64,000 nucleotides of DNA from Myxococcota bacterium (GTDB taxonomy: Bacteria > Myxococcota_A > UBA796 > UBA9615 > JAKLKC01). The DNA lies in NCBI GenBank assembly GCA_023150875.1, contig JAKLKC010000029.1, positions 1-64,000 of the forward strand, in the 5' to 3' direction. Within the stretch, counting starts at the first letter, position 1. Every line of letters starts with the position of its first letter. The translations under genes were made by a program, and so were the position numbers. Of this stretch, positions 1 to 64,000 are shown piece after piece. The notes below the pieces were generated by a model. The model was not told where the DNA came from. It ran no database searches and worked only from the letters and a program-made list of their open reading frames with translations.

Positions 1-77
1 ACGGGTAGGGGGAGGGGGCATGTGGGGATGGCAGTATGCGTTGACTCCCGCAGAGGCGCAGGGGCGCAGAGGGTGAC
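1..77. repeat. 77-bp direct repeat, copy 1 (mate at 7387-7463)
   Basis: Bases 1-77 are identical to 7387-7463 and diverge at the next base (C at 78, G at 7464). In the second copy the first eight bases are the last codons and TAG stop of preA, so the window opens on what looks like the 3' end of a second preA-type gene. The left end of this copy is cut off by the window edge, so the true repeat may be longer. It is a direct repeat with no inverted ends, so it is not a transposon terminus. Confidence 0.9.
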
Positions 78-230
78 CGAGAATGAGATTGGAACGGGGG
101 TGCTCGAACCGGCGATAGCAGTGCATTCCGGATCTCAAGCCTGTGGAGCGGGTGAGTGCTGCCCACCAGTAGCAGGTGCATGCCTACCTCGGACAGACAC
201 GCAGCGAGCTTGGGTACCAGTAGAACGTCG

Positions 231-550
231 GTGAAGACGGCATGGGGACCCGTGGTGCTCGAAGCCCTCGGGGTGGCGGTGGGCATCAACTCCCCCTGCC
301 GGACGCGGGCGCGAGCCCTGAGCTACGACAGCCACAAGCCCGTCCGCCGGCACGTCGAGAGACTCGTCATCCTCGTCGCCTCGGGCGGCGAGTGCCTGGA
401 GGACCTGAACAGCCTCCTGGGAGCCGGGGGCTGGGCCGCCTGCTCGGACTCGTACCGTCCACCCCCAGCCGGGCCAAGGACGTCCTCTGCCGCCTTCACC
501 AGGTCGAGGACGGACGACCCCTCACCGACGACGACCCCTTCCACCGTACC
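231..550 (+). pseudogene. Degraded IS1380-like transposase N-terminal fragment
   Basis: Two reading frames together resemble the N-terminal part of IS1380-family transposases. From 231 one frame gives a WGPVVLEALGV segment and later an ASGGECLEDLNSLLG segment. At about 425-430 the similarity moves to another frame, giving GRLLGLVPSTPSRAKDVL and then RLHQVEDGRPLTDDDPF up to about 550. There is no credible start and no DDE catalytic core. This is a frameshifted 5' remnant, and the family call comes from remembered motif layout rather than a search. Confidence 0.45.
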
Positions 551-1075
551 TGCCGCCTCGTTAGCACGGCCGCGCACTCCTGCTCAAGGTCTCCCTCAGC
601 CCGCCCATGGCCACCGTCCTGGCCTCGGCGCTGCGAACGTTTCTCGCCCTGGCGACCCCACGCCGGTTGGAGCTACCTGCTCCAGCCTGACTCCCCTCGT
701 GTCCGCGTCGCCCCCTGCTCAACCGCCGCCCCTGGCGGCAGAGGTCCAGGTCCGCCCGAACGCGGGTGGCCGGGCCTTCGGATCGCCCCACGACCGGCGT
801 CGAGAACCCCTCGGCCCGCCCGAACCGCCCCTTGCACCCCCTCCGAGCTCCGTCAAGCTTCGGCTTGCCCCCAAGCTGTGTTTGAAGCCACATGCGGCGA
901 GCCCCAGGCCGAGTCGTCGACGCGGAGCGCCCGACGATTCGGGGACGGGCATGCGCGCATGCAAACTATCCTGTCGGAAAGCATCGGGATCGTCTTGACG
1001 GCCCATGGATGGGTCTGTACGCTCCGACTCGGGCATCGTCGTTGGCGGGTGCAGCCGAGGAAGTGAGGCTACGGC
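551..1075. other. No gene recognised
   Basis: The open frames here (for example the extension of the transposase frames to about 1066) have compositions without domains, ribosome binding sites or codon bias like the flanking genes. The stretch probably holds decayed DNA behind the transposase remnant and the promoter region of the gene at 1076. I see no RNA gene or clear repeat in it. Confidence 0.5.
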
Positions 1076-1843
1076 ATGATCCTATTCCGATGGATCCCAC
1101 GTCCACCTGTTGGCGGAGCCAGCGGCCGACGTCAGGGCGGGGCCCAATGGGCACGGGCGCTCACTGCGGCAGGTGTGATGGCGTCAACCACCTTCACAGG
1201 TACGGACGCGTCCGGCGCCAGGCCCGAGGACGAGGTCGGAGACCCCGGACTGGAGCAGCTGGAGGGCCTGAGCCCTGAGGCGGAGGCGGAAGGCGACGGA
1301 CAGCCGGAGTGCGAGCTCGGCATGAGTGTCGACGATGGATTGAGAGCCGATCTCGCCATCGACGAGCATGGCGCGTACGAGCCCTGGGTGCAGCTGTTTC
1401 CCGCTGCGGTCGGGGGCCTCGAGTACTCCGTCGAGCTGCGCGTCGAACAGGTGGGTGCCGTGCTGGCCTCCTGGCTGATCGGTCCGGAGTTTGTCGAGCC
1501 CTGGGAAACCGCTTGGGTGTCCCTGAACTTTGAGGAGCACGGCGGTATCGCCCTCGCCGATCCCGACGTGGTGAGTGAACTCCACGTCAAGGTCGTCGCG
1601 ACTGATCCCGACGCGGGCACCGAGCTCGCCTACTACGTCCTCGACACGATGTACCTGATCATCGACGAGGCGTACGCTTCCATTCGGCTTGTCGACGTCG
1701 AGGAGGCCGCAATGGTCGCACGCGGCGGTGTGGTCTCCGAGTCCCTGCGTGCCGAGCTGGAGAGGGCGGGAGCGGACCTAGACGATGACGAAACCAGCCG
1801 CCTCGGTCACATCCGATTCGCGCGGGCTCTTCAGATCGATTGA
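1076..1843 (+). CDS. Hypothetical acidic protein, first gene of an accessory three-gene cassette
   Basis: A 255-residue protein of unknown function. The ATG at 1076 follows a purine-rich GAGGAAGTGAGG stretch. Residues about 25-50 include a weakly hydrophobic stretch (ALTAAGVMASTTFTG) that might be a poor signal sequence. The rest is strongly acidic with alternating beta-like segments, and no catalytic motif is visible. It lies 65 bp upstream of the HExxH protein gene on the same strand and is probably co-transcribed with it. Codon use is less GC-extreme than in the core genes further right, as for the whole 1-6 kb block. The start is uncertain. Confidence 0.55.
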   Translation: MILFRWIPRPPVGGASGRRQGGAQWARALTAAGVMASTTFTGTDASGARPEDEVGDPGLEQLEGLSPEAEAEGDGQPECELGMSVDDGLRADLAIDEHGAYEPWVQLFPAAVGGLEYSVELRVEQVGAVLASWLIGPEFVEPWETAWVSLNFEEHGGIALADPDVVSELHVKVVATDPDAGTELAYYVLDTMYLIIDEAYASIRLVDVEEAAMVARGGVVSESLRAELERAGADLDDDETSRLGHIRFARALQID

Positions 1844-1908
1844 GATATTCGCGACAACCCGATCAATGCGGTTCACTGACCTCACATGGACCCGGAAAGG
1901 CGCGCTGC

Positions 1909-3279
1909 ATGAAACAGACACAAGTCGTAGGCGTCCTGCTCGCCCTCCTCTGCTTGGGGACCACTTTCGACGCCTCCGCATCAGGCACGATCCCCATGCA
2001 GTTCTGCTTCCGCTACAACATCGACTACGATGACGATGATGCCAGCATCGGCGATGACTACTTCATCGAAGTCGACGCCGGCCCGGGAAGTGCGCCGAAG
2101 GCGAGGGGATTGAAGGTCCGCGTGGAGGACCTCGACGCGGATCCCGCTGATCCCCATCCGTTCGACGGATACGCCTCCTACAATGGCGTCTCGCCCGGTT
2201 GCACGCCCGTCCTTGACCTCGCCGTGGACCATCAGATCCTCATCACCACATGGTCGGAGGCGCTGGTCGGAGGCAACGTCATCACAGTTCGAGAGAGTCA
2301 GTTCCACTCAGTGACGTTCCGCGACGAGCACGCATTCCAGGAGACCGTCAACCAAGGCTGGCCGAACCCCTACGTGTTGCATGCCAATCACGTGAAAGAG
2401 CGGCATTGGCGCATCTTGGCGGCGGCGGCGTTCGCGCAGTATCGGGAGCGTGGGGGGCTTTCCGGCAGGACCTACTTCATCTACGACGAGGCGTGCCCCT
2501 TCGCCGGGGGAAGCTGTAGCCTGGACGGAAGCGTGTGGCTCGACCCGGCCGGGTCTGAGCCCTACAACCGTCACAAGTACGGGATCGTGCACGAGTTAGG
2601 CCATGCCATGCTCTATCAAACGGGAGCCGGACAGTGGTTTGTGGACTTCCTAGCCCCAACCGGGGTGTGCGATGCTGGCCGTGCCGACGACGAGGGCTGG
2701 CGGGAGCATTCCAAGGAGTACCAAAGCGCTGCGGCTAGCGAGGGTTATGCGAACTTCTACGCGGCGCTGGTGTTCAACGACATCCTCGACAGCGACTGCC
2801 GGATGGAGGAGATATACTCGCCGAACTGGGACAATGATCCAGCGACTCCGGCGGATCGAGCGTTCAACTGCACCGGAGACCCCGACCCGATTGACCAGCC
2901 GACGTCAGCGACAGACTACCTCGGAACGATGTGCGACGCCCCGACGTTGGCGATGGGGACCGCGCTCGACTGGCAGCGATTCCTCTGGGACGCATCGAAG
3001 GGTCCGGATTCGCTAGCATTTGTGGATCTCGTCGATATCTGGGTGGGCTCTACACCGAGTACCTGGTGTCCGAACGGCTGGCCAGTATTCCCACCCCCTC
3101 CGCCATTCCTTCCCCCAAGCCCTCCACCGCCACCTCCCTGGGCACCCTGCTGGCCCTCGGATAGGATGATCTTCTACGCCCACCCCCTGAACGGCGGTCC
3201 GCTTACGGTGGATGAGTACTACGCATTCACAGATGCGATGGAGCTGCACGGGGTGCATACGGGATGGATTCCGATGTGA
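1909..3279 (+). CDS. Secreted HExxH metalloprotease-like protein
   Basis: A 456-residue protein. The ATG at 1909 is preceded by GGAAAGG about nine bases upstream, and the N-terminus (MKQTQVVGVLLALLCLG, then ASAS) is a signal peptide. A zinc-binding HELGH motif lies at residues 228-232, followed by a helix (AMLYQTG), as in zincin metallopeptidases. Downstream are a SEGYANFYAAL segment, which could supply the third ligand, several cysteine pairs typical of exported proteins, and a proline-rich stretch near residues 390-420. I cannot assign a peptidase family. The next gene starts inside the last codons (16-nt overlap), implying translational coupling. Protease activity is inferred from the motif only. 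Confidence 0.7.
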   Translation: MKQTQVVGVLLALLCLGTTFDASASGTIPMQFCFRYNIDYDDDDASIGDDYFIEVDAGPGSAPKARGLKVRVEDLDADPADPHPFDGYASYNGVSPGCTPVLDLAVDHQILITTWSEALVGGNVITVRESQFHSVTFRDEHAFQETVNQGWPNPYVLHANHVKERHWRILAAAAFAQYRERGGLSGRTYFIYDEACPFAGGSCSLDGSVWLDPAGSEPYNRHKYGIVHELGHAMLYQTGAGQWFVDFLAPTGVCDAGRADDEGWREHSKEYQSAAASEGYANFYAALVFNDILDSDCRMEEIYSPNWDNDPATPADRAFNCTGDPDPIDQPTSATDYLGTMCDAPTLAMGTALDWQRFLWDASKGPDSLAFVDLVDIWVGSTPSTWCPNGWPVFPPPPPFLPPSPPPPPPWAPCWPSDRMIFYAHPLNGGPLTVDEYYAFTDAMELHGVHTGWIPM

Positions 3280-4217
3280 CCGGTCCCGGGCCGGCACGGA
3301 GCACCGCCGGTGCAACGAGCACCGCTTGGCTGGCGGCCACATGCGCGCTGCTGCTCGGCGAGGTGGCTCACACATCACCACGCCCGCCCCTGACCGCCGC
3401 GCCTGCCATCAGTGCCACTGCGAGTCTCCCAGGCGCCCGGCCTCAACCGCCTGCGGCGCCTGCGGCGCCTGTGGAGGCCACTCCTGATTCCCCCGCATCG
3501 CGGATGCCCCCGGTCGGCGAGATAGGCATTAGCTTCGAGGACATGTACGGCCCGTCGCTCGCCCCGAGTTGGCGGGCCATGCTCGGTGGGCGGGTGGGGC
3601 GTCGCGTAGTCCTGGCCGTCGAAGGAGCGGTCGCACCCTGGGCATTGCACCGTCGCGGTACGGAACTCACGGTGGTTCCGTGGCCCAGCCTCATGCGTGC
3701 GCTGTTCGTAGCCCGTTTCGGGCATGGGGACGCGCATCGTCCTCAGTGGGTGGGCGAGGTCGGTGTCGGCGGAGCGTGGATGGGGTCGCCGTGGGCCGGA
3801 CTCGCTTCCACGGAAGCCAGCGGCGCCTGGACCCTCAACTCATACTTCCTCGCCCGGGCGTCGGTGAGGCTGGCTGCACCTGCGGCTCGCGGCACACGAT
3901 TCGGGCCGATGCTGCGCGGCTCGGTGCTTCCGGGTGGCAGTCCTCGAGTACCCTTTCTCGTCTGGCACGCGCAGGTCGGCATCGTCTTCGAGGCGCCCCT
4001 GAGTGCCCCGGGCGTGGTGCGTTTCGAGTTCCTCGCGGGCGCCGCGGGACATTCAGGCGTCCATGCGGACGAGGATGGAAACGTGCTGCCTGGGTCTGGT
4101 GCGGCAACGGACGGGTATGGCGCGCAGGCGGGTCCCCGTCCGGCGCTCCACGGCTCGATCGCGTTCGACTTCGGAGCCTCACCCCGTGGTGATCATGGGG
4201 TGGACGGGACGCGCTGA
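3264..4217 (+). CDS. Hypothetical exported protein, possibly barrel-like
   Basis: A 317-residue protein whose start overlaps the HExxH gene by 16 nt. The N-terminus has a hydrophobic stretch (TAWLAATCALLLGEVA) followed by an Ala/Pro-rich linker to about residue 75. The rest alternates short hydrophobic and aromatic strands with glycine (GEIGISFEDMYG, VGEVGVGGAWMG, RASVRLAAPA, VWHAQVGIVFEAP), resembling small outer-membrane beta-barrels, but no final aromatic residue marks a classical barrel end. No family is recognised. The overlap suggests it works with, or anchors, the HExxH protein. Confidence 0.55.
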   Translation: MDSDVTGPGPARSTAGATSTAWLAATCALLLGEVAHTSPRPPLTAAPAISATASLPGARPQPPAAPAAPVEATPDSPASRMPPVGEIGISFEDMYGPSLAPSWRAMLGGRVGRRVVLAVEGAVAPWALHRRGTELTVVPWPSLMRALFVARFGHGDAHRPQWVGEVGVGGAWMGSPWAGLASTEASGAWTLNSYFLARASVRLAAPAARGTRFGPMLRGSVLPGGSPRVPFLVWHAQVGIVFEAPLSAPGVVRFEFLAGAAGHSGVHADEDGNVLPGSGAATDGYGAQAGPRPALHGSIAFDFGASPRGDHGVDGTR

Positions 4218-4284
4218 ATTCCGTCGCGCCTTTCCACCGGCAGGCCGGACTCGCTCCGCTGCCGTCCCGCCTCGGGCAGGGGCC

Positions 4285-5955
4285 CTACATCGCGTTGCCG
4301 AGCTTGACGTAAACCGCCCCTCCGACCTCCGCTTCAAAGGGCGCGCCGACCGCGAGATCGTCCCGCCCGTCCCCGTCGACGTCCCCTGACCAGGCGACCG
4401 ACCATCCCGTATAGGAGTCCACCATCCCTGTATCGAATCGAGCGTGCGCCTCGGTCAAGTACCGGACCCCGACTTCGATGGGGCCGTACAGGAGGTAGGC
4501 GGCTCCGATCTGCGACGAGAGCCCGTCGGTGCGGAAGCCCGGAGCACCAATCACTACGTCGTTCCATCCGTCGCCGTCGAAGTCTCCGGATCCAGCGACC
4601 GCGTTCCCCGCGTTGTGAGACGTGCCCTCGCCATAAAGGACCACTGCGGCGTCCTCCAGCGAACGGGATCCGTCGAATGGCCCAAGCGCGACGTAAATGG
4701 CACCCGTGGAGGCGCCTTCCGGGGCGCCGACGGCACCGACAATGAGGTCGGCGACACCGTCGCCATCCTGGTCACCCGCGCATGCAATGGACTGACCGGC
4801 GAAGTCGTTGCCGAGTTCGCCCGTGAGGATGGCCGGAGCGCTGGCGAGGTCGAACACTCCGGGTTCGATCGGCCCATGGATTATGTAGACGCGCCCAGCG
4901 CGGGGAGCGTCGCCCTGCGCCCCTGGCGCGCCGATGACGATGTCGTCGATGCCGTCCCCGTTGAGATCGACGTCGCCCAGCAATGACGCCCCAACCGCCT
5001 CCGCCGCCGACGCGGGCTGGAAGATCACGTCAGCGTCGGATAGGGAGAGGGTCCCCTCCACGGGGCCGAAGACGACGTACACGCCCCCGGACGCAGTCGA
5101 CGGGACCGCGCGGTTCTCGGCCCCCACCAAGAGGTCTTCGTATCCGTCCCCGTTGACGTCTCCCGCCGCAGCGACGGTTGAGCCCGCAAGCTCACCGTCC
5201 GCTACCCCCATGAGGGTGGCGTCCGCCTCTGCCGCTCCCAAGACCCCCGACCGAGGCCCCCGGAAGAGATAGGCGGCGCCTGGTCGTGCCGTTCCGTTCC
5301 GGGCTTCGGGTGCGCCGACCAGCACGTCATCGAAGCCGTCCCCGTCGATGTCGCCCCCCGCGGCGACGGCGGCCCCGAAACGATCACCATCGGCTGCACC
5401 GGTAGCCGAAGCAAGGGCCACATCCGCTCCGAGTGGCCCGTCGCCTATCGCCAGCGGAGACGCCAAGATGTAGGCGGTGCCTGGTGCGTTGGCGCCCCCG
5501 CCGCCGGGGCTGCCGACCACCAGATCGGGCTGGCCATCCCCGTCGTAGTCTCCCGCCTTCGCGATCGAGAGCCCCGCCTCGGCCCCCTCTCGTTCCCCGC
5601 AGAGGCGTACCTCGACGTCTCCGGCGCCGAAGAGCCCCTCGACCCGACAAGGCGAGCCCGCCCCATCGCAGTTGTTGTCGATGCCGTCGAGGCACACCTC
5701 GGAGGCGCCGGGGTTCACCGAGACATCCTGGTCGTCGCAGTCCTCTGGCGACTGCCAGCCGTCCCCGTCGGCATCCTCCGTTGCGATGTCGTCGTCCGGC
5801 TGCGAGTCATCGTCGGTCGCGTCGTCATCGGTCACGTCGTCGTCGTGCTCGGGGGTGTCGTCATCGCTCGCCGGTGGCGGGTCGGACCGCGCGGGATCGC
5901 ATCCCAGCAGGGCCGCAACACAGGCCGCCGCAGCCCAGGTGAACGACCTGCTCAT
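4285..5955 (-). CDS. FG-GAP repeat lipoprotein with MopE-type metal-binding motif
   Basis: A 556-residue lipoprotein. The ATG at 5955 has GGAGG seven bases upstream, and a lipobox (ALLGC) sits at about residues 15-19. An Asp-rich linker (residues about 30-62) is followed by a MopE-like motif (DADGDGW, CDD, CLDGIDNNCDG). Seven FG-GAP/integrin-type calcium loops of the GD-x-(D/N)GDG-xxD type then fill the protein, enough for one seven-bladed beta-propeller. The product is probably surface-exposed and calcium-stabilised; the ligand is unknown. It is convergent with the cassette at 1076-4217. Such Asp-rich FG-GAP lipoproteins are common in Myxococcota-type genomes. Confidence 0.85.
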   Translation of the reverse strand: MSRSFTWAAAACVAALLGCDPARSDPPPASDDDTPEHDDDVTDDDATDDDSQPDDDIATEDADGDGWQSPEDCDDQDVSVNPGASEVCLDGIDNNCDGAGSPCRVEGLFGAGDVEVRLCGEREGAEAGLSIAKAGDYDGDGQPDLVVGSPGGGGANAPGTAYILASPLAIGDGPLGADVALASATGAADGDRFGAAVAAGGDIDGDGFDDVLVGAPEARNGTARPGAAYLFRGPRSGVLGAAEADATLMGVADGELAGSTVAAAGDVNGDGYEDLLVGAENRAVPSTASGGVYVVFGPVEGTLSLSDADVIFQPASAAEAVGASLLGDVDLNGDGIDDIVIGAPGAQGDAPRAGRVYIIHGPIEPGVFDLASAPAILTGELGNDFAGQSIACAGDQDGDGVADLIVGAVGAPEGASTGAIYVALGPFDGSRSLEDAAVVLYGEGTSHNAGNAVAGSGDFDGDGWNDVVIGAPGFRTDGLSSQIGAAYLLYGPIEVGVRYLTEAHARFDTGMVDSYTGWSVAWSGDVDGDGRDDLAVGAPFEAEVGGAVYVKLGNAM

Positions 5956-6053
5956 CCGACAACCTCCATGAGTTTCGAACCGACCTCGCGGGCGCAGGAG
6001 AACTGCGTCCGGTCCTTCGATGCAGACATCATTGTCCCGACCATCGTGCACCA

Positions 6054-7394
6054 GTGAATGCTCCGAAGCGAGAGACTACCTCCGATGGGGCGCCAGGCGC
6101 CAGTCCTACCCCAAGCGGTCGCGTCGTGCCTGGTCCGCTCACCAAGAAAGTCCCGACCCCGAACCCCTTCTGGCTGGCGAGCGCGCCCCCGACCAACTCG
6201 GGGGACCAGGTGAAGCGCGCCTTCGACGCCGGCTGGGGCGGGGCGGTGTGGAAGGCCCTGGGCCAGCCGATCCAGAACGTGTCCAGCCGCTTCGGCTCCA
6301 CGAACTACTTCGCGGGCCGGCACGTGGGCTTCAACAACATCGAGCTGATCACGGACCGCCCCCTGGAGGCGAACTTCCGGGAGATCGCCGAGGTGAAGCG
6401 CCTCTACCCGAAGAACGCGGTGATCGCGTCCCTGATGGTGGAGAGCCGCGCCGAGTGGCGAGACATCATCCGCCGCGCCATCGACGCGGGGGCGGACGGG
6501 CTGGAGCTGAACTTCGGCTGTCCCCACGGCATGTGCGAGCGGGGCATGGGCTCGGCGGTGGGCCAGGAGCCCAAGGTGAACGAGGAGATCACCTCCTGGG
6601 CGGTGGACTACAGCACGGTGCCGGTGCTGGTGAAGCTGACGCCCAACGTGAGCGACATCGTCCCCCACGGCCTGGCCGCGAAGCGCGGCGGCGCCCACGG
6701 CGTGTCCCTCATCAACACCATCAAGAGCGTGATCGGGGTCGACATCGACCGCTTCGTGCCCCTGCCCCGGGTGGGGGATCTGGCCACCAACGGCGGCTAC
6801 TGCGGCGCGGCGGTGAAGCCCATCGCCCTCCACATGGTGGCGGCCCTGGCCCGCCACCCGGACTTCCGCCTCCCCCTCTCGGGGATCGGCGGGATCGCCA
6901 CCTGGCGGGACGCCGTGGAGTTCATGCTCCTGGGCTCGGGCACGGTTCAGGTGTGCACGGAGGTGATGCTCCGAGGCTACGGCATCGTGGGCGACCTGAT
7001 CGAGGGCCTGACGGAGTACATGCGGACCCACGGCTTCCAGCGCCTGGACGACTTCGTGGGCCGGGCGGTCCCCGCCTTCCGGGAGTGGGGCGAGCTGGAC
7101 CTGAACTACGAGGTGGTGGCGAAGATCGACGCCACCACCTGCATCGGCTGCCAGCGCTGCCTCGTCGCCTGCATGGACGGCGCCCACCAGTGCATCCACC
7201 CCGATCCCTCGGGCTCCCGGGTGCCGGTGGTGGACGAGTCGGAGTGCGTGGGCTGCAACTTGTGTCAGATCGTGTGTCCGGTGGACGGGTGTGTCACCAT
7301 GGAGCAGGTGGCGAACGGGTACGCGCCGGCGACCTGGAGGGAGCACGAGGCGGCGGGGGTGTTGCTGAGGCCGAAGAAGGGGTCCCACGGGTAG
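6054..7394 (+). CDS. preA: PreA-like NAD-dependent dihydropyrimidine dehydrogenase subunit
   Basis: The family reduces uracil and thymine to their dihydro forms together with PreT. From residue about 36 the protein matches PreA: NPFWLASAPPTNS, the FMN-barrel segments LELNFGCPHG and LVKLTPN, ISGIGG-type LSGIGGIATW, and two C-terminal 4Fe-4S motifs (CIGCQRCLVAC and CVGCNLCQIVCPVDGC). The first 35 residues are not PreA-like and no ribosome binding site precedes the GTG at 6054. The GTG at 6126 would give the normal family length but also lacks one. No preT or hydantoinase gene is nearby. The native 5' end was probably lost at a recombination point, and expression is doubtful. Confidence 0.85.
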   Translation: MNAPKRETTSDGAPGASPTPSGRVVPGPLTKKVPTPNPFWLASAPPTNSGDQVKRAFDAGWGGAVWKALGQPIQNVSSRFGSTNYFAGRHVGFNNIELITDRPLEANFREIAEVKRLYPKNAVIASLMVESRAEWRDIIRRAIDAGADGLELNFGCPHGMCERGMGSAVGQEPKVNEEITSWAVDYSTVPVLVKLTPNVSDIVPHGLAAKRGGAHGVSLINTIKSVIGVDIDRFVPLPRVGDLATNGGYCGAAVKPIALHMVAALARHPDFRLPLSGIGGIATWRDAVEFMLLGSGTVQVCTEVMLRGYGIVGDLIEGLTEYMRTHGFQRLDDFVGRAVPAFREWGELDLNYEVVAKIDATTCIGCQRCLVACMDGAHQCIHPDPSGSRVPVVDESECVGCNLCQIVCPVDGCVTMEQVANGYAPATWREHEAAGVLLRPKKGSHG

Positions 7395-7463
7395 GGGGAG
7401 GGGGCATGTGGGGATGGCAGTATGCGTTGACTCCCGCAGAGGCGCAGGGGCGCAGAGGGTGAC
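7387..7463. repeat. 77-bp direct repeat, copy 2, spanning the preA stop
   Basis: This copy is identical to 1-77. It covers the last two codons and stop of preA (7387-7394) and 69 bases of 3' flank. The sequences that follow the two copies are unrelated: a transposase remnant after the first, an immunity gene after the second. The same flank therefore joins two different accessory segments. Confidence 0.9.
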
Positions 7464-7541
7464 GGAAAGCGATACTTCCGTGTCGAGGTACGAGCTGGAG
7501 TCCTGCAAGCCCGTTTGTCCGCTTGGCGTGACGACCGTCTG

Positions 7542-8156
7542 ATGGCCTACTTCAAGTTCCAGGCCGATGTGCACGGCGAACACGGGATCGCCGAGTACCC
7601 GGTCGTGCCGGACGATGTGAGTTTCGTCGCGGGCCGCGTGATTACCCGACCCTTGCCGCACCTGCTACGGTTCATCGTGAGCCATCCGGCGACCCACCCG
7701 CCCGGACATCTGCTGGGGAGCATGATTCCCGTAGCCAGCAGGCCACTTCTCGATTCCCTGATTCAGGCGGGCGTGAACAATATTCAGACATTCCCGGCGG
7801 TACTGCGAAATCAGGACACCGGGGAGGAGTGGGCGAACTACTTCGCGATGAACATCGTCGGTCTGGTCGACGGCGCGGACATGGCGAGCAGCGTCTACGA
7901 CACCGTCATGGAGGGAGATGGGCTACCGCCGCTGGTCGACTTCACCGACCTCTCGTTGGCTGATGCCAAGGTAGGGGTGCATTTGTTGTTTCGGGTCGTG
8001 CAGAGTCCCATCGACATGTTCATGGCAGACTCGGTGCGAAGTCGGTTGATCGCGGCGAGGCCGGCGGGTGGATGGGGCGTGACGACAACGGAGGTCAAGT
8101 CCACGCCGCCCACCCGACAGGTGCCCGATCCCGACGTCCGTCGAACTCGGCAATGA
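7542..8156 (+). CDS. Imm11-like immunity protein, apparently orphan
   Basis: A 204-residue protein. The pattern MAYFKFQADV, a central GSMIPVASRPLLDSLIQAGVNNIQTFPAVL segment (here given as its parts GSMIPVASRPLLD and AGVNNIQTFPAVL), YFAMNIVGLVDGADM and a late HLLFRVVQSP segment matches the Imm11/DUF1629 immunity proteins common in myxobacteria, which neutralise a toxin encoded just upstream. Here the upstream DNA is the preA 3' flank, so no toxin gene is present. The 78 bases before the ATG stay open in the same frame and could be a toxin tail. An in-frame TTG at 7515 is an alternative start. Confidence 0.6.
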   Translation: MAYFKFQADVHGEHGIAEYPVVPDDVSFVAGRVITRPLPHLLRFIVSHPATHPPGHLLGSMIPVASRPLLDSLIQAGVNNIQTFPAVLRNQDTGEEWANYFAMNIVGLVDGADMASSVYDTVMEGDGLPPLVDFTDLSLADAKVGVHLLFRVVQSPIDMFMADSVRSRLIAARPAGGWGVTTTEVKSTPPTRQVPDPDVRRTRQ

Positions 8157-8461
8157 ACACCGTGGGGCGGGCTCCTGTCCCCCGCCGATCGACGGTCCGG
8201 CGGCGTGACCATGAAGTCGAAGGGCAAGCCGCCGTTCCCGTGATCTGCCAAGCAGGAGGTCTTCCTCCGTGACCTTACGGCCCTTCGTGGTGAGCTCAGC
8301 CCGAGCCTGGTGACGGGACGGGCCGTGGCGTGCGAGCGCCGCTGTCGAGCAGGGTGGGCTCGGCGGCGCCGGGAGGTGACAGGCGGCGGCCCACAGGACG
8401 ACGTGCCCGCCCCGTACGCAGTGCGCCCGTTCGGGGCCCGTTCACGGGTGCGGCGAAACGA
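8157..8461. other. No gene recognised
   Basis: This is the tail of the accessory block between the Imm11-like gene and the tRNA-Thr terminator. Short frames exist on both strands but none carries a motif, ribosome binding site or consistent codon bias. I see no recombinase gene beside the tRNA. Confidence 0.5.
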
Positions 8462-8487
8462 CGAAGGGCCCCTCGCGGGGCCCTTCG
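8462..8487 (-). terminator. Hairpin downstream of tRNA-Thr
   Basis: A perfect inverted repeat, CGAAGGGCCCC-TCG(C)-GGGGCCCTTCG, lies 11 bases beyond the CCA end of the tRNA. Read on the minus strand it is followed by TCGTCGTTTC, only a weak U-tract, so it is a plausible but not classical intrinsic terminator or 3' processing hairpin. Confidence 0.6.
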
Positions 8488-8498
8488 AAAGGAGTCTG

Positions 8499-8574
8499 TG
8501 GAGCCGAGAAGGGGACTCGAACCCCTGACCTGCTGATTACGAATCAGCTGCTCTACCGACTGAGCTACCTCGGC
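8499..8574 (-). tRNA. tRNA-Thr (CGT)
   Basis: On the minus strand the sequence folds into a full cloverleaf: acceptor GCCGAGG/TCTCGGC (last pair G-U), D-arm GCTC/GAGC, anticodon stem GCTGA/TCAGC with loop TTCGTAA (anticodon CGT, complement of 8539-8541), and T-arm AGGGG/CCCCT with TTCGAGT. Discriminator T and CCA are encoded. CGT reads ACG threonine codons. Confidence 0.95.
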
Positions 8575-8615
8575 GGGGGGCGCGGGCGTGGGGGCGCCGC
8601 GGCGCGGAGACGGAA

Positions 8616-8642
8616 GGTATAGCAGGAGGGCTGGCGGGTCAA
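8616..8642 (-). promoter_or_regulatory. Probable sigma-70 promoter of tRNA-Thr
   Basis: On the minus strand TTGACC (8642-8637) and TATACC (8621-8616) are separated by 15 bp. The -10 is preceded by TGC, giving an extended -10 that can offset the short spacer. It lies about 42 bp upstream of the tRNA. Confidence 0.55.
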
Positions 8643-8794
8643 GGGTGGGGCGCGAGGATGGGGGAGGCTTGCGGGTTGCGGGGGGAGCTGGGGGGAGCTA
8701 CCATCGGGGCGGGCCCCGCGGTGGGGTTGTGGGGCGCCCGCGGGGGCGTCGGGGACGGGGCGTGTGGGGGTCGCCCCCGGGCGGAGAGTGCGCT

Positions 8795-9955
8795 GTGGCC
8801 GACGATGGGCAGGTCGTCCGACTGGTCGACCAGATTCTGAAGAAGGCGGTCGCCGAGCGGGCCTCCGACATCCACTTCGAGCCCAAGGGGGACCGACTCC
8901 GGCTGCGGTTCCGAGTCGATGGGGTGCTGGTGGAGCAGCCCGCGCTCCCGCCGGACTTCATCCCCTCCGTCACCTCCCGGCTCAAGGTGATGGCGTCCAT
9001 GGACATCGCCGAGAAGCGGGTGCCCCAGGATGGGGGGCTTTCCTACGAGGCGACTGGCCAGCGCATCAACATCCGGGCCTCCACCTTCCCCACCCGGGAC
9101 GGCGAGAAGGTCGTGCTGCGGCTGCTCGCCGGCACCACCGCCATGACCAACCTGGAGTCCTTGGGGATCGGCCCCCACGAGCTGCCAAGGATCCGGGAAC
9201 TGGCGGGGCGCTCCTCGGGGCTGGTGCTGGTCACCGGCCCCACGGGATCGGGGAAGTCGTCGACCCTCTACAGCCTTCTCAAGACCATCGACCCCAACCG
9301 GGTCAACGTGACCACCCTCGAGGATCCCATCGAGGTCAGGCTGCCCCACATCACCCAGGGGCAGACCAACCCCAAGGCGGGCTTCACCTTCGCCCGGGGG
9401 TTGCGCGCCATCCTCCGGCAGGACCCCGACGTGATCATGGTGGGCGAGATGCGGGATATCGAGACCGCCCAGATCGCCTTCCAGGCGTCCCTCACGGGCC
9501 ACCTGGTCTTCTCGACCTTGCACACCAGCAGCACGGTCGAGACCATCACCCGGCTGCTGGACATGGGCCTGGAACCCTACATCGTCGCCAGCAGCCTCAC
9601 CGCCGTCCTGGCCCAGCGCCTCGTCCGCAAGCTCTGTCGGAGCTGCGCCGAGCCCTGGACGCCCGACGACGACCTTCGGCACCAGCTCGGCTTCCCCCTC
9701 CCCCCGTTGAACGGGCCTCTCTATCGCCCCGTCGGCTGTGCGGAGTGCTCCCAGACGGGCTACAAGGGGCGCACGGGGATCTTCGAGCTGATGGTCGTGG
9801 ACGACGCCATGCGGGACCTCATCAAGAACCGCTCGACGACGGTGGCCATGAAGGCCCTCCTGGCCGCGTTGAAGCTCCCCACCCTGAGGCGCGACGGCGT
9901 CGCGAAGGCCATCGCCGGGATCACCGCCATCGACGACGTGCTGCGCGTCACCTGA
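8795..9955 (+). CDS. Short PilB/GspE-family secretion/pilus ATPase
   Basis: A 386-residue ATPase of the type II secretion/type IV pilus family. It contains the conserved SDIHFEPKGDRLRLRFRVDG segment (as SDIHFEP then RFRVDG), a Walker A GPTGSGKSST near residue 148, an Asp box (TTLEDPIEV), Walker B DVIMVGEMRD, a His box (VFSTLHTSS) and the zinc-type cysteines CRSC and CAEC before GYKGRTGIFEL. The GTG start at 8795 follows GGAG. It is 100-200 residues shorter than typical PilB/GspE because the N-terminal MshEN-type domain is absent. No pilin, PilC or secretin gene is nearby; tRNA-Leu starts 12 bp later. The partner machine is unknown. Confidence 0.85.
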   Translation: MADDGQVVRLVDQILKKAVAERASDIHFEPKGDRLRLRFRVDGVLVEQPALPPDFIPSVTSRLKVMASMDIAEKRVPQDGGLSYEATGQRINIRASTFPTRDGEKVVLRLLAGTTAMTNLESLGIGPHELPRIRELAGRSSGLVLVTGPTGSGKSSTLYSLLKTIDPNRVNVTTLEDPIEVRLPHITQGQTNPKAGFTFARGLRAILRQDPDVIMVGEMRDIETAQIAFQASLTGHLVFSTLHTSSTVETITRLLDMGLEPYIVASSLTAVLAQRLVRKLCRSCAEPWTPDDDLRHQLGFPLPPLNGPLYRPVGCAECSQTGYKGRTGIFELMVVDDAMRDLIKNRSTTVAMKALLAALKLPTLRRDGVAKAIAGITAIDDVLRVT

Positions 9956-9967
9956 TCCCCCGCCCCC

Positions 9968-10056
9968 GCCCGGGTGGCGAAACGGCAGACGCAGGGGACT
10001 TAAAATCCCCCGCTGGCACCAACCCCAGCATGCGGGTTCGAGTCCCGCCCCGGGCA
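9968..10056 (+). tRNA. tRNA-Leu (TAA)
   Basis: A class II tRNA with acceptor GCCCGGG/CCCGGGC, anticodon stem GGGGA/TCCCC with loop CTTAAAA (anticodon TAA at 10001-10003), a long variable arm and T-stem GCGGG/CCCGC around TTCGAGT. Discriminator A is present but CCA is not encoded (ACTC follows). It starts 12 bp after the ATPase gene and is probably on the same transcript, since no separate promoter is visible. Its 3' end recurs twice downstream. Confidence 0.95.
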
Positions 10057-10080
10057 CTCGCATCCCCATCGGGCCTTAGT

Positions 10081-10209
10081 GGCGGGACTCGAACGCCGGC
10101 GTGGCGCGGCCAGTGGCCGAAAAGGCTCCTGGAAGGAGCCGTCAGCGACGCCGGCCGGCCCTGCAGGCCGCGTCCGTGAAGGACGCGGCCGGAAGGGTCG
10201 AGTCCCGCC
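10081..10209 (+). ncRNA. Candidate structured RNA, unit A
   Basis: Predicted helices by eye. The closing stem is GGCGGGACTCGA (10081-10092) with TCGAGTCCCGCC (10198-10209), 12 bp. Inside it, P1 pairs 10095-10105 with 10145-10155 (one mismatch) and encloses P2, CGGCC-AGT-GGCCG (10107-10119), and P3, GGCTCC-TGGAA-GGAGCC (10124-10140). P4 is GGCCGCGTCC with GGACGCGGCC around GTGAA (10167-10190). The 10081-10094 strand could instead pair with the T-arm of the preceding tRNA-Leu (10036-10049). Expression is not shown. Confidence 0.4.
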
Positions 10210-10240
10210 CCGGGCACTCGCTTCCTGGCCAGGCCGCATT

Positions 10241-10369
10241 GGCGGGCCTCGAACGCCGGCGTGGCGCAGCCAGTGGCTGAAAAGGCTCCAGGAAGGAGCC
10301 GTCAGCCACGCCGGCCGGCCCTGCAGGCCGCGTCCGTGATGGACGCGGGCGGAAGGGTCGAGTCCCGCC
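10241..10369 (+). ncRNA. Candidate structured RNA, unit B
   Basis: This is the same fold 160 bp downstream of unit A. P2 reads CAGCC-AGT-GGCTG: relative to unit A, both sides of one pair changed (G10108-C10118 to A10268-T10278), a compensatory change that keeps the stem. P1 is here a perfect 11 bp (GCCGGCGTGGC/GCCACGCCGGC), while P3 differs only in its loop. The closing stem and P4 carry one mismatch each. Differences falling in loops or as pair-preserving changes favour selection on RNA or cruciform structure. Confidence 0.4.
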
Positions 10370-10415
10370 CCGGGCACCACGGAGACCGCGATCCGCCTCG
10401 GGATGGACCGGGGGA

Positions 10416-11030
10416 TCAGCCTCCCTCGCCCTCCAGCTCGCGGGCGAGGGCGTGGAGGAGGTCCGCGCCGGAGCGGGGATCGGCGGGGGCGACGATGATG
10501 CTTCGCGTGGTCAGGCGGAGGGGGAAGGAGCGTCCCTCGGTGCGGACGGGGCGCTCCTCCACCGCGCGGATGCAGCGTCCGGCGACCTCCCGGGCCTCCC
10601 GGTCCGAACACCCGCGGAGGTAGACGGCGAATCGGTCCTCCCCCGCGCGGCCGATGCTGTCGTCGAGCCGGGTGCAACGGTCGAGGCGCCGGGCCACGAT
10701 GCCCAGGACCTCGCCCACCACTCCCTCGGACACCTCGTGCATCGCCGAGAGGCCGTCCACCCGGAAGCCCATCAGCGTCCCGCCCCGGTCGTCTTCGTCC
10801 TGCTCCCGGGAGGAGCGATCAAGGCTCGCCTGAAGGGCCGCGCGGCTCAGGACCCCGGTCTGGGGATCCATGCGCTGGAGGTAGGGGTCGATGGATGGGG
10901 GATCGCCGGAGGGAGGGCCGCCCGGCGGCAGGCCGAGGTCCGCCATCAACCGTTCCAGGGGGCGCCCGCTCTCGGGGCTCGGACGGGCCAGGCGCTCGGC
11001 GCGTGCGGCGGTCAGATCGACGACTTTCAT
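10416..11030 (-). CDS. Degenerate GGDEF-domain protein
   Basis: A 204-residue cytoplasmic protein starting MKVVDLTAARAERLARPS at the ATG at 11030. The second half is GGDEF-like: a DPQTGVLSRAALQASL start-helix segment, GFRVDGLSAMHE, and RAGEDRFAVYLRG where active diguanylate cyclases have R-x-GGDEF. The signature reads GEDRF, so the metal and substrate residues are altered and cyclase activity is unlikely. The remaining C-terminal part resembles the family's LRLTTRSII strand. The N-terminal 60 residues are a Pro-rich linker without a known sensor. It lies downstream of pyrE on the same strand with 322 bp between. Confidence 0.7.
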   Translation of the reverse strand: MKVVDLTAARAERLARPSPESGRPLERLMADLGLPPGGPPSGDPPSIDPYLQRMDPQTGVLSRAALQASLDRSSREQDEDDRGGTLMGFRVDGLSAMHEVSEGVVGEVLGIVARRLDRCTRLDDSIGRAGEDRFAVYLRGCSDREAREVAGRCIRAVEERPVRTEGRSFPLRLTTRSIIVAPADPRSGADLLHALARELEGEGG

Positions 11031-11157
11031 CGGTGCTTGACTCCCGGCGGTCGGGGGAAGGCCCACACATCCCCTATCGGCGGGATCGACGCCCGAGTGA
11101 GAGGCCGCGGTCGTGCCCGCGGGGACTCTCAGAGTCGGACACGGAATAGGTTGGCGC

Positions 11158-11179
11158 GGCCGTTGCCTTCGCAACGGCC
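11158..11179 (-). terminator. GC-rich hairpin between pyrE and the GGDEF-like gene
   Basis: A perfect 9-bp stem GGCCGTTGC/GCAACGGCC with a four-base loop lies 174 bp downstream of the pyrE stop, within the 11031-11352 gap. No U-tract follows on either strand, so it may be a Rho-assisted terminator or a structural element rather than an intrinsic terminator. I see nothing else in this gap. Confidence 0.4.
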
Positions 11180-11352
11180 GTGACAACCGGCGGTCGCACG
11201 GATCGGCGGCGAGGCGCCCGGATCGCAAGGAACACCGCGATTTCGCGAGGGAAGGGATACCGAGCGTATCTCGACCGGGCGAAAGCGCCGGTGACGCCGC
11301 GAGGCGGAATGCATCGTCGCCCGGGTGTGCGACCGCATTTCGTGTTCGACTC

Positions 11353-11925
11353 TCAGCCCCGCTCGATCTCCGTCCGGAGCACCAGGGCCTCCAGGGCGTA
11401 GCCGGCGGCGGCGAGGTTCTCCCTCGCGCCCTCCTCGCGGTCGACGATGGTGATGACCTGCACCACCCTCAGTCCATCATCGACGGCGCGCTCGATCGCC
11501 TTCAGGGTGGATCCGCCCGTGGTGGCGGTGTCCTCCACGATGCAGACCGGCGTGCCGCCCGGGAGGTTGCCCCGCCCCTCGACCCACCGGGAGGTGCCGT
11601 GGGCCTTGGGCTCCTTGCGGACCAGGAAGGCGTGCACCGGACGCCCCCTCAGGAAGCTGACCACGCTCGCGGCGGTGGCGATGGGGTCGGCGCCCAGGGT
11701 CAGCCCCCCGACGCCCCGCGCCCCCAGGCCCGACGCGGCGATCCGGTCATCCACCAGGGACCCCACCAGGAAGCTCCCCTCGGCGTGGAGCGTCGTCTGC
11801 TTGCCGTCGACGTAGAAGTCGCTCTCGCGCCCGGAGGCCAGCACCACCCTCCGTCGCTGGTAGCTCAGGGCGCGCAGCAGCGCGATCAGGCGCTGCCGCC
11901 TCTCCTCGTACGGGACCTGGAGCAT
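11353..11925 (-). CDS. pyrE: Orotate phosphoribosyltransferase
   Basis: A 190-residue enzyme that converts orotate plus PRPP to OMP in UMP synthesis. It shows the family N-terminus (SGRESDFYVDGKQTTLHAEG), the GLTLGADPIATA segment, RKEPKAHGTSRWVEG, and the PRPP-binding motif VCIVEDTATTGGST. Length is typical. It is on the minus strand, 107 bp downstream of the bactofilin gene. No attenuator-like leader was seen. Confidence 0.95.
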   Translation of the reverse strand: MLQVPYEERRQRLIALLRALSYQRRRVVLASGRESDFYVDGKQTTLHAEGSFLVGSLVDDRIAASGLGARGVGGLTLGADPIATAASVVSFLRGRPVHAFLVRKEPKAHGTSRWVEGRGNLPGGTPVCIVEDTATTGGSTLKAIERAVDDGLRVVQVITIVDREEGARENLAAAGYALEALVLRTEIERG

Positions 11926-12032
11926 GTCTCGTCCTCTTCGCGAGCTGGGGGGTGGGGAGGGCAGGGGTGGCAGGCGGCGGGCGGAGCGGGCGCCGTCCGG
12001 GAACGCCGGCGCCGGGGCCCCAGCCCGCCCGG

Positions 12033-12803
12033 TCAGGACCGGGAGCCCTGGTTGCGCCTGGCGAGGGCCGCCTCGATCTGCTGCTCGGTGGTGCGCTCGG
12101 GCCTGCGGGTGAGCAGCTCGGGTTCATCGACCGGCGGAGGCGCGTCCTCGCTCACGGGGCGTTCCGCCGCGCCGGCACCGCGGCCGGGCGCCAGGACCCG
12201 CTCCAGCCGGATGACCTCCGCGTCGTCGACCGACGTGGCCTCCACACCCGCGGCTTCGTCCGGCGGCCCCATGTCGATGGAGTCCTCCTCCTGCGCCGGG
12301 TCGTCGTCCCCGCCACCCTCGCCGTCTTCCGCGGGCGGGCTGGGGGCGAACTCCCCCGACGCCCACATCGCGGGCACTTCCGCGTGGATGGGGCCCATCG
12401 CCGGCGGGTCGAGCTCGGCCTGGTCCGGCGCATCCGTGGCGCCCTCCTGGCCCGCCTCGTCCCAGGCGTCGGGCTCGCCCTCGGGGGCGGTGACGTCCAC
12501 CTGCCCCCTGAAGGCGCCCCCGTCCTGCACCAGCAGGCGAGTGGCCCGGATGTCCCCGTGCAGGCGCCCCCGCGCGCCGATCTCCAGCTTCCCCGAGGAA
12601 TACACGTCGCCGGACACCCGTCCCTCGATGACGACGTCGATCCCCCGGATGATGCCGCGCACGACGCCGCCGGCGAGCACGGTGACGCTCCCGCTGCTGG
12701 CGACGTTCCCGTCGATGCGCCCGGCGATCTCCAGGGGATCCTGGCTCTGGACCTCGCCCGTGATCACCGTACCCGATGCGATGAGGGTCGAGCGTTCGGC
12801 CAT
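12033..12803 (-). CDS. Bactofilin with long acidic C-terminal tail
   Basis: A 256-residue protein. Residues about 5-108 form a DUF583/bactofilin beta-helix, seen as short repeated turns (GTVITGEVQ, PLEIAGRIDGNV, VTVLAGGVVRGII, VVIEGRVSGDVYSSGKLEIG, here listed separately). Bactofilins polymerise without nucleotides and position envelope or motility machinery. The tail (about 110-240) is Asp/Glu/Pro/Ala-rich and ends in a basic segment (EQQIEAALARRNQGSRS), unusually long for the family and probably disordered, perhaps a partner-docking arm. The C-terminal basic end could bind DNA or membrane. Confidence 0.85.
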   Translation of the reverse strand: MAERSTLIASGTVITGEVQSQDPLEIAGRIDGNVASSGSVTVLAGGVVRGIIRGIDVVIEGRVSGDVYSSGKLEIGARGRLHGDIRATRLLVQDGGAFRGQVDVTAPEGEPDAWDEAGQEGATDAPDQAELDPPAMGPIHAEVPAMWASGEFAPSPPAEDGEGGGDDDPAQEEDSIDMGPPDEAAGVEATSVDDAEVIRLERVLAPGRGAGAAERPVSEDAPPPVDEPELLTRRPERTTEQQIEAALARRNQGSRS

Positions 12804-12903
12804 GCACTCCTCCTGACGGGGCCCGCGGCGGCGGGGCGGCGCCGCGTCTCCCGCGCCCCGGGGACGGTGGGACCACCCCCGCCGCGCCCCGGGACCCGGA
12901 TGG

Positions 12904-16465
<3,562 letters not shown>

Positions 16466-16527
16466 CCGCGGAGCGCGGCCCGGGCCGAGGGGGGCGGCGA
16501 GGTCCGGGGCCGGGGAGGAGGACGAAC

Positions 16528-17229
16528 GTGAGCAAGGTGTTCCCGAGCGCGCTGGAGGCGATCCACGACATCCCCGACGGCGCCACCCTCATGGCGGGCG
16601 GCTTCGGGCTCTGCGGGATCCCCGAGAACCTGATCGCCGCCGTGCGCGAGAAGGGGATCCGCGGCCTGACCTTCATCAGCAACAACGCCGGAGTCGACGA
16701 CTTCGGCCTCGGCCTCCTGCTCCAGACGCGCCAGGTCCGGAAGATGGTCTCGTCCTACGTCGGCGAGAACCGGGAGTTCGAGCGGCAGTTCCTGAGCGGC
16801 GAGCTGGAGGTCGAGCTGGTCCCCCAGGGCACCCTCGCCGAGAGGATCCGGGCGGGGGGAGCCGGGATCGGCGCCTTCTTCACGCCGACGGGGGTGGGCA
16901 CCCTCGTCGCCGAGGGAAAGGAGACGCGGGTCATCGACGGGCGCGAGTACGTGCTGGAGACGCCGCTCAAGGCCGACTTCGCCCTGGTGAAGGCGTGGCG
17001 CGGGGACTCCACCGGCAACCTCGTGTTCCGCAGGACGGCCCGGAACTTCAACCCGATGATGGCCACGGCGGCGCGGATCGCCATCGCCGAGGTCGAGGAG
17101 CTGGTGGAACCCGGCGAGATCGACCCGGATCAGGTCCACACCCCGGGGATCTTCGTGCAGAGGATCGTCCTCGGCCGAGGCTACGAGAAGCGCATCGAGC
17201 AGCGCACCGTGAGCAGGAACGCGCGCTGA
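16528..17229 (+). CDS. scoA: 3-oxoacid CoA-transferase subunit A
   Basis: A 233-residue alpha subunit. The GTG start at 16528 follows GGGGAGGAGGA. Motifs are [33 protein letters not shown], the [11 protein letters not shown] segment and [12 protein letters not shown]. Together with the next gene it exchanges CoA between succinyl-CoA and acetoacetate, or related acids, in ketone-body or short-chain acid use. The succinate versus acetate preference cannot be read from sequence, so AtoD-type activity is possible. The beta subunit starts 25 bp later. Confidence 0.92.
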
Positions 17230-17254
17230 CGCGCCCAGGGAGGAACCGGTCACC

Positions 17255-17911
17255 ATGCCCCTCGACCGCGACGGCATCGTCAGGCGCGCCGCGAAGGAGT
17301 TTCGCGACGGGTACTACGTGAACCTCGGGATCGGCATGCCGACCCTGGCGGCGAACTTCATCCCCGCCGGGCTCCGCATCACCCTCCAGTCGGAGAACGG
17401 CCTCCTGGGCCTCGGGCCCTTCCCCACCGAGGACGAGGTCGATCCCGACCTGATCAACGCGGGCAAGCAGACCGTGACGGCGCTGCCCGGAGCCGCCTAT
17501 TTCAGCTCCGCAGACAGCTTCGCCATGATCCGGGGAGGGCACGTGGACCTCACCATCCTGGGCGCCATGCAGGTGAGCCGGCGCGGCGACCTGGCGAACT
17601 GGATGGTGCCGGGCAAGATGGTGAAGGGCATGGGCGGGGCGATGGACCTGGTGGCCGGCGCCCGGCGCGTGGTGGTGACGATGACCCACACCGACAAGGG
17701 GGGCGAGCCGAAGATCCTGGAGGAGTGCACCCTCCCCCTGACCGGCAAGCGGGTGGTGGACATGGTGATCACCGACTGCGCGGTGATCGAGGTGACGAAG
17801 GACGGGCTGCTGCTCACCGAGGTCGCGCCGGGGATGACCGCCGCCGATGTCCAGGCGATCACCGCCGCCCCGCTGATCGTCTCTCCCGAGCTCCGCACCA
17901 TCCAAGAGTGA
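17255..17911 (+). CDS. scoB: 3-oxoacid CoA-transferase subunit B
   Basis: A 218-residue beta subunit. It carries the catalytic Glu in [12 protein letters not shown], preceded by [14 protein letters not shown], and the later [15 protein letters not shown] and [14 protein letters not shown] segments. The ATG at 17255 follows GGGAGGAACC. It forms an operon with subunit A. A 1282-residue protein of unknown role begins 30 bp after its stop and may be co-transcribed. Confidence 0.93.
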
Positions 17912-17941
17912 GGCGCCCGCTCCGGGGCCCCAGGCGAGCTG

Positions 17942-20900
17942 ATGAGCGCCGTCCCCCTCGAAGGTCGCATCCGGGAGCGGCTGCTCACGTCGCCCGCGCT
18001 GGTGGTCCACGCCCCGGACGCCCCCCTGGGGGAGTTCGCCGCCGCCTTGGACCGGCCGACGCTGGTGTGCCTGGACGGCGTCGGCGCCGCCTCGGTGGCC
18101 GCCGCCCTGGGTGCGGCTCCCATCGCTCCGGGCACGCCGGGGCGGGAGCGCGCCAAGGCCCTCTCCCGGGACCCGGCGGTGGCTGCCCCGGTGGTGGTGA
18201 TCACCCTGGACGCCCTGGCCGATCCCCTGGTGGGCGCGGAGCTGCTGGCGGACGGGCCCCTGGAGCTGCTCGTGCCCGGCGCGGACGCCCTCCGGCCCGG
18301 CGCCGCTGGCCATCATCCCGGGACCTCGCGCCTCCTCCGCTGGCTCGCCGCCGGCGAGCGGTGGCGGCGACTGCTGCTGCTGGCGGACGATCCCCGGCAG
18401 GAGTCCCAGGGGGACCTCCTCGCCGCGCTGGGCCTCGACGCCACGGCGATCCTTCGGGCCCCGCCGGCCCGGGGGAGGCCTCCCGTCTCGGCGGTCCCGG
18501 ACCTGGGTGCCGCCTGCGCCCGGGTGGGCGAGGGGCGCCTCGCGGCCACCTTCCTGCTGCCCCCCTCGGGGCGCTCCAGCCTGGGCGCGCTGGGCGAGGC
18601 CCTGGGGGAGAGGGGGGTGGAGCACCTGGCCTTCGACGCGGGGGGGGCGCTGGACCTCGCCAGCCTCGCCTCCGCCCTGCGCCCCCGCCCGTCGGCGGTG
18701 CTGCTGCTGGGGGCGGGCACCGCGGGCGCCCTCGGGGGGAGCCGCGCCGTCGTCCTGGGGGACGTACCCTGCGGGGTCGCCGGGCTGGCATCCCTGCTTC
18801 GGGCCTCGGCCATCGTGCTTCCCCCGGCCGAGGGGCGGGCGGACGCGCCCCTGGACGAGGCGTCGGCCCGCGGCCTCGTGCTGGAGACCCTGGCGTCCGC
18901 CCTGCCGGCCGAGGCGTTCTCCGGCGCGGGGGACCCGCCACCCGGCGCGGTCGCGTGGCGCCAGCCCGACGCGATGGAGCTGGAGCTCTGGTCGGACCTC
19001 GCCGCCGCGGGGCTCGTCCTGGAGGTGGTGCCCACGACGTTCCACGCCGACCTCGCGGACGTCGGGCGCTTCCGGCGCCCCTTCGTGGACGAGGTCCCGG
19101 CGCTGGCGGCGCTCCACCGGACCTACCAGGAGCGCCTCGGGGCCCTCTCGATGCTGGAGGCGGCCTCCCATCGCCTCACCGGGGGGAAGTCGCGGGACCT
19201 GCGGGAGCTCGCCGCCTTCCTGGGCCTCCGGGTGGCGACCCTGGTCTCCCTGCTCCTCCGGGCCGACGACCACCGGGTGCTGGTGTGCTCCCTCCGGTCC
19301 GGGGCCCGGGAAGGAGCCACCGACGCCGAGATCGTGTTCGCGCCGGGTGCGGAGGCGAGGGTGGCCGCCGACTGGGGGCCCCTCTGGGGCGAGGTGGAGC
19401 GACTCCGGGCGTCCCGGGAGCGGGACGTCCTCGCCGCGGCCCGGATCCGGGGCGCCGCCGACGTGCGCGCGGCGCTGGCGGCCCTGGGTGACGCCGCCCC
19501 GGGGAGGGCGGAGGACTCCCCGGTCCCCGTCCCGCCGGACCCCAAGGGGAGGGACGCCGGCCCGCGGTCGCCGGAGCCCCACCGGCGCGCCGCCCGTCAC
19601 GCCCCGACCGTCGAGCAGGCGCACGCGCTGGAGCGCCTGTTCAGCGGCCTCCCCGCGACCGCTTCCCCCTCTGCGCCGCCCCCCCGCCCCGCCGCTCCGC
19701 CTCCCCGGGAGAGCCCGGGCCATGCGTCCCGGCTGGCCTCGCCCGTCCGCCCAGGGTCCCTCCCGGTCCCGCGGGAAGCGCGCGATGCCCGCCGTGGGCT
19801 CCCCCGCCGCGGCGCCGCCCCGGCGACCGTCCCGGACCTGCCGGGGTTGGCGGAGCTCGCCGCCGGGGACGCCCTGGCCGCGCGGGCGGTGCTGTCGGCG
19901 ACACCGTGGGGGGACGACTTCCGCGCCGCGGCGCTGGTGATGGCGTTCCGACCCGCTCACGGCCCCGCCGGGGGGCCCCCGTCGCCGCGCTGGGAGCTCA
20001 CCCCCCGTCAGGGCCGGGCGGCGGAGGTGGTGTGGGACGCCCTCCACGCCTCCCCGGCCCACCTCGCCGCCCGGATCGGGGCGGTCTGCCCCGAGGCATT
20101 CGTGGAGCGGACGGGCGGCGGGCGGCACGAGGTCTTCTTCGACTCGGGGGAGGACGCGGGGGTGCTGGAGCTCGACCCCGTGGACGACATCGAGGCGCTG
20201 GAGGCGTGCCTCCTCCCCGCCGCCCCACCGTCCTGGCTTCCAGCCCGCCGTGCGGACCGCTTCATCCGCGAAGCGCTGCGGGCAGACGGCGGAACCGGCC
20301 CGGACCTGGGAGCCGCGTTCCCGGTGGCCTCGGACGCCGCCGTCGATGACGGCTCGCGACTCGCCATCGCCGTCATCGCGTCCCTCGCCGAAGGGAACGC
20401 CGATGGGGCGAGCGAGGCGCTGGAGCGGCTGCGGGAGGCCGCCCCCGCCTCTCCCGCGCTCACGCCCCTCTCGCTGCGGATCGGGGTGGCGACGGGGCGG
20501 TGGTCGGACCTCTACTCCCTGCCGGACCTCCCGTCCGGGGTGAGGACCCGCGCCGTATCCGAACTGGAAGCGACCTGCCGCGGGCAGGAGGGGTGCGGGA
20601 CATGCCCCCTCCTGGGATCGGCGTGGTGCCCGGTGGACGATGACGGCCTCCAGGCGCTCCTCCGCTCCACGCTCAGGCGCGACCCCCCCGGGGCCCTGGC
20701 GCGGCGGCTGGTCACGAGGGCGAGTCGAGCGGGTCTCGCACCCGACGCGGACCTCGTCGCGGCGTTGGGGCGGCTGCCTGTGCCCGAGGACCTCCGCGGG
20801 GACCTCGCCGTCCTCCGGCCACGGGCGCGGGGCGGACGATGGGAGGACTGGGGTCCCTGGATCCAGGAGGCGGCGGGGGACCTGGACTCCTCCCTCGCGC

Positions 20901-21790
20901 TGATTGCGAAGGCCACCGAACAGGCGGGCGCCCCCTCCGCCGTCGGGACGCGACGGGTCGTGGACGCGATCTGGCCCCTGCTGGACGAGGCGGGGCACGC
21001 CACGGTCCGGAGGGTGCTCCCCGAGACCCATCCCGTCGTCGCGGGGGTGGAGGCCCGGCGGGCCGAGGGGATCGCGCGGGAGCGCCTCCGGGAGGGCCGC
21101 ATCGCCGCGCTCATGGGCGCCGACCCCGCCGCCGCGGTGGCGGCCCTGGAGGCGCTGCGGGACGAGGATCCCCAGGCGCTGGACCGGCCCGAGGTCCGGT
21201 GTGAGGCGGAGCGGATCGCTGCCCTCGAGGCCCGCTTCCTCGCGCCGGTGCGCGCAGACGTGGAGTCCCGAGGCGGCGCCGAGCCGGCGGCCCGTGCCGC
21301 GCTGGCGGCGGCGTCCGCCGAAGGGGGCCTGGAGTGGTTGATCTCGCGCCTCGCGGCCGAGAGTGAGAGGGCCCGGGGCCGGGATCCCGGGATCTCCCTG
21401 TGGTGGGGACGGGCCCTGCTCGTCGCGGGCCGCGTCGGCAGCGCCGAGAAGGCGTTCTCCCTCGCCCTCGCCGCCGTGCGCTCGCCGGGGGCCCGGGTGG
21501 AGTGGACCCTCGAGTGGTTCGGCGCCGCCGTGCGTTCGGGCGAACGCCGTCGGGCCGCCTCCTTCCTCGAGACGCAGGTCCGGAACGGTCTGGACGTCCG
21601 CCCGGCGGATGCGTTCCTGGACGTTCTCTTCCAGGACGGGGTGCTGGGAGGCGCCGACGCCGCCGACCTGAAGAAGGTACTGGAACGGCTCGGCGGCGCC
21701 CGGGCCTTCCCCCGGGCCTGGGCGCGGATCGGCGTCCTGGACTCCGCCGAGCCGTGGAAGCTCGCCCTGGCGAAGCTCAAGCTGGGGTGA
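17942..21790 (+). CDS. Large protein of unknown function, possible degenerate RecQ-like helicase fold plus Cys cluster
   Basis: A 1282-residue cytoplasmic protein with no recognised family. The N-terminal ~300 residues show a faint RecQ-like order: ALVVHAPDAPLGEF, a PLELLVPGADAL segment where RecQ has its DEAH helix, LLLADDPRQESQGDLLAALG where RecQ has its TATA motif, then FLLPPSGRSSLGALGEALGERG and AVVLGDVPCGVAGLASLL, resembling the second domain. No Walker A or DEAH box is present, so ATPase activity is not expected. Residues about 525-630 are a Pro-rich linker. A cysteine cluster CRGQEGCGTCPLLGSAWC lies near residue 880. The C-terminal third is helical and repeat-like. The helicase reading is inference only. 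Confidence 0.7.
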   Translation: MSAVPLEGRIRERLLTSPALVVHAPDAPLGEFAAALDRPTLVCLDGVGAASVAAALGAAPIAPGTPGRERAKALSRDPAVAAPVVVITLDALADPLVGAELLADGPLELLVPGADALRPGAAGHHPGTSRLLRWLAAGERWRRLLLLADDPRQESQGDLLAALGLDATAILRAPPARGRPPVSAVPDLGAACARVGEGRLAATFLLPPSGRSSLGALGEALGERGVEHLAFDAGGALDLASLASALRPRPSAVLLLGAGTAGALGGSRAVVLGDVPCGVAGLASLLRASAIVLPPAEGRADAPLDEASARGLVLETLASALPAEAFSGAGDPPPGAVAWRQPDAMELELWSDLAAAGLVLEVVPTTFHADLADVGRFRRPFVDEVPALAALHRTYQERLGALSMLEAASHRLTGGKSRDLRELAAFLGLRVATLVSLLLRADDHRVLVCSLRSGAREGATDAEIVFAPGAEARVAADWGPLWGEVERLRASRERDVLAAARIRGAADVRAALAALGDAAPGRAEDSPVPVPPDPKGRDAGPRSPEPHRRAARHAPTVEQAHALERLFSGLPATASPSAPPPRPAAPPPRESPGHASRLASPVRPGSLPVPREARDARRGLPRRGAAPATVPDLPGLAELAAGDALAARAVLSATPWGDDFRAAALVMAFRPAHGPAGGPPSPRWELTPRQGRAAEVVWDALHASPAHLAARIGAVCPEAFVERTGGGRHEVFFDSGEDAGVLELDPVDDIEALEACLLPAAPPSWLPARRADRFIREALRADGGTGPDLGAAFPVASDAAVDDGSRLAIAVIASLAEGNADGASEALERLREAAPASPALTPLSLRIGVATGRWSDLYSLPDLPSGVRTRAVSELEATCRGQEGCGTCPLLGSAWCPVDDDGLQALLRSTLRRDPPGALARRLVTRASRAGLAPDADLVAALGRLPVPEDLRGDLAVLRPRARGGRWEDWGPWIQEAAGDLDSSLALIAKATEQAGAPSAVGTRRVVDAIWPLLDEAGHATVRRVLPETHPVVAGVEARRAEGIARERLREGRIAALMGADPAAAVAALEALRDEDPQALDRPEVRCEAERIAALEARFLAPVRADVESRGGAEPAARAALAAASAEGGLEWLISRLAAESERARGRDPGISLWWGRALLVAGRVGSAEKAFSLALAAVRSPGARVEWTLEWFGAAVRSGERRRAASFLETQVRNGLDVRPADAFLDVLFQDGVLGGADAADLKKVLERLGGARAFPRAWARIGVLDSAEPWKLALAKLKLG

Positions 21791-21871
21791 GGAGGCGACC
21801 GGCGGGGGAGGGGACCCGAGGTCCCCGGGAAGGGAGGGGGGCGCCCGGCGTGGGGCCCGGGGCTGGGAAGG

Positions 21872-22618
21872 TCAGAACGTGTACTTGATGAAGGGGGAGA
21901 CGGCGAGGGCCATGGGGACGACGGGGAGGCCGAGCACCACGTAGAAGCTGGCGTCCACTCCCACCGAGAAGTGGGCGAGCTTGGTGTAGTACTCCAGGCC
22001 GAGCCCGCCGGTGACGAGGCCCGCGGGGGAGGAGTGGATCACGCCGGCGTCGGTGGTGCCGAGGGCGTCGGTGCGGAGGGACGGCGAGAAGTAGACGCCA
22101 CCCCCGACATCGAAGTACAGGGAGCCCCGCCGGATCTTCTTGCCACCGAAGTTGAGCGAGAACTTCACCCGCCCGATGCCGCCGATACTGCGGAAGTCGC
22201 CCTGCACGGGGCTGCCGCAGTCGCCGCACTCCAGGTTGCTGATGCCGTTGTTGATGCCCTGGAAGAAGTCGCCCTCCACGGTGAGGGTGAAGCCGGGCTG
22301 GTCGATGATGTCGCCGCCGAGGGCGAGGTCGACGGCGTTGCCGCCGCTGGTGACGGGACCGAGCTGGCCAAGGAAGACGAGGTAGCCGATGCCGCCGCGG
22401 ACGTAGAAGCCCTTGACGACCTCCCGCACCCGGCGCGCCGGCTTCGCCTTCTTGGCGGAGGACCGCGCCGTGTCACGGCCCTCCTCCTCCATGCCGCCGC
22501 CGGAGGTGTCCTCCTGGCCGGCTCCCTCGTCGTCGTCGTCCTGGGCCCGGGCGAATCCGCCCGCGGCGACGGAGGCGCCGACGATCAGGCACATCAGCAG
22601 GGACCGCAGATAGTTCAT
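21872..22618 (-). CDS. Outer-membrane beta-barrel of the Nfs/Glt-type complex (H-like, CglE type)
   Basis: A 248-residue exported protein: signal peptide (LLMCLIVGASVAAGGFARA), an acidic linker to about residue 45, then alternating strands (KGFYVRGGIGYLVFLG, FTLTVEGDFFQG, GRVKFSLNFGG, GSLYFDVGGGVYF, GGLGLEYYTKLAHFSVGVD) ending SPFIKYTF, with the C-terminal Phe of outer-membrane barrels. It is the last gene of the eight-gene operon, where nfsH/gltH sits in the Myxococcus locus. Orthology is inferred from position and type. Confidence 0.75.
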   Translation of the reverse strand: MNYLRSLLMCLIVGASVAAGGFARAQDDDDEGAGQEDTSGGGMEEEGRDTARSSAKKAKPARRVREVVKGFYVRGGIGYLVFLGQLGPVTSGGNAVDLALGGDIIDQPGFTLTVEGDFFQGINNGISNLECGDCGSPVQGDFRSIGGIGRVKFSLNFGGKKIRRGSLYFDVGGGVYFSPSLRTDALGTTDAGVIHSSPAGLVTGGLGLEYYTKLAHFSVGVDASFYVVLGLPVVPMALAVSPFIKYTF

Positions 22619-22715
22619 CGGGAGCAACCTCGGGCCGGCAGGGGACCGGCGGGATCGGGAGGACGAGGACGGATGTGTGGGGCGCCGGTCCCGGAGGACG
22701 CGGCGCCCCCGGGCA

Positions 22716-24605
22716 TCACCCCGCGGCCTTGAAGATGAAGGGATAGGAGACGATGACGATGCCACCGCCCTTGGGCTGGGGGAACTGGAACCGCATGAAG
22801 CGGCTCTCGATGCACTGCTCGACGATGGCGTTCTTCATCGTGCTCGTCTTGGTCTGCGCCGAGCTCACCTTCCCGTTCTTGTCGATGACGAACTTGATGA
22901 CGATCTTGCCGTAGAGCTTCGGGTTCTTGTTCAGCTCCTTGTTGTAGCAGTACCGGATCTCGTTCAGGTGGCTCTTGATGACGCGGTCGATGACCGACTT
23001 GTCGAGGGCGCCCAGGATGATGGGATCCCCCGTGCCCATGGAGGGCTCGCCGTCGCCCTTCTTGCCGATGTACCCGCCGCCCCGGCCGTAGCCGGAACCA
23101 CCGGTGCCGCGGCCCTTGGTGCCGAGGCCGCCGAGGCCCTCGCCGGTGCCGCCGCCGCCCAGGCCGCTCCCGCGTCCGCCGAGGCCGCCGGAGCCGATCT
23201 GCACGCCGTAGTTGGTGCCGATGAGCCCGCCCAGGGCGTTGCTGGCGCCCGCGCCGATGCCGCTGGCTCCCATGAGGGCGGCCATGTTGGAGTCCTGGTT
23301 CATGTCGGCGAGGAGACCGGCGCTCTCGGCGATCTCCTTGTCGAGCTGCTTCTTGTTCATGGCGACCTTGGTACCCTTGGCCGTCTTGACCTTGGCCTCC
23401 TTCTTGCCGACCTTGCCCTCCTCGCCCTTGGCCTTCGCTCCCTCGCCGGCGTCGGGGTTGCCCGAGGGCTCCTTCTTCTGGATCTCGGGCTTCTTCTCCT
23501 CCTCGAGGAGGAGCTCGGCGAGCCGGTCGGGGACCTCCTCCGTCGTGCGCTCGGGGTCGTACGGCGTGGAGTGGATGATGATCCCGAGGATCAGGGACAG
23601 GAAGAAGAGCAGCGCGAACACCCCGAGGAAGGTGTAGTCCAGGCGCTGCGTCAGCGGGATGGCGGTCCAGCGGGGCTGGTGGACCTCCTGGATGTAGAAC
23701 TTCTGGGCGCCGATCTCGATCGCCACCCGCGTGCCGGCCTCGATCTTGAACGAGTACGTGCTCCCGCTCTTCGTGGCCTTCCCGCTCTTGACGAGGTCCT
23801 TCAGCGAGGTGCGACGCCTCTCGGGGCCCTCCTCGACGAAGCCGGAGAAGGACTCCGCGAAGTACACCGTCACCGCGGCCCCGGCCTCGAGGAGGGTGAA
23901 GTGGGGGGCGGGGAGCAGGTCGGGGTGGACGTAGAGGTGGACCTCCCGGTCCTTCACGTGGAGCTCGGGGCCGAGGACCACCTTGTGCTGGTTCTTGCCC
24001 AGGTGCTTGACGTCGAGGATGGTCTCCCCCCAGACCTCCACCAGCTCCAGCTCCCGGGGCTTGCCCTTGTCGATGACCTGGTCCGTGCCCGGCAGGTCCG
24101 TGCGGAGGATCAGGGAGTCGAGTCCGGCCTTGCGCCCGAGGAACGCGCCGTGGACCTTGGGGCCGCCGTGGGCGTGCCAAGGCTGCTCCTCGTCGCTGCC
24201 GAAGCGGTTGGCGGGATCCCCCGACGGGGTCTTGTCGGTGGGGGCGTGGGTGGGCTTCGCGATGGGGACCTTCTTGGAGAGGGACGTGGCCGTCCTCACC
24301 CCGAGCCGGAAGACGGTGTTCCCCATGCGGATCTCGTCGCCGTCCTTCACGGGGGCGTTCTCGATCTTCTCGCCGTTGAGCAGCGTCCCGCCCTCGCTGC
24401 CCAGGTCCAGGAGCACCACCCCTCCGTCGGCGTCGACGTTCACCGCGGCGTGGAGCTCGGCCAGCGCGGAGTCGTCGATCTGGAGCGTGGCGTCGGAGCC
24501 TCGTCCGATCCGCACGCTCCCCTGGGTGAACTCCTGCTTGCCCTGGGGCTCTCCGCCCACCGTGATCTCGAAGGAGAGCGTGATCTTCGATCCGTTCGTC
24601 GCCAT
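22716..24605 (-). CDS. FHA - transmembrane - AgmX/PglI-type TonB-like protein (G-like)
   Basis: A 629-residue inner-membrane protein. Residues about 8-102 are an FHA domain (RIGRGSDATLQI, LHAAVNVDA, LLNGEKIE), which binds phosphothreonine. One transmembrane helix lies at about 322-345. The periplasmic part has charged repeats and a Gly-rich segment, then at about 525-629 the AgmX/PglI C-terminal domain (DKSVIDRVIKSHLNEIRYCYN, here split as DKSVIDRVI and HLNEIRYCYNKEL). This is the GltG/NfsG architecture, linking cytoplasmic signalling to envelope parts. It lies 97 bp upstream of the H-like gene. Confidence 0.85.
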   Translation of the reverse strand: MATNGSKITLSFEITVGGEPQGKQEFTQGSVRIGRGSDATLQIDDSALAELHAAVNVDADGGVVLLDLGSEGGTLLNGEKIENAPVKDGDEIRMGNTVFRLGVRTATSLSKKVPIAKPTHAPTDKTPSGDPANRFGSDEEQPWHAHGGPKVHGAFLGRKAGLDSLILRTDLPGTDQVIDKGKPRELELVEVWGETILDVKHLGKNQHKVVLGPELHVKDREVHLYVHPDLLPAPHFTLLEAGAAVTVYFAESFSGFVEEGPERRRTSLKDLVKSGKATKSGSTYSFKIEAGTRVAIEIGAQKFYIQEVHQPRWTAIPLTQRLDYTFLGVFALLFFLSLILGIIIHSTPYDPERTTEEVPDRLAELLLEEEKKPEIQKKEPSGNPDAGEGAKAKGEEGKVGKKEAKVKTAKGTKVAMNKKQLDKEIAESAGLLADMNQDSNMAALMGASGIGAGASNALGGLIGTNYGVQIGSGGLGGRGSGLGGGGTGEGLGGLGTKGRGTGGSGYGRGGGYIGKKGDGEPSMGTGDPIILGALDKSVIDRVIKSHLNEIRYCYNKELNKNPKLYGKIVIKFVIDKNGKVSSAQTKTSTMKNAIVEQCIESRFMRFQFPQPKGGGIVIVSYPFIFKAAG

Positions 24606-24777
24606 CTCTACATCCCTCCCTCACTGCGCCGCGGGCTCCGGGCGCAGGAGGACGTACACACTGGAGCGGGCGGGCAGGGCGCATTCACCCCCGTCCCGGG
24701 CGCGGACCCGCTCGTGGTGTGTCAGCAGGCTCCGAATGCGTCGACGATGCCTCGGCCGGTCCCTCCCGGCCGCGACA

Positions 24778-25047
24778 TCACTTCACCTGGTTCACCGAGT
24801 CGAACATCTCGGGGTTGAAGTCCGCCCGCATCTTGATGAGCGGGTTGAAGGCGGCCTGGCGCTTCTCGACCATGAACTGGCCGTGGGGCTTCTTCAGCTC
24901 GCCCTCGACCGAGACGTCCTCGAAGTCGATCTCGGTCTTCTGCTTGTAGATGACCTTCTGCCCGTCGTCCTCCTCCTGGGCCATCGCCGGAGAGGCCAGC
25001 GCGGCGAGGAGGATCGAGGCGGTGACCAGACCGAGCACACGCTTCAT
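24778..25047 (-). CDS. Small periplasmic protein (F-like, CglF type)
   Basis: An 89-residue exported protein: signal peptide LVTASILLAALASPAMAQ, then VIYKQKTEIDFEDVSVEGEL, KKPHGQFMVEKRQAAFNPL, IKMRADFNPEM and a short tail. The KTEIDFE...FNPLI...R.DFN pattern matches the small adventurous-gliding proteins annotated as CglF/GltF in Myxococcota, as far as I recall them. It lies between the E-like and G-like genes, where nfsF/gltF sits. The ATG at 25047 was chosen for its signal peptide; the frame upstream is open but lacks conservation. Confidence 0.8.
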   Translation of the reverse strand: MKRVLGLVTASILLAALASPAMAQEEDDGQKVIYKQKTEIDFEDVSVEGELKKPHGQFMVEKRQAAFNPLIKMRADFNPEMFDSVNQVK

Positions 25048-25151
25048 CGTCGTTTCCCTTCGTTGACTGGGCGCTCTCTCGGACGCCTCGGGGTGGGCTC
25101 GCCGCCCCGAGAGCACGTAGTGTACCGGAAGCCCGTGACTTTCCATACCCG

Positions 25152-26849
25152 CTACTGCTGCTGCGGGGGCGCGTCCCCGTTCGTTCCGCCGCCGTCGTTG
25201 GCAGCCGGCGCAGCGTCGCCCGCGGGAGCCGAACCGTCGCCGGAGCCTCCAGCCCCGGCCTCGGTGCCGGTCGCGGTGTCCCCGCCGGCCGCCCCCTCGC
25301 TCGGGGTGGCCGCGGCCGGATCGGCGGCGCCCCCCTCGTCTCCACCGGTCGTTCCGGCGGCCGGGTCGGTCGGCTGCGGGGTCGGCGCGGTGGGCGCCGT
25401 GCCGTCGTACTCGCCGATGGTGGCGCCGAACTCGCCGGGCACATACTGGTCACGAACGAACTCGTCGAGGTAGGCGACGGCCTCGGTGAGGTAGTCGAGA
25501 TCCTCGACCTCCAGGGCGTCCTTCACGCCGTCGATGTACTGCTGGAGGACCTCGTTGAAGCTCTCGTCGGGCACCAGCGTGCGGTACTTCTCCAGCATGG
25601 CGCTGGCGGTACCGATCCGCTTCGTGGCCAGGGCGGACTGGGCCGTGTACCGCTCGGCCCTCTCCTTCTCGAGGCGCTCCATCTCCGCCTGCATGCGGGC
25701 GGCCTCGTCCTTCTCGCTCTTGCGCCGGTCGATCTTCGCCTTGACCTCGGCCAGCGCCGGGTCGGAGGGATAGAAGCGTTCGAAGTCCGCCAGGGTCTTG
25801 TCCGCCGACTTCTGGTCGTCGAGGAAGTTGTTCTGGACGATGGCCTTGTTCAGGAGCGCGGTCTTGTTCTTGGGGTCGACGGCGAGCACCCGGTCGTACT
25901 CCGCCACCGCCTCGTCGAAGGACTGGTTTCCGCGGTATGCCACCGCCAGGCCGATGTGGGCGTCGGTGCTGCCGGGGTCGACGCCGATCACCGTGTTGAA
26001 GCACTTGCCCGCGAGCTGGTAGTCGCCGGAGTCGAGGGCGAGGAAGCCGAGGTTCAGGTTGGCCTCGACGTTGCCGGCGTCCAGCTCGATGGCCTTCTTG
26101 AACTCCTCCACCGCGGCGCCCTCGTTGCCTTCCTTCAGGAAGGTGAGGGCGATGTTGTTGTGGACATCGGCGTCCTTGTCGTTCTTCTTCAGGGCGTCGC
26201 CGGAGGCCAGCCGGCTCATCTTGTGGTTGCCCTGGAGGAAGTAGATCCGGGACAGGGTCTTGTACGCCTGCACGTTCTCGGCGTCCTGGGCCAGGATCTG
26301 GTGGACGGTGGACACCGCCTGGTCGTACTGACCGGCCTCTCCCAGGGCGGCCGCGTAGTTGTTCTTGATGGTCAGGGAGTTGGGGTCGCGCTCCAGGGCC
26401 TGCCGGAACAGGTCCGCGGCCTCCGCGGCGCGCCCGTTCCGGATGTAGAGGTAGGCCAGGTTCTGGGACGCCTGGCCCATGCCGGCGTCCACGCCCAGCG
26501 CCTTGCGATACCATCCCTCGGCCTTGCTGTCCTGGCCCAGGCGCTCCGCCGTCCACGCGGCGTTGTAGTAGTACCTGGCGGTCGGCGATCCGTTGGTCTC
26601 GGCGATCTGGACCGCCTCCTCGAAGTGGCGCAGCGCCGCCTCGTAGTCGGTCTTTCCGCCGCCCTCGCCAGCCTTCAAGGTCGCCAGCCCGTTCCGGTAC
26701 GAGGGGCCCGGGTCGGCCTGGTTCACCTCCTCGGTGACGACCTTCTTGGTCCCGCCGGTGCCGGTCTTGCACGCGGGCAGGGCCATCGCCGCCACGAGGG
26801 CCAGCAGGAGCGCCGGAGCGGGTCGGAACATCGGGAAGTCCATCGTCAT
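25152..26849 (-). CDS. TPR lipoprotein (E-like, AglT/GltE type)
   Basis: A 565-residue lipoprotein with lipobox ALPAC near residue 26. At least eight TPR units span about residues 50-340 (for example ASQNLAYLYIRNGRAAEAADL, split here as QNLAYLYIRNG and AAEAADLFRQAL; then NNYAAALGEAGQYDQAV, HIGLAVAYRGNQSFDEAV). A coiled coil follows (SEKDEAARMQAEMERLEKER) and the end is a low-complexity Ala/Gly/Pro/Asp tail. It probably sits in the periplasm under the outer membrane, as GltE does. ATG at 26849 is used; 26843 is also possible. Confidence 0.82.
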   Translation of the reverse strand: MTMDFPMFRPAPALLLALVAAMALPACKTGTGGTKKVVTEEVNQADPGPSYRNGLATLKAGEGGGKTDYEAALRHFEEAVQIAETNGSPTARYYYNAAWTAERLGQDSKAEGWYRKALGVDAGMGQASQNLAYLYIRNGRAAEAADLFRQALERDPNSLTIKNNYAAALGEAGQYDQAVSTVHQILAQDAENVQAYKTLSRIYFLQGNHKMSRLASGDALKKNDKDADVHNNIALTFLKEGNEGAAVEEFKKAIELDAGNVEANLNLGFLALDSGDYQLAGKCFNTVIGVDPGSTDAHIGLAVAYRGNQSFDEAVAEYDRVLAVDPKNKTALLNKAIVQNNFLDDQKSADKTLADFERFYPSDPALAEVKAKIDRRKSEKDEAARMQAEMERLEKERAERYTAQSALATKRIGTASAMLEKYRTLVPDESFNEVLQQYIDGVKDALEVEDLDYLTEAVAYLDEFVRDQYVPGEFGATIGEYDGTAPTAPTPQPTDPAAGTTGGDEGGAADPAAATPSEGAAGGDTATGTEAGAGGSGDGSAPAGDAAPAANDGGGTNGDAPPQQQ

Positions 26850-26882
26850 CACACCTTCGGGGCTCTGGGGGCCCGCCGGCTC

Positions 26883-29800
26883 CTACTCGGAGATGTAGCC
26901 CGCGGTGAGGAACGGGTTGCTGGTGTACCCGGCGTCGGGGTAGGTCTCCGCCATCGCGGGGTACTCGGCCGGGGAGATCTCGGTCAGCTTCCGGGCGGCG
27001 TACGCGGTGGACGCGTTGTACAGCCCCAGCTCGTACGACTTCTCGAGGGCCTTGCGGAAGTACTCGGCGGCCTTGTCCTGGAGGGGGTAGGCCTTGTCCG
27101 CCAGGGCCCCCTTGTACATCTCGCACTGCTCCTCGTTGAGCTTCTTGGGGCAGGGGGCGATCCGCAGCTTGTCGGCGAAGTCCTGGTAGAGCTCGCCGAT
27201 CGCCGACAGCGCGGCGATGCCCCACTCTCCCTGCTTCAGCGCGATCACCTTCACGTACATCTCCTCGGTCTTCTTGAGGGTGTCCGTCTTGGTCTTGAGG
27301 GCCTTGCGGGCCTCCTTGTCGTCGGCGGCGAACGCGATCTTCTTGTACTTCTCGAACTCCGGCTCCAGGACGACGAACTCCATCTCGGCGGCGTACAGCG
27401 GCGCCAGCCCGAGGACCGCGGCGTCCCCCTTGGGGAGCTGCGCGAACACCGCGAGGGAGTCGCGGAAGTGCTTGTGCATCCCCGCGACGTCGCCCTTCTG
27501 CTTCAGGATCTTCCCGTACTTGAGCCGGGCCTCGAAGACCAGCTCGGGGGCCGAAGTCGAGAGGACCTTGTCGGTGAAGAAGGTCTTGTAGAGCTCCTGG
27601 GCCTTGTCGACCTGCTTGTTCTCGTGGTGCAGGTTGGCGATCTTCATCCGGGTCGCCGCCACGTCCGGCTGGTCCGGGTAGGTGGTGACGTAGAGCTCGT
27701 AGTCCTTGACGGCACCCTGCCAGTCCCCCAGGGCCTCCCGGAACAGGGCCGCGTTGTAGAGCGCGTCCATCGCTCCGAGGTAGCCGTCGGCGGCGAACCC
27801 GGTGTCCCGGGAGACGAGCTGCTCGTAGTAGCGCGTGGCGGTGGCGTAGTCGGCCACCGACTGGTAGTGCACGCCCAGCAGGGCGACGCACTTCTCGAAG
27901 AGCTTGCGCTTCTTGTCCTCGTCCTTCTTGGGGACGTCCGGGAACTTCTCGATGAAGAGCTTGCGCCTCTCCAGCGAGGCGTCCTTCTTGCCCGCGGTCC
28001 AGGCGTAGGCGCCGGCGTTGAACAGGGCCAGGGGCGCCTCGTCGGCGCTCGGGAACTCGCTGTAGAAGGCGAAGTACTTCTCAGCCGCGTCGCTGACCTT
28101 GCCCGCGTCCTTCGCCGTCTCCTCCGCCAGCTTCAGGGTCGCGCGGCGGTAGATGGTGAAGAGCTCGTCCTTGAACTTCTGGGTCTTGCCGACGTCGGGG
28201 TTGTTGTAGAACTCCCGGGCGACGTCGTTGAGCTTCTCCCAGTCCTCGATGTCGGCGTAGCTCGACAGGATGATGTTCACCGCGTACTGGGCGAGCTCGG
28301 TCTTCGAGTTGGCGCGGATGATGGACAGGAAGCGCTCGTTGGACTCCCGGAACTGGTTCCGGTCGTTCAGCATCAGCGCCGCCTTGTAGAGGATGTTCGG
28401 CGTCTTGGGGTCGTCGGGGAGCACGCGCGCGTAGGTGTCGCACGCCTTGACCATGCGCTGCTCCCAGTCGTTGAGGGGGATGGGCGCGTACTTGACCTTC
28501 GGGTCCGTCGAGGACGCCTGGGCCTTCCTCTGGACCTCGGCCGCCTTGTCCCACTCCTTCTGCTTGACGCCGATGTACTTCTCGATGGCGAAGATGGTGT
28601 TGGAGGCGGAGTCCTTGAGGTACTTGCCCTTGCCGTCCTGCTCCACGACCTTCTCGTACTGGCCCGTGGCGACGTCGTACTTCTGGAGCTTGTAGAGCAC
28701 CTCCGCGTACCAGAAGCGCATCTCGTAGGAGTTCTTGCTGTCGGGGAAGTACGACAGGTACTTGTCGTAGTTGACCTCCGCCATCTCCAGGAGCTGCTGG
28801 CTCTTGCGCTTGAGGGCCTGCTGGTGGGCATCCACGGCGACGGTGCGGAGGTTGCGCTCGATGTACTCGTTCGCCTGCTCCATCGAAGACCGGTCGTCGG
28901 CGTTGGCCTGGCTCCACCGCGACCCCTTGCCGTACTCCGACACCAGCCGGTCGATCTCGACCTGGGCGTCGTTGAAGCGATCCCGGGACCACATCGCCTT
29001 GATGATGGCGTTCTGGTACTCGGGGTTGTCCTTGGCCAGCGGCTCCTCCTTGATGAGGGTCCGGTAGGTCTCGACGGAGAGGTCGATCTTGCCCTGCTCG
29101 CCGTAGACGCTCGCCAGGCGCTTGAGCATGTCGCGGTAGTACTTCTTCTGGCCGTACTTGGTGAAGTACTCCTTGGCCTCCTCCAGGTCCCCCTCCTCCG
29201 AGAAGAAGAGGACCAGGTCCTTCAGCGCCTCCTCCTTGAGGCTGATGCCCGTGTCCGCCTTGCCCGCGGCCTGGGTGATGCGGTCGGTCTCGGCGACCAC
29301 CCGCTTCATGGTCTCGATGGCCTCGCGGAACTCGCCCACGTTGTAGTAGCACCAGCCCAGCTTGTAGAGGGCGAAGGTGTAGATCTTCGTGTCCTTGAAG
29401 GACGCCGCCTTCCGGTAGGCCTGAAGGGCCTTGTAGGCGTTGTTGTTGTCGAAGTAGTACTCGCCGATGGCGTTGTACGCGTCCGGGACGTACTGCGACT
29501 GCGGGTACTGCTTGACGAGCTGGTTGTAGTACTCCAGCCCCTCCTTCTGGTCGCCGATGTCGTTCAGCGCGAAGGCCAAGTAGAACATCGCCTCGTCGAT
29601 GCGGGGGTAGTTCGGGTAGTTCTGGAGGATGTTCTGGTAGTTGGCGATGGCCTTGCGGGTGTACTGCTGGGAGCGGGTGTTGTCGGGCTTGGGCTGGCCC
29701 CTCTTCGCCTGCTCATCGGGGGGCAGGTTGAACCACTCGTCGTAGGTCTTCTCGAACTCCTCCATCTCCTGGAACGCCTCGTCCTTGGACTGCTCCCAGT

Positions 29801-30155
29801 AGAGGTCCGCGAGGCGCATCAGCATCTCGGCCTTCTGGGAGCCGGCGATGGCGGGGTTCTTGAGGATCTCCTTGAGCTGGTCGATGGCCTCCTGGCGCTT
29901 CTGCCGGGCGAGCTCGCTGTACTTCGAGCGCTCCTGCTCCTTCTGGTACTTCTTGAGGTCGACGACCTTGCGCTTCTCCTCGACCTTCTTCACCTCCTTC
30001 TTGGTCTCGGGCTCGCGCTGGGAGGTCGGCGCGGTGTCGCCCGCGGCACCGAAGGCGTCGTGGACGGCGAGCCACGCGCCTCGGCTCGGGGTGAGTACCG
30101 TCGCGCCCAGGAGAAGGGCGGTGGCGACGAGGCTGTGGGGACCGGGAAGGCGCAT
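26883..30155 (-). CDS. Large periplasmic TPR scaffold (D-like, AgnA/GltD type)
   Basis: A 1090-residue protein with a signal-like N-terminus (LVATALLLGATVLTPS), a charged coiled segment (KKEVKKVEEKRKVVDLKKYQ), and then many tetratricopeptide-like units across nearly the whole length (for example YPRIDEAMFYLAFALNDIGD, YTFALYKLGWCYYNVGEFRE, GYLGAMDALYNAALF). Size, position between the C- and E-like genes and architecture match GltD/NfsD. It is expected to bridge inner- and outer-membrane parts. The gene is 33 bp upstream of the E-like gene, so they are co-transcribed. Confidence 0.82.
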   Translation of the reverse strand: MRLPGPHSLVATALLLGATVLTPSRGAWLAVHDAFGAAGDTAPTSQREPETKKEVKKVEEKRKVVDLKKYQKEQERSKYSELARQKRQEAIDQLKEILKNPAIAGSQKAEMLMRLADLYWEQSKDEAFQEMEEFEKTYDEWFNLPPDEQAKRGQPKPDNTRSQQYTRKAIANYQNILQNYPNYPRIDEAMFYLAFALNDIGDQKEGLEYYNQLVKQYPQSQYVPDAYNAIGEYYFDNNNAYKALQAYRKAASFKDTKIYTFALYKLGWCYYNVGEFREAIETMKRVVAETDRITQAAGKADTGISLKEEALKDLVLFFSEEGDLEEAKEYFTKYGQKKYYRDMLKRLASVYGEQGKIDLSVETYRTLIKEEPLAKDNPEYQNAIIKAMWSRDRFNDAQVEIDRLVSEYGKGSRWSQANADDRSSMEQANEYIERNLRTVAVDAHQQALKRKSQQLLEMAEVNYDKYLSYFPDSKNSYEMRFWYAEVLYKLQKYDVATGQYEKVVEQDGKGKYLKDSASNTIFAIEKYIGVKQKEWDKAAEVQRKAQASSTDPKVKYAPIPLNDWEQRMVKACDTYARVLPDDPKTPNILYKAALMLNDRNQFRESNERFLSIIRANSKTELAQYAVNIILSSYADIEDWEKLNDVAREFYNNPDVGKTQKFKDELFTIYRRATLKLAEETAKDAGKVSDAAEKYFAFYSEFPSADEAPLALFNAGAYAWTAGKKDASLERRKLFIEKFPDVPKKDEDKKRKLFEKCVALLGVHYQSVADYATATRYYEQLVSRDTGFAADGYLGAMDALYNAALFREALGDWQGAVKDYELYVTTYPDQPDVAATRMKIANLHHENKQVDKAQELYKTFFTDKVLSTSAPELVFEARLKYGKILKQKGDVAGMHKHFRDSLAVFAQLPKGDAAVLGLAPLYAAEMEFVVLEPEFEKYKKIAFAADDKEARKALKTKTDTLKKTEEMYVKVIALKQGEWGIAALSAIGELYQDFADKLRIAPCPKKLNEEQCEMYKGALADKAYPLQDKAAEYFRKALEKSYELGLYNASTAYAARKLTEISPAEYPAMAETYPDAGYTSNPFLTAGYISE

Positions 30156-30275
30156 GTCTGGCTCACTCCGTCAATCGGACCTGGGGGGACCGCGAGGCCG
30201 GCCGGGGGCGGCTTGGGACGGGAGTTCCGTCCGCCCCCGCCACGGCGGTCGGGCATGGAGGGCGCCTGGGCGGCG

Positions 30276-32153
30276 CTACTCGCAAGACCCCTTCTCGGTG
30301 AAGATGTAGAACCCGAGCTCGTCGTGCCAGTACTCGTTGTTGAACGGCCAGTACACGTACTCGGGGTTGGTGGCGAACTCGTACTCGAGTCCCTCGGCGA
30401 TGTTGATCTGGTCCGGGTCTCGGGCGGCGGCCTTGTACTTCTGGTACTCGCCGCTGGCGACCTCGAACCGGATGATGGAGGCCTGACCCATCAGCTCGGC
30501 GAGCTGCTGGCCCACGGAGTTCATCTCGTTGACCAGCACGATGCCCGCGAGCTTCATGTATCGCTTGCGGCTGCGCTTCAGGCTGTCGAGGACGGCCTTG
30601 CCCACCGACGAGTCCCGCCACTGGCTCTTCATCGAGCCGACCAGGGCGATCTCCTTCTCGATCTGGAGGACGTGCCGGTGGGGCCCCGAGAAGTTCTGGT
30701 TCGCCTCGATGCGGGCGAACACCGCCTTGGGCAGCTTGGCGTAAGTCGAGTCCTTCGAGTACAGGGTCTTGTAGGCGTGCTGGGGGGGCAGCTCCCGCTG
30801 CTCGTAGGTCTTCACGAACCGCTGGATCTCGTCCAGCAGCGGCTTGTAGTAGGACTCGAACTGGTCGAGGGTCTTGGTGACGTCCCGGTACTCGCAGATC
30901 CGGTAGTACACCAGCGCCTTGAGGATGGTGACCTCGGGGATCCAGAACTCGTTGGTGAAGAAGGGCGACTCCACCGTCATGATGTGGCCGAGGGCGCGGT
31001 TCTCCTGGCCCTCCGCCATGAAGTACGCCCAGCTCGCCTCGAAGAGGGCCTCGGGCCAGTGGGGCGAGTAGCGCGGCATGACGTTGTCGTAGTAGTAGGC
31101 CGCGCGATCGAACTGCTCGATCCCGTAGTAGATCCGCCCCAGGTTCATCACCGACAGGGTCTTGAGACGCTCGGTCTCCTCGGGCTTGCTGTAGGGGCTG
31201 TTCTCCCGGATGACCTGGACGAACTTGTTGACCGCCTGCTTGAGCTTTCCCTGCCGGTTGTAGATGACGCCGGTGAAGTAAAGGGACTGGAGGTAGCGGT
31301 CGCTGTTGTCGGGCACCTTCGAGAAGTACTTGCGGGCCTTCGAGAAGTTCTGCTCCTCGAACATCCGCACCCCGAGGAGGTAGTTCAGGTCCGCCTGCAC
31401 CTTCGCGGGGAAGTCATCGGGGTTGACGTCGTTGATGAGGCGGACGATGGCCGAGTTGTCGCCGGTCTCCTTCGCGATGTAGACCAGCTTGGCGAGCGCG
31501 TAGCCGTAGTACGTCGTCCCGCCGCCGTCCTGGACCACCTTCACGAAGTAGGTCTGGGCGGAGTCGTACAGACCGAGCTTGTAGAGGGAGTCCGCCAGGT
31601 AGTAGTTGATCTTCACCTCCTGCTCGGGGTACTCGCCCTTCTCGAGGAGCTCGTAGAGGCCGAGGGAGGCGGTCAGGTACTTCTTGCTCTTGTAGATCCC
31701 GATGAACTGCTTGAGCTTGGGCGGCGTGCCCGCGATCTTGGCGGCGTTGCGCTGGCGGGCCGCCTCGTCCTCGGCGGTGCGGCGCACCCGGATCTCCTCT
31801 TCACCGTCGTCCTTGGGCTCCTCTTCCCCACCGGACCCGCTCCGGACCTCGTCGCGGGTGTCGCCCCCGCCGCGGGGCGCCTGCTCCTCGGCGGGGGTGG
31901 TGCTCCCACCGGAGCCCTGCATCGCCTTCAGGACGTCGTCGCTCACCCCCTCGCGGCGCAGGTTGATGATGTCCTGGGCGGAGAGGGTGAAGACCGCATC
32001 GCTCGACTGGATGGTCGAGATGATGATGCTGTCGGGCACACCGACCTTCACCATGTTGATGACGTCGTCCTGGCTGAGCGCCCACGCGGGGGCGGAGGCC
32101 AGCAACAGGCTCAGGGCGACGGCGGACTGGGCGACGAGGCGCTTGATCTTCAT
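30276..32153 (-). CDS. TPR periplasmic protein (C-like, GltC/NfsC type)
   Basis: A 625-residue exported protein: signal peptide (SAVALSLLLASAPAWA), then an N-terminal helical unit with LSQDDVINMVKVGVPDSIIIS and LSAQDIINLRREGVSDDVLKA (quoted in parts), a charged linker, and TPR repeats from about residue 130 (YLADSLYKLGLYDSAQTYF, YLQSLYFTGVIYNRQGKLKQ). The C-terminal 120 residues are helical without clear repeats. It matches GltC/NfsC by order and type. The B-like barrel gene ends 83 bp upstream. Confidence 0.8.
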   Translation of the reverse strand: MKIKRLVAQSAVALSLLLASAPAWALSQDDVINMVKVGVPDSIIISTIQSSDAVFTLSAQDIINLRREGVSDDVLKAMQGSGGSTTPAEEQAPRGGGDTRDEVRSGSGGEEEPKDDGEEEIRVRRTAEDEAARQRNAAKIAGTPPKLKQFIGIYKSKKYLTASLGLYELLEKGEYPEQEVKINYYLADSLYKLGLYDSAQTYFVKVVQDGGGTTYYGYALAKLVYIAKETGDNSAIVRLINDVNPDDFPAKVQADLNYLLGVRMFEEQNFSKARKYFSKVPDNSDRYLQSLYFTGVIYNRQGKLKQAVNKFVQVIRENSPYSKPEETERLKTLSVMNLGRIYYGIEQFDRAAYYYDNVMPRYSPHWPEALFEASWAYFMAEGQENRALGHIMTVESPFFTNEFWIPEVTILKALVYYRICEYRDVTKTLDQFESYYKPLLDEIQRFVKTYEQRELPPQHAYKTLYSKDSTYAKLPKAVFARIEANQNFSGPHRHVLQIEKEIALVGSMKSQWRDSSVGKAVLDSLKRSRKRYMKLAGIVLVNEMNSVGQQLAELMGQASIIRFEVASGEYQKYKAAARDPDQINIAEGLEYEFATNPEYVYWPFNNEYWHDELGFYIFTEKGSCE

Positions 32154-32236
32154 GGCGCTGCGGGCACCTTCGGCGTGAGCTCCCGGGGAGCCCCCGGCTC
32201 ACGCCGAGCCGGGGCGGGAAGGGTTCGAGAGGGCGA

Positions 32237-33145
32237 TCAGCGGGAGGACTTCACCTTGGGCGGCAGGAAGAAGCTCGCGCCGAGCTGGATCGCGAAGTTG
32301 TTCTTCATCTCCAGGTTGAGCTGGTCGCGGTCGACCTGCTCGATGTGGATGTAGGACCGGCCCTCGAGGCGGAGCGCGAAGAACTGGTTGAAGGCCACCC
32401 GGAACCCGAATCCGAAGTTGGTGGCCAGGTGCCACTGGTTGAGGAACCTCGGGTCGCCGCCCTCGATGATCTCTGCGTCGTCCGCGGTCTGCACCACCCC
32501 CAGTCCGATGAGGAGGTAGAGGTCGTAGTTGATGATCTTGAGGGTGCCGAGCTCGATCTTGCCGAAGATCGGCGACATGCCGATGTCGAAGGCCCCGATG
32601 AACTGGATCCGGGAGATGTCGGGGACGACCTCGGTGCCCGTCAGCAGCTCGTTGGTGAGCGCCTTGTAATCGGTCCTCCCCAGGTTCGGCGAGTAGGCCA
32701 AGAACCACTCCAGGCTGAACAGCTCGTTGACGTGATAAGCAATGTTCGCGCCAGCGAGAATCCGGCTCAGGAACGGGTCGTTGCTCACGTAGCCGAACAT
32801 CGGCGTGACCTCGACCCGATGGAACTTGAGGAAGTCCTTGCGCTGGACGATCTTGATGATGCGCTTGCGCTTGCCCTCGTCGATGAGGGGGTCGACGTCC
32901 TTCTTGCCCTTCCGCGGGCGGGCCTCGGCCTCGTCATCGGACGACCGCCGGGTGCTGGAGGTCGAACCCCCGTCGTCGGATCCGTCGCTGGAGCCGCCCC
33001 CTTCGGTCCCCCCCTCGTCGGAGTCGTCCTCCGCGGCGGCGACCGGGGGGCTCGCGGGCGCGCCGTCGGCGGGATCCTCCGCCGCGGCGAGGGTCGGGAG
33101 GAGCATCAGCAGGCCGAGGAGCGCGGGCAGGGGCGGGATTCGCAT
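32237..33145 (-). CDS. Outer-membrane beta-barrel (B-like)
   Basis: A 302-residue protein with signal peptide (ALLGLLMLLPTLAAA), an Asp/Glu/Ser-rich linker to about residue 95, then barrel strands: KFHRVEVTPMFGYVSND, ANIAYHVNELFSLEWFLAYS, QFIGAFDIGMSPIFGK, NYDLYLLIGLGVVQT, TNFGFGFRVAFNQFFALRLEG and a final FAIQLGASFFL. It resembles the A-like protein next to it, as gltA/gltB and nfsA/nfsB form barrel pairs. The shared FGYVSNDPF and FGFISNNPF segments suggest an ancient duplication. Confidence 0.8.
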   Translation of the reverse strand: MRIPPLPALLGLLMLLPTLAAAEDPADGAPASPPVAAAEDDSDEGGTEGGGSSDGSDDGGSTSSTRRSSDDEAEARPRKGKKDVDPLIDEGKRKRIIKIVQRKDFLKFHRVEVTPMFGYVSNDPFLSRILAGANIAYHVNELFSLEWFLAYSPNLGRTDYKALTNELLTGTEVVPDISRIQFIGAFDIGMSPIFGKIELGTLKIINYDLYLLIGLGVVQTADDAEIIEGGDPRFLNQWHLATNFGFGFRVAFNQFFALRLEGRSYIHIEQVDRDQLNLEMKNNFAIQLGASFFLPPKVKSSR

Positions 33146-33198
33146 CGGGCGTTCTCTCTGGTTCGCGGTGCTCTGCGAGGTGTTTCGCGGGGCAGGGC

Positions 33199-34095
33199 TC
33201 AGTTGTCGCGGGAGGCGACGGTGGGCTCCTTCTTCGCGCCCGGCACGAAGAAGCTCCCGCCGACGGTGACCACGAAGCTATTGGCGAGGGACGTGGTGCA
33301 CCGGGCGGCGGATCCCGCGGCGCCGCAGCTCAGGCGGTTCGCCTCGAGGCCGGGGAGGCGGTGGTTGGCCGAGGCGTTGTCGGTGTTGGAGAAGTCGAGG
33401 GTCTGGTCGAGGGTGAGGTAGAAGCGGGCGTCGATGCGCAGGGCCGCCGACCGGCTCAGGAAGATCTTCATGCCGAGGCCGAGGTTGGCGGCGAACAGGC
33501 TGTTGGTCTGCTCGGAGTAGATGTTGAGGACTCCGTCGTTCTCCAGACGGAGCATCTCGATGGTCTCGCCGAAGTAGCCGACCCCCAGGGCGAAGTAGAA
33601 GTCCAGGTTGATGACGGCGAGCCCCATGGGGTTGATCTTGCCGTACATCGGGCTCCAGATGAGGTCGACGTTGGCGTAGATCCCGGGGTCGGTGGCCTCC
33701 AGGTAGAACTCCGACTGGCTCTGGAGCAGTTGGAGGACCGCGCCGGCGAGGCCCTTCTCGTTGGCGGTGCCGGACAGGAACCCGTACTGCCCCTGCACCT
33801 CGACGGCGATGCGCTCGCTGAAGTGGTAGGCGAGGGCGAGGCCGCCGACCATGTCCTGGTTGAAGGGGTTGTTGCTGATGAAGCCGAAGAAGGGGGCGAT
33901 CTCCAGGCGCTTCGCCTTCGAGAAGAACTTCCGCCGGACCTTCTGGGGGCTCTTCTCCTTGGGGGCGCGGGTCGCGACGACCGTGCCGCCGTCGTCGACG
34001 CCGCTATCGGAGTCCTCGTCCGCGTCCGCGGCGAACGACGCCGTCGGCGACAGCATCAGCGCGCAAGCGAGGCACAGCAGGGGCCACCTTCTCAT
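33199..34095 (-). CDS. Outer-membrane beta-barrel (A-like), first gene of the operon
   Basis: A 298-residue barrel protein with signal peptide (LLCLACALMLSPTASFA), an acidic linker, and strands EIAPFFGFISNNPF, GLALAYHFSERIAVEVQGQYG, NVDLIWSPMYGKI, NLDFYFALGVGYF and LGMKIFLSRSAALRIDARFY. It is collinear with the B-like paralogue 53 bp downstream. ATG at 34095 is preferred over the adjacent GTG at 34098. A good minus-strand promoter lies about 175 bp upstream, giving a leader of about 165 nt. Confidence 0.8.
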   Translation of the reverse strand: MRRWPLLCLACALMLSPTASFAADADEDSDSGVDDGGTVVATRAPKEKSPQKVRRKFFSKAKRLEIAPFFGFISNNPFNQDMVGGLALAYHFSERIAVEVQGQYGFLSGTANEKGLAGAVLQLLQSQSEFYLEATDPGIYANVDLIWSPMYGKINPMGLAVINLDFYFALGVGYFGETIEMLRLENDGVLNIYSEQTNSLFAANLGLGMKIFLSRSAALRIDARFYLTLDQTLDFSNTDNASANHRLPGLEANRLSCGAAGSAARCTTSLANSFVVTVGGSFFVPGAKKEPTVASRDN

Positions 34096-34269
34096 CACGG
34101 GGGGACTCCACCCGGTCCGGGCGCGACGGCGGGTCGTGCGGCGAACCGCGAGTTGCGGAGGGTCATCGGGATCGGCTTCGACCGGTACCCGCGGTCCCGG
34201 CCCCGAGAGCCCGTCCCGGAGGGGGAGAACGCGGGTGCCGAGACGCGAGCATGCGAAAGTCAGGTAGGC

Positions 34270-34299
34270 TTTTTACCGGCGCTCCGCCGACCTTGTCAA
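34270..34299 (-). promoter_or_regulatory. Sigma-70 promoter of the eight-gene operon
   Basis: On the minus strand TTGACA (34299-34294) and TAAAAA (34275-34270) are 18 bp apart. A perfect -35 and an AT-rich -10 stand out in GC-rich DNA. Transcription would start near 34262, about 165 nt before the A-like gene. Confidence 0.65.
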
Positions 34300-34334
34300 G
34301 CGAGGGGCTCGTGGTCGGTTCGAGGGGGGGCGTT

Positions 34335-34363
34335 TTGTAAATCGTTGATCTTGAATGTAAAAT
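34335..34363 (+). promoter_or_regulatory. Promoter of the small exported-protein gene
   Basis: TTGTAA (34335-34340), 17 bp, TAAAAT (34358-34363), about 49 bp before the ATG at 34412. It is divergent from the operon promoter, with 35 bp between the two -35 boxes. The 313-bp gap 34099-34411 holds this pair and nothing else recognisable. Confidence 0.55.
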
Positions 34364-34411
34364 CTCGTTACAGCGCCGGACGGTGCGGGCGCGAGGGGCA
34401 AGGGAGAAGGG

Positions 34412-34867
34412 ATGGCGGCCGGTGACCGGGTGGGCGGAGCGGCGATCACGGGGCTCCTGGTGGCGCTGTGGGCATCGGCGCTGGCGGCGGGGACCCCCGT
34501 GCGGGTGGAGCCGGACCGGGCGCGCTACGCGCCGGGGCAGCAGGCGGTGCTGCGCGTCACCAACGAGACCGGTGCCCCGGTGTGGGTGCCCGGATGCCGC
34601 CCCTTCGAGCTGCAGGTCTTCGACGACGACCGGTTCCGGGCTGTGCGCTGGGAGCCCTGTGAGCGCGAGGCGAAGGCGACCAGGCTGCCCGTCGGGGCCA
34701 GCGAGTTGCCGTTCACCGTCCCGGCGGACGCATCGGGCCGCGTCTATCGCGCGGTGCTCACGTTCGGTTCCGGGTGTCGTGACGGCCTCCCTTTGAGTGG
34801 CGCCGGGTGCAAGGGGTTCGCCAGCCGCGTGAGTCCGAGCTTCCGCGGCGGGCGTGGGGGGGAGTGA
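34412..34867 (+). CDS. Small exported protein, Ig-like fold possible
   Basis: A 151-residue protein with signal peptide (AITGLLVALWASALAAG), then an Ig-like strand pattern: PVRVEPDRARYAPGQQAVLRV (in parts PVRVEPDRA and GQQAVLRVTNETG), WVPGCRPFELQVFDD and VYRAVLTFGSGC. Four cysteines could form two disulfides. No family is recognised. It is transcribed divergently from the eight-gene operon, but that alone does not show a shared role. Confidence 0.6.
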   Translation: MAAGDRVGGAAITGLLVALWASALAAGTPVRVEPDRARYAPGQQAVLRVTNETGAPVWVPGCRPFELQVFDDDRFRAVRWEPCEREAKATRLPVGASELPFTVPADASGRVYRAVLTFGSGCRDGLPLSGAGCKGFASRVSPSFRGGRGGE

Positions 34868-34876
34868 GCCGGGCGC

Positions 34877-35353
34877 CTAGGGTTCGGCCGTCGCCGGGGG
34901 CGCGGTGAGGAAGCGCCGGGCGGGGTCGACCAGGAAACGCCCGGCAAGGGCCGTGCGGCCGACGAGCATCGGGAAGACCATCTCGGTGCGGCGCGTCAGG
35001 GTGACGTAGGTGACGAAGGACAGGGACCCGATGAGGATGCGGGTCTGGATGAGGGGCCTCAGCTCGGTGTGGCCGCCGGAGTCGCGGACGGCGATCCGCC
35101 CAAGGAGGGGCAGGTCGATGGGGGGCGAGAGCTCCTCGGCGCAGCCGTCCAGGACGTAGGGCACCTGGAAGCGCAGGACGTCGTGGGTGGCGCCCGCGGC
35201 GTCGCGGACCGTGCCCACCACCGTGGGGTTCTCCACGTGCAGGGCGCACGAGCGGGCGCCGGTGTCCAGCTTCGCGGTGAGGAGCGGTACCCCCAGGTCG
35301 GGGAGCGCGATCCTCTCGACCCAGCCCGCCAGCAGGGGGGCGGGGGCTGTCAG
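34877..35353 (-). CDS. RimB-like retropepsin-type aspartic peptidase (PF05618 family)
   Basis: About 158 residues. The catalytic signature KLDTGARSCALH lies near residue 29, followed by the family's RFQVPYVLDG, RDSGGHTELRPLI and FVTYVTLTRRTEMVFPMLVGR segments. These proteins (formerly ATP-dependent zinc protease) occur beside RimK-like ligases. There is no ATG or GTG at the right place. The best start is CTG at 35353, overlapping the RimK-like stop (CTGA) with GGGAGGG just upstream, so translation is probably coupled. Confidence 0.75.
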   Translation of the reverse strand: MTAPAPLLAGWVERIALPDLGVPLLTAKLDTGARSCALHVENPTVVGTVRDAAGATHDVLRFQVPYVLDGCAEELSPPIDLPLLGRIAVRDSGGHTELRPLIQTRILIGSLSFVTYVTLTRRTEMVFPMLVGRTALAGRFLVDPARRFLTAPPATAEP

Positions 35354-36309
35354 GGTACCCTCCCGCGGGGGGCGCGTGCGGGGCGGGAGGGGCGGGGATC
35401 CGGTCGGGCGTCGGTGCGGACGGCGATCCCGGCGGCGATGTCCCTGGCGATCTCGCCAGCGAGGTCGCGGCCGGTGGCCCCCTCGATGCCCACGAGGCCG
35501 GGGGAGGCGTTGACCTCCAGGACCACGGGGCCCTTCGCCGACTGCAGGAGGTCCACCCCGGCGACGTGCAGGCCCATGACCCGGGCGGCGGCCAGGGCCG
35601 TGGCGGCCTCCTCGGGGCTCAGGTCGACGGCCCGGCACTCCGATCCGCGGTGGAAGTTCGCCCGGAACTCGCCCGAGCGCGCCCGCCTCTCCATCGCCGC
35701 CACCACCCGTCCCCCCACCACCAGGGCGCGGCGGTCCACGCCGTCGGCCTCGCCGATCCATCTCTGGACGACGATGGGCGTCCGGGTGGCGAAGAAGGCC
35801 TCGATCACCGAGCGGGCCGAGGGGATGGAGTCGGCGCGGCACACACCGGCCCCTTGGCTTCCCCGGAGGGTCTTGATGACCACCGGCGGGCCCCCCAGGG
35901 AGGCTACGAGGGCGTCCAGGTCCGACGCCCGGGAGGGCCAGGCGGTGTCCGGCACGGGGATCCCCGCCGCCGCCAGGCGGTGCACGGCCCGGAGCTTGTC
36001 CCGGGCGCGGGAGAGGGGACCGGGTGGGTTGATCAACCACGCGCCGCCGTCCCTGAAGGCGCGCATGAGGGTCAGCGCGAAGGAGGGGAGGGTCGGCGCA
36101 CCGCGGGCGAGCACCGCCGAGGGGGCGGGGAGGGGAGCGCCGCCCCGGGTGACGGTGGCGCCGTCGGCGCCGACGCGCACCTCGCACCGCCGGTCGTCGA
36201 GGAGGATGGTGTCGAGGCCGGCGGCGATGGCGCCCTCCAGGAGGCGCCGGGTCGTGGGGACGTCGGGCCTGCGGGTGAGGACGTAGAGGCGGGGTGGGGC
36301 GGGAGACAC
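35350..36309 (-). CDS. RimK-like ATP-grasp ligase
   Basis: A 319-residue ATP-grasp protein that joins amino acids, typically glutamate, to a protein or peptide terminus. Motifs are NPPGPLSRARDKLRAVHRLAAAGIPVPDT (in parts), PPVVIKTLRGSQGAGV, QRWIGEADGVDRRALVVGG and the metal-binding VLEVNASPGLVGIEG. GTG start at 36309. It overlaps the peptidase gene by four bases, so a modify/hydrolyse pair is plausible. The substrate here is unknown; ribosomal protein S6 is only the E. coli case. Confidence 0.85.
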   Translation of the reverse strand: MSPAPPRLYVLTRRPDVPTTRRLLEGAIAAGLDTILLDDRRCEVRVGADGATVTRGGAPLPAPSAVLARGAPTLPSFALTLMRAFRDGGAWLINPPGPLSRARDKLRAVHRLAAAGIPVPDTAWPSRASDLDALVASLGGPPVVIKTLRGSQGAGVCRADSIPSARSVIEAFFATRTPIVVQRWIGEADGVDRRALVVGGRVVAAMERRARSGEFRANFHRGSECRAVDLSPEEAATALAAARVMGLHVAGVDLLQSAKGPVVLEVNASPGLVGIEGATGRDLAGEIARDIAAGIAVRTDARPDPRPSRPARAPRGRVP

Positions 36310-36382
36310 GGCGGGATCCTCGCTCCGCCGGGCCCGGCGGGGAAGGGGGGCGGGGCACCGCGGCGGATCGGCGGAAGCGGCG

Positions 36383-37474
36383 TCAGTCGGTCGCTCCCTG
36401 GGTGACCTGGAAGCGGAACTCCACCCAGTCGAGGCCGCCTCGTCGGTCCCACGTCACCAGCCAGGCGTCGATGGGCTCGTCCGGGACCTCGTCGGGGGCC
36501 GTCCACGAGACCTCCCCGGGAGTGCCGTCGTCGTCGAGGTAGGAGTAGTCCTTGCTGAAGGTCCCCCCGGTGGCGTACCAGCCGAAGAGGGGCTCCTCGG
36601 TGCGGCACTCCGTCACCTCGTCCTCCAGCCGGATGTAGTAGTACCGCTCCACCGAGTCCCCGGTGTAGGAGGGCTCCAGGGCGATGGTGGTTCCCGCGGG
36701 GACCTCCAGGGTGGCCCCCTCGGGGATGTCCTGGAGGGGTGCCAGGGTGGTGGCGTCCACCTGGACCAGGCCGAGGAGGTCGGGGTTGGCGTTCCCGACG
36801 AGGCCGGGCACGTCCTCGCAGCCGGCGGTGGCCTCGGGGCTCGCGGCGCCCTTGTCGGCCACGGCGACCCGCTTGGTGGCCAGCTCGCCCCGCTCCGCCA
36901 CGACGCCGAACAGGTCGGCCAGCGCCTCCTGGAGCGCGTCGGGATCGGCGTCCGGGGAGCCGAGGTCCACCATCAGGTCCAGGAACCCCTGGAAGTCCTC
37001 GGCGGGGAGGATCACCAGGTAGACCTTGAACCCGATCCCCTCGACGCGGCGCAGGGGCTCCAGGGAGGCGAGGCGTTGCGCCAGGGTAACGGGGACGGTC
37101 TGCCCCTGCTCGTCGGTCTCCTCGTCGATCACCAGGTCCGGGTCGGCGGTGAACTCGTAGGTGTCCGCGGTGGGGTCCTGGAAGGAGATCACCGGCGAGC
37201 CGCAGGAGGTGACGCCGAAACCGGTGTCGATCTCGGTGCAGAGGAGCCAGAGGTTCTCGACGTCGGCGCCCTCGGGGTTGCCCACGACGTACCGGAACGT
37301 GGCGGTCTCGCCGAGGGCGATCTCCGGCGGATCCGCCTGGACCCCGAGGACCCTCAGGCGGACGACCTCCGACGGTCGGGTGAGGTCGGGCACCGAGCAA
37401 CCGGCGGACGCCCAGAGGAGGGCGACGGGGGCGGCGGCGGCCGCGAAGGACCGGATGAGTTCCCTGGCGGTCAT
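36383..37474 (-). CDS. Lipoprotein of unknown function
   Basis: A 363-residue lipoprotein with lipobox SAGC near residue 26. The start (RPSEVVRLRVLGVQADPPEIALGE, given in parts RPSEVVRLRVLG and ADPPEIALGE) introduces a beta-sandwich-like N-terminus; a late EVSWTAPDEVPDEPIDAWLV segment suggests an Ig-like C-terminal region. Its ATG overlaps the TonB-receptor stop by one base (TGATG), so it is translated with the receptor and may be a surface substrate-binding partner. Confidence 0.75.
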   Translation of the reverse strand: MTARELIRSFAAAAAPVALLWASAGCSVPDLTRPSEVVRLRVLGVQADPPEIALGETATFRYVVGNPEGADVENLWLLCTEIDTGFGVTSCGSPVISFQDPTADTYEFTADPDLVIDEETDEQGQTVPVTLAQRLASLEPLRRVEGIGFKVYLVILPAEDFQGFLDLMVDLGSPDADPDALQEALADLFGVVAERGELATKRVAVADKGAASPEATAGCEDVPGLVGNANPDLLGLVQVDATTLAPLQDIPEGATLEVPAGTTIALEPSYTGDSVERYYYIRLEDEVTECRTEEPLFGWYATGGTFSKDYSYLDDDGTPGEVSWTAPDEVPDEPIDAWLVTWDRRGGLDWVEFRFQVTQGATD

Positions 37475-40400
37475 CAGAAGTCCACCCGCAGGCCGAGGTT
37501 GGGCAGGAAGGGCAGGCTGTAGATCCACGCCTGCTCGGAATAATCGAAGTTGTAGGTGGCCTGCTCGACGTTGCGCTGGTTGTAGAGGTTCAGGATCTCG
37601 ACGTAAGCCAACAGCTTCCAGGTGCGGAAGCGGAACTGCTTGTCGACCCGCAGGTCGAGCTGGTGGAAGGTCGGCATCCGCTCGGCGTTGTACTCGCCGG
37701 AGATCGCCTGGTACGAGAAGGCGTCCACGTCGTAGAGCAGCCGCTCCTGGGTGGTGTAGGGGTTGCCCGAGACCAGTCGGAACCGCAGCCCCACCGAGAG
37801 CTCCCACGGCAGGTCGTAGCGGGCGATGACGTCCAGGATGTGGGGCTGGTCGAAGTCGTAGCGGTACCAGTCGTCGTCCGGGGCATCCCGGCGGAACGAC
37901 CGCTGGTAGGTGTAGGCGATCCAGCCCTGGAAGCCCTTCCAGGGCTTGAGCTCCAGCAGGAGCTCGCCGCCGTAGATGTAGCCGTCTCCCCGGTTGTCCC
38001 AGATCACGGTCCCGCCGGTCAGGTCGTCCTCGAAGAAGACGGGGACCACGAGCTCCGACAGACGCTTGTAGAAGAGGTCCACGTCCAGGCGGAGGAAGTC
38101 GGTGAAGCGCTGCTCGACTCCGAAGGTCACCTGGAAGGATCGCTCGGGGTGGAGGTCGGGGTTGCCCGTGCCCTCCACCCACTCGAAGGGCTGGGGGTTC
38201 TGGTGGTAGAGGCCGACGCTGCCCTTGAGGGTCGTGCCCCGGACGACCTCGGCCCGGAACGAGAAGCGGGGATCGACGGTGAGCGCCGAGAACACGCCCG
38301 GCACGGCGTAGTAGTCGAGGCGCACGCCGGGCAGGAGGGTCAGCCGGTCCCCGACCGGCCGGAGGATGCCTTCGACGTAGCCGGCTACGCCGCCGCCGGA
38401 GTCGCTCCCCTCCACCAGCAGGGGCTCCCTCTCGGCGTTGGGGTCGTCGAAGCCGCTCTGGTGGTCGAAGCTGGAGAGCAGGATCGAGAAGTCGTAGGCG
38501 CCGACGATGCCGTCCAGGCCACCGTGGACCGTGAGCCACGGGGCCACCTCGCCGTAGGCGTCCACCCGGCCGGTGACGCTGTGGGAGGAGCTGTCGAGCT
38601 TGAACGCCTGGGTCACGTTGAACAGGGTGTAGTCCCAGCCGTAGGCGACGTTGGCGGTGAGCCGGAGCCTCGGGGTCGGCCGCAGGTCGGCGTACAGCAT
38701 CTGCCGGGTGAAGCGGATCGCGGTGTCGATCTGGCCGCTGGTGTCGGGGTTCCCGGGGTTGACCGGGTCTTCGGAGTAGACGCCAGCGGCGTCGTCCGAG
38801 TAGTAGCCGAACCAGCCGAAGCGAGCGTCCGGACCCGGCTGGAGCTGGACCTTTCCCTGGGCGTCCCACCAGCGGGGGAGGGTGGTGCGGGAGAGGTCGA
38901 GCTCGGGCGGGGCGATGGCGGGGAGGACCACGTCCAGGTAGGACCGGCGGGCGGCGATGGCGAAGCCCCCCAGGGGGTTCGTGGGGTCCCCCTTCCGGGG
39001 CAGCGGGCCGGTGACGGCGGCCTCGCCGTCGATGAAGTCGAGGCGGACGAGCCCGTGGACCTCCTTCGGGAACTCCATGCGGCTCTTGACGTCGAGGGCG
39101 CCGCCGGTGCTGCGGCCGTAGGTGATCCCGTAGCCGCCGGGGAGGAAGTCGATGGAGTCGATGAGGACGGGGGAGATCACCGAGCGCAGCCCGCCGAAGT
39201 GGTAGATCAGCGGCACCCGCACGCCGTCGACGTTGATGCTGGTGTCCTCGGGGGCGCTCCCCCGGACCAGCAGGAGGCCGAAGTCGAAGGGGGAGCGGGC
39301 GACGCCGGGCATGTTCTGGACGGCCTTGATGGGGTCGCCGAAGGTCCCGGGGATCCGCTCCAGCGTGGCGATCTCCAGGGTGCGGCGGGCGACCTCCTTG
39401 CGCTCCTGCTTCACCCGCACGACGGTGCGGTTCCCGCCCCGGGGGGCCGGGCGGACGTAGTAGGTGACCTCCGTCGCCTCTCCGGGGCGGACCTGCTCCT
39501 CGGTGCGGAACCTCTCGAAGCCCGGGGTGGCGATGAGCACGTTCCAGATCCCGTCGGGGACGCCGCGGAACTCGAAGTGCCCGCGGCCGTCGGTCATGGC
39601 GACCCGGTCGATCCCCTCGATGAGGACCTCGACGTTGGCGAGGGGGGTGCGCTCGCCGCGCTCCCGCACCGTGCCCGAGAAGTTCACCGGCGCGTCGGGG
39701 GGGACCGCTCCCGCGGCGGTGTCGCCCGGGGCGGGGGTCTCCGGAGGCGGCGGCGCGCGCAGCTCGAAGTGGTAGACGTAGGTGATGGTCACGGCGACGG
39801 GGACCTCCCCCGCCAGGCCCGGGCGGAACTCGAACTGCCAGGCCGCCCGGATCGCCTCGGCGTCGAAGCCGTGGCCCGCGGGGGTGACGAGGCGGACGTC
39901 CATCACCCTGCCGTACTCGTCCACGTCGATCTGGAGGACGGGGCTCCCCGCGATCCCGCTGGCGGCGGCGTCGGGCGGGTACGGAGCCTCGACGAAGCGG
40001 GAGATCTCCGGGGGACGGGTGAGGTCGGGGCCCGGCGTGCCGACGACGGGATCGAGGCCCACCACGTCGGGGGAGTCGAGGACGATCCGATAGAAGAACG
40101 GCGCCACCGCCACCGGGGAGCCCGCGGTGTCGAGGCCGGGGTCGAAGGGGGTGGCGCGGACGGCGGCCAGGGCGGCCTCGCCGAGGCCGTGCCCCGGGGA
40201 GACCAGGACCCGACCGTCCGCGACGGCGCCCCCGGCGTCGATGGACAGCTCCAGCACGACGGGGCCCTCGACGCCCGCCGCGACGGCCTCGGGGGGGAAG
40301 GGGACGTCGGGGGCGACGATGGGAGACGGGGGCGTGGTGACGGAGAAACCCGGTAGAGGCCCCGCCGGGGGCAGCGGGGGAACCGGCGCCGCGGTGGTCG

Positions 40401-40530
40401 GCGGGGGAGCCGGCTCCGCCGGCGTGGGTGCGAGGCCCGGGGCCCCATCCTCGCCGGCGATGGACGGGCCCGGCGCGGCCACCCACAGGGCCGCCAGCAG
40501 CATCGCGATCCGCACCGCCAGTGTCCGCAT
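37474..40530 (-). CDS. TonB-dependent receptor with two N-terminal TonB-like domains
   Basis: A 1018-residue outer-membrane receptor. After a signal peptide, two TonB C-terminal-like domains follow: about 75-165 (PFPPEAVAAGVEGPVVLELSID, in parts) and about 175-260 (APYPPDAAASGIAGSPVL, QIDVDEYGRVMDVRLV). A carboxypeptidase-regulatory-like domain (NFSGTVRERGERTPLANVEV) at about 275-355, a plug (RTLEIATLERIPGTFGDPIK, VRGSAPEDTSINVDGV) and a barrel ending LGLRVDF complete it. The first gene of its operon is ExbB; this gene follows TonB by 20 bp. The substrate is unknown. Confidence 0.88.
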   Translation of the reverse strand: MRTLAVRIAMLLAALWVAAPGPSIAGEDGAPGLAPTPAEPAPPPTTAAPVPPLPPAGPLPGFSVTTPPSPIVAPDVPFPPEAVAAGVEGPVVLELSIDAGGAVADGRVLVSPGHGLGEAALAAVRATPFDPGLDTAGSPVAVAPFFYRIVLDSPDVVGLDPVVGTPGPDLTRPPEISRFVEAPYPPDAAASGIAGSPVLQIDVDEYGRVMDVRLVTPAGHGFDAEAIRAAWQFEFRPGLAGEVPVAVTITYVYHFELRAPPPPETPAPGDTAAGAVPPDAPVNFSGTVRERGERTPLANVEVLIEGIDRVAMTDGRGHFEFRGVPDGIWNVLIATPGFERFRTEEQVRPGEATEVTYYVRPAPRGGNRTVVRVKQERKEVARRTLEIATLERIPGTFGDPIKAVQNMPGVARSPFDFGLLLVRGSAPEDTSINVDGVRVPLIYHFGGLRSVISPVLIDSIDFLPGGYGITYGRSTGGALDVKSRMEFPKEVHGLVRLDFIDGEAAVTGPLPRKGDPTNPLGGFAIAARRSYLDVVLPAIAPPELDLSRTTLPRWWDAQGKVQLQPGPDARFGWFGYYSDDAAGVYSEDPVNPGNPDTSGQIDTAIRFTRQMLYADLRPTPRLRLTANVAYGWDYTLFNVTQAFKLDSSSHSVTGRVDAYGEVAPWLTVHGGLDGIVGAYDFSILLSSFDHQSGFDDPNAEREPLLVEGSDSGGGVAGYVEGILRPVGDRLTLLPGVRLDYYAVPGVFSALTVDPRFSFRAEVVRGTTLKGSVGLYHQNPQPFEWVEGTGNPDLHPERSFQVTFGVEQRFTDFLRLDVDLFYKRLSELVVPVFFEDDLTGGTVIWDNRGDGYIYGGELLLELKPWKGFQGWIAYTYQRSFRRDAPDDDWYRYDFDQPHILDVIARYDLPWELSVGLRFRLVSGNPYTTQERLLYDVDAFSYQAISGEYNAERMPTFHQLDLRVDKQFRFRTWKLLAYVEILNLYNQRNVEQATYNFDYSEQAWIYSLPFLPNLGLRVDF

Positions 40531-40550
40531 CCGCCCACCCGCGATCCCGT

Positions 40551-41384
40551 TCAACGGTCGATGATCCACACGTACTCGTAGATGAAACCGGTCACCGCCC
40601 GGGGTCGTCCGTCCACCGTGGCCGGCTTGAAGAGGTGGCGCAGCATCGCCTCCCGGGCGGCCTGGTTCAGCGTGGGCGACGGGCCCTTGACGACCCTGGC
40701 GTCGGTGACGCGCCCCTCTTCGTCGATGGTCAGCCGGAGGACCGTCGTTCCCTCGATGCCCGCGTCCCGGTCTCCTTGGGGATAGGGCGCCTGGAAGCGC
40801 CGCACGACCTCGGGCTCGGTCTCGACCCGGCGGTAGTCCACCGCGGGCAAGGCGCCGACCTGGTCGGGGGGCACGAAGGTCTCGTCGGGCTCCTTCGCCA
40901 CCGTGTTGCCTACGGAGACCTGGAAGGCGCCCGCCCCCGCCGCCACCGTGGACTGCATGCTGACGCCGAAGACCGGGCGCGAGGGCTGGACGGGAGCGTC
41001 CGGAGGAGCCGTGTGGGTGGCGAGCGGCGGGGGCTCGGGCCGGCTCAGGTCCACCGGGCGCGTCGGAGGCGTCACCGGGGGCGGCGGGGGCTCGGGCTCC
41101 GGAGGAGCCGGCTCGGGGGGAGGCCTCGGGATCTCCGCGACCCGCACTCGGATCGTGGGGTCCCGGGGCTTCTCGTGCTTGCCCGCCGCCACCCACCCGG
41201 CGAGGCCGCCGTGCACCGCCAGCGACACCAGCACCGCCAGGGCGATGACCAGGCGCCGCCGCCCGCTCCCCTCTACGGGGACCAGCACGACCCGGCGCTC
41301 GGGCGCCCCGTGGGGCGCCGCCTCTCCCTTGCCGGGGGCTCGGGGAGGATGGGGGTGGCGCTTCGGCTCCCCGGACACCGTCAC
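40551..41384 (-). CDS. tonB: TonB energy-transducing protein
   Basis: A 277-residue protein: short basic cytoplasmic segment, transmembrane helix (LVIALAVLVSLAVHGGLAGWV, about residues 37-57), a Pro/Glu-rich periplasmic spacer (PPPEPAPPEPEPPPPP), and a TonB C-terminal domain (APYPQGDRDAGIEGTTVLRL, TIDEEGRVTDARVV, LFKPATVDGRPR). GTG start at 41384 overlaps the ExbD stop by four bases (GTGA). It transmits proton-motive energy from ExbB/ExbD to the receptor encoded next. Confidence 0.88.
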   Translation of the reverse strand: MTVSGEPKRHPHPPRAPGKGEAAPHGAPERRVVLVPVEGSGRRRLVIALAVLVSLAVHGGLAGWVAAGKHEKPRDPTIRVRVAEIPRPPPEPAPPEPEPPPPPVTPPTRPVDLSRPEPPPLATHTAPPDAPVQPSRPVFGVSMQSTVAAGAGAFQVSVGNTVAKEPDETFVPPDQVGALPAVDYRRVETEPEVVRRFQAPYPQGDRDAGIEGTTVLRLTIDEEGRVTDARVVKGPSPTLNQAAREAMLRHLFKPATVDGRPRAVTGFIYEYVWIIDR

Positions 41385-41809
41385 CTCGCGGCGTCGGCGG
41401 TGAGCGCGGGGTCGATGTTGATGGCGAAGTCCAGGACCCCTTCCTGCTTCACCAGGTCGAGAATCCGGACGAAGGAGCCGTGGCGGACGTCCTTGTCCGC
41501 GGCGATGAGGGCCTGGAGCTCCTTGCCACCGCGCTTTTGCTCGCGGATGTAGGCGCGCAGGGCGTCCTCGCTCTTCTCTTCGCCGTTCAGATAGAGCCTG
41601 CCCTCCCGGTCGAGGGTGATGCCGAGGGTCGTCTGCTCCGTCGGGGCGCCGGTGGCCGCCTCGGGGAGCTCCACCTCGATGGAGGGCTTCACGATGTAGG
41701 TGGCCGTCACCATGAAGATGATCAGCAGCACCAGGGTGACGTCCACGAGGGGCGTCACGTTGATCCCGGCGATGATGTCGTCGTCGTCGCCCCCCAGGTT
41801 TCCGGCCAT
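41381..41809 (-). CDS. exbD: ExbD/TolR-family proton-channel subunit
   Basis: A 142-residue protein. The single transmembrane helix (INVTPLVDVTLVLLIIFMVTA) carries the essential Asp in the PLVDVTL motif. The periplasmic domain has ELPEAATG and ITLDREGRLYLNGEE. Only one ExbD-type gene is present, unlike AglR-AglQ-AglS, which has two. It lies 9 bp after ExbB and overlaps TonB. Confidence 0.92.
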   Translation of the reverse strand: MAGNLGGDDDDIIAGINVTPLVDVTLVLLIIFMVTATYIVKPSIEVELPEAATGAPTEQTTLGITLDREGRLYLNGEEKSEDALRAYIREQKRGGKELQALIAADKDVRHGSFVRILDLVKQEGVLDFAINIDPALTADAAR

Positions 41810-41818
41810 GGCGCTCCT

Positions 41819-42451
41819 CTACCGGAGCCGCGACAGCACCAGCTTCCCGAGGGAGTTGGCGTTGCCGACGGTCTCCTTGACGCGGCGCTGGAGGTAGTTG
41901 TAGGCGACGACCGCGGGGATGGCGACCAGCAGGCCCACCGCCGTGGCCACCAGGGCCTCGGAGATCCCCGCCATCACCACCGACGCCCCCTGGCTCTGCT
42001 CGGTGAGGGACAGGTCCCGGAAGGCCCGGATGATGCCCAGGACCGTCCCGAACAGCCCGATGAAGGGGGCGTTGCTCCCCACCGTGCCCAGGAAGGTGAG
42101 GCCCCGCTCCATCCGCATCCTCTCCATGGAGAGGACCCCCAGCATGACCTCCTCGACGGCGGCGGCGCCCCGGTCCGAGGAGGCCAGGGCCCGATCGAGC
42201 ACGGACGCCTCGACGCCGCGCATCCGGGCGACGTCGTCGCGGAACCTCTGGAGATCGCCGCCCGCGACGAGCTTCTCGATGCCGGCGGCGAGCTGGGGAA
42301 GGTCCACCCGGTTCCGGGAGAGGAACACCAGGCGCTCCACGACGATGGCGAGGGAGACGATCGACAGCAGGATCAGCAGGTACAGGACCCACTCCGCCTC
42401 GAGGAGGCGGCTCTGCATCACCCATTCGACCAGAGGGCTGCCTTGGGACAT
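41819..42451 (-). CDS. exbB: ExbB/TolQ/MotA-family proton-channel subunit
   Basis: A 210-residue protein with three transmembrane helices: about 22-40 (WVLYLLILLSIVSLAIVVE), about 128-150 (SNAPFIGLFGTVLGIIRAF) and about 165-190 (SEALVATAVGLLVAIPAVVAY). The GLFGTVLGII and ALVATAVGL motifs are diagnostic. It is the first gene of exbB-exbD-tonB-receptor-lipoprotein on the minus strand; tRNA-Cys lies 213 bp upstream on the same strand. Confidence 0.93.
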   Translation of the reverse strand: MSQGSPLVEWVMQSRLLEAEWVLYLLILLSIVSLAIVVERLVFLSRNRVDLPQLAAGIEKLVAGGDLQRFRDDVARMRGVEASVLDRALASSDRGAAAVEEVMLGVLSMERMRMERGLTFLGTVGSNAPFIGLFGTVLGIIRAFRDLSLTEQSQGASVVMAGISEALVATAVGLLVAIPAVVAYNYLQRRVKETVGNANSLGKLVLSRLR

Positions 42452-42664
42452 CGGGCCGGAGGCCTCCGGGACGAGAGCGGGGAGGGGGCGGCGACCGGCC
42501 CCGGGTTCTCGGGGGCGGCGGCCGCCCTCAGCATAAGGACTTCCGCCTTCGGGACAACCCGACGAGTGCGGGGGCGTCCCGAAAACGCGCGGGAACCCCT
42601 ACGCTCCGCTCCCGAGGGGGCCCGCGGCGAGGCGGTGCCGAGCCGGTGAGGGACGGGAGGGAGG

Positions 42665-42738
<74 letters not shown>

Positions 42739-42748
42739 ACGGTCCGGA

Positions 42749-42778
42749 TGTGTACGGTCTCCCAGGGGGACCTGTCAA
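42749..42778 (-). promoter_or_regulatory. Promoter of tRNA-Cys
   Basis: On the minus strand TTGACA (42778-42773), 18 bp, TACACA (42754-42749), eleven bases upstream of the tRNA. It lies within the gap between the DUF4143 gene stop and the tRNA. Confidence 0.6.
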
Positions 42779-42796
42779 GGGAGGGGGTGTGCCGGG

Positions 42797-44131
42797 TCAG
42801 GCGGGGGGCGGTGCGAGTCCGTCGAGCACCCACGGGAGGCACTCGGCGGGGACGAACTCGACATCCATCCCTTCTGCCTCCATGCGGCCCTCCTCCCCCT
42901 GGTGGACGATCAGCATGCGTTCCGGCGCGTACGCCTCGATGAAGGACCGCGTGGACCGCGAGAGCCCGGGCCGATCCGCAGCGGTGGCCCTGACCTCCAC
43001 GCCGACGAGGCGAGCCGGGCCGGGCTCGAGCACGAAGTCCACCTCGGCTCCTCCCCGCGTCCGCCAGTAGCGGACATCCCCGGGCCCGGGGAAGCGCTTG
43101 TGCAGCTCCGAGAAGACCCAGTTCTCCAGGAGCTTCCCGACGTCGGAGCGCCGCTCGATGCGCTCGAACCCGCCCGCGAGGGTGTTCCGCAAGCCGTTGT
43201 CCAGGTAGTAGACCTTCGGCGCCTGCGTGAACTCGGCGCGCTTCCCACCCAGGAACGGGCGCACGGTGCAGAGGATGTGGGTCTCTTCGAGGAGCGCCAC
43301 GTAGTCCGCCACCGTCGTGCCGGCTACCCCCAGGATGCGCGCCCACTCCGAGTAGCGCACGAGGTCACCCACCTGCCCGGCGGCGAGCGCGAGGAGCTTC
43401 CGCAGGGCATCGGGCCGCGCGATGCGGAACCGGTCCGAGGCGTCCCGGAGCACGAACGCGGCGGCCAGCTCGCTCAGCTCGCCAGCCGGATCCGCCGTGG
43501 GCCAGACCCGTGGATAGCCACCCCGAACCAGCATCTTCTCGAGCGGACGCCTTGCCACGGCCCGATGAGCGGCGGGGACCTGCCCGGCGACCGGCGGCGC
43601 GACCTCCACCAGCGACAGCGGCCACACGTGGTGCCGAGTGGCGCGGCCCGCGAGGGACTCGCGCGTCCTGGCGAGCAGGTGGAAAGAAGCGCTCCCCGTC
43701 GCCACCAGGGTGCGCCCGATCCGGCCGTCCACGAGTCCCTTCAAGAACAGCCCGGCCTCGTCCAGCCACTGGGCCTCCTCGAGGAAGAGCAGACCGCCGG
43801 GGGGGAGCCAGTCGTCCAGCTCGGCCAGGAACAGTCCCGGCGAGCGGCACCACTCTCGAACGAGGGGCTCCTCGCAGTTGAGGAAGAGGAGCGGGCCCGG
43901 CCTCTCGGCGATCAGCGCCCAGACCAGCGTGCTCTTCCCGGCCTGCCGCGGCCCGACGATGAGGTGAGCGCGGTCCGGATGCTCGGCGATGGCCCGGCGG
44001 ACACCCGCCGCCGCGCGGCGTGGGATGAGCTGCGCGGGGAGGCGCTCGGCGACGCTCGCCCGTAGCCGCCCAGGGTCCACCAGCCAGGGGTTCTGGTGGA
44101 GTAGAAGCGTCCGGAGCAGTGGCCCAACCAT
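42797..44131 (-). CDS. AAA ATPase with DUF4143 domain
   Basis: A 444-residue protein. Walker A GPRQAGKST lies near residue 60 and a Walker B-like LLFLEEAQWL near residue 115, with glutamate in place of the first acidic residue. The LVATGSASFHLLA sensor segment follows, then a C-terminal DUF4143 nuclease-like domain (KVYYLDNGLRNTLAG, LENWVFSELHKRF, YWRTRGGAEVDFVLE, GVEVRAT). The family is common in accessory DNA and its role is unsettled. The ATG at 44131 is preferred; an in-frame TTG at 44167 lies inside the promoter -35. Codon use is less GC-extreme than in neighbours upstream. Confidence 0.85.
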   Translation of the reverse strand: MVGPLLRTLLLHQNPWLVDPGRLRASVAERLPAQLIPRRAAAGVRRAIAEHPDRAHLIVGPRQAGKSTLVWALIAERPGPLLFLNCEEPLVREWCRSPGLFLAELDDWLPPGGLLFLEEAQWLDEAGLFLKGLVDGRIGRTLVATGSASFHLLARTRESLAGRATRHHVWPLSLVEVAPPVAGQVPAAHRAVARRPLEKMLVRGGYPRVWPTADPAGELSELAAAFVLRDASDRFRIARPDALRKLLALAAGQVGDLVRYSEWARILGVAGTTVADYVALLEETHILCTVRPFLGGKRAEFTQAPKVYYLDNGLRNTLAGGFERIERRSDVGKLLENWVFSELHKRFPGPGDVRYWRTRGGAEVDFVLEPGPARLVGVEVRATAADRPGLSRSTRSFIEAYAPERMLIVHQGEEGRMEAEGMDVEFVPAECLPWVLDGLAPPPA

Positions 44132-44139
44132 GAAAACAG

Positions 44140-44179
44140 AGTATGTCAGGCCGATAAAACCTGTCAAATGCTGTTTGAC
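44140..44179 (-). promoter_or_regulatory. Promoter with overlapping palindrome for the DUF4143 ATPase
   Basis: On the minus strand TTGACA (44167-44162), 16 bp, CATACT (44145-44140). Transcription would start within a few bases of the ATG at 44131, so the message may be leaderless. The palindrome GTCAAA-TGCTG-TTTGAC (44163-44179) overlaps the -35 and could be an operator. Confidence 0.5.
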
Positions 44180-44293
44180 GAGCTACACATGTCATGGTTC
44201 TGGTCGTCAATGGGCGCACCCCGGGTGGCGCCCGCGGGGCGGGGCGAGGTTGCGTGCGTGGGGCCGGGCTTGCTACAAGCGAGTTCGGGAGCG

Positions 44294-45043
44294 GTGCGAC
44301 CCTCCCCGAGGTGCGCCATCTCCGCTCCGTTCCTCTCGCTGGTGATCCCCGCCTTCAACGAGGAGAGCCGCCTGCCTGCCAGCCTCGAGAAGGCCCTGGC
44401 GTGGCTGGAGCAACGCCCGTACTCCTGGGAGGTGAGGGTGGTCGACGACGGCAGCGCCGACGGGACCGCCGCCGTGGTGGAGGGGTTCGCCGCGCGGGAG
44501 CCCCGGGTGCTGCTCCAGCGCGAGCCCCACCGGGGGAAGGGCGGGGCCGTCCGGGCGGGGATGCTCGCGTCCCAGGCCCGGTGGCGGTTCCTCTGCGACG
44601 CGGACTTCTCCATGCCCGTCGAGCAGGTGGATCGGTTTCTGCCGCCGGTGCTGGAGGGGTGCGACGTCGCCATCGCCTCCCGGGAGATCCCCGGAGCGCG
44701 GCGCATCGGCGAGCCCGGGCACCGGCACGTGATCGGGCGGGCGTTCAACGCGCTGGTCCGGGCCTCCCTCGTGCCCGGGGTCGAAGACACGCAGTGCGGG
44801 TTCAAGTGCTTCTCGGCCGCCGCGGCCGAGTTCGTCTTCCGGCGCCAGACCATCGAGGGCTGGGCCTTCGACGTGGAGGTCCTCTTCCTCGCCCGGCGCG
44901 CGGGGCTCCGGGTGGTGGAGGTGCCCATCGACTGGTACTACATGGACCGCAGCCAGGTGTCGCCGGTGCGGGACGGGATCCGGATGTTCCGGGAGGTGCT
45001 GCGGATCCGCGTGAACGCGATCCGGGGGACCTATCCGCCCTGA
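44294..45043 (+). CDS. Family 2 glycosyltransferase, dolichyl-phosphate-sugar synthase type
   Basis: A 249-residue enzyme. It has LSLVIPAFNEESRLP, VVDDGSADGT, HRGKGGAVRAGM, the FLCDADFSMP metal-binding DxD-type site and DTQCGFKCFSAAAA, the pattern of polyprenyl-phosphate mannose/glucose synthases that charge a lipid carrier in the cytoplasm. The membrane-integral GT87-like gene downstream uses such donors. GTG at 44294 is a likely start with weak GGGAG; longer in-frame starts exist back to 44168. Confidence 0.8.
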   Translation: MRPSPRCAISAPFLSLVIPAFNEESRLPASLEKALAWLEQRPYSWEVRVVDDGSADGTAAVVEGFAAREPRVLLQREPHRGKGGAVRAGMLASQARWRFLCDADFSMPVEQVDRFLPPVLEGCDVAIASREIPGARRIGEPGHRHVIGRAFNALVRASLVPGVEDTQCGFKCFSAAAAEFVFRRQTIEGWAFDVEVLFLARRAGLRVVEVPIDWYYMDRSQVSPVRDGIRMFREVLRIRVNAIRGTYPP

Positions 45044-45110
45044 CTCCCCGCGAGGCGGCGGCGGGAGCGCCGGTAGGGGAGGGTCCTGGGCCCGGTGGGT
45101 CGGCGCGGCG

Positions 45111-46406
45111 GTGGCGGCCGGGGCGGTGGCGGCGATGGCGGGCCTCGGAGACCTCGCGGACGTCGTGCCCGCCTACCTGGTCCTCCACGGGATCGCCGCC
45201 GCGGGCTGGGCGGCCTTCGGCGTCTCCGTGGTGCTCGGCCCCCCCTCGCGGCACCCGCGGATCGCCCTCCCGGCCGTGCTGCTGCTGGGCCTCGGGGCCC
45301 GCCTGGCCCTCGTCCCCGGCCCGCCCGACCTGTCGGACGACGTGTGGCGATACCTGTGGGAGGGCCGGATCGGCGTCGCGGGGTTCAGCCCCTTCGCCCA
45401 CGCCCCCTCCGACGCCGGCCTGGCGGCGCTGAGGGATCCCGACTGGGCTCGGGTCGCCCATCGGGAGGTGTCCACGATCTACCCGCCCGTCGCCCAGCTC
45501 CTGTTCCGGGCGGTGGCGTCCCTGGCGCCTTCGGCGACGGGGTTCCAGGCCGCCGCGGTCGCCGCGGACACCGGCCTCGCCCTGGTGCTGGCAGCCGCGC
45601 TGACCCGCCGGGGCCTCCCCGCCGAGAGGGTCGGCCTGTACTGGCTCTGCCCCCTGGCGGCGGTGGAGGTGGCCCGGGGCGCCCACGTCGAGCCCTTCGG
45701 CCTCCTGGCCATGGCGGGGGGGCTCGCGCTGCTGGACTCGGGCCGCCCCGCGGCGGCGGCGGCGGCGGCGGCCCTCGGGGCCGGGGTCAAGGTCTTCCCG
45801 GGGGTGCTCCTGCCCCTGGTCCTGCGGGGCGTGGGGACGGTGAGGGGACGGGCGGCGTGCCTCGCCGCGTCCGGTGTCGCGCTGGCACTGCCCGCGATCC
45901 CCTTCCTCGGGGACGGCACGGCCCTGTTCAGGGGTGGGGCGACCTACGGCGGTCGCTGGGAGTTCAACTCCTGCGCCTTCGCGCTGCTGCGCCCCCTCGT
46001 GGGCGGCGAGGGGGCGCGTCTCGCCGTGGCGGGGGCGTTCGCGGGGCTGCTGGGAGTCCTGCTGGCCCGCCCGCGGGACCCGGCCCGGGTCTGCGCCGCG
46101 CTGGGGCTCGGCTTCGTGCTGCTCAGCCCCACCGTCCACCCCTGGTACGCCCTGTGGGCGGTGGCGTGGCTGCCCCTCGCCCCGTCCCTGGCGACGGGCC
46201 TCGTGGGTGCCCTCCTCCCCCTGAGCTACCTGGTGCTGGTGGGTTATTCCCCTGGGGACGCCGCGAGCTGGTCGCTCCCCACCTGGGTGCCGTGGGTGGA
46301 GTACGCACCCGTCGTGGCCGCTCTCCTCGCCGGCCTCGCGGCGGGGGCGAGGGCGGGGCCCGGTGATCGGGAGATCGCCTCCGCGACCGACCGGACGGCC
46401 AGGTAG
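45111..46406 (+). CDS. Integral-membrane glycosyltransferase, GT87/DUF2029-like
   Basis: A 431-residue protein with about ten transmembrane helices (for example AYLVLHGIAAAGWAAFGVSV, ALPAVLLLGLGARLALV, CAALGLGFVLLSPTVHPWYA). The loop after the second helix has DDVWRYLWEGRIG, an acidic pair as in lipid-linked sugar transferases, and LSPTVHPWYALW is typical of this class. It would use the polyprenyl-phosphate sugar made by the previous gene's product to add sugars outside the membrane. The GTG at 45111 is used. Its 3' end overlaps the convergent glycosyltransferase by 163 bp. Confidence 0.7.
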   Translation: MAAGAVAAMAGLGDLADVVPAYLVLHGIAAAGWAAFGVSVVLGPPSRHPRIALPAVLLLGLGARLALVPGPPDLSDDVWRYLWEGRIGVAGFSPFAHAPSDAGLAALRDPDWARVAHREVSTIYPPVAQLLFRAVASLAPSATGFQAAAVAADTGLALVLAAALTRRGLPAERVGLYWLCPLAAVEVARGAHVEPFGLLAMAGGLALLDSGRPAAAAAAAALGAGVKVFPGVLLPLVLRGVGTVRGRAACLAASGVALALPAIPFLGDGTALFRGGATYGGRWEFNSCAFALLRPLVGGEGARLAVAGAFAGLLGVLLARPRDPARVCAALGLGFVLLSPTVHPWYALWAVAWLPLAPSLATGLVGALLPLSYLVLVGYSPGDAASWSLPTWVPWVEYAPVVAALLAGLAAGARAGPGDREIASATDRTAR

Positions 46407-47815
46407 GTCGGGCCGACCTGGAGCAGGAGCAGGATCGCCACCGAGGCCCACGCCCGCCGCTGGAGCGCGTCGAGGACGGCGGCGGTCAGCCATGCCGCCA
46501 CCCCCACCTCCAGCGCGAGCTGGACTCGGCCCACCGGGGGCGGCCCGGTCCCACTCCCGGAGCCGACCGATCCCCCGGTCTTCGGGGTGCGGACGAAGGC
46601 GCTCCGGCGGCCCACGAGGGCCTCCCAGACGCCCCGGGCGTTGTTTACCGAGAGTCCGAGCCCGACGCTGAGGACGAAGGGGATGGCGACGACGCGGCGG
46701 AGGAGCGGCCCTCCCCCGGCCTCGCGCGCGGCGACGGCGTAGAAGGCGTGGAGGGAAGCCGTGGACAGCAGGAAGACCAGCACGTCGAGCCCGCGAGCCA
46801 GCGATCCACCCGGATCCCCCCGCAGGCGTAGGGCCGCGGGCGCGAGGAGCAGCAGGGCCAGCATCAAGGGGTGGGCCAGGTTGTTGAGGAGGTGGAGGGT
46901 CGCCTCCAGGCAGACCCGGAGGGGCAGGGGGGCTTGCCAGATCCGGGGCAGGAGCTTGCGCGCGGTCTCCACCGAGCCCTTGGCCCAGCGATGCTGCTGG
47001 CTCTTGAAGTCCGAGACCCGGGCAGGGAGCTCCCCCGGGCAGGTCAGGGTGGGCAGGAAGACGAAGCGCCAGCCCCGGAGCTGGGCGCGGTAGGAGAGGT
47101 CGAGGTCCTCGGTCAGGGTGTCCGCCTGCCATCCCCCGGCGTCCTCGATGGCGGCGATCCTCCAGATCCCCGCGGTCCCGTTGAAGTTGAAGAAGCGGCC
47201 CGAGCGGTGGCGGGCCCCGTGCTCCAGGACGAAGTGGCCGTCCAGCAAGGTCGCCTGGGCGCGGGTGAGGGCCGAGTGTCCGGCGTTGAGGTGGGTCCAC
47301 CGGGCCTGCACGACGGCGACCCGGGGATCGAGGAAGTGGGGGGACGCCCGGCGCAGGAAGTCCGGGGCCGGCACGAAGTCGGCGTCGAAGACCGCCGCCA
47401 GGTCGGCGCGGGTCCTCGCCAGGCCGTGGGCCAGCGCCCCCGCCTTGAAGCCGCGCCGCTCGCCCCTGCGGACGTGGTCGATCCGGACCCCGCGGCTCGC
47501 GAGGCGGGCGATGGTGGCCGCCGCGATCCGGGGGGTCTCGTCGTCGCTGTCGTCCAGGAGCTGGACCTCCAGCCGGTCCCGGGGCCAGTCCAGGGCGGCC
47601 GCGGCCTCCAGCAGGCGCGCCACGACGAGGGGCTCGTCGTACACGGGGAGCTGGACCACCACCCGCGGCAGGTCGGCCTCCGGCTGGGGGGGCCTCTCCG
47701 CCGCCCGGCCCTCCCGGTGCCGGACGTAGAGCCACAGCAGGAGCAGCCGGTGGGCGCCGAAGACGGTGAGGGAGGCGACGAGGACGAAGTAGGCCGTGAG
47801 GAGGGCCTCGGTCAT
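46244..47815 (-). CDS. Processive-type family 2 glycosyltransferase, membrane-bound
   Basis: A 523-residue protein. It has an N-terminal transmembrane helix (TAYFVLVASLTVFGAHRLLLL, in parts), the GT2 catalytic motifs VVQLPVYDEPLVVARLL, LLDDSDDET, FDADFVPAPDF, ED in TLTEDLDLSYRAQ, and QQHRWAKG (the Q-x-x-R-W box of cellulose/curdlan-type synthases), then four or more C-terminal helices. This family includes glucomannan/CslA-like synthases. It overlaps the convergent gene upstream of its stop by 163 bp. Its ATG overlaps the hydrolase stop (ATGA), so these two are co-translated. Confidence 0.85.
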   Translation of the reverse strand: MTEALLTAYFVLVASLTVFGAHRLLLLWLYVRHREGRAAERPPQPEADLPRVVVQLPVYDEPLVVARLLEAAAALDWPRDRLEVQLLDDSDDETPRIAAATIARLASRGVRIDHVRRGERRGFKAGALAHGLARTRADLAAVFDADFVPAPDFLRRASPHFLDPRVAVVQARWTHLNAGHSALTRAQATLLDGHFVLEHGARHRSGRFFNFNGTAGIWRIAAIEDAGGWQADTLTEDLDLSYRAQLRGWRFVFLPTLTCPGELPARVSDFKSQQHRWAKGSVETARKLLPRIWQAPLPLRVCLEATLHLLNNLAHPLMLALLLLAPAALRLRGDPGGSLARGLDVLVFLLSTASLHAFYAVAAREAGGGPLLRRVVAIPFVLSVGLGLSVNNARGVWEALVGRRSAFVRTPKTGGSVGSGSGTGPPPVGRVQLALEVGVAAWLTAAVLDALQRRAWASVAILLLLQVGPTYLAVRSVAEAISRSPGPALAPAARPARRAATTGAYSTHGTQVGSDQLAASPGE

Positions 47816-49032
47816 CGCGCTTCGGGGGGTTGGGGAGGACCTTGCGGAGCGCCCTCGGGATGCCCGGCGGACTCCGGTGCGCCCAGCGCTGGAGGTGGGA
47901 GTGCGGCGGACGCGCCGGGGTTTCGCGCGTCCGCGTCCGGGGCGAGGTCCGCGCCCTCCCCGAGTTCGTCTTCCCCCGCCTCCAGCCAGCGGGCCACGTC
48001 CGGGAAGACGTGCTCGCGGGCGGCGCGGCTGGCGATCAGGTCGATGTGGCCGAACCGGGGCTCTCCGGCCCCCGCGCCGAACTCCCGGTAGCGCCGGAGC
48101 CGGCTCCCCGCCGCCTCGTAGGCGGGGCGCACCGACCCGGGGCGAGCCAGCCGGTCGTCGGTCCCCGAGATCACCAGGAGGGGGGCGCGCACCGCCGAAG
48201 CCAGCGCCTCCCAGGCCCCGTCGCCCCCGTCGCGGGCCAGGAGGCCGGTCCGCTGCCAGTCGTCGAACTGGCGCAGGAGCCGCGTCGAGGTGCGGACGAC
48301 GCCGCCGGCCATCACCCCCAGCACCTCGGCACGGCGGGCGATCCGCGGGTTGAACACGTGGGCGAGGCCCCACGGACCGAGCAGCAGGAGGGGGAGCCCC
48401 ACGAAGGTCCCCATGTCGGCGGGCAACGCGTCCAGCCGCCGGAGCAGGGCGCGGGTCCCCGGGGGCAGGTGCAGGGTCCCCCGCCCGGGGAGGCGCACCG
48501 GCGAGCCCAGGGTCACGATCCGGTGCAGCGCGGAGTCCCCGACGACGGCCGCGTAGGCGTAGATCAGCATCCCCCCCATGCTGTGTCCCACCCAGGACAC
48601 CTTCGGAGCGCCGGTCGCCGCCCGGACGGCGTCGATGATGGCCGGCAGGTCCCGGGTCGCCATCGCGTCGAACCCCCAGGACCATCGGGCACTCCGGGAG
48701 GGGCCCGGCCAGCGGCTGCTGGACGCGCCCCGGTACTCGGCGATCCACACGTCGTGGCCCCGGGCCGCGAGCCACCGGGCGAGGGAGATCTCCGGCGCGG
48801 CGTCCCAGCAGCGGCGGTTCATCATCAGCCCGTGGCCGAGGACCACCGGGACCGGCAGGGGGGTGCCCTGGGGGCGGATCCGCAGCAGGGCCAAGGACCA
48901 GCCGTCGGAGGTGGTGGCGTGGTGGACCTCGTCGTAGGCGCGCGACCGCCCGAAGAACCACCGGGCGGCCGCCGCGGCCATCACCCAGGCGACCGCCAGG
49001 ACCACCACGAGGCCGAGGACGAGCTGGAGCAT
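47812..49032 (-). CDS. Membrane-anchored alpha/beta hydrolase
   Basis: A 406-residue protein with an N-terminal transmembrane anchor (LVLGLVVVLAVAWVMAAAAA). The hydrolase domain has PVVLGHGLMMNRRCWD, the nucleophile elbow VGHSMGGMLIY, a late Asp in VISGTDDRLA and His in FGHIDLIASRAA. It resembles PHA/steryl-ester-type lipases. The C-terminal 50 residues are an acidic, Pro-rich tail. Stop and start overlap with the next gene (ATGA), suggesting joint function, perhaps in envelope lipid or glycan processing. The ATG at 49032 was chosen to start the anchor. Confidence 0.82.
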   Translation of the reverse strand: MLQLVLGLVVVLAVAWVMAAAAARWFFGRSRAYDEVHHATTSDGWSLALLRIRPQGTPLPVPVVLGHGLMMNRRCWDAAPEISLARWLAARGHDVWIAEYRGASSSRWPGPSRSARWSWGFDAMATRDLPAIIDAVRAATGAPKVSWVGHSMGGMLIYAYAAVVGDSALHRIVTLGSPVRLPGRGTLHLPPGTRALLRRLDALPADMGTFVGLPLLLLGPWGLAHVFNPRIARRAEVLGVMAGGVVRTSTRLLRQFDDWQRTGLLARDGGDGAWEALASAVRAPLLVISGTDDRLARPGSVRPAYEAAGSRLRRYREFGAGAGEPRFGHIDLIASRAAREHVFPDVARWLEAGEDELGEGADLAPDADARNPGASAALPPPALGAPESAGHPEGAPQGPPQPPEAR

Positions 49033-49226
49033 GGGGATCCGGCGCTCCGGGCCGTCGCGCCGCGTCGCCGGCGCCGGGGGCGCCGAGGGATGATCGGGGC
49101 CGCCCACGGCGGAAGCAAGCCCGCGGGGGCGAGGGGCGTCGTTGACGGCGGGGGCGGGACGCCCGATGATCCCCGGCTCGCCGGCCCGGGAACCCTGGGG
49201 AGGGCGGGCATTCCGGGAGGTCCTCG

Positions 49227-50429
49227 ATGCAGCCGAGCCGGATCCTGGTGGGAGTCAGCGGCGGCGTGGCGGCGTTCAAGGCGTGCCTCCTGGTGCGCCG
49301 GCTGCGGCGGGACGGGCACGAGGTCCGGGTGATCCTCACCCGCTCGGCCGCGCGCTTCGTGGGGGCCCCCACCTTCCACGCGCTGACCTCCCACCGCGTG
49401 TACGACGACATGTGGGACCCCTCGGCGGCGGAGGGAGGGGAGCCCCACGTCGACCTCTCCGCCTGGGCCGACGCGGCGATCGTCTACCCCGCCACCGCCG
49501 ACCTGGTGGCCCGGGTCGCCTCCGGCCGCTCCGATGACCTGCTGGCGGCCACCCTCCTGTGCCTGGAGCGCCCCCTGGTCGTCTGCCCGGCGATGCACGC
49601 CCGGATGTACCGGAACTTCTTCTTCGGCGAGGCGCTGAAGAAGCTGCGCCTGGGCGGGGTGACGGTGCTGGAGGCCGAGGTGGGCGAGCTCGCCTCGGGG
49701 GAGGTGGGGGAGGGGCGCCTCCCCGAGCCCGATGCGGCGGTCGAGGCCCTCTACACCCGCATGACCGCCAAGGACCTCGGCGGCCTGCGGATCCTGGTCA
49801 CCGCCGGCCCCACCCGGGAACACCTGGATCCCGTCCGCTTCCTGAGCAACCCCTCCACCGGGAAGATGGGCTACGCCGTGGCCCGCATGGCGCTCCGGCG
49901 GGGGGCGAGGGTGAGCCTGGTCACGGGTCCCACGGACCTGGTGCCCCCCCGGGGCGCGGAGGTGGAGCGGGTAGAGTCCGCCGCCCAGATGGCCGCCGCG
50001 GTCCACCGCGCCTACGAAGGCTGCGACGCGGTGGTCATGTGCGCCGCGGTGGCCGACTTCGCCCCCGCCGAGGTCTCGCCCCGGAAGGTCCACAAGACCG
50101 GCGGGCCCGTCTCGGTGGAGCTGCGACCCACCGAGGACATCCTGCGCTCCCTGGGCGAGCGCAAGGGCCACCGGGTGCTGGTGGGCTTCGCCATGGAGAC
50201 CGACGACCTGGAGGGCTCGGCGCGGCGCAAGCGGGCCGCCAAGAACCTGGACCTCGTCGTCGGGAACGACGTGACCACCCAGGGAGCGGGCTTCGGGACC
50301 GACACCAACGTCGTGATATTGATCGGCGCGACGGGTACAATCGAGCGCCTTCCTCGGCTCCCGAAGGAGGAGGTCGCCCACCGTATCCTCGATAGGGTCG
50401 CGGCGCTCGCGGCGGAACGCCGGTCCTGA
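49227..50429 (+). CDS. coaBC: Bifunctional PPC decarboxylase / PPC synthetase
   Basis: A 400-residue bifunctional enzyme that makes 4'-phosphopantetheine for CoA. CoaC part (1-190): GVSGGVAAFKACLLVR, PHVDLSAWAD with the active His, PATADLVARVASGRSDDLL, PAMHARMY (Asn to His in the PAMN motif, seen in other lineages too). CoaB part: ASGEVGEGRLPEP, then ITAGPTREHLDPVRFLSNPSTGKMGYAVA (in parts), and KKHKTGG-type segment RKVHKTGGP. ATG at 49227. The next gene starts 27 bp later with a GTG. Confidence 0.95.
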   Translation: MQPSRILVGVSGGVAAFKACLLVRRLRRDGHEVRVILTRSAARFVGAPTFHALTSHRVYDDMWDPSAAEGGEPHVDLSAWADAAIVYPATADLVARVASGRSDDLLAATLLCLERPLVVCPAMHARMYRNFFFGEALKKLRLGGVTVLEAEVGELASGEVGEGRLPEPDAAVEALYTRMTAKDLGGLRILVTAGPTREHLDPVRFLSNPSTGKMGYAVARMALRRGARVSLVTGPTDLVPPRGAEVERVESAAQMAAAVHRAYEGCDAVVMCAAVADFAPAEVSPRKVHKTGGPVSVELRPTEDILRSLGERKGHRVLVGFAMETDDLEGSARRKRAAKNLDLVVGNDVTTQGAGFGTDTNVVILIGATGTIERLPRLPKEEVAHRILDRVAALAAERRS

Positions 50430-50456
50430 GCGCGTCGGCCCCCCAGGGGTCCCGAC

Positions 50457-53138
50457 GTGCTCCGACATCCCGCCACCCCGATCGCCGTCGCCTGCCTCCT
50501 CGCCGCCCCCTTCGCCGGCTGCGGCGAAGAGCCCGTCCCCGGGGACGACGACACCACCGCCGCCGACGACGACACCGGACCCGAGGAGTGGCCCCCCATC
50601 GAGACGGGATCCCTCGTGGCGGGGGCGGCGTCGGGGACCCTGGACCTGCCCGTCGGGATCCCCCTCGGGGGCTACACGGGGCGGGACGGCTACCTGGGCA
50701 ACGATCCCGGCCCCGACAACCGGGACAGCCCCTACGTCACCGACTTCGTGCCCTCGGGGGGAGTGCAGACCCGCGCTCCCGCCCACGCGGTGTGGCTCGA
50801 GGCCGGCAGCCAGTCCGCGTTGCTGCTGAAGGCCGACCTGATCTACCCCTTCGACGGCATGGTCACCGCCCTGGAGGAGAAGTTCGCGGCCCGCACCGGG
50901 GTCGAGGTGCGGGACCGGCTGATGCTGTCCACCAGCCACAGCCACTCCTCCTACGGGACCTTCAGCCAGGCCCTGTACCTGTTCTTCGGGACCGACGGCT
51001 TCAACCGCGAGGTGTTCGAGCGGATGACCGACCAGCTCGCGGACCTCGCCGCCGCCGCCTGGAAGGGGAGGGTCGCCGCGGCGATCGGCGTCGGTTTCGA
51101 CGAGGAGTTCGACCCCATTGGGGTGGACGAGATCTTTCGCGACCGCCGCGGGGAGAACGACCTGCTGCCCGATCCCTGGGGTCAGCCCACCGGGCCCGGC
51201 TTCAAGGACCCTCGCCTGACGGTGCTGCGGATCGACCGGTCCCAGGGGACGTCGGATCCCGGCGACGACACGCCTCTTGCGCTGCTCTTCCACTTCGGGG
51301 TCCACGGGACGGTCATGGGGGGCGACAACCCCCTCGTCACCAGCGAGACCACCGGGCACATCGAGCTGAAGCTGCGGGACCGTCTGCCCCCCGGCGTGGT
51401 GAACCTGCACCTCCAGGGGGCGGCGGGGGACGTGTCCCCCGCTGGGGAGCAGGGGGACTTCGCCCGCATGGAGTGGCTCGGGGAGAAGGCGGCCCCGAAG
51501 GTCCTCGCCCTCTGGCAGGAGACGCCCACCACCACCGACCCCGTGAGTCTGGAGGCCGTCGTCCGCTCCGTCGACCAGGGCCGCGACATCACCGTGAGCC
51601 GGAACGGCGCGGTCGACTGGTACTACCTGCCCTACCAGGAGGACTTCGTCCCCGACTCGGAGATCTGGGAGGCGGACGGCGTGACCCCCCGTTCCCCGTT
51701 CGACGAGTTCCGGGCCGAGTACGGCGCCGCCCTGTGCGGCACCGAGGACATCGAGATCCCCTTCCTGGGCATGGGGGTCTCGACCCCGCCCTACACGTCC
51801 TGTCTCGACATGAGCAACGCCGGTGCCCTGCTGAGCGTCGTGTTCCGGTACCCCGAGGAGGAGCTGACCTACCCCCTCCAGGAGACCCGGAAGACCATGC
51901 TGGGCGCGCTGCGGATCGGGCCGGTGCCCATCCACGACTTCGGCGGTGACACCGTCTCGGACGACTTCGTCGCCGCGTTCTTCCCCGGCGAGCCCCTCAC
52001 CCTCTTCAGCCTCGACTTCCGCAAGCGGCTGGGGGAGGAGGTGGGTTTCCCCCACGCCATCGTCGTCGGCTACTCCCAGGACGAGGAGGGCTACCTGTGC
52101 GGCACCGAGGACTGGCTCCAGGGCGGCTACGAGCCCGGGATCAACATCTGGGGGCCGATCCAGGGGGACTTCCTCATCGAGAGGATGCTGGACCTGACCG
52201 GGCTCCTGCTGACCCGGGACGTCGCCGAGGATCCGACCTGGCCCGACTTCTCCGACGAGCAGTACGCGCTGTGGGACCTCGTCCCCGCGGTGCCCGATCC
52301 AGGGGTGCAGGGGGGGACCGTCCCGGACGTGGTGCCCGCCTACCTGTACTCCCGGGACGGGTGGATCCCCTCGTCCCCCCAGCCCGATCCCGTCGTGCCC
52401 AGGGTGACGGGGATCGCGTCCTTCGTGTGGCGCGGAGGCGACGCGGTCCTTGGGCTCCCCCGGGTGAGCCTGGAGAGGGAGCAGACGCCCGGGGCCGGCG
52501 ACTTCGTACCCGCGACCCTCCCCGGCGGGCAGCCCCTGGACGACTCGGGCTACGACATGATCCTGACCTACACCCCCGATCCCCTGACCGACCCCTACGA
52601 CGACTTCGATCGCGTCCACTACTGGCTGGTGGAGTGGCAGGCGGTCACCGATCGGCCCTCGCTGGAGTGGTCGGCGTCCGTGCCCGCGGGGATGTGGAGG
52701 TTCCACGTCGAGGGGCGGGTGGCGGACCCCGCCGAGACGGGGCACCCGTACCTCGGCACGCCCTACGAGCTGTGGAGCGAGCCCTTCGAGGTGGTGCCGT
52801 CGCCCCTGGTGGTGGAGGCGACGGCGGTCTCGGCCACCGAGGTGGTGCTGAACGTCTCGTACGGCGCGCCGGCGCGCGGCTTCCGCCTGCTGGACATGGA
52901 CGCCGACTTCCGGGGTCCGACCCCCATCGAGGGGGGGGACGGGACCCCCGCGGTCCAGGTGACCCTCCTCTCCGCCACCGACGGCACGGTGCTGGACGGG
53001 CAGGCGGTGACCGCGGTGCGCGGCGGGACTTACAGTGTGGTGACCCTCTCGGGCCTCGACCTCTCGCCGGGGAATGCCACCGTCACCGTGGTGGACGGCT
53101 TCGGGAACTCCGGCGAGGTCGCGGTCGTGGTCCCCTGA
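50457..53138 (+). CDS. Neutral-ceramidase-like lipoprotein
   Basis: An 893-residue lipoprotein. The GTG at 50457 starts a signal with lipobox FAGC, followed by an Asp-rich linker ([12 protein letters not shown]). The catalytic domain follows neutral/alkaline ceramidases: [39 protein letters not shown] (zinc His), [19 protein letters not shown] with the catalytic Ser region SETTG, and [11 protein letters not shown]. The C-terminal 400 residues contain Ig-like sandwiches. It would cleave N-acyl-sphingosines at the outer surface. Some deltaproteobacteria make sphingolipids, so an own-lipid or prey role is possible. The family call is by motif order. Confidence 0.8.
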
Positions 53139-53171
53139 GGGACTTCAGCGCGGATCGGGAGGGGACGGAGC

Positions 53172-54107
53172 GTGGCCGTGGGCACGGACGCCTGGGGGGA
53201 GTTGCTGGAGCTGGCGCGGGACCTGCGCGCCGAGCTCGACGACCACGCCCGCTCCGCGGCGGGCCTCCCCGAGGGGCCGGCCCCCGAACTCCCTCCCCCC
53301 CCGCCCATGGTCTCCGCCGGTGGCGGACGGGGCGCTGCGGCCCGTCGGGAGGGGGGTCCACCCGCGGCCGCGCCCCGGCGGCCCGAGCCTCGGCCGGCGC
53401 CGGACCCCGCTTCCATCCCCGGGATCCATCCTGCGGGTCTGGCCGCTGCCCCCGCGCGCCCGCCGTCCCCCGTCCCCCACCGCTCCCCGCGGTCCGCCGC
53501 CGAGAGGGGCGAGGTCCTCCGGGCGATCCGGGAGGACCTCGGGGACTGCCAGCGGTGCCGGCTCGCCTCGGGGCGGACGACCCTGGTCTTCTCGGACGGC
53601 AGCCCGGACGCGAAGGTGATGTTCGTCGGCGAGGCTCCGGGGGCCGACGAGGACCGGCGGGGCGTGCCCTTCGTGGGCGCCGCCGGCCAGATGCTGACCG
53701 ACATCATCGAGAACGTGCTCCGCATACCCCGGGAAGAGGTCTACATCGCCAACGTCGTCAAGTGCAGGCCCCCGGGGAACCGTGACCCCGGCGCGGACGA
53801 GGTCGAGACCTGCGGGCCGTTCCTGATGCGCCAGATCGAGGCCGTGGAGCCGCTGATCCTGGTGGCGCTGGGGCGCTTCGCCGTCCAGACCCTGCTCCGC
53901 TCCCAGGCGCCGATCTCGCGGATGCGCGGGCGTTTCCACCGGTTCGGGGCGGGGATCTCGTTGATGCCGACCTACCATCCGGCCTACCTGTTGCGGAACC
54001 CCGCGGACAAGCGGCTGGTCTTCGAGGACATGGTCATGGTACGGGGAGAGTACGAGCGCCTTACGGGCACCACGCTGCCGCCGGTGCGCTCGCGAAGAGG
54101 GGGGTGA
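53172..54107 (+). CDS. Uracil-DNA glycosylase, family 4 (Fe-S)
   Basis: A 311-residue enzyme that removes uracil from DNA. A Pro/Ala-rich N-terminal region (about residues 25-110) precedes the domain, longer than in short family 4 enzymes. The domain has CQRCRLASG (first Fe-S cysteines), [41 protein letters not shown] (in parts; two more cysteines), and [12 protein letters not shown] start at 53172. The next gene begins at or just after its stop. Confidence 0.92.
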
Positions 54108-54112
54108 GGGGC

Positions 54113-55576
54113 ATGGCAGGGGAGGGGGACGGAACGAGGCGCCGGTCGGCGAGGGCGCGGGGCGTCGCGGCCCTGGCGGTGGTGCTGGGGGCCCTCGGGA
54201 GCTCGGTCGCGGCGGAACCGATCCCATCCCCGGCGCCCCTGGTCCACAGCGTGGTCCTGGACGACGACGCCATCGACCCCGGCACCGGCGCGTGGATCGT
54301 CCGCGCCCTCGCCGCGGCCGACGAGGCGGGTGCCGATGCCTTCCTCCTCCAGCTCGACACCCCCGGCGGACTCCTGGGCACCACCCGCGACATCGTGAAG
54401 GCGGAGCTCGCCAGCGAGGTCCCGGTCATCGTGTGGGTCGGACCCTCGGGGGCGAGGGCGGGATCGGCGGGCGTATTCATCACCGTCGCGGCGGGGCTGG
54501 CCGCCATGGCCCCGGGGACCCACATCGGCGCCGCCCACCCCGTGAGCCTGCTGGGCGCGCCGCCGGTCCCCCCCGACGGCGGCGAGGGGGACCCCGCGCC
54601 ACTTCCCTCCTCCGGCACCGAGATGGAGCGGAAGGTCCTGAAGGACACCCTGGCCTGGGTCTCGGCGATCTGCGAGCAGCGTGGACGTCCTGTGGAGTGG
54701 TGCGTCAAGGCGGTGGCCGAGTCCGATGCCATCCCGTCGTCGGAGGCCCTGGAGAAGGGTGTCGTGGACGTGATCGCCGCCGACGTGACCGACCTGCTCC
54801 GCCGGGTCGACGGCCGCGAGGTCCCCACGGCGCGGGAGCCGGCGATCCTCCGGACCGCCGGAGCCCGGGTGGTCGAGGTGGAGCCGTCCCTCCGGGAGCA
54901 GGTGGTCCACCTCCTCTCGGACCCCAACGTCCTGTTCCTGCTCATCGCCGTGGGGCTGCTGGGGATCCTCGGGGAGCTCAGCCACCCGGGCACGATCCTC
55001 CCGGGGGTGGTGGGGCTGGGGAGCCTCATCGCCGCGGCGGTGGGGCTCGCCATCGTGCCCTTCAACGTCGCGGGGCTCTTGCTGGTCGGCCTCGCCTTCG
55101 TGCTCTTCGTCCTCGAGGCCTTCGTGACCAGCTTCGGGCTCCTGACGGTCGGGGGGATCCTGTCGCTGGTCCTGGGCGGCCTGCTCCTCTTCGACACCCC
55201 CGGCTCCGGCGTCCGGGTCGACGTGGGGGTCCTGGCGGGGGTGGCGGTGGCGGTGGGGGTGGCGGCGGCGACCATCGGGGTGCTGGTGGCGAGGGCCTAC
55301 CGGACCCCTATCCGGACGGGGATGGAGGGGATGATCGGCCAGCTCGGTACCGTGACCCGAGCCTTCATGCCGGCTGGGACCGGCTTCTCGGGCACCCTCT
55401 TCGCCCGGGGGGAGTACTGGACCGGGTGGGCCGCCGCGCCCCTCGAGGCGGGCGCTAGGGTGCGCGTGATCGCCATGGAGGGCCTCCAGGTGACGGTGGA
55501 GCCGGTGGAGGAAGGGCCCCCCACCGGCGTCGGAGGTGTCCCTCCGCCGGAGCCACCCGCGGAGCGCTCCTACTGA
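54113..55576 (+). CDS. nfeD: NfeD-type membrane serine protease (STOPP partner)
   Basis: A 487-residue membrane protein. A signal-like N-terminus leads to a ClpP-like domain: LLQLDTPGGLLGTTRDI, ARAGSAGVFITVAAG (nucleophile Ser) and a Lys in MERKVLKDTLAW. Three or more transmembrane helices follow (LFLLIAVGLLGILGELSHPG, IAAAVGLAIVPFNVAGLLLV, ILSLVLGGLLLF), then a C-terminal OB-like NfeD domain. It is encoded next to slipin, the standard pairing for membrane-protein quality control. GAGGGG precedes the ATG at 54113; a GTG at 54104 overlapping the previous stop is also possible. Confidence 0.88.
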   Translation: MAGEGDGTRRRSARARGVAALAVVLGALGSSVAAEPIPSPAPLVHSVVLDDDAIDPGTGAWIVRALAAADEAGADAFLLQLDTPGGLLGTTRDIVKAELASEVPVIVWVGPSGARAGSAGVFITVAAGLAAMAPGTHIGAAHPVSLLGAPPVPPDGGEGDPAPLPSSGTEMERKVLKDTLAWVSAICEQRGRPVEWCVKAVAESDAIPSSEALEKGVVDVIAADVTDLLRRVDGREVPTAREPAILRTAGARVVEVEPSLREQVVHLLSDPNVLFLLIAVGLLGILGELSHPGTILPGVVGLGSLIAAAVGLAIVPFNVAGLLLVGLAFVLFVLEAFVTSFGLLTVGGILSLVLGGLLLFDTPGSGVRVDVGVLAGVAVAVGVAAATIGVLVARAYRTPIRTGMEGMIGQLGTVTRAFMPAGTGFSGTLFARGEYWTGWAAAPLEAGARVRVIAMEGLQVTVEPVEEGPPTGVGGVPPPEPPAERSY

Positions 55577-55647
55577 GGCGGAGGGGGCCGGAGATCCGGT
55601 CGCAGTCGTAGTAACCTGGGGCCGCGAGGCCCCAAGTGGAGGTGGCG

Positions 55648-56403
55648 ATGCCGTTCGTGGTGGTGTTCGTCTTCGCGATCGGGCTGATGGGGCTGTTCTT
55701 CCTGGCCTCCGCGGTCCGGGTGCTCAACGAGTACGAGCGGGGCGTGGTGTTCCGGCTGGGCCGCCTCATCGCGGTGAAGGGGCCGGGGCTGATCCTGCTG
55801 ATCCCCATGATCGACCGCATGGTGCGGGTCTCGCTGAGGACCGTCGCCATGGACGTGCCTCCCCAGGACGTGATCACCCGCGACAACGTCAGCGTGAAGG
55901 TCAACGCCGTCGTGTACTTCCGCGTCGTCGAGCCCACCCGCGCCATCGTGGAGATCGAGAACTTCCTCTATGCCACGAGCCAGCTCGCCCAGACGACCCT
56001 GCGCGCCGTCGTCGGCGAGGCGAGCCTCGACGACCTGCTCTCGGAGCGGGAGAAGCTGAACCACCAGCTCCAGTCGATCCTCGACCACCAGACGGATCCC
56101 TGGGGGATCAAGGTCAGCATCGTCGAGGTCAAGCACATCGACCTGCCCGAGGAGATGCGGCGCGCCATGGCGCGGGAGGCCGAGGCCGAGAGGGAGCGCC
56201 GCGCCAAGGTCATCGCCGCCGAGGGGGAGTTCCAGGCGTCCGCCCGGCTCGCGGAGGCCGCCGAGATCATCTCCAAGCACCCGGCGGCCTTGCAGCTTCG
56301 CTACCTCCAGACCCTCAGCGAGATCGCGGCCGAGAACAACTCCACGACGATCTTCCCGGTCCCCATCGACTTCATGGAGGCCCTCATCAAGGGGAGATCA
56401 TAG
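55648..56403 (+). CDS. Slipin (stomatin/prohibitin family)
   Basis: A 251-residue SPFH protein. An N-terminal membrane helix ([20 protein letters not shown]) is followed by the band-7 domain: [50 protein letters not shown] coiled coil ([20 protein letters not shown]) and [18 protein letters not shown] end it. ATG at 55648 has GGAGG just upstream. It forms a scaffold for the NfeD protease encoded 71 bp before it. Confidence 0.92.
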
Positions 56404-56535
56404 GAGGAAGGGCCCACGCGACCATCCTGTCCCTCGACGGGCCGCGCCCGCGCGAGCCGTGGACCGTGACGGGGGCCTGCCCCGGCGGGGGCACTCCCGA
56501 CGGACCCGACCCGGACGAGGAACGGGAAAAAACTT

Positions 56536-56565
56536 TTGACACGGCGGAGCGAAGCCGTAGATACT
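56536..56565 (+). promoter_or_regulatory. Sigma-70 promoter upstream of csrA
   Basis: TTGACA (56536-56541), an 18-bp spacer and GATACT (56560-56565). It is the best-matching plus-strand promoter in this gap and gives a leader of about 210 nt before the csrA ATG. It resembles the operon promoter at 34270 in spacer length. Confidence 0.65.
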
Positions 56566-56571
56566 AGCAGA

Positions 56572-56783
56572 CGCCTCAAGGGAAGAAGCGGGGTGGGGGC
56601 GGGCCGTCGTCACGGACCGTGGGGTCGGCTTCCGTCATCACATACCGCGGGCTCCGCCTCCCTTCCCGTCTGCCGCGGTGAGGGAGTGGGGATCGGACGT
56701 CACCGGACGGGCACCGGACAGGCCGGAACGGACGCGACGGGCGAGCCCAGGCACAACCTCTTCGGTGAAGGAATTGCTGAGAG
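56572..56783 (+). promoter_or_regulatory. csrA 5' leader with clustered GGA motifs
   Basis: The leader carries several GGA triplets, including CACGGACCG, ATCGGACGT, ACCGGACGG, ACCGGACAG, CCGGAACGG and AAGGAATTG near the start codon. GGA in an unpaired loop is the core of CsrA binding sites, so autoregulation is possible. GGA is frequent in GC-rich DNA, so this is suggestive only. The 380-bp gap 56404-56783 otherwise shows nothing. Confidence 0.4.
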
Positions 56784-57092
56784 ATGCTCGTCCTGACCCA
56801 GAAGGAAGGCGAAGTCCTCCAGATCGGGGACAATGTCCGCATCTACATCAAGCGGGTGAAGGGGAACTGGGTGCGCCTGTGCATCGACGCTCCCCGCGAG
56901 GTCACCCTGCTGCGGATCCCGGTCGAGAAGTCCACCCGGCCCTCCGAGGACGGGGTCGAGGGCGCGCCCCCCCGGGGGCGCCCTCCGGGCCCGGACTCGG
57001 ACGAACGCAGGTCGCCCGTGCGCCGTGCTCCCGTGGACAACCACGAGGAGCCCCGAACGGGCGTGCTGGGGCTGGCCGGCGACTCGAAGTAG
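56784..57092 (+). CDS. csrA: CsrA-family RNA-binding regulator, variant with C-terminal extension
   Basis: A 102-residue protein; CsrA is usually 60-75. Residues 1-48 match the fold: MLVLTQKEGEVLQIGD, VKGNWVRLCIDAPREVTLLR. Of the two key RNA-contact residues, Arg44 is present but Arg6 is replaced by Gln (TQK instead of TRK). Residues 49-102 are a charged, disordered tail. CsrA proteins repress translation by binding GGA near start codons. The change suggests altered RNA affinity or a FliW-like partner role. ATG at 56784 follows AAGGAATTGCTGAGAG. Confidence 0.88.
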   Translation: MLVLTQKEGEVLQIGDNVRIYIKRVKGNWVRLCIDAPREVTLLRIPVEKSTRPSEDGVEGAPPRGRPPGPDSDERRSPVRRAPVDNHEEPRTGVLGLAGDSK

Positions 57093-57244
57093 GCTCGCTC
57101 CTCCTCTCTCCCGCGGCGCGTCGGCGCGGCGGGAGGCGGGTGGGAAGCGGGGGCGGGTCCCCCCTCCGGCCCCCCCTGGCCCTGCGCCCGGTGCCTGCAT
57201 AGATCCAGCCTCCGCGACGCCGGGAACGGCGGCGGGGAGCGTGG

Positions 57245-58519
57245 ATGCTCATCGTCCAGAAGTACGGCGGCACCAGCGTGGCGGGGCCGGACCGCATCGT
57301 GGCCCTGGCCGGGCGGATCGGGGAGCTCCACGCGCGGGGGGACCGGGTGGTGGTCGTGGTGTCGGCGATGGCCGGCGAGACCGACCGGCTGTTGGACCTC
57401 GCCCGGCGGATCCATCCCCGCCCTCCCCCCCGGGAGGCGGACATGCTGCTCGCCACCGGCGAGCAGGTGACCATCGCCCTGCTGGCGATGGCGCTGCGGT
57501 CGAGGGGAGTCGAGGCGATCTCGCTGACCGGGGGCCAGGCCCGCATCGTCACGGATCGCTCCCACGGGAAGGCGAGGATCCGGGCCGTGGACGGCGACCG
57601 CATCCGCGGCGAGCTGGGCGGCGGGAGGGTGGTGATCGTCGCCGGCTTCCAGGGCGCCACCGACGACGGCGAGCTGACCACCCTCGGGCGGGGCGGGTCC
57701 GACACCACCGCGGTGGCCCTCGCCGCCGCCCTCGGCGCCGAGCGGTGCGAGATCTACTCCGACGTCGAGGGGGTCTTCGCCGCCGATCCTCGGATCGTCC
57801 CCGGTGCGCGGCACATCCCGTCCCTCGTGGCCGAGGAGATGCTGGACATGGCGTCCATGGGCGCGAAGGTGCTCCAGACCCGGGCGGTGGAGTTCGCCAT
57901 GCGGCACGGCGTCCGGCTCTTCCTCGGCTCGACCTTCGTCGAAGGGGGGCGAGGCACCTTCGTCGAGCCCGGCGACGCTCCGGACCCGCCGGCGGGCCGT
58001 GCCGTCCCCCGGTCAGCAGCGCCGGAAGGGGAGCCGATCTCCATGGAAGAGCCGATGGTGCGGGCCGTGAACCTCAGCCGGAGCGAGGTCCTGGTGGTCC
58101 TCTCGGGAGTCGCCGACGCGCCCGCTTTGTTGTCGGAACTCTTCGGCGCGCTGGCGGAGGCCAACGTCAACGTCGACATGATCAGCCACCACCCCGCGGG
58201 GCCGGGCCGGGCCGACGTGCGCTTCACCGTGCTCGCCGGTGACGGCGCCGAGGCCGAGGCGGTGGCCCGGAAGGTCGCGGCGGAGCGGGGCGGCGGCGTC
58301 CTGGTGGACGCCTCCGTCGCGAAGGTGTCCGCCACCGGCGCGGGGATGCGGAGCCACCCGGGGGTGGCGTCCCGCTTCTTCGGCGCGCTTCGGGGGGCCG
58401 ACGTGCCGGTCGTCCTGGTGAACACCAGCGAGATCAACCTCTCCTGCCTGGTGCCCGCCGAGCGCGGCGAGGCCGCCGTCCGGGCCCTTGCCGGGGCGTT
58501 CGACCTGACCGAAGACTGA
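57245..58519 (+). CDS. lysC: Aspartate kinase
   Basis: A 424-residue aspartokinase, phosphorylating aspartate at the head of the lysine/threonine/methionine branch. Motifs are VQKYGGTSVAGPDRI, VVSAMAGETDRLL, TLGRGGSDTTAVALAAALGA, EIYSDVEGVFAADPRIV and the GAKVLQTRAVEFA segment. Two C-terminal ACT domains follow (SEVLVVLSGVADAPALL, VPVVLVNTSEINLSCLV), the site of feedback inhibition in this family. ATG at 57245. The lysA gene lies 58 bp downstream, forming a lysine pair. Confidence 0.96.
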   Translation: MLIVQKYGGTSVAGPDRIVALAGRIGELHARGDRVVVVVSAMAGETDRLLDLARRIHPRPPPREADMLLATGEQVTIALLAMALRSRGVEAISLTGGQARIVTDRSHGKARIRAVDGDRIRGELGGGRVVIVAGFQGATDDGELTTLGRGGSDTTAVALAAALGAERCEIYSDVEGVFAADPRIVPGARHIPSLVAEEMLDMASMGAKVLQTRAVEFAMRHGVRLFLGSTFVEGGRGTFVEPGDAPDPPAGRAVPRSAAPEGEPISMEEPMVRAVNLSRSEVLVVLSGVADAPALLSELFGALAEANVNVDMISHHPAGPGRADVRFTVLAGDGAEAEAVARKVAAERGGGVLVDASVAKVSATGAGMRSHPGVASRFFGALRGADVPVVLVNTSEINLSCLVPAERGEAAVRALAGAFDLTED

Positions 58520-58577
58520 CGAAGGGAGGGCGGGCGGGCGAGGGGGAGGAGTCCCGCAACCCCGCCCCCGACCATCC

Positions 58578-59819
58578 ATGAGTTCCTTCGCGCCACGATG
58601 CGGCGTGCTCCACGCGGAGCGTACCCCCCTGGACCTCGTCGCCGCCGCCCACGGCACGCCCCTCTACGTCTACAGCCGCGGCGCCATCGAGCACCATTAC
58701 GGCGAGCTGGTATCGGCGCTGTCGGCGGTGGAGCACCTCGTCTGCTACTCGGTCAAGGCGAACCCGACGGGGGCCGTGCTCCGCCTGCTCGCGGAGCGGG
58801 GGTCGGGGTGTGACGTGGTGAGCGGGGGGGAGCTCGCGCGGGCGCTGCGGGCGGGCTTCCCCCCCGACCGGATCGTGTTCAGCGGCGTGGGGAAGACCGA
58901 GGACGAGATCGCCGCCGCCCTGGAGGCGAGGATCCTCTGCCTGAACGTGGAGAGTGAGCCCGAGCTGCGGGCGGTCTCCAGGGTGGCGACGGCGCGGGGC
59001 CTCGTCGCCCCCGTCGCCCTGAGGGTCAACCCCGACATCGCCGCGGGGAGCCACGCCTACGTCGAGACGGGCAAGGCCGGCGACAAGTTCGGCGTGCCCT
59101 GGGAGGACGCGCCCCGCCTCTACCGGCTGGCCCGTGGGCTCCCCGGCCTCCTTCCCCGGGGCGTCGACCTGCACCTGGGCTCCCAGATCCTCCGGGCGGA
59201 GCCCTACGCGCTGGCCGCGGCCCGCGTGGCAGAGCTGGTGGGGGCGCTGCGCGCGGACGGGTTCGGGATCGACCTGGTCGACCTGGGGGGCGGGCTCGGC
59301 ATCTCCTGCGGGGAGGAACCGCCCCTGACCGCCCCGAGGTACGCGGCGGCGGTGCTCCCGGCCGTCGCCGGGCTGGGGGCGCGGCTGATCGTCGAGCCCG
59401 GCCGCTTCGTCGTGGGACGAGGCGGGGTCCTGCTCACTCGGGTCCTGTACCTGAAGGACGTGCCGGGGCGGCGCTACGTGGTGGTGGATGCGGCGATGAA
59501 CGACCTCATCCGGCCGGCGCTCTACGGCGCCTGGCACCCGATCCTGCCGGTCCGGCCCAGGCCCGGGCGGACGGCGTGCTGCGACGTGGTGGGGCCGGTG
59601 TGCGAGTCGGGCGACTTCCTCGGCCGGGATCGGGAACTCCCCCCCCTCCGGGAGGGGGATCTGCTGGCGGTGCTCGATGCCGGCGCGTACGGATCCTCCA
59701 TGGCGAGCAACTACAACAGCCGCCTCCGCCCCGCCGAGGTCCTGGTGGAGGGAGACCGCCACGGCCTCGTCCGCCGCCGCGAGACCCTGGACGACCTCCT
59801 TCGCCTCGAGGTCGAGTGA
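58578..59819 (+). CDS. lysA: Diaminopimelate decarboxylase
   Basis: A 413-residue PLP enzyme that makes lysine from meso-diaminopimelate. YSVKANPTG carries the PLP lysine, GCDVVSGGELARAL and HLGSQI are family motifs, the GGGLGI loop binds phosphate, and CESGDFLG with YGSSMASNYNSR forms the active site across the dimer. ATG at 58578. It is downstream of lysC in the same direction. Length is typical. Confidence 0.96.
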   Translation: MSSFAPRCGVLHAERTPLDLVAAAHGTPLYVYSRGAIEHHYGELVSALSAVEHLVCYSVKANPTGAVLRLLAERGSGCDVVSGGELARALRAGFPPDRIVFSGVGKTEDEIAAALEARILCLNVESEPELRAVSRVATARGLVAPVALRVNPDIAAGSHAYVETGKAGDKFGVPWEDAPRLYRLARGLPGLLPRGVDLHLGSQILRAEPYALAAARVAELVGALRADGFGIDLVDLGGGLGISCGEEPPLTAPRYAAAVLPAVAGLGARLIVEPGRFVVGRGGVLLTRVLYLKDVPGRRYVVVDAAMNDLIRPALYGAWHPILPVRPRPGRTACCDVVGPVCESGDFLGRDRELPPLREGDLLAVLDAGAYGSSMASNYNSRLRPAEVLVEGDRHGLVRRRETLDDLLRLEVE

Positions 59820-59937
59820 GGGCGACCGGCCCCCCTCCCGTTGGCGCCGGGTGGGGCGCCTCGCCCATCGCCTCCCCCCCGGCACTGGCGCCTCCTCCGC
59901 CGGGCCGCTAGAATCGCGGACCCTCCGGGAGGTGAAC

Positions 59938-61014
59938 ATGCGCGCCCGCCTCGCGCTCCCGCTCCTCGTCGCCCTGCTGGCCTCCCCGGCGGCGGGCGCC
60001 GAGGAGCCGAAGAAGACCCAGTGGCTCCCCGGCATGCCGGTGCCCGCGGCGTCCGCCGCCGCGGTGGCGGCGCCCCAAAGGGTCGTCTCCCCCGAAGGGT
60101 ACTTCGCCATCACCGTCCCCGCCGGCTGGTCGCTGGCCACCGTCCTCCCCGATCCCAAGGAGATCGTCGACCGGGTGAAGGTCGAGAAGGCGGGGCTTGC
60201 CCTGATGGTCGAGCGCCGCCCCCAGCGCATCGAGACCGGTCCCGGCGCGCTGGAGAAGTTCTTCGGGGAGGAGGTCGCGGCGTACCAGGCGGACTTCAAG
60301 GGCCTCACCTTCGGTCCGCCGTCTCCGGCGCAGGTTGCCGGGCACCCGGCGTTCGTCGCCCGGGCGACGGGCTCTCCCAAGGGGAGCCCGCGGGTGGTCC
60401 ACCTCGCCATCGCCTCCGACGGGCGGAGTCGGCTGGACGCGCTGCTCCAGGGCGCACCGAACGAGGCCACCGAGGCCCTCTTCGGCGAGCTCCTCGGCTC
60501 CGTGGAGATCCTGGACGTCGCCTACTCCGCCCTGGCGTTCAAGGACGAGTTCGGGGAGTTCGGCGTCGTGCCCCCCGCCGGGTGGCTCCGCTACAAGGCC
60601 GAGGGGGATCCGCCCCCCACCCGGGACTTCCGGACCTACAGCTTCCCCGCCCGGGACGGCAGCGGGAGCACCCTCATCGTCGACGTCGTGGCCCTGCCGG
60701 ACAAGGCGGGGAAGGTCACCGCCGACCGCCTGATCCAGTCCCTCCGGGCCAGCGAGATCGACCAGCGGGGCGCGAAGGACACCAAGGAGCTGGCCCGGGG
60801 CGAGGCCGGGAAGGACCCCGCGAAGGCCGTCCACTACGGCGTGTGGCGCTTCACCGACTCCGCGGGGGCGGAGCGCTTCATGATCGGCGGCGGCGTGGCG
60901 GCGAACGGGCGCCTCTACTGGCTCAAGTGCGTCGGACCCGCCGACCAGCTCGATGCCCACCGCCCGCTGGTGGTCGAGGCGTTTGGCACCTTCACCCTGA
61001 CGCCGACGCCCTAG
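59938..61014 (+). CDS. Exported protein with two similar domains
   Basis: A 358-residue protein with signal peptide (LALPLLVALLASPAAGA). Two PsbP/PASTA-free lipoprotein-like units follow: SPEGYFAITVPAGWSLAT and later EFGEFGVVPPAGWLRYK, each with a YFAITVP- or FGVVPP-AGW start and a closing strand near LLGSVEILD and EAFGTFTLTP. No catalytic motif is visible. Start ATG at 59938 has GGGAGG upstream; a TAGAAT at 59909-59914 may be its -10. Function unknown. Confidence 0.7.
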   Translation: MRARLALPLLVALLASPAAGAEEPKKTQWLPGMPVPAASAAAVAAPQRVVSPEGYFAITVPAGWSLATVLPDPKEIVDRVKVEKAGLALMVERRPQRIETGPGALEKFFGEEVAAYQADFKGLTFGPPSPAQVAGHPAFVARATGSPKGSPRVVHLAIASDGRSRLDALLQGAPNEATEALFGELLGSVEILDVAYSALAFKDEFGEFGVVPPAGWLRYKAEGDPPPTRDFRTYSFPARDGSGSTLIVDVVALPDKAGKVTADRLIQSLRASEIDQRGAKDTKELARGEAGKDPAKAVHYGVWRFTDSAGAERFMIGGGVAANGRLYWLKCVGPADQLDAHRPLVVEAFGTFTLTPTP

Positions 61015-61142
61015 CCCCTGGCGCATGCGCCCGGGCAGGACTATCCTTCTGCGCCCCCGGTGCGGCCCGGGGGCCGACACGCCTTGATGACCCCTCGGGA
61101 CCCCGCGGACGGTGGTCCCGACCTTCCCCCCAGATCCTTCCC

Positions 61143-62279
61143 GTGCACCTCTCCCCCGGGTCCTCCGCCGTCTCCGAGCGCGCCTTTCCGACCCTGGGGC
61201 CGGTGGGCCCGGTCGCGCCCGGTACCCCCCAAGGGGAGGACGACCGGATCGACTCGTACGACTTCGAGCTCCCGGACGCGTCCATCGCGCGGCGCCCCGC
61301 GCCCCGACGGGATGGTTCCCGGCTGATGGTCCTGCCCCTGCTGGGGGGGGAGGTCCGACACGCCCGCTTCGCGGACCTCCCCTCGGAGCTGCGGCCCGGG
61401 GACCTGCTCGTCGTGAACGACACCCGGGTGATCCCCGCCCGGCTCCATGGCCAGCGCGCGGGAGGGGGGCGGACCGAGGTCATGCTGGTCCGGCCGGTAC
61501 CGGGCGAGGGCGTGGTGTGGGAGGCATTGGTCCGCCCGTCGGCCCGGGTGGGGCGGGGGTCTCGGATCCGCTTCGGGCCCGACGAGGAGTGGACCGCCAC
61601 CGCCATCGACTCCGGCGGTGCAGGGCCCCGGCAGGTCCGCTTCGACGGCCCCGGCGACTTCGGCGCCTTCCTCGACCGCCGGGGGCGGCTGCCGCTGCCG
61701 CCCTACATCGACCGCCCCGACGACGCGGAGGACCGCGACCGCTACCAGACGGTCTTCGCCCGGGAGCCGGGGGCCGTCGCTGCGCCCACCGCGGGGCTGC
61801 ACTTCACGCCCTCCGTCGTCGACGCCCTGAAGGGCGCGGGCGTCGGCGTCGCCTCCCTCACCCTGCACGTCGGCCCTGGGACCTTCCTACCCGTCCGGAC
61901 CGAGCGGATCTCCGACCATCCCATGCACTCCGAGCCCTACCGGGTCCCGGTGGAGACGGCCCGGGCCGTGTCCGCCACCCTCGCCGGTGGGGGCAGGATC
62001 GTCGCCGTCGGGTCTACTTCCTGCCGCGCCTTGGAGGCGTGGCATGGGGAGGGGCGTCCCGATGACGGCGCCTTCCGCGAGACGCGCCTCACCCTCTGGC
62101 CCGGCCGGCCCCCGCGCCTGGTCTCGGCCCTGCTCACCAACTTTCACCTGCCGCGGACGACCCTCCTGGCCCTGGTCTCGGCGCTCGCCGGGCGAGGAAG
62201 GGTCCTCGCCGCCTACCGGGCCGCCGCGGAGGCGGGCTATCGGTTCTACAGCTACGGCGATGCGATGCTTCTCGTTTGA
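61143..62279 (+). CDS. queA: S-adenosylmethionine:tRNA ribosyltransferase-isomerase
   Basis: A 378-residue enzyme that adds the epoxycyclopentane ring to 7-aminomethyl-7-deazaguanine in tRNA during queuosine synthesis. Motifs are SYDFELPDASIARRPAPRRDGSRL (in parts), VNDTRVIPARL, PTAGLHFTPSVV, HVGPGTFLPVR, HSEPYRV and FHLPRTTLL. GTG at 61143 gives about 35 extra residues; GTG at 61203 is nearer the family length. The last 20 bases overlap tgt. Confidence 0.93.
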   Translation: MHLSPGSSAVSERAFPTLGPVGPVAPGTPQGEDDRIDSYDFELPDASIARRPAPRRDGSRLMVLPLLGGEVRHARFADLPSELRPGDLLVVNDTRVIPARLHGQRAGGGRTEVMLVRPVPGEGVVWEALVRPSARVGRGSRIRFGPDEEWTATAIDSGGAGPRQVRFDGPGDFGAFLDRRGRLPLPPYIDRPDDAEDRDRYQTVFAREPGAVAAPTAGLHFTPSVVDALKGAGVGVASLTLHVGPGTFLPVRTERISDHPMHSEPYRVPVETARAVSATLAGGGRIVAVGSTSCRALEAWHGEGRPDDGAFRETRLTLWPGRPPRLVSALLTNFHLPRTTLLALVSALAGRGRVLAAYRAAAEAGYRFYSYGDAMLLV

Positions 62280-63435
62280 GGTCGTCGCCCGGGAGGGCGC
62301 AGCGGCACGGACGGGGCGCCTCGTCCTGCCGGGCGGAGAGGTGCGCACGCCCGCCTTCATGCCCGTGGGCACCTACGGCGCGGTGAAGGGGGTGGGCCCC
62401 GAAGACCTCCGGGCCCTGGGGGCCGACATGGTCCTCTCGAACACCTACCACCTCTACCTCGCGCCGGGAGTGGCGACGGTGGAGGCCCTGGGGGGCGTCG
62501 GGAAGATGATGGGGTGGGACGGGCCGGTCCTCACCGACAGCGGCGGCTACCAGGTCTTCAGCCTGGGCGGGCTCGCCAGGGTCGACGACGACGGCGTCAC
62601 CTTCCGCTCCCACCGGGACGGATCGAGCCACCGGTTCACGCCCGAGAGCACCGTGGACGCGCAGGCCCGGATGGGGGTCGACGTGGCCATGGTCCTGGAC
62701 GAGTGCCTCCCCCCGGGGCGGGGCAGGGCCGAGACCGAGCGGTCCACCCGCCGCACCGTCGAGTGGGCCCGACGGAGCCTGCCGGCCCGGGACCGGTGGG
62801 GGGACTCCGCCCCCGCCCTGTTCGGCATCGTCCAGGGGGGCTTCTTCCCCGACCTCCGGGCCGCCTGTGCCGCGGAGCTCCGGGAGCTTCCCTTCGACGG
62901 CCTCGCCATCGGCGGCCTCTCCGTCGGCGAGCCCCGGGCCCAGCTCCACGAGATGGTGGCCTGCACCGCTCCCCTGCTCCCCGAGGACCGCCCCCGCTAC
63001 CTGATGGGGGTGGGTTACCTCGACGACATCGTGCTGGCGGTGGCGAGGGGGGTGGACCTCTTCGACTGCGTCCTGCCCACCCGCAACGCCCGCAACGGCT
63101 GCCTCTTCACCCGGTCCGGCCGCGTCATCGTCAAGCACGCGGCCCACAGGGACGATCCGCGGCCCCCGGACCCCGAGTGCGGCTGTCCGGTGTGCCGCCG
63201 CTTCTCCCGTGGATACCTCCGGCACCTCTTCCTCCAGAACGAGATGCTCGGCTGCCGACTCAACACCCTTCACAACCTGTGGTTCTACCTGGACGGGATG
63301 CGCCGGATCCGCGAGGCGATCGTCGCGGGCACCTTCTCCGGCATGGTGCGGGAGGCCGAGGACCGCCTCGCCCGGGTCCCCGAACCGTCTCCGGTGGACG
63401 ACGACCAGGCGGCGTCCGCCGTCGAGGGCTTCTGA
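62260..63435 (+). CDS. tgt: tRNA-guanine transglycosylase
   Basis: A 391-residue enzyme that swaps guanine 34 of tRNAs with GUN anticodons for a queuosine precursor. It has TPAFMPVGTYGAVKG, LTDSGGYQVFSLG (active Asp), GGLSVGEP, DCVLPTRNARNG with the second Asp, and zinc cysteines in CGCPVCRRFSRGYLRHLF. The ATG at 62260 overlaps queA by 20 bases, so it is translationally coupled. The yajC gene starts at the next base after its stop. Confidence 0.96.
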   Translation: MRCFSFEVVAREGAAARTGRLVLPGGEVRTPAFMPVGTYGAVKGVGPEDLRALGADMVLSNTYHLYLAPGVATVEALGGVGKMMGWDGPVLTDSGGYQVFSLGGLARVDDDGVTFRSHRDGSSHRFTPESTVDAQARMGVDVAMVLDECLPPGRGRAETERSTRRTVEWARRSLPARDRWGDSAPALFGIVQGGFFPDLRAACAAELRELPFDGLAIGGLSVGEPRAQLHEMVACTAPLLPEDRPRYLMGVGYLDDIVLAVARGVDLFDCVLPTRNARNGCLFTRSGRVIVKHAAHRDDPRPPDPECGCPVCRRFSRGYLRHLFLQNEMLGCRLNTLHNLWFYLDGMRRIREAIVAGTFSGMVREAEDRLARVPEPSPVDDDQAASAVEGF

Positions 63436-63783
63436 ATGCTGGACTGGCTGATCCCCTCCGCCTGGGCCCAGGCCAACGGGCAGGCGCCCGCGGGCAGTGG
63501 TCTCGTCGGGTTCTTGATGCCCCTGAGCATCATCGCCATCTTCTACTTCATCGTGTGGCGACCGCAGCAGCGGCGCATGAGGGAGCACCAGGCGATGGTC
63601 CAGGCCCTCCAGAAGGGGGACCAGGTGATCACGTCGGGGGGGATCCACGGGAGGATCCACGCCGTCGAGGACCGGGTGTTGACCGTGGAGATCGCGCCCG
63701 GGGTGCGGATCCGGGTCCAGAAGGACAACGTCGCGGGCAGGATCGCGCCCACGGGCGAGGCGAAGATCACCGAACCGAAGTAG
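63436..63783 (+). CDS. yajC: Preprotein translocase subunit YajC
   Basis: A 115-residue protein: a short N-terminus, transmembrane helix (LVGFLMPLSIIAIFYFIVW), the conserved RPQQRRMREHQAMVQ and the SH3-like end (GDQVITSGGIHGRIHAV). YajC joins SecDF to the translocon. It lies directly after tgt with no gap and the next gene is secD, the usual order. Confidence 0.94.
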   Translation: MLDWLIPSAWAQANGQAPAGSGLVGFLMPLSIIAIFYFIVWRPQQRRMREHQAMVQALQKGDQVITSGGIHGRIHAVEDRVLTVEIAPGVRIRVQKDNVAGRIAPTGEAKITEPK

Positions 63784-63945
63784 CATGCCGCCGCCGGCCC
63801 CGCGGGAGCGGACCGGCGCGGGAGGACGTCCCCTGTCCGCCGGGCGAGGGCCCGGGTCGGCGGGGGGCGGGAAACGCGGGCGAGAGCCCGCATGACGTCG
63901 AGGAGCCGGCCGCCGCGGCGGGATCCGGCGCTGGATTGCGGGACG

Positions 63946-64000
63946 ATGAGTGGTTCGTGGTGGTTCCGATTGGGACTGACGGCGTTCTTCACGCTGCTCG
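63946..64000 (+). CDS. secD: Start of SecD (cut by the window end)
   Basis: Only the first 18 codons are present: MSGSWWFRLGLTAFFTLL, a short basic N-terminus leading into the first transmembrane helix, as in SecD. The yajC-secD order supports the call. It is 162 bp after yajC. The rest is outside the window. Confidence 0.55.
   Translation, partial: MSGSWWFRLGLTAFFTLL

Follow-up and report, generated by a model that had tools for sequence, protein, structure and literature searches.

Organization of the locus

Contig C102 (81,329 bp) belongs to a Myxococcota genome of 6.92 Mb in 180 contigs; its first 64 kb, a stretch of 64,000 nucleotides, form the window analysed here. At the left end of the window, an inserted block of about 81 to 6150 lies between two copies of a host preA-like gene (Table 1). 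The right copy is truncated at its 5' end, and an intact 5' end is located on contig C9. The two stretches of the direct repeat in the window are 98.75% identical, and C9 positions 1–182 (minus strand) match 6151–6332 at 98%. We infer that the remainder of the left copy continues across the contig break, with its 5' part on C9. The end of C9 falls inside another preA-like copy, beside preT-like and other pyrimidine-breakdown-like genes; these gene names were assigned by eye, apart from the DHO_dh and Fer4 domains of the preA-like gene.

Table 1. Features of the inserted block and its flanks in the window
Feature	Position	Strand	Basis or remark
Left preA-like copy, 3' end plus 72 nt past the stop	1..80	+	Direct repeat of 7387–7466
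Start of the block, without a recognised gene	81..1075		Pfam, coding score, ORF length
Gene A, small acidic protein, Ig-like by model	1076..1843	+	Start may be 1175 or 1178
Gene B, secreted-type zinc protease of predicted thermolysin fold, unclassified family	1909..3279	+	Alignments, fold match
HELGH zinc-binding motif of B, residues 228–232	2590..2604	+	Conservation
E278 of B, proposed third zinc ligand, motif E[GA]xA[HN]	2740..2742	+	Conservation
ORF-C, doubtful ORF, possible barrel protein	3264..4217	+	No homologue; coding score and length negative
FG-GAP/MopE-motif lipoprotein, likely the true third partner	4285..5955	-	Pfam; neighbours in related loci
Right preA-like copy, 5'-truncated (predicted CDS 6126–7394)	6151..7466	+	Junction alignment; DHO_dh and Fer4 domains

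A sequence-only reading of this DNA had delimited a cassette of three genes at 1076–4217, encoding an acidic protein, a secreted HExxH protein and a possible barrel protein. The three plus-strand ORFs exist as described, the last two overlapping by 16 nt. Genes A and B have homologues in the same order and stand as members of the cassette, while ORF-C has no support from homologues, coding signal or length. The proposed right end also stopped too early, as the gene for an FG-GAP/MopE lipoprotein follows on the opposite strand.

The first kilobase of the block gave no indication of a gene. Pfam found no match for four translations of 1–1066, the coding scores of the two ORFs in this part were negative, and their length was within the range of shuffled sequence (83/1000). 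The remnant of an IS-type transposase at 1–1000, suspected from the raw translation, had no Pfam support. The ORF list and Pfam scans revealed no transposase or integrase in the inserted block, and no toxin, immunity or secretion gene was identified there. PADLOC matched none of its models to the four window proteins at E 0.01.

Gene B encodes a predicted thermolysin-fold zinc protease

The ORF of gene B opens at 1840, and the likely start lies further in, giving a protein of 456 residues with a signal-peptide-like N-terminus (by eye). Pfam assigned B to no family at E up to 1; for ten B members the best hits were weak (M64, 0.069; DUF6055, 0.03) and none was M4 or M36. NCBIfam yielded no convincing match, M4 and M36 included, and a sequence search of the PDB did not recognise the protein. 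Phage, plasmid and viral-contig collections contained no match to B, and a phage or plasmid gene was rejected on this ground. The reading of B as a secreted-type zincin outside the families searched (Pfam, NCBIfam, PDB) is supported, and no housekeeping family claims it.

Structure prediction gave a thermolysin fold for B and an Ig-like fold for A. In the AF2 model of B (pTM 0.79, pLDDT 72.6), the fold begins near residue 31, where the signal-peptide-like stretch ends; the model matched M36 and M4 proteases with Z 12.4–16.8 over residues 31–454 of the predicted fold. The best of these was the M36 protease 7qfy (Z 16.8; 279 residues aligned, 34–454; rmsd 4.3), followed by aureolysin (Z 16.7) and thermolysin (Z 16.2 and below), with M1 aminopeptidases at 9.4 and below. 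In Foldseek, the best match of the model was thermolysin (E 1.8e-4).

Conservation agrees with this fold. In a 17-row alignment (A4), H228, E229, H232, E270, E278, D354 and W355 were invariant, and in alignments A1 and A3 the HExxH motif was lost only in one paralogue, the second B gene at L016. The search for a third zinc ligand yielded E278 as a candidate, invariant in 21 of the 21 sequences of alignment A3 and situated inside helix 269–289 of the model. Being conserved and positioned on the helix that follows HExxH, E278 is proposed as the third zinc ligand of B. Both simple motifs were detected in 33 of 37 rows, and in these the glutamate lay 45–72 residues from the start of HExxH.

B resembles the thermolysin-like peptidases (M4) and the fungalysins (M36), gluzincins of clan MA, in its predicted fold, its HExxH motif and a glutamate on the following helix; the two-domain thermolysin-like fold is seen in the predicted model and the HExxH motif in the sequence. 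In contrast to M4 and M36 proper, no sequence profile of these families recognised it, identity is about 10%, and no FTP/PepSY propeptide was seen; ten A and ten B members were likewise free of FTP/PepSY hits in Pfam. The 45–72 residues between HExxH and the glutamate also differ from thermolysin, where they are about 24 residues apart. B is therefore predicted to be a thermolysin-fold zincin that lacks the usual propeptide and stands outside the described sequence families. A search of the open-access literature found no description of the family. The B family is undescribed, within a known kind of accessory cassette.

Gene A encodes an Ig-like protein tied to gene B

All five members of the A profile in the genome of the window lie directly upstream of a B gene; the second B gene at L016 is without an A gene. 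The whole-model pLDDT of the AF2 model of A was 59.6, and its core, residues 88–216, was mostly confident and formed a beta sandwich. Overall, the model is of the Ig-like sandwich type; its matches were generic (Z up to 8.3), the fold lists gave no family name, and neither Pfam nor NCBIfam provided a convincing match for A or ORF-C. The gene of this Ig-like protein is linked to gene B. The expectation that B homologues come with a flanking gene was borne out, and B has a conserved partner gene in A.

The form of this linkage varies among B loci. Among 46 distinct loci, from which same-contig copies had been removed and further listed B matches left out, the A profile gave an upstream hit at 14, and at 11 a small gene without such a hit lay just before B; B carried an additional N-terminal domain at 10, and the upstream partner was absent or unclear at 11 (L016 B2, L031, L032, L037, L045, L047, L049, L052, L055, L128 and L138); these classes were assigned partly by eye. 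In other Myxococcota, an Ig-like domain occurs upstream of B either as a separate gene or fused to it. The fused domains matched the separate domains of distant clades (96.4%, E 1e-9). Window-type A matched the distant separate domains marginally (27.4%) and the fused domains not at all (1%), and the place of A across the family is for this reason partly positional. A Rosetta-stone argument for the A gene of the window was rejected on the same data, as matches to the fused domain came from the distant A types alone.

The gene that precedes B in Nannocystis carries FG-GAP and RTX repeats, with an Ig-like stretch at its end (by eye).

Thermolysin-type enzymes normally carry an FTP/PepSY propeptide, and A might stand in for the missing pro-domain of B, as a foldase or inhibitor acting in trans in the window and in cis in the fused lineages. 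The fold of B starts right after the signal-peptide-like stretch with no propeptide before it, A is encoded immediately upstream, and other clades fuse an Ig-like domain to the N-terminus of B, in the position of a pro-domain. However, the model of A is an Ig-like sandwich with a generic match (Z 8.3), and an FTP-like pro-domain was rejected by fold; we know of no Ig-like sandwich of this kind that serves as a pro-domain, and window-type A has no profile match to the fused domain. We regard such a role of A as unlikely, though it is the strongest of the alternatives considered here.

The third gene of the cassette

The third ORF had been read as a possible barrel protein and surface partner of the protease. 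Neither the 71 genomes of the class, apart from ORF-C itself, nor the plasmid records contained a homologue. Its coding score was negative and its GC content by codon position nearly flat (0.75/0.64/0.73); taken by itself, the codon score is weak evidence against ORF-C, since third-position GC is low in A and B as well. Open frames as long as ORF-C arose in 107 of 1000 dinucleotide shuffles. With no homologue, codon signal or significance of length, ORF-C was rejected as a genuine barrel partner.

The protein encoded on the minus strand behind it, P0004, has the domains of FG-GAP (PF01839, E 2.4e-52) and MopE (PF11617, E 8.5e-12) in Pfam. Relatives usually carry a lipoprotein gene downstream of B (lipobox by eye), whose type tracks the B clade, mostly FG-GAP/MopE in the clade of the window; a barrel surface partner is not supported. 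FG-GAP/MopE genes lie downstream of B at nine loci (L013, L026, L027, L028, L031, L032, L035, L124 and L127), that at L124 having the MopE part only. In the ten-row tree clade that includes the window (support 80/88, not strong), such a gene follows B on the same strand in seven rows, is inverted in the window, and was not seen in L033 and L138. Elsewhere, a small lipoprotein of no assigned type follows B (L014, L015 and L016), a protein with an FGE-sulfatase domain does so at eight loci (L050, identical to L125, L051, L130, L132, L133, L134, L139 and L140), and the downstream lipoprotein of L137 gave a weak LRR match that fell short of the cut-off.

The genome of the window abounds in FG-GAP repeats (1086 first-look candidates, of which 150 were scored), and one FG-GAP neighbour by itself therefore means little. 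The same-strand neighbourhood recurs in other genomes, and hence the inverted lipoprotein gene is the likely counterpart of the third partner in the window. P0004 has both kinds of domain of FG-GAP/MopE-motif lipoproteins; what sets it apart is that its type is repeatedly encoded next to a protease of an undescribed family.

Distribution and codon usage of the cassettes

The genome of the window has six B genes: one in the window, one each at L013, L014 and L015, and two at L016. The B gene of L013 is broken into two frames, and the second gene of L016 has lost HExxH (RQLGL) and runs into the contig end. The six copies form two groups in the tree. A profile search detected the B family in 36 of the phylum's 377 genomes, this genome included, and B was absent from the other six genomes searched in the order. 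Among named genomes, B was located on 23 contigs or loci, one of them from Nannocystis pusilla (DSM 53165, L055); these were detected by the profile search, a single-protein search of the same contigs having given no relative.

The codon usage of the cassette is unusual for this genome. In third-position GC (GC3), genes A and B, ORF-C and the gene with FG-GAP repeats rank at percentiles 0.0–0.4 of 1374 called genes (median 0.958); this reference set was called with a codon model of the host and so is biased towards high GC3. The preA copy next to them ranks at the 78th percentile. The cassette of L013 is at percentiles 0.0–0.5, those of L014–L016 are at 1.3–6.1, and the second B gene of L016 is at 11.5. 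The segment had been called mobile-looking, and with the duplication of a host gene on both sides and codon usage in the lowest 0.5%, the window cassette does look acquired.

These genes could instead be ordinary exoprotease genes inherited vertically, their odd codon usage resulting from secretion or low expression. The two tree groups of the six copies are consistent with expansion inside the lineage, and the relatives found all belong to one phylum or to MAGs that bear other labels. However, the patchy occurrence (0/6 in the order, 36/377 in the phylum), a GC3 in the lowest 0.5% beside a host-like flank, and host-gene duplications around three cassettes all argue against vertical inheritance, which we consider improbable.

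Direct repeats flank three of the cassettes

Four cassettes of this genome were testable for flanking repeats (window, L013, L014 and L015; L016 was left out), and three of them have direct repeats. The repeat of the window measures 80 bp (98.8%), is cut by the contig start, and its full length is inferred. At L013, complete and 5'-truncated copies of a glycosyltransferase gene form the flanks (981 and 97 bp; 95 and 91%), and at L015 the same holds for a long gene without Pfam match (621 bp, 95%). At L014, no flanking repeat was found. The junctions are abrupt, and no shared motif was visible by eye at the three loci.

For the control, 1000 intervals of 3 kb were placed at random in 2.1 Mb of the same genome, avoiding the cassettes. 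At 80% identity, 53/1000 intervals had direct repeats of 40 bp, 12/1000 of 80 bp and 6/1000 of 300 bp; at 90% identity, 1/1000 had repeats of 80 bp and 1/1000 of 300 bp. An earlier control of the first 0.9 Mb (906 kb) had given 2/400 at 80 bp and 0/400 at 300 bp. Each of the three positive cassettes passes the mark of 80 bp at 90%. They are well above the control background, although the wider control raised it.

The scar is rarer than chance neighbours, yet it is not unique. The 2.1 Mb contained seven direct pairs of at least 300 bp at 80%: two at cassettes, two on C158, and one each on C88, C95 and C99. The two overlapping pairs of C158 are probably paralogous FG-GAP genes, and on C95 it is the 5' part of the gene that makes up the partial copy. 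Repeats frame other inserts in this layout too, among them an AbiEi/AbiEii pair next to a gene for a methyltransferase (arsM-like by eye). The scar is thus not specific to the B cassette, because host-gene duplications also surround unrelated inserts.

Repeats of this kind might be an assembly artefact of a strain mixture in the metagenome bin, and the contig break that splits the left copy in the window, in a genome of 180 contigs, would suit such an origin. In contrast, at L013 and L015 both copies lie within one contig and are about 5% apart, and such repeats are rare elsewhere in the genome, which makes an artefact slightly less probable still than vertical inheritance. An element driven by a transposase or integrase and making very long target duplications is the least probable explanation: the same geometry does recur with different genes, but neither enzyme was seen in the block, no junction motif was apparent by eye at the three loci, and the repeats of 0.6–1.3 kb far exceed any target duplication known to us.

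Most substitutions between copies were synonymous in the three longest pairs (pN/pS 0.35, 0.32 and 0.39), but this did not hold for one short pair (1.18); two further short pairs gave 0.15 and 0.11. The substitution pattern leans towards possible donor alleles.

Proposed origin and function of the cassette

We consider it probable that the window holds an acquired accessory cassette that encodes a surface-associated proteolytic complex and entered by one-sided homologous recombination. In this model, A and B would be exported by Sec, B would be enzymatically active, and A would bind or present it. The FG-GAP lipoprotein would hold the complex at the cell surface, where it may cut foreign or environmental protein. 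Entry would have occurred by homology-facilitated illegitimate recombination or by a Campbell-type crossover: donor DNA carrying a gene G and the cassette would leave the order G, cassette, truncated G. The duplicated host genes at the window, L013 and L015 are as a homology-facilitated insertion predicts; other routes of duplication give the same arrangement. Myxococcota are known for predation by secreted enzymes, and the predation role suggested earlier as a possibility for the cassette would fit this habit of the phylum.

Related processes have been reported in other bacteria. One-sided recombination in the T6SS effector-immunity arrays of Vibrio left displaced gene ends (PMC5361080), and transformation can make merodiploids in Streptococcus pneumoniae (PMC3784515). 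The present loci resemble both cases in that homology would anchor the incoming genes on one side and a gene end is displaced or a region duplicated; they differ in what remains, a host gene in a long but incomplete second copy, next to protease cassettes and to an AbiE pair. The open-access literature yielded no paper on such insertion scars.

A broader and more tentative suggestion is that members of Myxococcota own swappable surface-protease cassettes, made up of the undescribed thermolysin-fold protease, an Ig-like partner and a lipoprotein that differs between clades, which are obtained from relatives by one-sided recombination, and that the same integrase-free process delivers defence and other accessory genes. 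If so, it would leave scars of the form intact gene, insert, partial gene, and a simple scan for repeats would be enough to list such events. The present loci add to Myxococcota an uncharacterised protease family with tied partner genes, and they offer a checkable sequence scar for the entry of accessory genes into genomes without an integrase. Scanning complete genomes for such repeats could show how general this one-sided route is.

Most loci outside the genome of the window lack long flanking repeats, a point against the insertion model; direct repeats of at least 40 bp at 80% were present in 4 of 22 loci (L026, L045, L048 and L051), some of which have short flanks. In addition, L139 has a 40-bp repeat, the repeat-rich locus L134 a 392-bp repeat at 78%, and L029 an inverted repeat of 175 bp.

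Atypical protease gene copies and flanking repeats

Two copies of the predicted thermolysin-fold protease gene (gene B) elsewhere in the genome depart from the usual form as assembled. The tandem paralogue at locus L016 carries RQLGL in place of HExxH, with the remainder conserved; its product is possibly a pseudo-enzyme. The copy at locus L013 lies in two frames, split at approximately 5170–5230, which reflects either a true break or a sequencing error.

Inserts of other content also occur at sites where the same gene stands complete on one side and in part on the other. One encodes an AbiEi/AbiEii toxin–antitoxin pair, and the longer insert on contig C95 encodes a 1905-aa protein and a lipoprotein. 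The names of the flanking genes on C95, and the arsM-like label of the methyltransferase gene, were assigned by eye.

A stretch of at most 107 bp in the window is a dispersed short repeat, with relatives (75–88%) on contigs C107, C111, C162 (1–75) and C108 (1–75), the latter two at contig starts. In another genome (G025), an inverted repeat encloses a cassette of gene A (Ig-like protein), gene B and a lipoprotein gene; the contig start cuts into this repeat.

FG-GAP repeats were very abundant in the genome: 150 of 1086 first-look candidates were scored, and all 150 exceeded the cut-off.

Coordinates of atypical gene copies, inserts and repeats
Feature	Position	Flanks or repeat
Gene B paralogue	L016:13314-14378	
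Split gene B	L013:4394-5810	
AbiEi/AbiEii	L198:9429-12320 = C99:49429-52320	Intact methyltransferase gene; truncated 3' copy
Insert	C95:48641-59806	Intact cation-ATPase-like gene; partial copy (5' part, 470 bp, 91%)
Insert	C95:40848-43099 (L194)	Intact MOSC-like gene; partial copy (3' part, 139 bp, 91%)
Short repeat	Window 837-943	
Repeat arms around cassette in G025	L029:1-174 / 3491-3665	Inverted, 175 bp, 95%
Direct repeat	C88:36311-46535	1123 bp, 80%, copies 8 kb apart

Follow-up and report, generated by a model that had tools for sequence, protein, structure and literature searches.

The analysed window, a 64,000-nucleotide stretch of the genome of a Myxococcota bacterium, carries a tRNA-Leu(TAA) gene followed by two tandem units of 160 bp (10035-10194 and 10195-10354), which are 89% identical to each other. 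In agreement with the initial annotation, which had described a tRNA 3' end repeated at a 160-bp period, the 23-nt 3' end of tRNA-Leu was found three times as a direct repeat, at 10035, 10195 and 10355, with spacings of 160 and 160 bp. The inverted repeat of the T-arm that had been described between these copies was likewise found: in unit A it is complementary to the T-arm at 10036-10049 at all 14 positions. Each unit comprises, in this order, a short left segment, the T-arm complement, a three-way junction (P1, P2 and P3), a GC hairpin (P4), the motif CCGGAAGGG and the tRNA 3' end from the T-loop onwards. The positions of these features are given in Table 1.

Table 1. Features of the tRNA-Leu(TAA) locus, in positions of the window
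Feature	Position	Strand
tRNA-Leu(TAA), host gene; annotated end without encoded CCA	9968..10057	+
S1: tRNA 3' end, T-loop C56 to C74, now completes the tRNA	10039..10057	+
Short left segment of unit A	10058..10080	+
Inverted T-arm A, complement of the T-arm of the tRNA at 14/14 positions	10081..10094	+
Covariance-model match of unit A, 131 bits with model R1	10085..10205	+
Three-way junction A: P1 10095-10105/10145-10155, P2 10107-10119, P3 10124-10140	10095..10155	+
P4 hairpin A and conserved right end CCGGAAGGG	10159..10197	+
S2: second copy of the tRNA 3' end	10199..10217	+
Inverted T-arm B, one mismatch	10241..10254	+
Covariance-model match of unit B, 130 bits with model R1	10245..10365	+
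Three-way junction B: P1 10255-10265/10305-10315 (perfect), P2 10267-10279, P3 10284-10300	10255..10315	+
P4 hairpin B and right end	10319..10357	+
S3: third copy of the tRNA 3' end, CCA encoded	10359..10379	+

An encoded CCA is present in the last 3'-end copy and absent both from the middle copy and from tRNA-Leu(TAA) itself, which is the sole tRNA without an encoded CCA among the tRNAs listed for this genome. This is most simply explained by an insertion of the units at the T-loop, through which a new end was brought in or duplicated. S3 would then probably be where the gene originally ended, now shifted by 320 bp. Elsewhere in the window, contig JABWCM010000157.1 of MAG_56 was found to be 99.8-100% identical to it from tRNA-Thr rightwards, and the match ends exactly at the 3' end of tRNA-Thr(CGT) on the minus strand (position 8499 of the window, 5088 of the MAG_56 stretch). 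This break corresponds either to a strain-specific island at tRNA-Thr or to a misassembly. The same contig (genome G188) was rejected as an independent homologue, being 100% identical to the window over 2.6 kb.

The three-way junction that had been proposed for each unit was recovered in both cores, with z values of -4.4 and -4.7 relative to dinucleotide shuffles. The alignment also confirmed the compensatory exchange between the units, a G-C pair (10108/10118 in unit A) replaced by A-T (10268/10278 in unit B), together with the loop changes and the perfect P1 of unit B; P1 of unit A contains one G.G. Every sequence feature given in the initial annotation was thereby confirmed. The covariance-model search of the genome and its relatives that had been suggested was run and yielded homologues with covariation far above background. 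Both sides had changed in 19 of 44 pairs among 7 units, in 26 of 44 among 14 units, and in 41 of 43 among 96 units, the last corresponding to 788 cells and reached in none of 500 shuffles (0/500). The covariation score of the 96 units was 0.457, compared with 0.113 in the shuffles and 0.03-0.08 in slid controls. Fitting of the 96-unit alignment to the model favours the structure, but the first alignment of 7 units, which was unfitted, gave the same answer. These results support selection on the fold of the unit, as compensatory change greatly exceeds the background. Of the outcomes that the initial annotation had named as refuting, neither a lack of other copies or homologues nor covariation at background level was observed. 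In P1 and P4, tandem G.A pairs are interspersed in alternation with Watson-Crick pairs, and on the sense strand of the tRNA, G.T cells outnumber A.C cells (75 vs 49).

The suggestion that such units might be dispersed elsewhere also proved correct. With the covariance model, the core was detected in the same genome at six loci behind tRNAs or tRNA 3' ends and at four other sites. Besides the locus in the window, it lies behind tRNA-His, tRNA-Glu, tRNA-Arg(CCG), tRNA-Ala(CGC) and a tRNA-Sec-like end, and each of these copies carries the 3' end of its own tRNA. An expanded version, found by sequence in addition to these loci, is present at tRNA-Leu(GAG), again with its own 3' end; this element of about 370 bp is split over two contigs (L005/L092 at the end of C172, and L089 at the end of C110). 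Many copies lie at contig ends, which indicates that assemblies break there. The tRNA-His copy (L003, 1416-1490) has two or three additional hairpins between the inverted T-arm and the core, and a weak relative with a GGTTCCGCGGAGCGGAACG left hairpin was observed away from any tRNA (L110, 1491-1610, in G000:C165). The four copies located off tRNAs are 90-97% alike. One of them, a type 2 copy (L107, 1414-1530, in G000:C91), is an exact, stop-free, in-frame insert of 117 nt, or 39 codons, that interrupts a gene for a group 4 glycosyltransferase at GACGGGTT^CCGCC. The score of the GT-4 domain is 12 bits better without the insert than with it (68.2 vs 56.1 bits). The target, GGGTT^C, resembles the T-loop sequence GGTT^CGA.

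In total, we catalogued 96 units in at least 26 genomes of the deltaproteobacterial type; the genome counts are lower bounds, as few candidates per genome were scored. The covariance-model search detected the core in two genomes of the same order as the window's, a pattern scan found it in named deltaproteobacterial MAGs, and a further covariance-model search around one such MAG found it in 3 of 42 genomes of its class and 20 of 395 of its phylum. The distribution is sporadic (20/395 and 3/71 genomes). The core pattern had no match in viral contigs, and among the DNA matches in relatives, the five that were read (L008, L011, L020, L028 and L032) proved to be look-alikes with no relation to the unit. 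With regard to position, 73 of the 96 units lie on the 3' side of a same-strand tRNA at a distance of no more than 400 nt, representing about 24 tRNA kinds or anticodons, with Ser, Leu, Glu and Sec as frequent hosts. Three further units lie behind tmRNA, and most of the remaining ones are found at contig ends or behind tRNA fragments. In genome G448, covered by contig stretches amounting to 1.57 Mb, all ten matches, at six loci, are situated behind a tRNA, a tRNA 3' half or tmRNA. Long-variable-arm tRNAs (Ser, Leu, Sec and Tyr) account for about half of the hosts of the 96 catalogued units. At three loci (L141, L151 and L206), only a 3' fragment of a tRNA or tmRNA and a terminator precede the units, as would be seen if a genomic island had come between the gene and its units. 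A second conserved module (~TGCTTCGCCCTTTGGGCTACGCACGGCACGCCAT) was observed after the CCA or the 3'-end copy at five loci (L137, L141, L143, L144 and L149).

The ends of the units follow the tRNA behind which they lie. The 3'-end copy matches its own tRNA over a mean of 18.1 nt, compared with 6.2 nt for other tRNAs, and the corresponding values for the inverted arm are 11.2 and 6.5 nt (0/10,000 permutations), although a few inverted arms, such as that of L202, match mainly universal bases of the T-arm. In 35 of 53 clear cases, the 3'-end copy starts 21 nt before the end of the tRNA, at C56 of the T-loop. The right junction is therefore fixed in the T-loop before C56, at GGTT^CGANTCC. The left junction is variable: at L099, L142, L193, L194, L209 and L229, the 3'-end copies are identical for 0 to 61 nt beyond CCA without the next unit being reached, and at L099 and L142 the duplication extends up to the terminator region. 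Part of the long identities of 3'-end copies is explained by truncated second units (L102, L103, L172, L180 and L182). The 3'-end copy is often intact (21/21) although its flanks have fully diverged. In contrast to the ends, the cores are shared between hosts: within one genome, cores at different tRNAs are up to 0.89-0.95 identical (for instance Gln/Pro, Ser/Leu and Arg/Lys), and the Arg copy of one genome is 0.94 identical to the Gln copy of another. As the ends match the local tRNA while near-identical cores occur at different tRNAs, it appears that the core travels and that the ends come from the new host tRNA.

Given this anatomy, which points to insertion as the origin of the loci, we consider it probable that the units in the window are two tandem copies of a short, non-coding and non-autonomous mobile structured element. 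Its core of about 115 bp folds, as RNA or as a single strand, into a conserved closing helix, a three-way junction and a hairpin. The element would insert into the T-loop of tRNA and tmRNA genes, with its right junction before C56, and would thereby duplicate the tRNA 3' end and, in some cases, its trailer and terminator as well. In this way the tRNA would be preserved, and the new copy would derive its ends from the target. The target sequence would thus be copied during movement. Target-primed copying yields a fixed 3' junction, a variable 5' junction and a duplication of the target, and such copying from RNA, as in SINEs, would best fit the junction pattern. The RNA might be made together with the tRNA or through read-through, and a CsrA-type protein could bind to its hairpins with GGA loops, a weaker part of the proposal; expression with the tRNA is not assured, since many units lie behind a terminator-like hairpin. 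A bolder and rather doubtful version is that of a bacterial SINE-like retroelement, in which the end of the RNA, the universal T-arm sequence CGANUCC, would pair with the nicked antisense strand of any tRNA gene and prime copying, each insertion thereby rebuilding the tRNA and gaining the local 3' end; the RNA may also titrate CsrA. No autonomous partner element was found, nor was a reverse-transcriptase motif in 1.57 Mb (49%) of genome G448.

A mobile element that targets tRNA 3' ends fits the anatomy better than a cis-regulator of one tRNA. The initial annotation had proposed that the flank might control the folding or processing of tRNA-Leu, and this proposal was not supported: at about half of the loci a longer trailer, usually with a terminator-like hairpin, precedes the unit, four copies lie off tRNAs, and cores are exchanged among tRNAs that are not related. 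The inverted T-arm could pair with the T-arm of the tRNA, the possibility on which that proposal was based, but it could equally well pair with the downstream 3'-end copy.

Other kinds of mobility were also considered. Direct repeats of the tRNA 3' end flank the unit and reconstitute the tRNA, much as they do where islands occupy tRNA genes. This would be expected of a miniature integrative element that a tyrosine integrase mobilises in trans at the T-loop, with a 3'-end att site of its own in every copy, and L141, L151 and L206 do look like island junctions. However, a fixed att site would not give near-identical cores at different tRNAs with the local tRNA sequence at both ends, and the left limit of the repeat is variable. 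Moreover, the unit has neither an integrase gene nor a long reading frame: when the loci were tested as islands or satellites, the direct repeat was present and integrase or cargo genes between the repeats were absent, the units (roughly 140-200 bp in length, and some 370 bp at Leu(GAG)) being too short to encode an integrase. We therefore regard this origin as improbable. A single-stranded-DNA element of the IS200/IS605 or REP type, in which a hairpin GTT-X...X'-AAC pairs target and internal guide, would account for the type 2 copies, which read GGGTT^TGGCGAAGCCAAACG..core..GGGTT^, and arm and target are able to pair in the copies that were read. Nevertheless, Y1 transposases were found in just 3 of 7 host genomes (the other four include two drafts of 73-79% completeness), none of the 16 Y1 loci searched adjoins a unit-like structure, and IS200/IS605- and REP-type elements are not known to duplicate 20-80 bp of their target, which makes this mechanism quite improbable. 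Tandem copies and truncated second units do exist, as a plain tandem duplication of the tRNA 3' flank with neither mobility nor function would predict, but the presence of the same core behind unrelated tRNAs, the covariation and the off-tRNA copies refute this view, to which we give hardly any credence. Integron attC sites were rejected on the order of the boxes, as the units read GTT ... AAC and attC reads RYYYAAC ... GTTRRRY. tRNA-primed reverse transcription from a retroviral-type PBS was also rejected, since the arm complements the T-arm rather than CCA in the units read.

The remaining alternative concerns function. Pure mobility leaves the intact 3'-end copies amid diverged flanks unexplained, and their preservation would be understandable if the units were resident regulatory RNAs of tRNA operons, transcribed along with the tRNA, released by tRNA-processing enzymes that cleave at the copies ending in CCA, and acting in trans, for example by CsrA binding through the P3 and P4 loops. 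A regulatory-RNA role has reportedly been proposed for rtT of E. coli. GGA is found in 92 of 98 P3 loops, 79 of which read A(N)GGA (CATGGATG, CAGGATG, CAGGACG), and in 66 of 98 P4 loops, 48 of them A(N)GGA, on stems that otherwise vary freely. GGA hairpin loops of this kind are known CsrA/RsmE binding sites, and genome G448, one of the hosts, encodes a CsrA homologue with 53% identity. The P3 loop sequences hint at CsrA binding. The alternation of tandem G.A with Watson-Crick pairs and the excess of G.T over A.C cells on the tRNA sense strand are also consistent with a functional RNA. In the window, the loops are TGGAA and AGGAA in P3 and GTGAA and GTGAT in P4, so the case for CsrA is weaker there, and the window's lineage often has GTGA or TTGA loops without GGA. 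Further points against a resident regulator are the trailers of 46-102 nt, usually with a terminator-like hairpin, ahead of about half of the units, the sporadic distribution among genomes and the copy within a protein gene. On balance, we find this explanation rather unlikely. Our verdict is that the family is real, structured, mobile, widespread and tied to the 3' ends of tRNA and tmRNA genes.

Since the 1970s, the 178-bp repeats at tyrT of E. coli have stood alone as a curiosity. The present units constitute an independent and much larger family that shares their layout, with strong covariation, dispersed copies and many tRNA hosts, which makes origin, spread and function testable by comparison. 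The family shows how a tiny element can reside in essential tRNA genes and leave them intact, and it provides an example of an element whose ends come from the target. Mobile sponges with a regulatory role would be present in tRNA operons if CsrA is bound by the GGA loops. In an Rfam search of the window and its homologues, only tRNA reached the gathering score. A description of the family was not found in the open-licence literature, which yielded RtT reports only, and it has apparently not been described before.

The closest likeness is with the RtT units at tyrT of E. coli (rtT, RF00391). As read directly in K-12, these are also tandem units behind a tRNA that end in a copy of the tRNA 3' end (ATCCTTCCCCCACCACCA), with an inverted T-arm copy (GGGGAAGGAT) closing each unit, the same layout as in the window. 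A tandem GA motif has been reported for RtT RNA (PMC7657543), and RtT members adjoining Asn and Lys tRNAs have been reported in Pasteurellaceae (PMC4986893). However, the RF00391 model had no match in the window or its homologues and four RtT matches in E. coli, and model R2 had no significant match in E. coli (best 8.7 bits, E = 0.4). The window family differs in its core, in a T-loop junction two or three bases away, in its occurrence in other phyla, and in its association with about 24 tRNA kinds and tmRNA as well as its copies off tRNAs. The units are therefore RtT-like in layout and fall outside RF00391. CsrB/RsmZ sponge RNAs likewise present hairpins with C-A(N)GGAN-G loops; in contrast, the window family has a pair of these hairpins in each unit, arranged about a three-way junction, is tied to tRNA genes and has degenerate loops in the window's lineage. 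Rickettsia palindromic elements are likewise short structured mobile repeats found in frame in a protein gene, whereas the window family is tied to tRNA 3' ends and captures target sequence. Finally, SINEs are described as structured and non-coding elements with a fixed 3' junction, a variable 5' junction and a target duplication, features that they share with the window family, which is bacterial and inserted in the T-loop.

Follow-up and report, generated by a model that had tools for sequence, protein, structure and literature searches.

A predicted eight-gene relative of the Glt and Nfs machines of Myxococcus with a conserved Ton cassette upstream

Eight collinear genes in the window (the whole stretch of DNA that was analysed, 64,000 nucleotides with a G+C content of 71%) resemble both the Glt gliding machine and the Nfs spore-coat machine of Myxococcus, which raises the question to which of the two the locus belongs and what it might move. 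The ancestral Glt/Nfs core has been described as "of unknown function" (PMC3169522).

Genes of the A-H operon

All eight genes run along the minus strand in A-H order, from the ATG of A at 34095 to the stop of H at 21872, which agrees with the coordinates of the preliminary description, and are separated by gaps of 33-172 bp (Table 1). Signal peptides on A, B, C, D, F and H and the lipobox on E were judged by eye. The two barrels A and B are about 25% identical to each other. For D, for which Pfam and NCBIfam hold no model of its own, only TPR matches were obtained; over about 1,000 residues it shares 32-33% identity with GltD as well as NfsD of M. xanthus, and a profile that included D among its sequences (A1) picked up M. 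xanthus GltD/NfsD. The tail of G matched AgmX/PglI above the cut-off (115 bits). In the structural model of H eight strands were predicted and Foldseek retrieved OmpA/NspA-type barrels, with modest confidence at a mean pLDDT of only 66.

The scores of C, E, F and G with the GltC, GltE, GltF and GltG models were below the NCBIfam equivalog cut-offs, and therefore the operon is regarded as a distant member of the family. With the GltC model 283 bits were obtained for C of the window compared with 209 bits for M. xanthus NfsC, and with the GltG model 380 bits for G compared with 337 bits for M. xanthus NfsG. PDB sequence searches with C and G returned nothing but TPR designs and FHA domains, and scans for promoters and terminators gave no signal above chance.

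Homologs of all eight Glt/Nfs-type components could be identified in this one locus. The preliminary description had read the stretch as a complete A-H set on one strand, and this was confirmed by the presence of all genes, by the profile matches and by the order kept in relatives. Judged from its sequence, the locus is a complete counterpart, with eight genes, of the machines used by Myxococcus for gliding and for the spore coat.

Table 1. Predicted genes of the Ton cassette and the A-H operon, listed in the direction of the minus strand
Feature	Position	Strand	Evidence
exbB/tolQ-like proton channel subunit, cassette start	41819..42451	-	PF01618 118 bits
exbD/tolR-like subunit	41381..41809	-	PF02472 100 bits; conserved linkage
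tonB (N-terminal TM, Pro-rich, TonB_C)	40551..41384	-	PF03544 51 bits; GTG start inferred
TonB-dependent receptor (two fused TonB_C domains, CarboxypepD_reg, plug, barrel)	37474..40530	-	Pfam; conserved linkage
Lipoprotein-like partner gene of the receptor	36383..37474	-	lipobox by eye; class homologs at same place
RimK-like ATP-grasp ligase, between lipoprotein gene and A	35350..36309	-	PF08443 167 bits
A, gltA/nfsA-like outer-membrane barrel	33199..34095	-	TIGR04565 OMP_myx_plus 89.4 bits, above cut-off; signal peptide by eye
B, gltB/nfsB-like outer-membrane barrel	32237..33145	-	TIGR04565 OMP_myx_plus 89.3 bits, above cut-off
C, gltC/nfsC-like periplasmic TPR protein	30276..32153	-	NF033756 GltC 283 bits
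D, gltD/nfsD-like large TPR protein	26883..30155	-	identity to M. xanthus GltD/NfsD
E, gltE/nfsE-like TPR lipoprotein	25152..26849	-	NF033758 GltE 136 bits; lipobox LPAC by eye
F, gltF (cglF)/nfsF-like small exported protein	24778..25047	-	NF033764 62.6 bits; signal peptide by eye
G, gltG/nfsG-like FHA-TM-TonB_C-like inner-membrane transducer	22716..24605	-	NF033760 GltG 380 bits; FHA
H, gltH (cglE)/nfsH-like 8-stranded barrel	21872..22618	-	NF033755 91 bits, cut-off 70 exceeded

Gene order in relatives and the upstream Ton cassette

Gene order was compared in 23 loci of the window's class. The order A-B-C-D-E-F was found in all of them, with an extra G-like ORF before F in one or two, and the full A-H order in 17 (12 exactly A-H and five in which an additional F- or G-like ORF occurred). 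Two of the remaining loci were without G, and four either were without a recognised H or ended early. With this degree of conservation the order is not due to chance. The family is widespread, as the GltC profile matched in 221 of the 282 genomes of the phylum. Among the genomes surveyed was that of Lujinxingia vulgaris, with a match at C135:192021-193478, which suggests that the phylum of the window is the one to which Bradymonadia belong.

Outside the class two types of loci were observed. In the first, C-D-E-F-G was followed by a gene for a TPR protein of ~300 residues and then by a giant TPR gene; in the second, a giant, GltI-like TPR gene came after A-H. The Glt-type loci that were sampled generally had such a giant gene downstream, whereas in the window's class no GltI is attached and none was found beside the window's cluster. 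Downstream of A-H, the stable neighbors in the class include housekeeping-like genes (L3-like, CoA transferase).

In M. xanthus AM003 and Archangium lansinium, nfs is arranged as A-B-C-D-E-F-G-H on one strand (L177, L187), whereas glt is divided into the two parts B-A-C and D-E-F-G-H (L180 and L176; L188 and L190), the glt contig of M. xanthus AM003 stopping after E. This agrees with the published arrangement in Myxococcus of a split glt and a contiguous nfs (PMC3858216, PMC3169522), and the collinearity with nfsA-H that had been noted earlier for the window was borne out.

Upstream of A on the same strand, at a distance of 2.3-8.4 kb, an exbB-exbD-tonB-TonB-dependent receptor-lipoprotein cassette was identified, which had been overlooked in the preliminary description. 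The genes of the cassette are separated by -4 to 20 bp, and a gap of 1,254 bp plus the rimK-like gene lies between the lipoprotein gene and A. No counterpart of the rimK-like gene was obtained when the other class loci were searched, and the ligase is probably not part of the machine. An ORF of 1240 aa (37474-41196) was considered as a single receptor and rejected, since tonB is encoded in a different frame across its first 222 codons; the receptor likely starts at 40530, followed by a signal peptide. The lipoprotein-like gene had no Pfam family, and its product was modelled as largely beta with a pLDDT of 73.

In all 18 other class genomes checked, A was immediately preceded by homologs of exbB, exbD, the receptor and the lipoprotein gene, in the same order and on the same strand. 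These genomes represent several families of the class, and identity to the window was 33-43% for the receptor and 45-55% for ExbB. In both of the two loci among these 18 that were read by eye, tonB was seen as well. Neither the receptor nor ExbB was present in any of the 45 Glt/Nfs-type loci outside the class for which at least 4 kb upstream were visible. It is concluded that the conserved locus is longer than A-H and that the Ton cassette upstream belongs to it.

Motor genes and a proposed cargo transporter

The absence of AglRQS and GltJ that had been reported before held within the window, but not genome-wide. The genome has seven MotA/ExbB genes, one of which begins an AglRQS-like triplet on contig C104 (L039 8235-10108), unlinked to the window and in the order R-Q-S as in M. 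xanthus; its products are 58% (AglR-like), 36% (AglS-like) and 26% (AglQ-like) identical to those of M. xanthus. A GltJ-like C-terminal part is located at the end of contig C33 (95 bits) and an N-terminal zinc ribbon at the start of contig C145 (41 bits), and by their sequences the two pieces are probably one split gene. Contig C136 carries a second (core) cluster, C-D-E-F-aglR-G. The AglRQS-like triplet could serve this core cluster instead of A-H, though the latter has its own AglR-like gene. A search with NfsC led to an NfsC-like C and a barrel on contig C103; this pair was rejected as a hidden nfs operon, as only C and the barrel are located there and D, E and G are not.

A search with MglA, a query confirmed against PDB entries, gave no match in the own genome at E 1e-8 (one protein search, draft genome, 98% complete). 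MglA matches were obtained in 42 of 58 class genomes, and several class genomes had GltC but no MglA match (e.g., G112, G132 and G019). PF00025 was tried as a probe for MglA and discarded, as it gave one weak, uncalibrated match in a 1008-codon frame. The genome contains flagellar genes, and swimming is therefore available.

Glt and Nfs of M. xanthus share the proton motor AglRQS, in which AglR binds both GltG and NfsG, and together with NfsA-H this motor moves a glycan on spores without gliding (PMC3858216). In the outer membrane, the barrels GltA and GltB stabilise GltC (PMC4488436), and the receptor Oar exports a protein by means of a Ton system (PMC6434023). For the window it is tentatively proposed, with a probability that falls a little short of even, that A-H is a proton-powered Glt/Nfs-type cargo transporter at the cell surface, which would work alongside a Ton-energised receptor and outside MglA-controlled gliding. 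Proton flow through the AglRQS-like motor would move GltG in the inner membrane, and GltG would push the periplasmic TPR proteins C, D and E, together with the small protein F, against A, B and H, the barrels of the outer membrane. In place of gliding slime, the surface load would be the cargo of the neighboring Ton-energised receptor and its lipoprotein, at a guess a polymer or a protein that is either taken up or exported. This connection of the cargo to the Ton receptor is suggested only by linkage. Cargo transport is favoured over gliding because of the class-wide Ton linkage and because no MglA match was found in this genome; that A-F are kept in all genomes checked and A-H usually, with the Ton receptor adjoining, likewise points to cargo transport in the envelope.

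It seems rather doubtful that A-H and the ExbBD-TonB receptor with its fused TonB domains go further and form a class-wide composite machine acting on one cargo, in which case two proton motors would serve one outer-membrane task. What weakens the proposed cargo transporter itself is that linkage alone is no proof of a joint function and that the Ton cassette, set off from A by 1,254 bp and rimK, may be transcribed separately. Alternatively, the cassette could be a stable neighbor only, and A-H alone an envelope transporter of unspecified cargo. The distance to A in the window would fit this, as would the L3-like and CoA transferase genes, which are likewise stable neighbors downstream; that the cassette stands immediately ahead of A in the same orientation in all 18 class genomes, across several families, argues against it, and this explanation is considered unlikely.

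Phylogenetic position and closest known systems

The placement of the locus was analyzed with concatenated C, D and G sequences (about 2,060 columns; LG+C20 PMSF in a quick search, with support values from SH-aLRT only) in a tree rooted with the paralogous core clusters. The groups for the tree tests were named after the trees had been seen, which weakens these tests. The window's genes were placed inside the Glt/Nfs radiation and apart from the core paralogs with 100% SH-aLRT, so that the placement outside the Glt/Nfs clade which would have spoken against the original assignment was not observed. The window's class formed a single deep clade (100% SH-aLRT) nested in neither Glt nor Nfs. All Glt-type loci, including Myxococcus glt, formed one clade (100%), to which the window's class was sister and not an inner branch, and the second-copy clusters of other families formed a separate clade (100%). 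The class, the Glt-type loci and locus L061 were grouped with 96% SH-aLRT. In single-gene trees the class was sister to the Glt-type loci with 89% for C and 89% for G, and D gave no resolution.

Nfs formed a long branch in the concatenated tree and in the free tree fell outside the class and Glt-type loci. Constraining the class with Nfs cost 5.6 log units and was not rejected (AU p 0.29), and a constraint of the class with Nfs, the second copies and L061 was weakly rejected (p 0.037). The window's proteins are equally distant from Glt and Nfs. From these trees the class lies deep within the Glt/Nfs radiation, on a side of the fork that tentatively leans to Glt. A clade of Myxococcaceae glt and nfs was rejected (AU p 2e-6, to be read with the long nfs branch in mind), which suggests from these trees that the glt/nfs split may be older than the "recent duplication" of the literature. 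The two origins considered in the preliminary description fared differently: an ancestral module fits the deep lineage, the intact A-H order and the lack of an attached GltI, whereas a sporulation or coat version found little support in a class that is not nested with Nfs and is equidistant from Glt and Nfs.

With the class sister to the Glt-type clade and with AglRQS-like genes and a probably split GltJ-like gene elsewhere in the genome, the locus could instead be the machine by which its lineage glides, deeply related to Glt of Myxococcus, with an unlinked AglRQS and GltJ and without polarity control by MglA. Bdellovibrio is reported to glide though it is without GltH, I, J and K (PMC3169522). 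However, no MglA match was obtained in the own genome, GltI is missing from the cluster, flagellar genes make swimming possible, and gliding leaves the Ton linkage unexplained, which makes this explanation unlikely. Many class-mates carry MglA-like proteins, so gliding may occur there. It is improbable that the locus is an Nfs ortholog wrapping a coat polymer around resting cells, for, although the exact nfsA-H order, a cluster without GltI/J/K as in nfs and the tolerated class + Nfs constraint fit this, Nfs lies outside the class and Glt-type loci in the free tree, the wider constraint was weakly rejected and the window's proteins resemble Nfs no more than they resemble Glt; a plain Nfs orthology read from gene order alone was discarded, as the trees do not put the class with Nfs.

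The proposed cargo transporter can be compared with four known systems. It shares with NfsA-H of the M. xanthus spore coat (PMC3858216) the eight components, their order on one strand, a cluster without GltI/J/K and an unlinked motor. However, the window's proteins are mostly about 24-36% identical to Nfs and not nested with it in trees, and a Ton cassette is linked. With GltA-K of M. xanthus gliding (PMC3169522) it has in common homologous A-H proteins, an unlinked AglRQS-like triplet and a probable GltJ-like gene elsewhere, and the trees put the class next to the Glt-type clade; it differs in that A-H is contiguous and not split, that the cluster is without GltI and that the MglA search of the genome gave no match. 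The core GltC/D/E/G and AglRQS complex of gamma- and deltaproteobacteria (PMC3169522) has a copy in the own genome, the C136 cluster with its own AglR-like gene, compared to which the window's operon additionally has A, B and H and belongs to a separate clade. Finally, the M. xanthus receptor Oar and its Ton system (PMC6434023) are similar by domains, as a receptor with CarboxypepD_reg, plug and barrel is located beside exbB, exbD and tonB in the window; compared with Oar, the window's receptor carries two additional TonB_C domains and has a Glt/Nfs-type operon linked to it.

Further glt-related and flagellar genes in the same genome

The genome that holds the window carries a core-type cluster on contig C136, separate from the window operon, and a second GltC gene paired with a barrel gene on contig C103, where D, E and G are absent. 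GltC of C103 shares 32% identity with NfsC compared to 28% for the C protein of the window, and is thus the nearer of the two. Pairs of GltC and a barrel resembling that of C103 were identified in the order-mates (loci L202, L203 and L205). Because a flagellar gene cluster is located on C136, the bacterium carrying the window probably swims.

Coordinates of features in the window and in retrieved loci
Feature	Position	Source	Strand	Remarks
Core-type cluster C-D-E-F-aglR-G	L028 13137 to L029 4494	Own genome, C136, about 19-30.5 kb
Second GltC and barrel gene	L198 8303-11043	Own genome, C103		
Flagellar gene cluster	L041	Own genome, C136, 118-138 kb		FlhA, FlhB, FliR, FliQ, MotAB-like; by eye
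Long GltG	L204 15000-18434; L201 15363-18779; L206 14945-18211	Order-mates
Region downstream of H	L054 16259-16912; L121 19642-20298; L144 13721-14374; L158 19039-19692	Class examples
CoA-transferase B	17255-17911	Window		Retained
1282-residue ORF	17942-21790	Window	+	Convergent to operon

Variation of the operon and its surroundings

GltG of three order-mates (L201, L204 and L206) comprises ∼1,100 residues; compared to the window protein, ∼500 additional residues follow the FHA part and precede the periplasmic part, and a Pfam search with this insert gave no clear family. In two class genomes (L055 and L057) A-F and H are contiguous, and the interval between F and H does not contain G.

In many class genomes a conserved lipoprotein-like gene is located 3' of H, followed by a gene that by eye resembles ribosomal protein L3 and, in several of them, by CoA-transferase genes. 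The 1282-residue ORF of the window had no match in Pfam or NCBIfam.

Age of the glt/nfs split

A clade of Myxococcaceae glt and nfs was rejected by trees including the M. xanthus (L176, L177 and L180) and Archangium (L187, L188 and L190) loci, in which the nfs branch is long. Therefore, judged from these sequences, the split between glt and nfs in the Myxococcaceae looks older than described in the literature.
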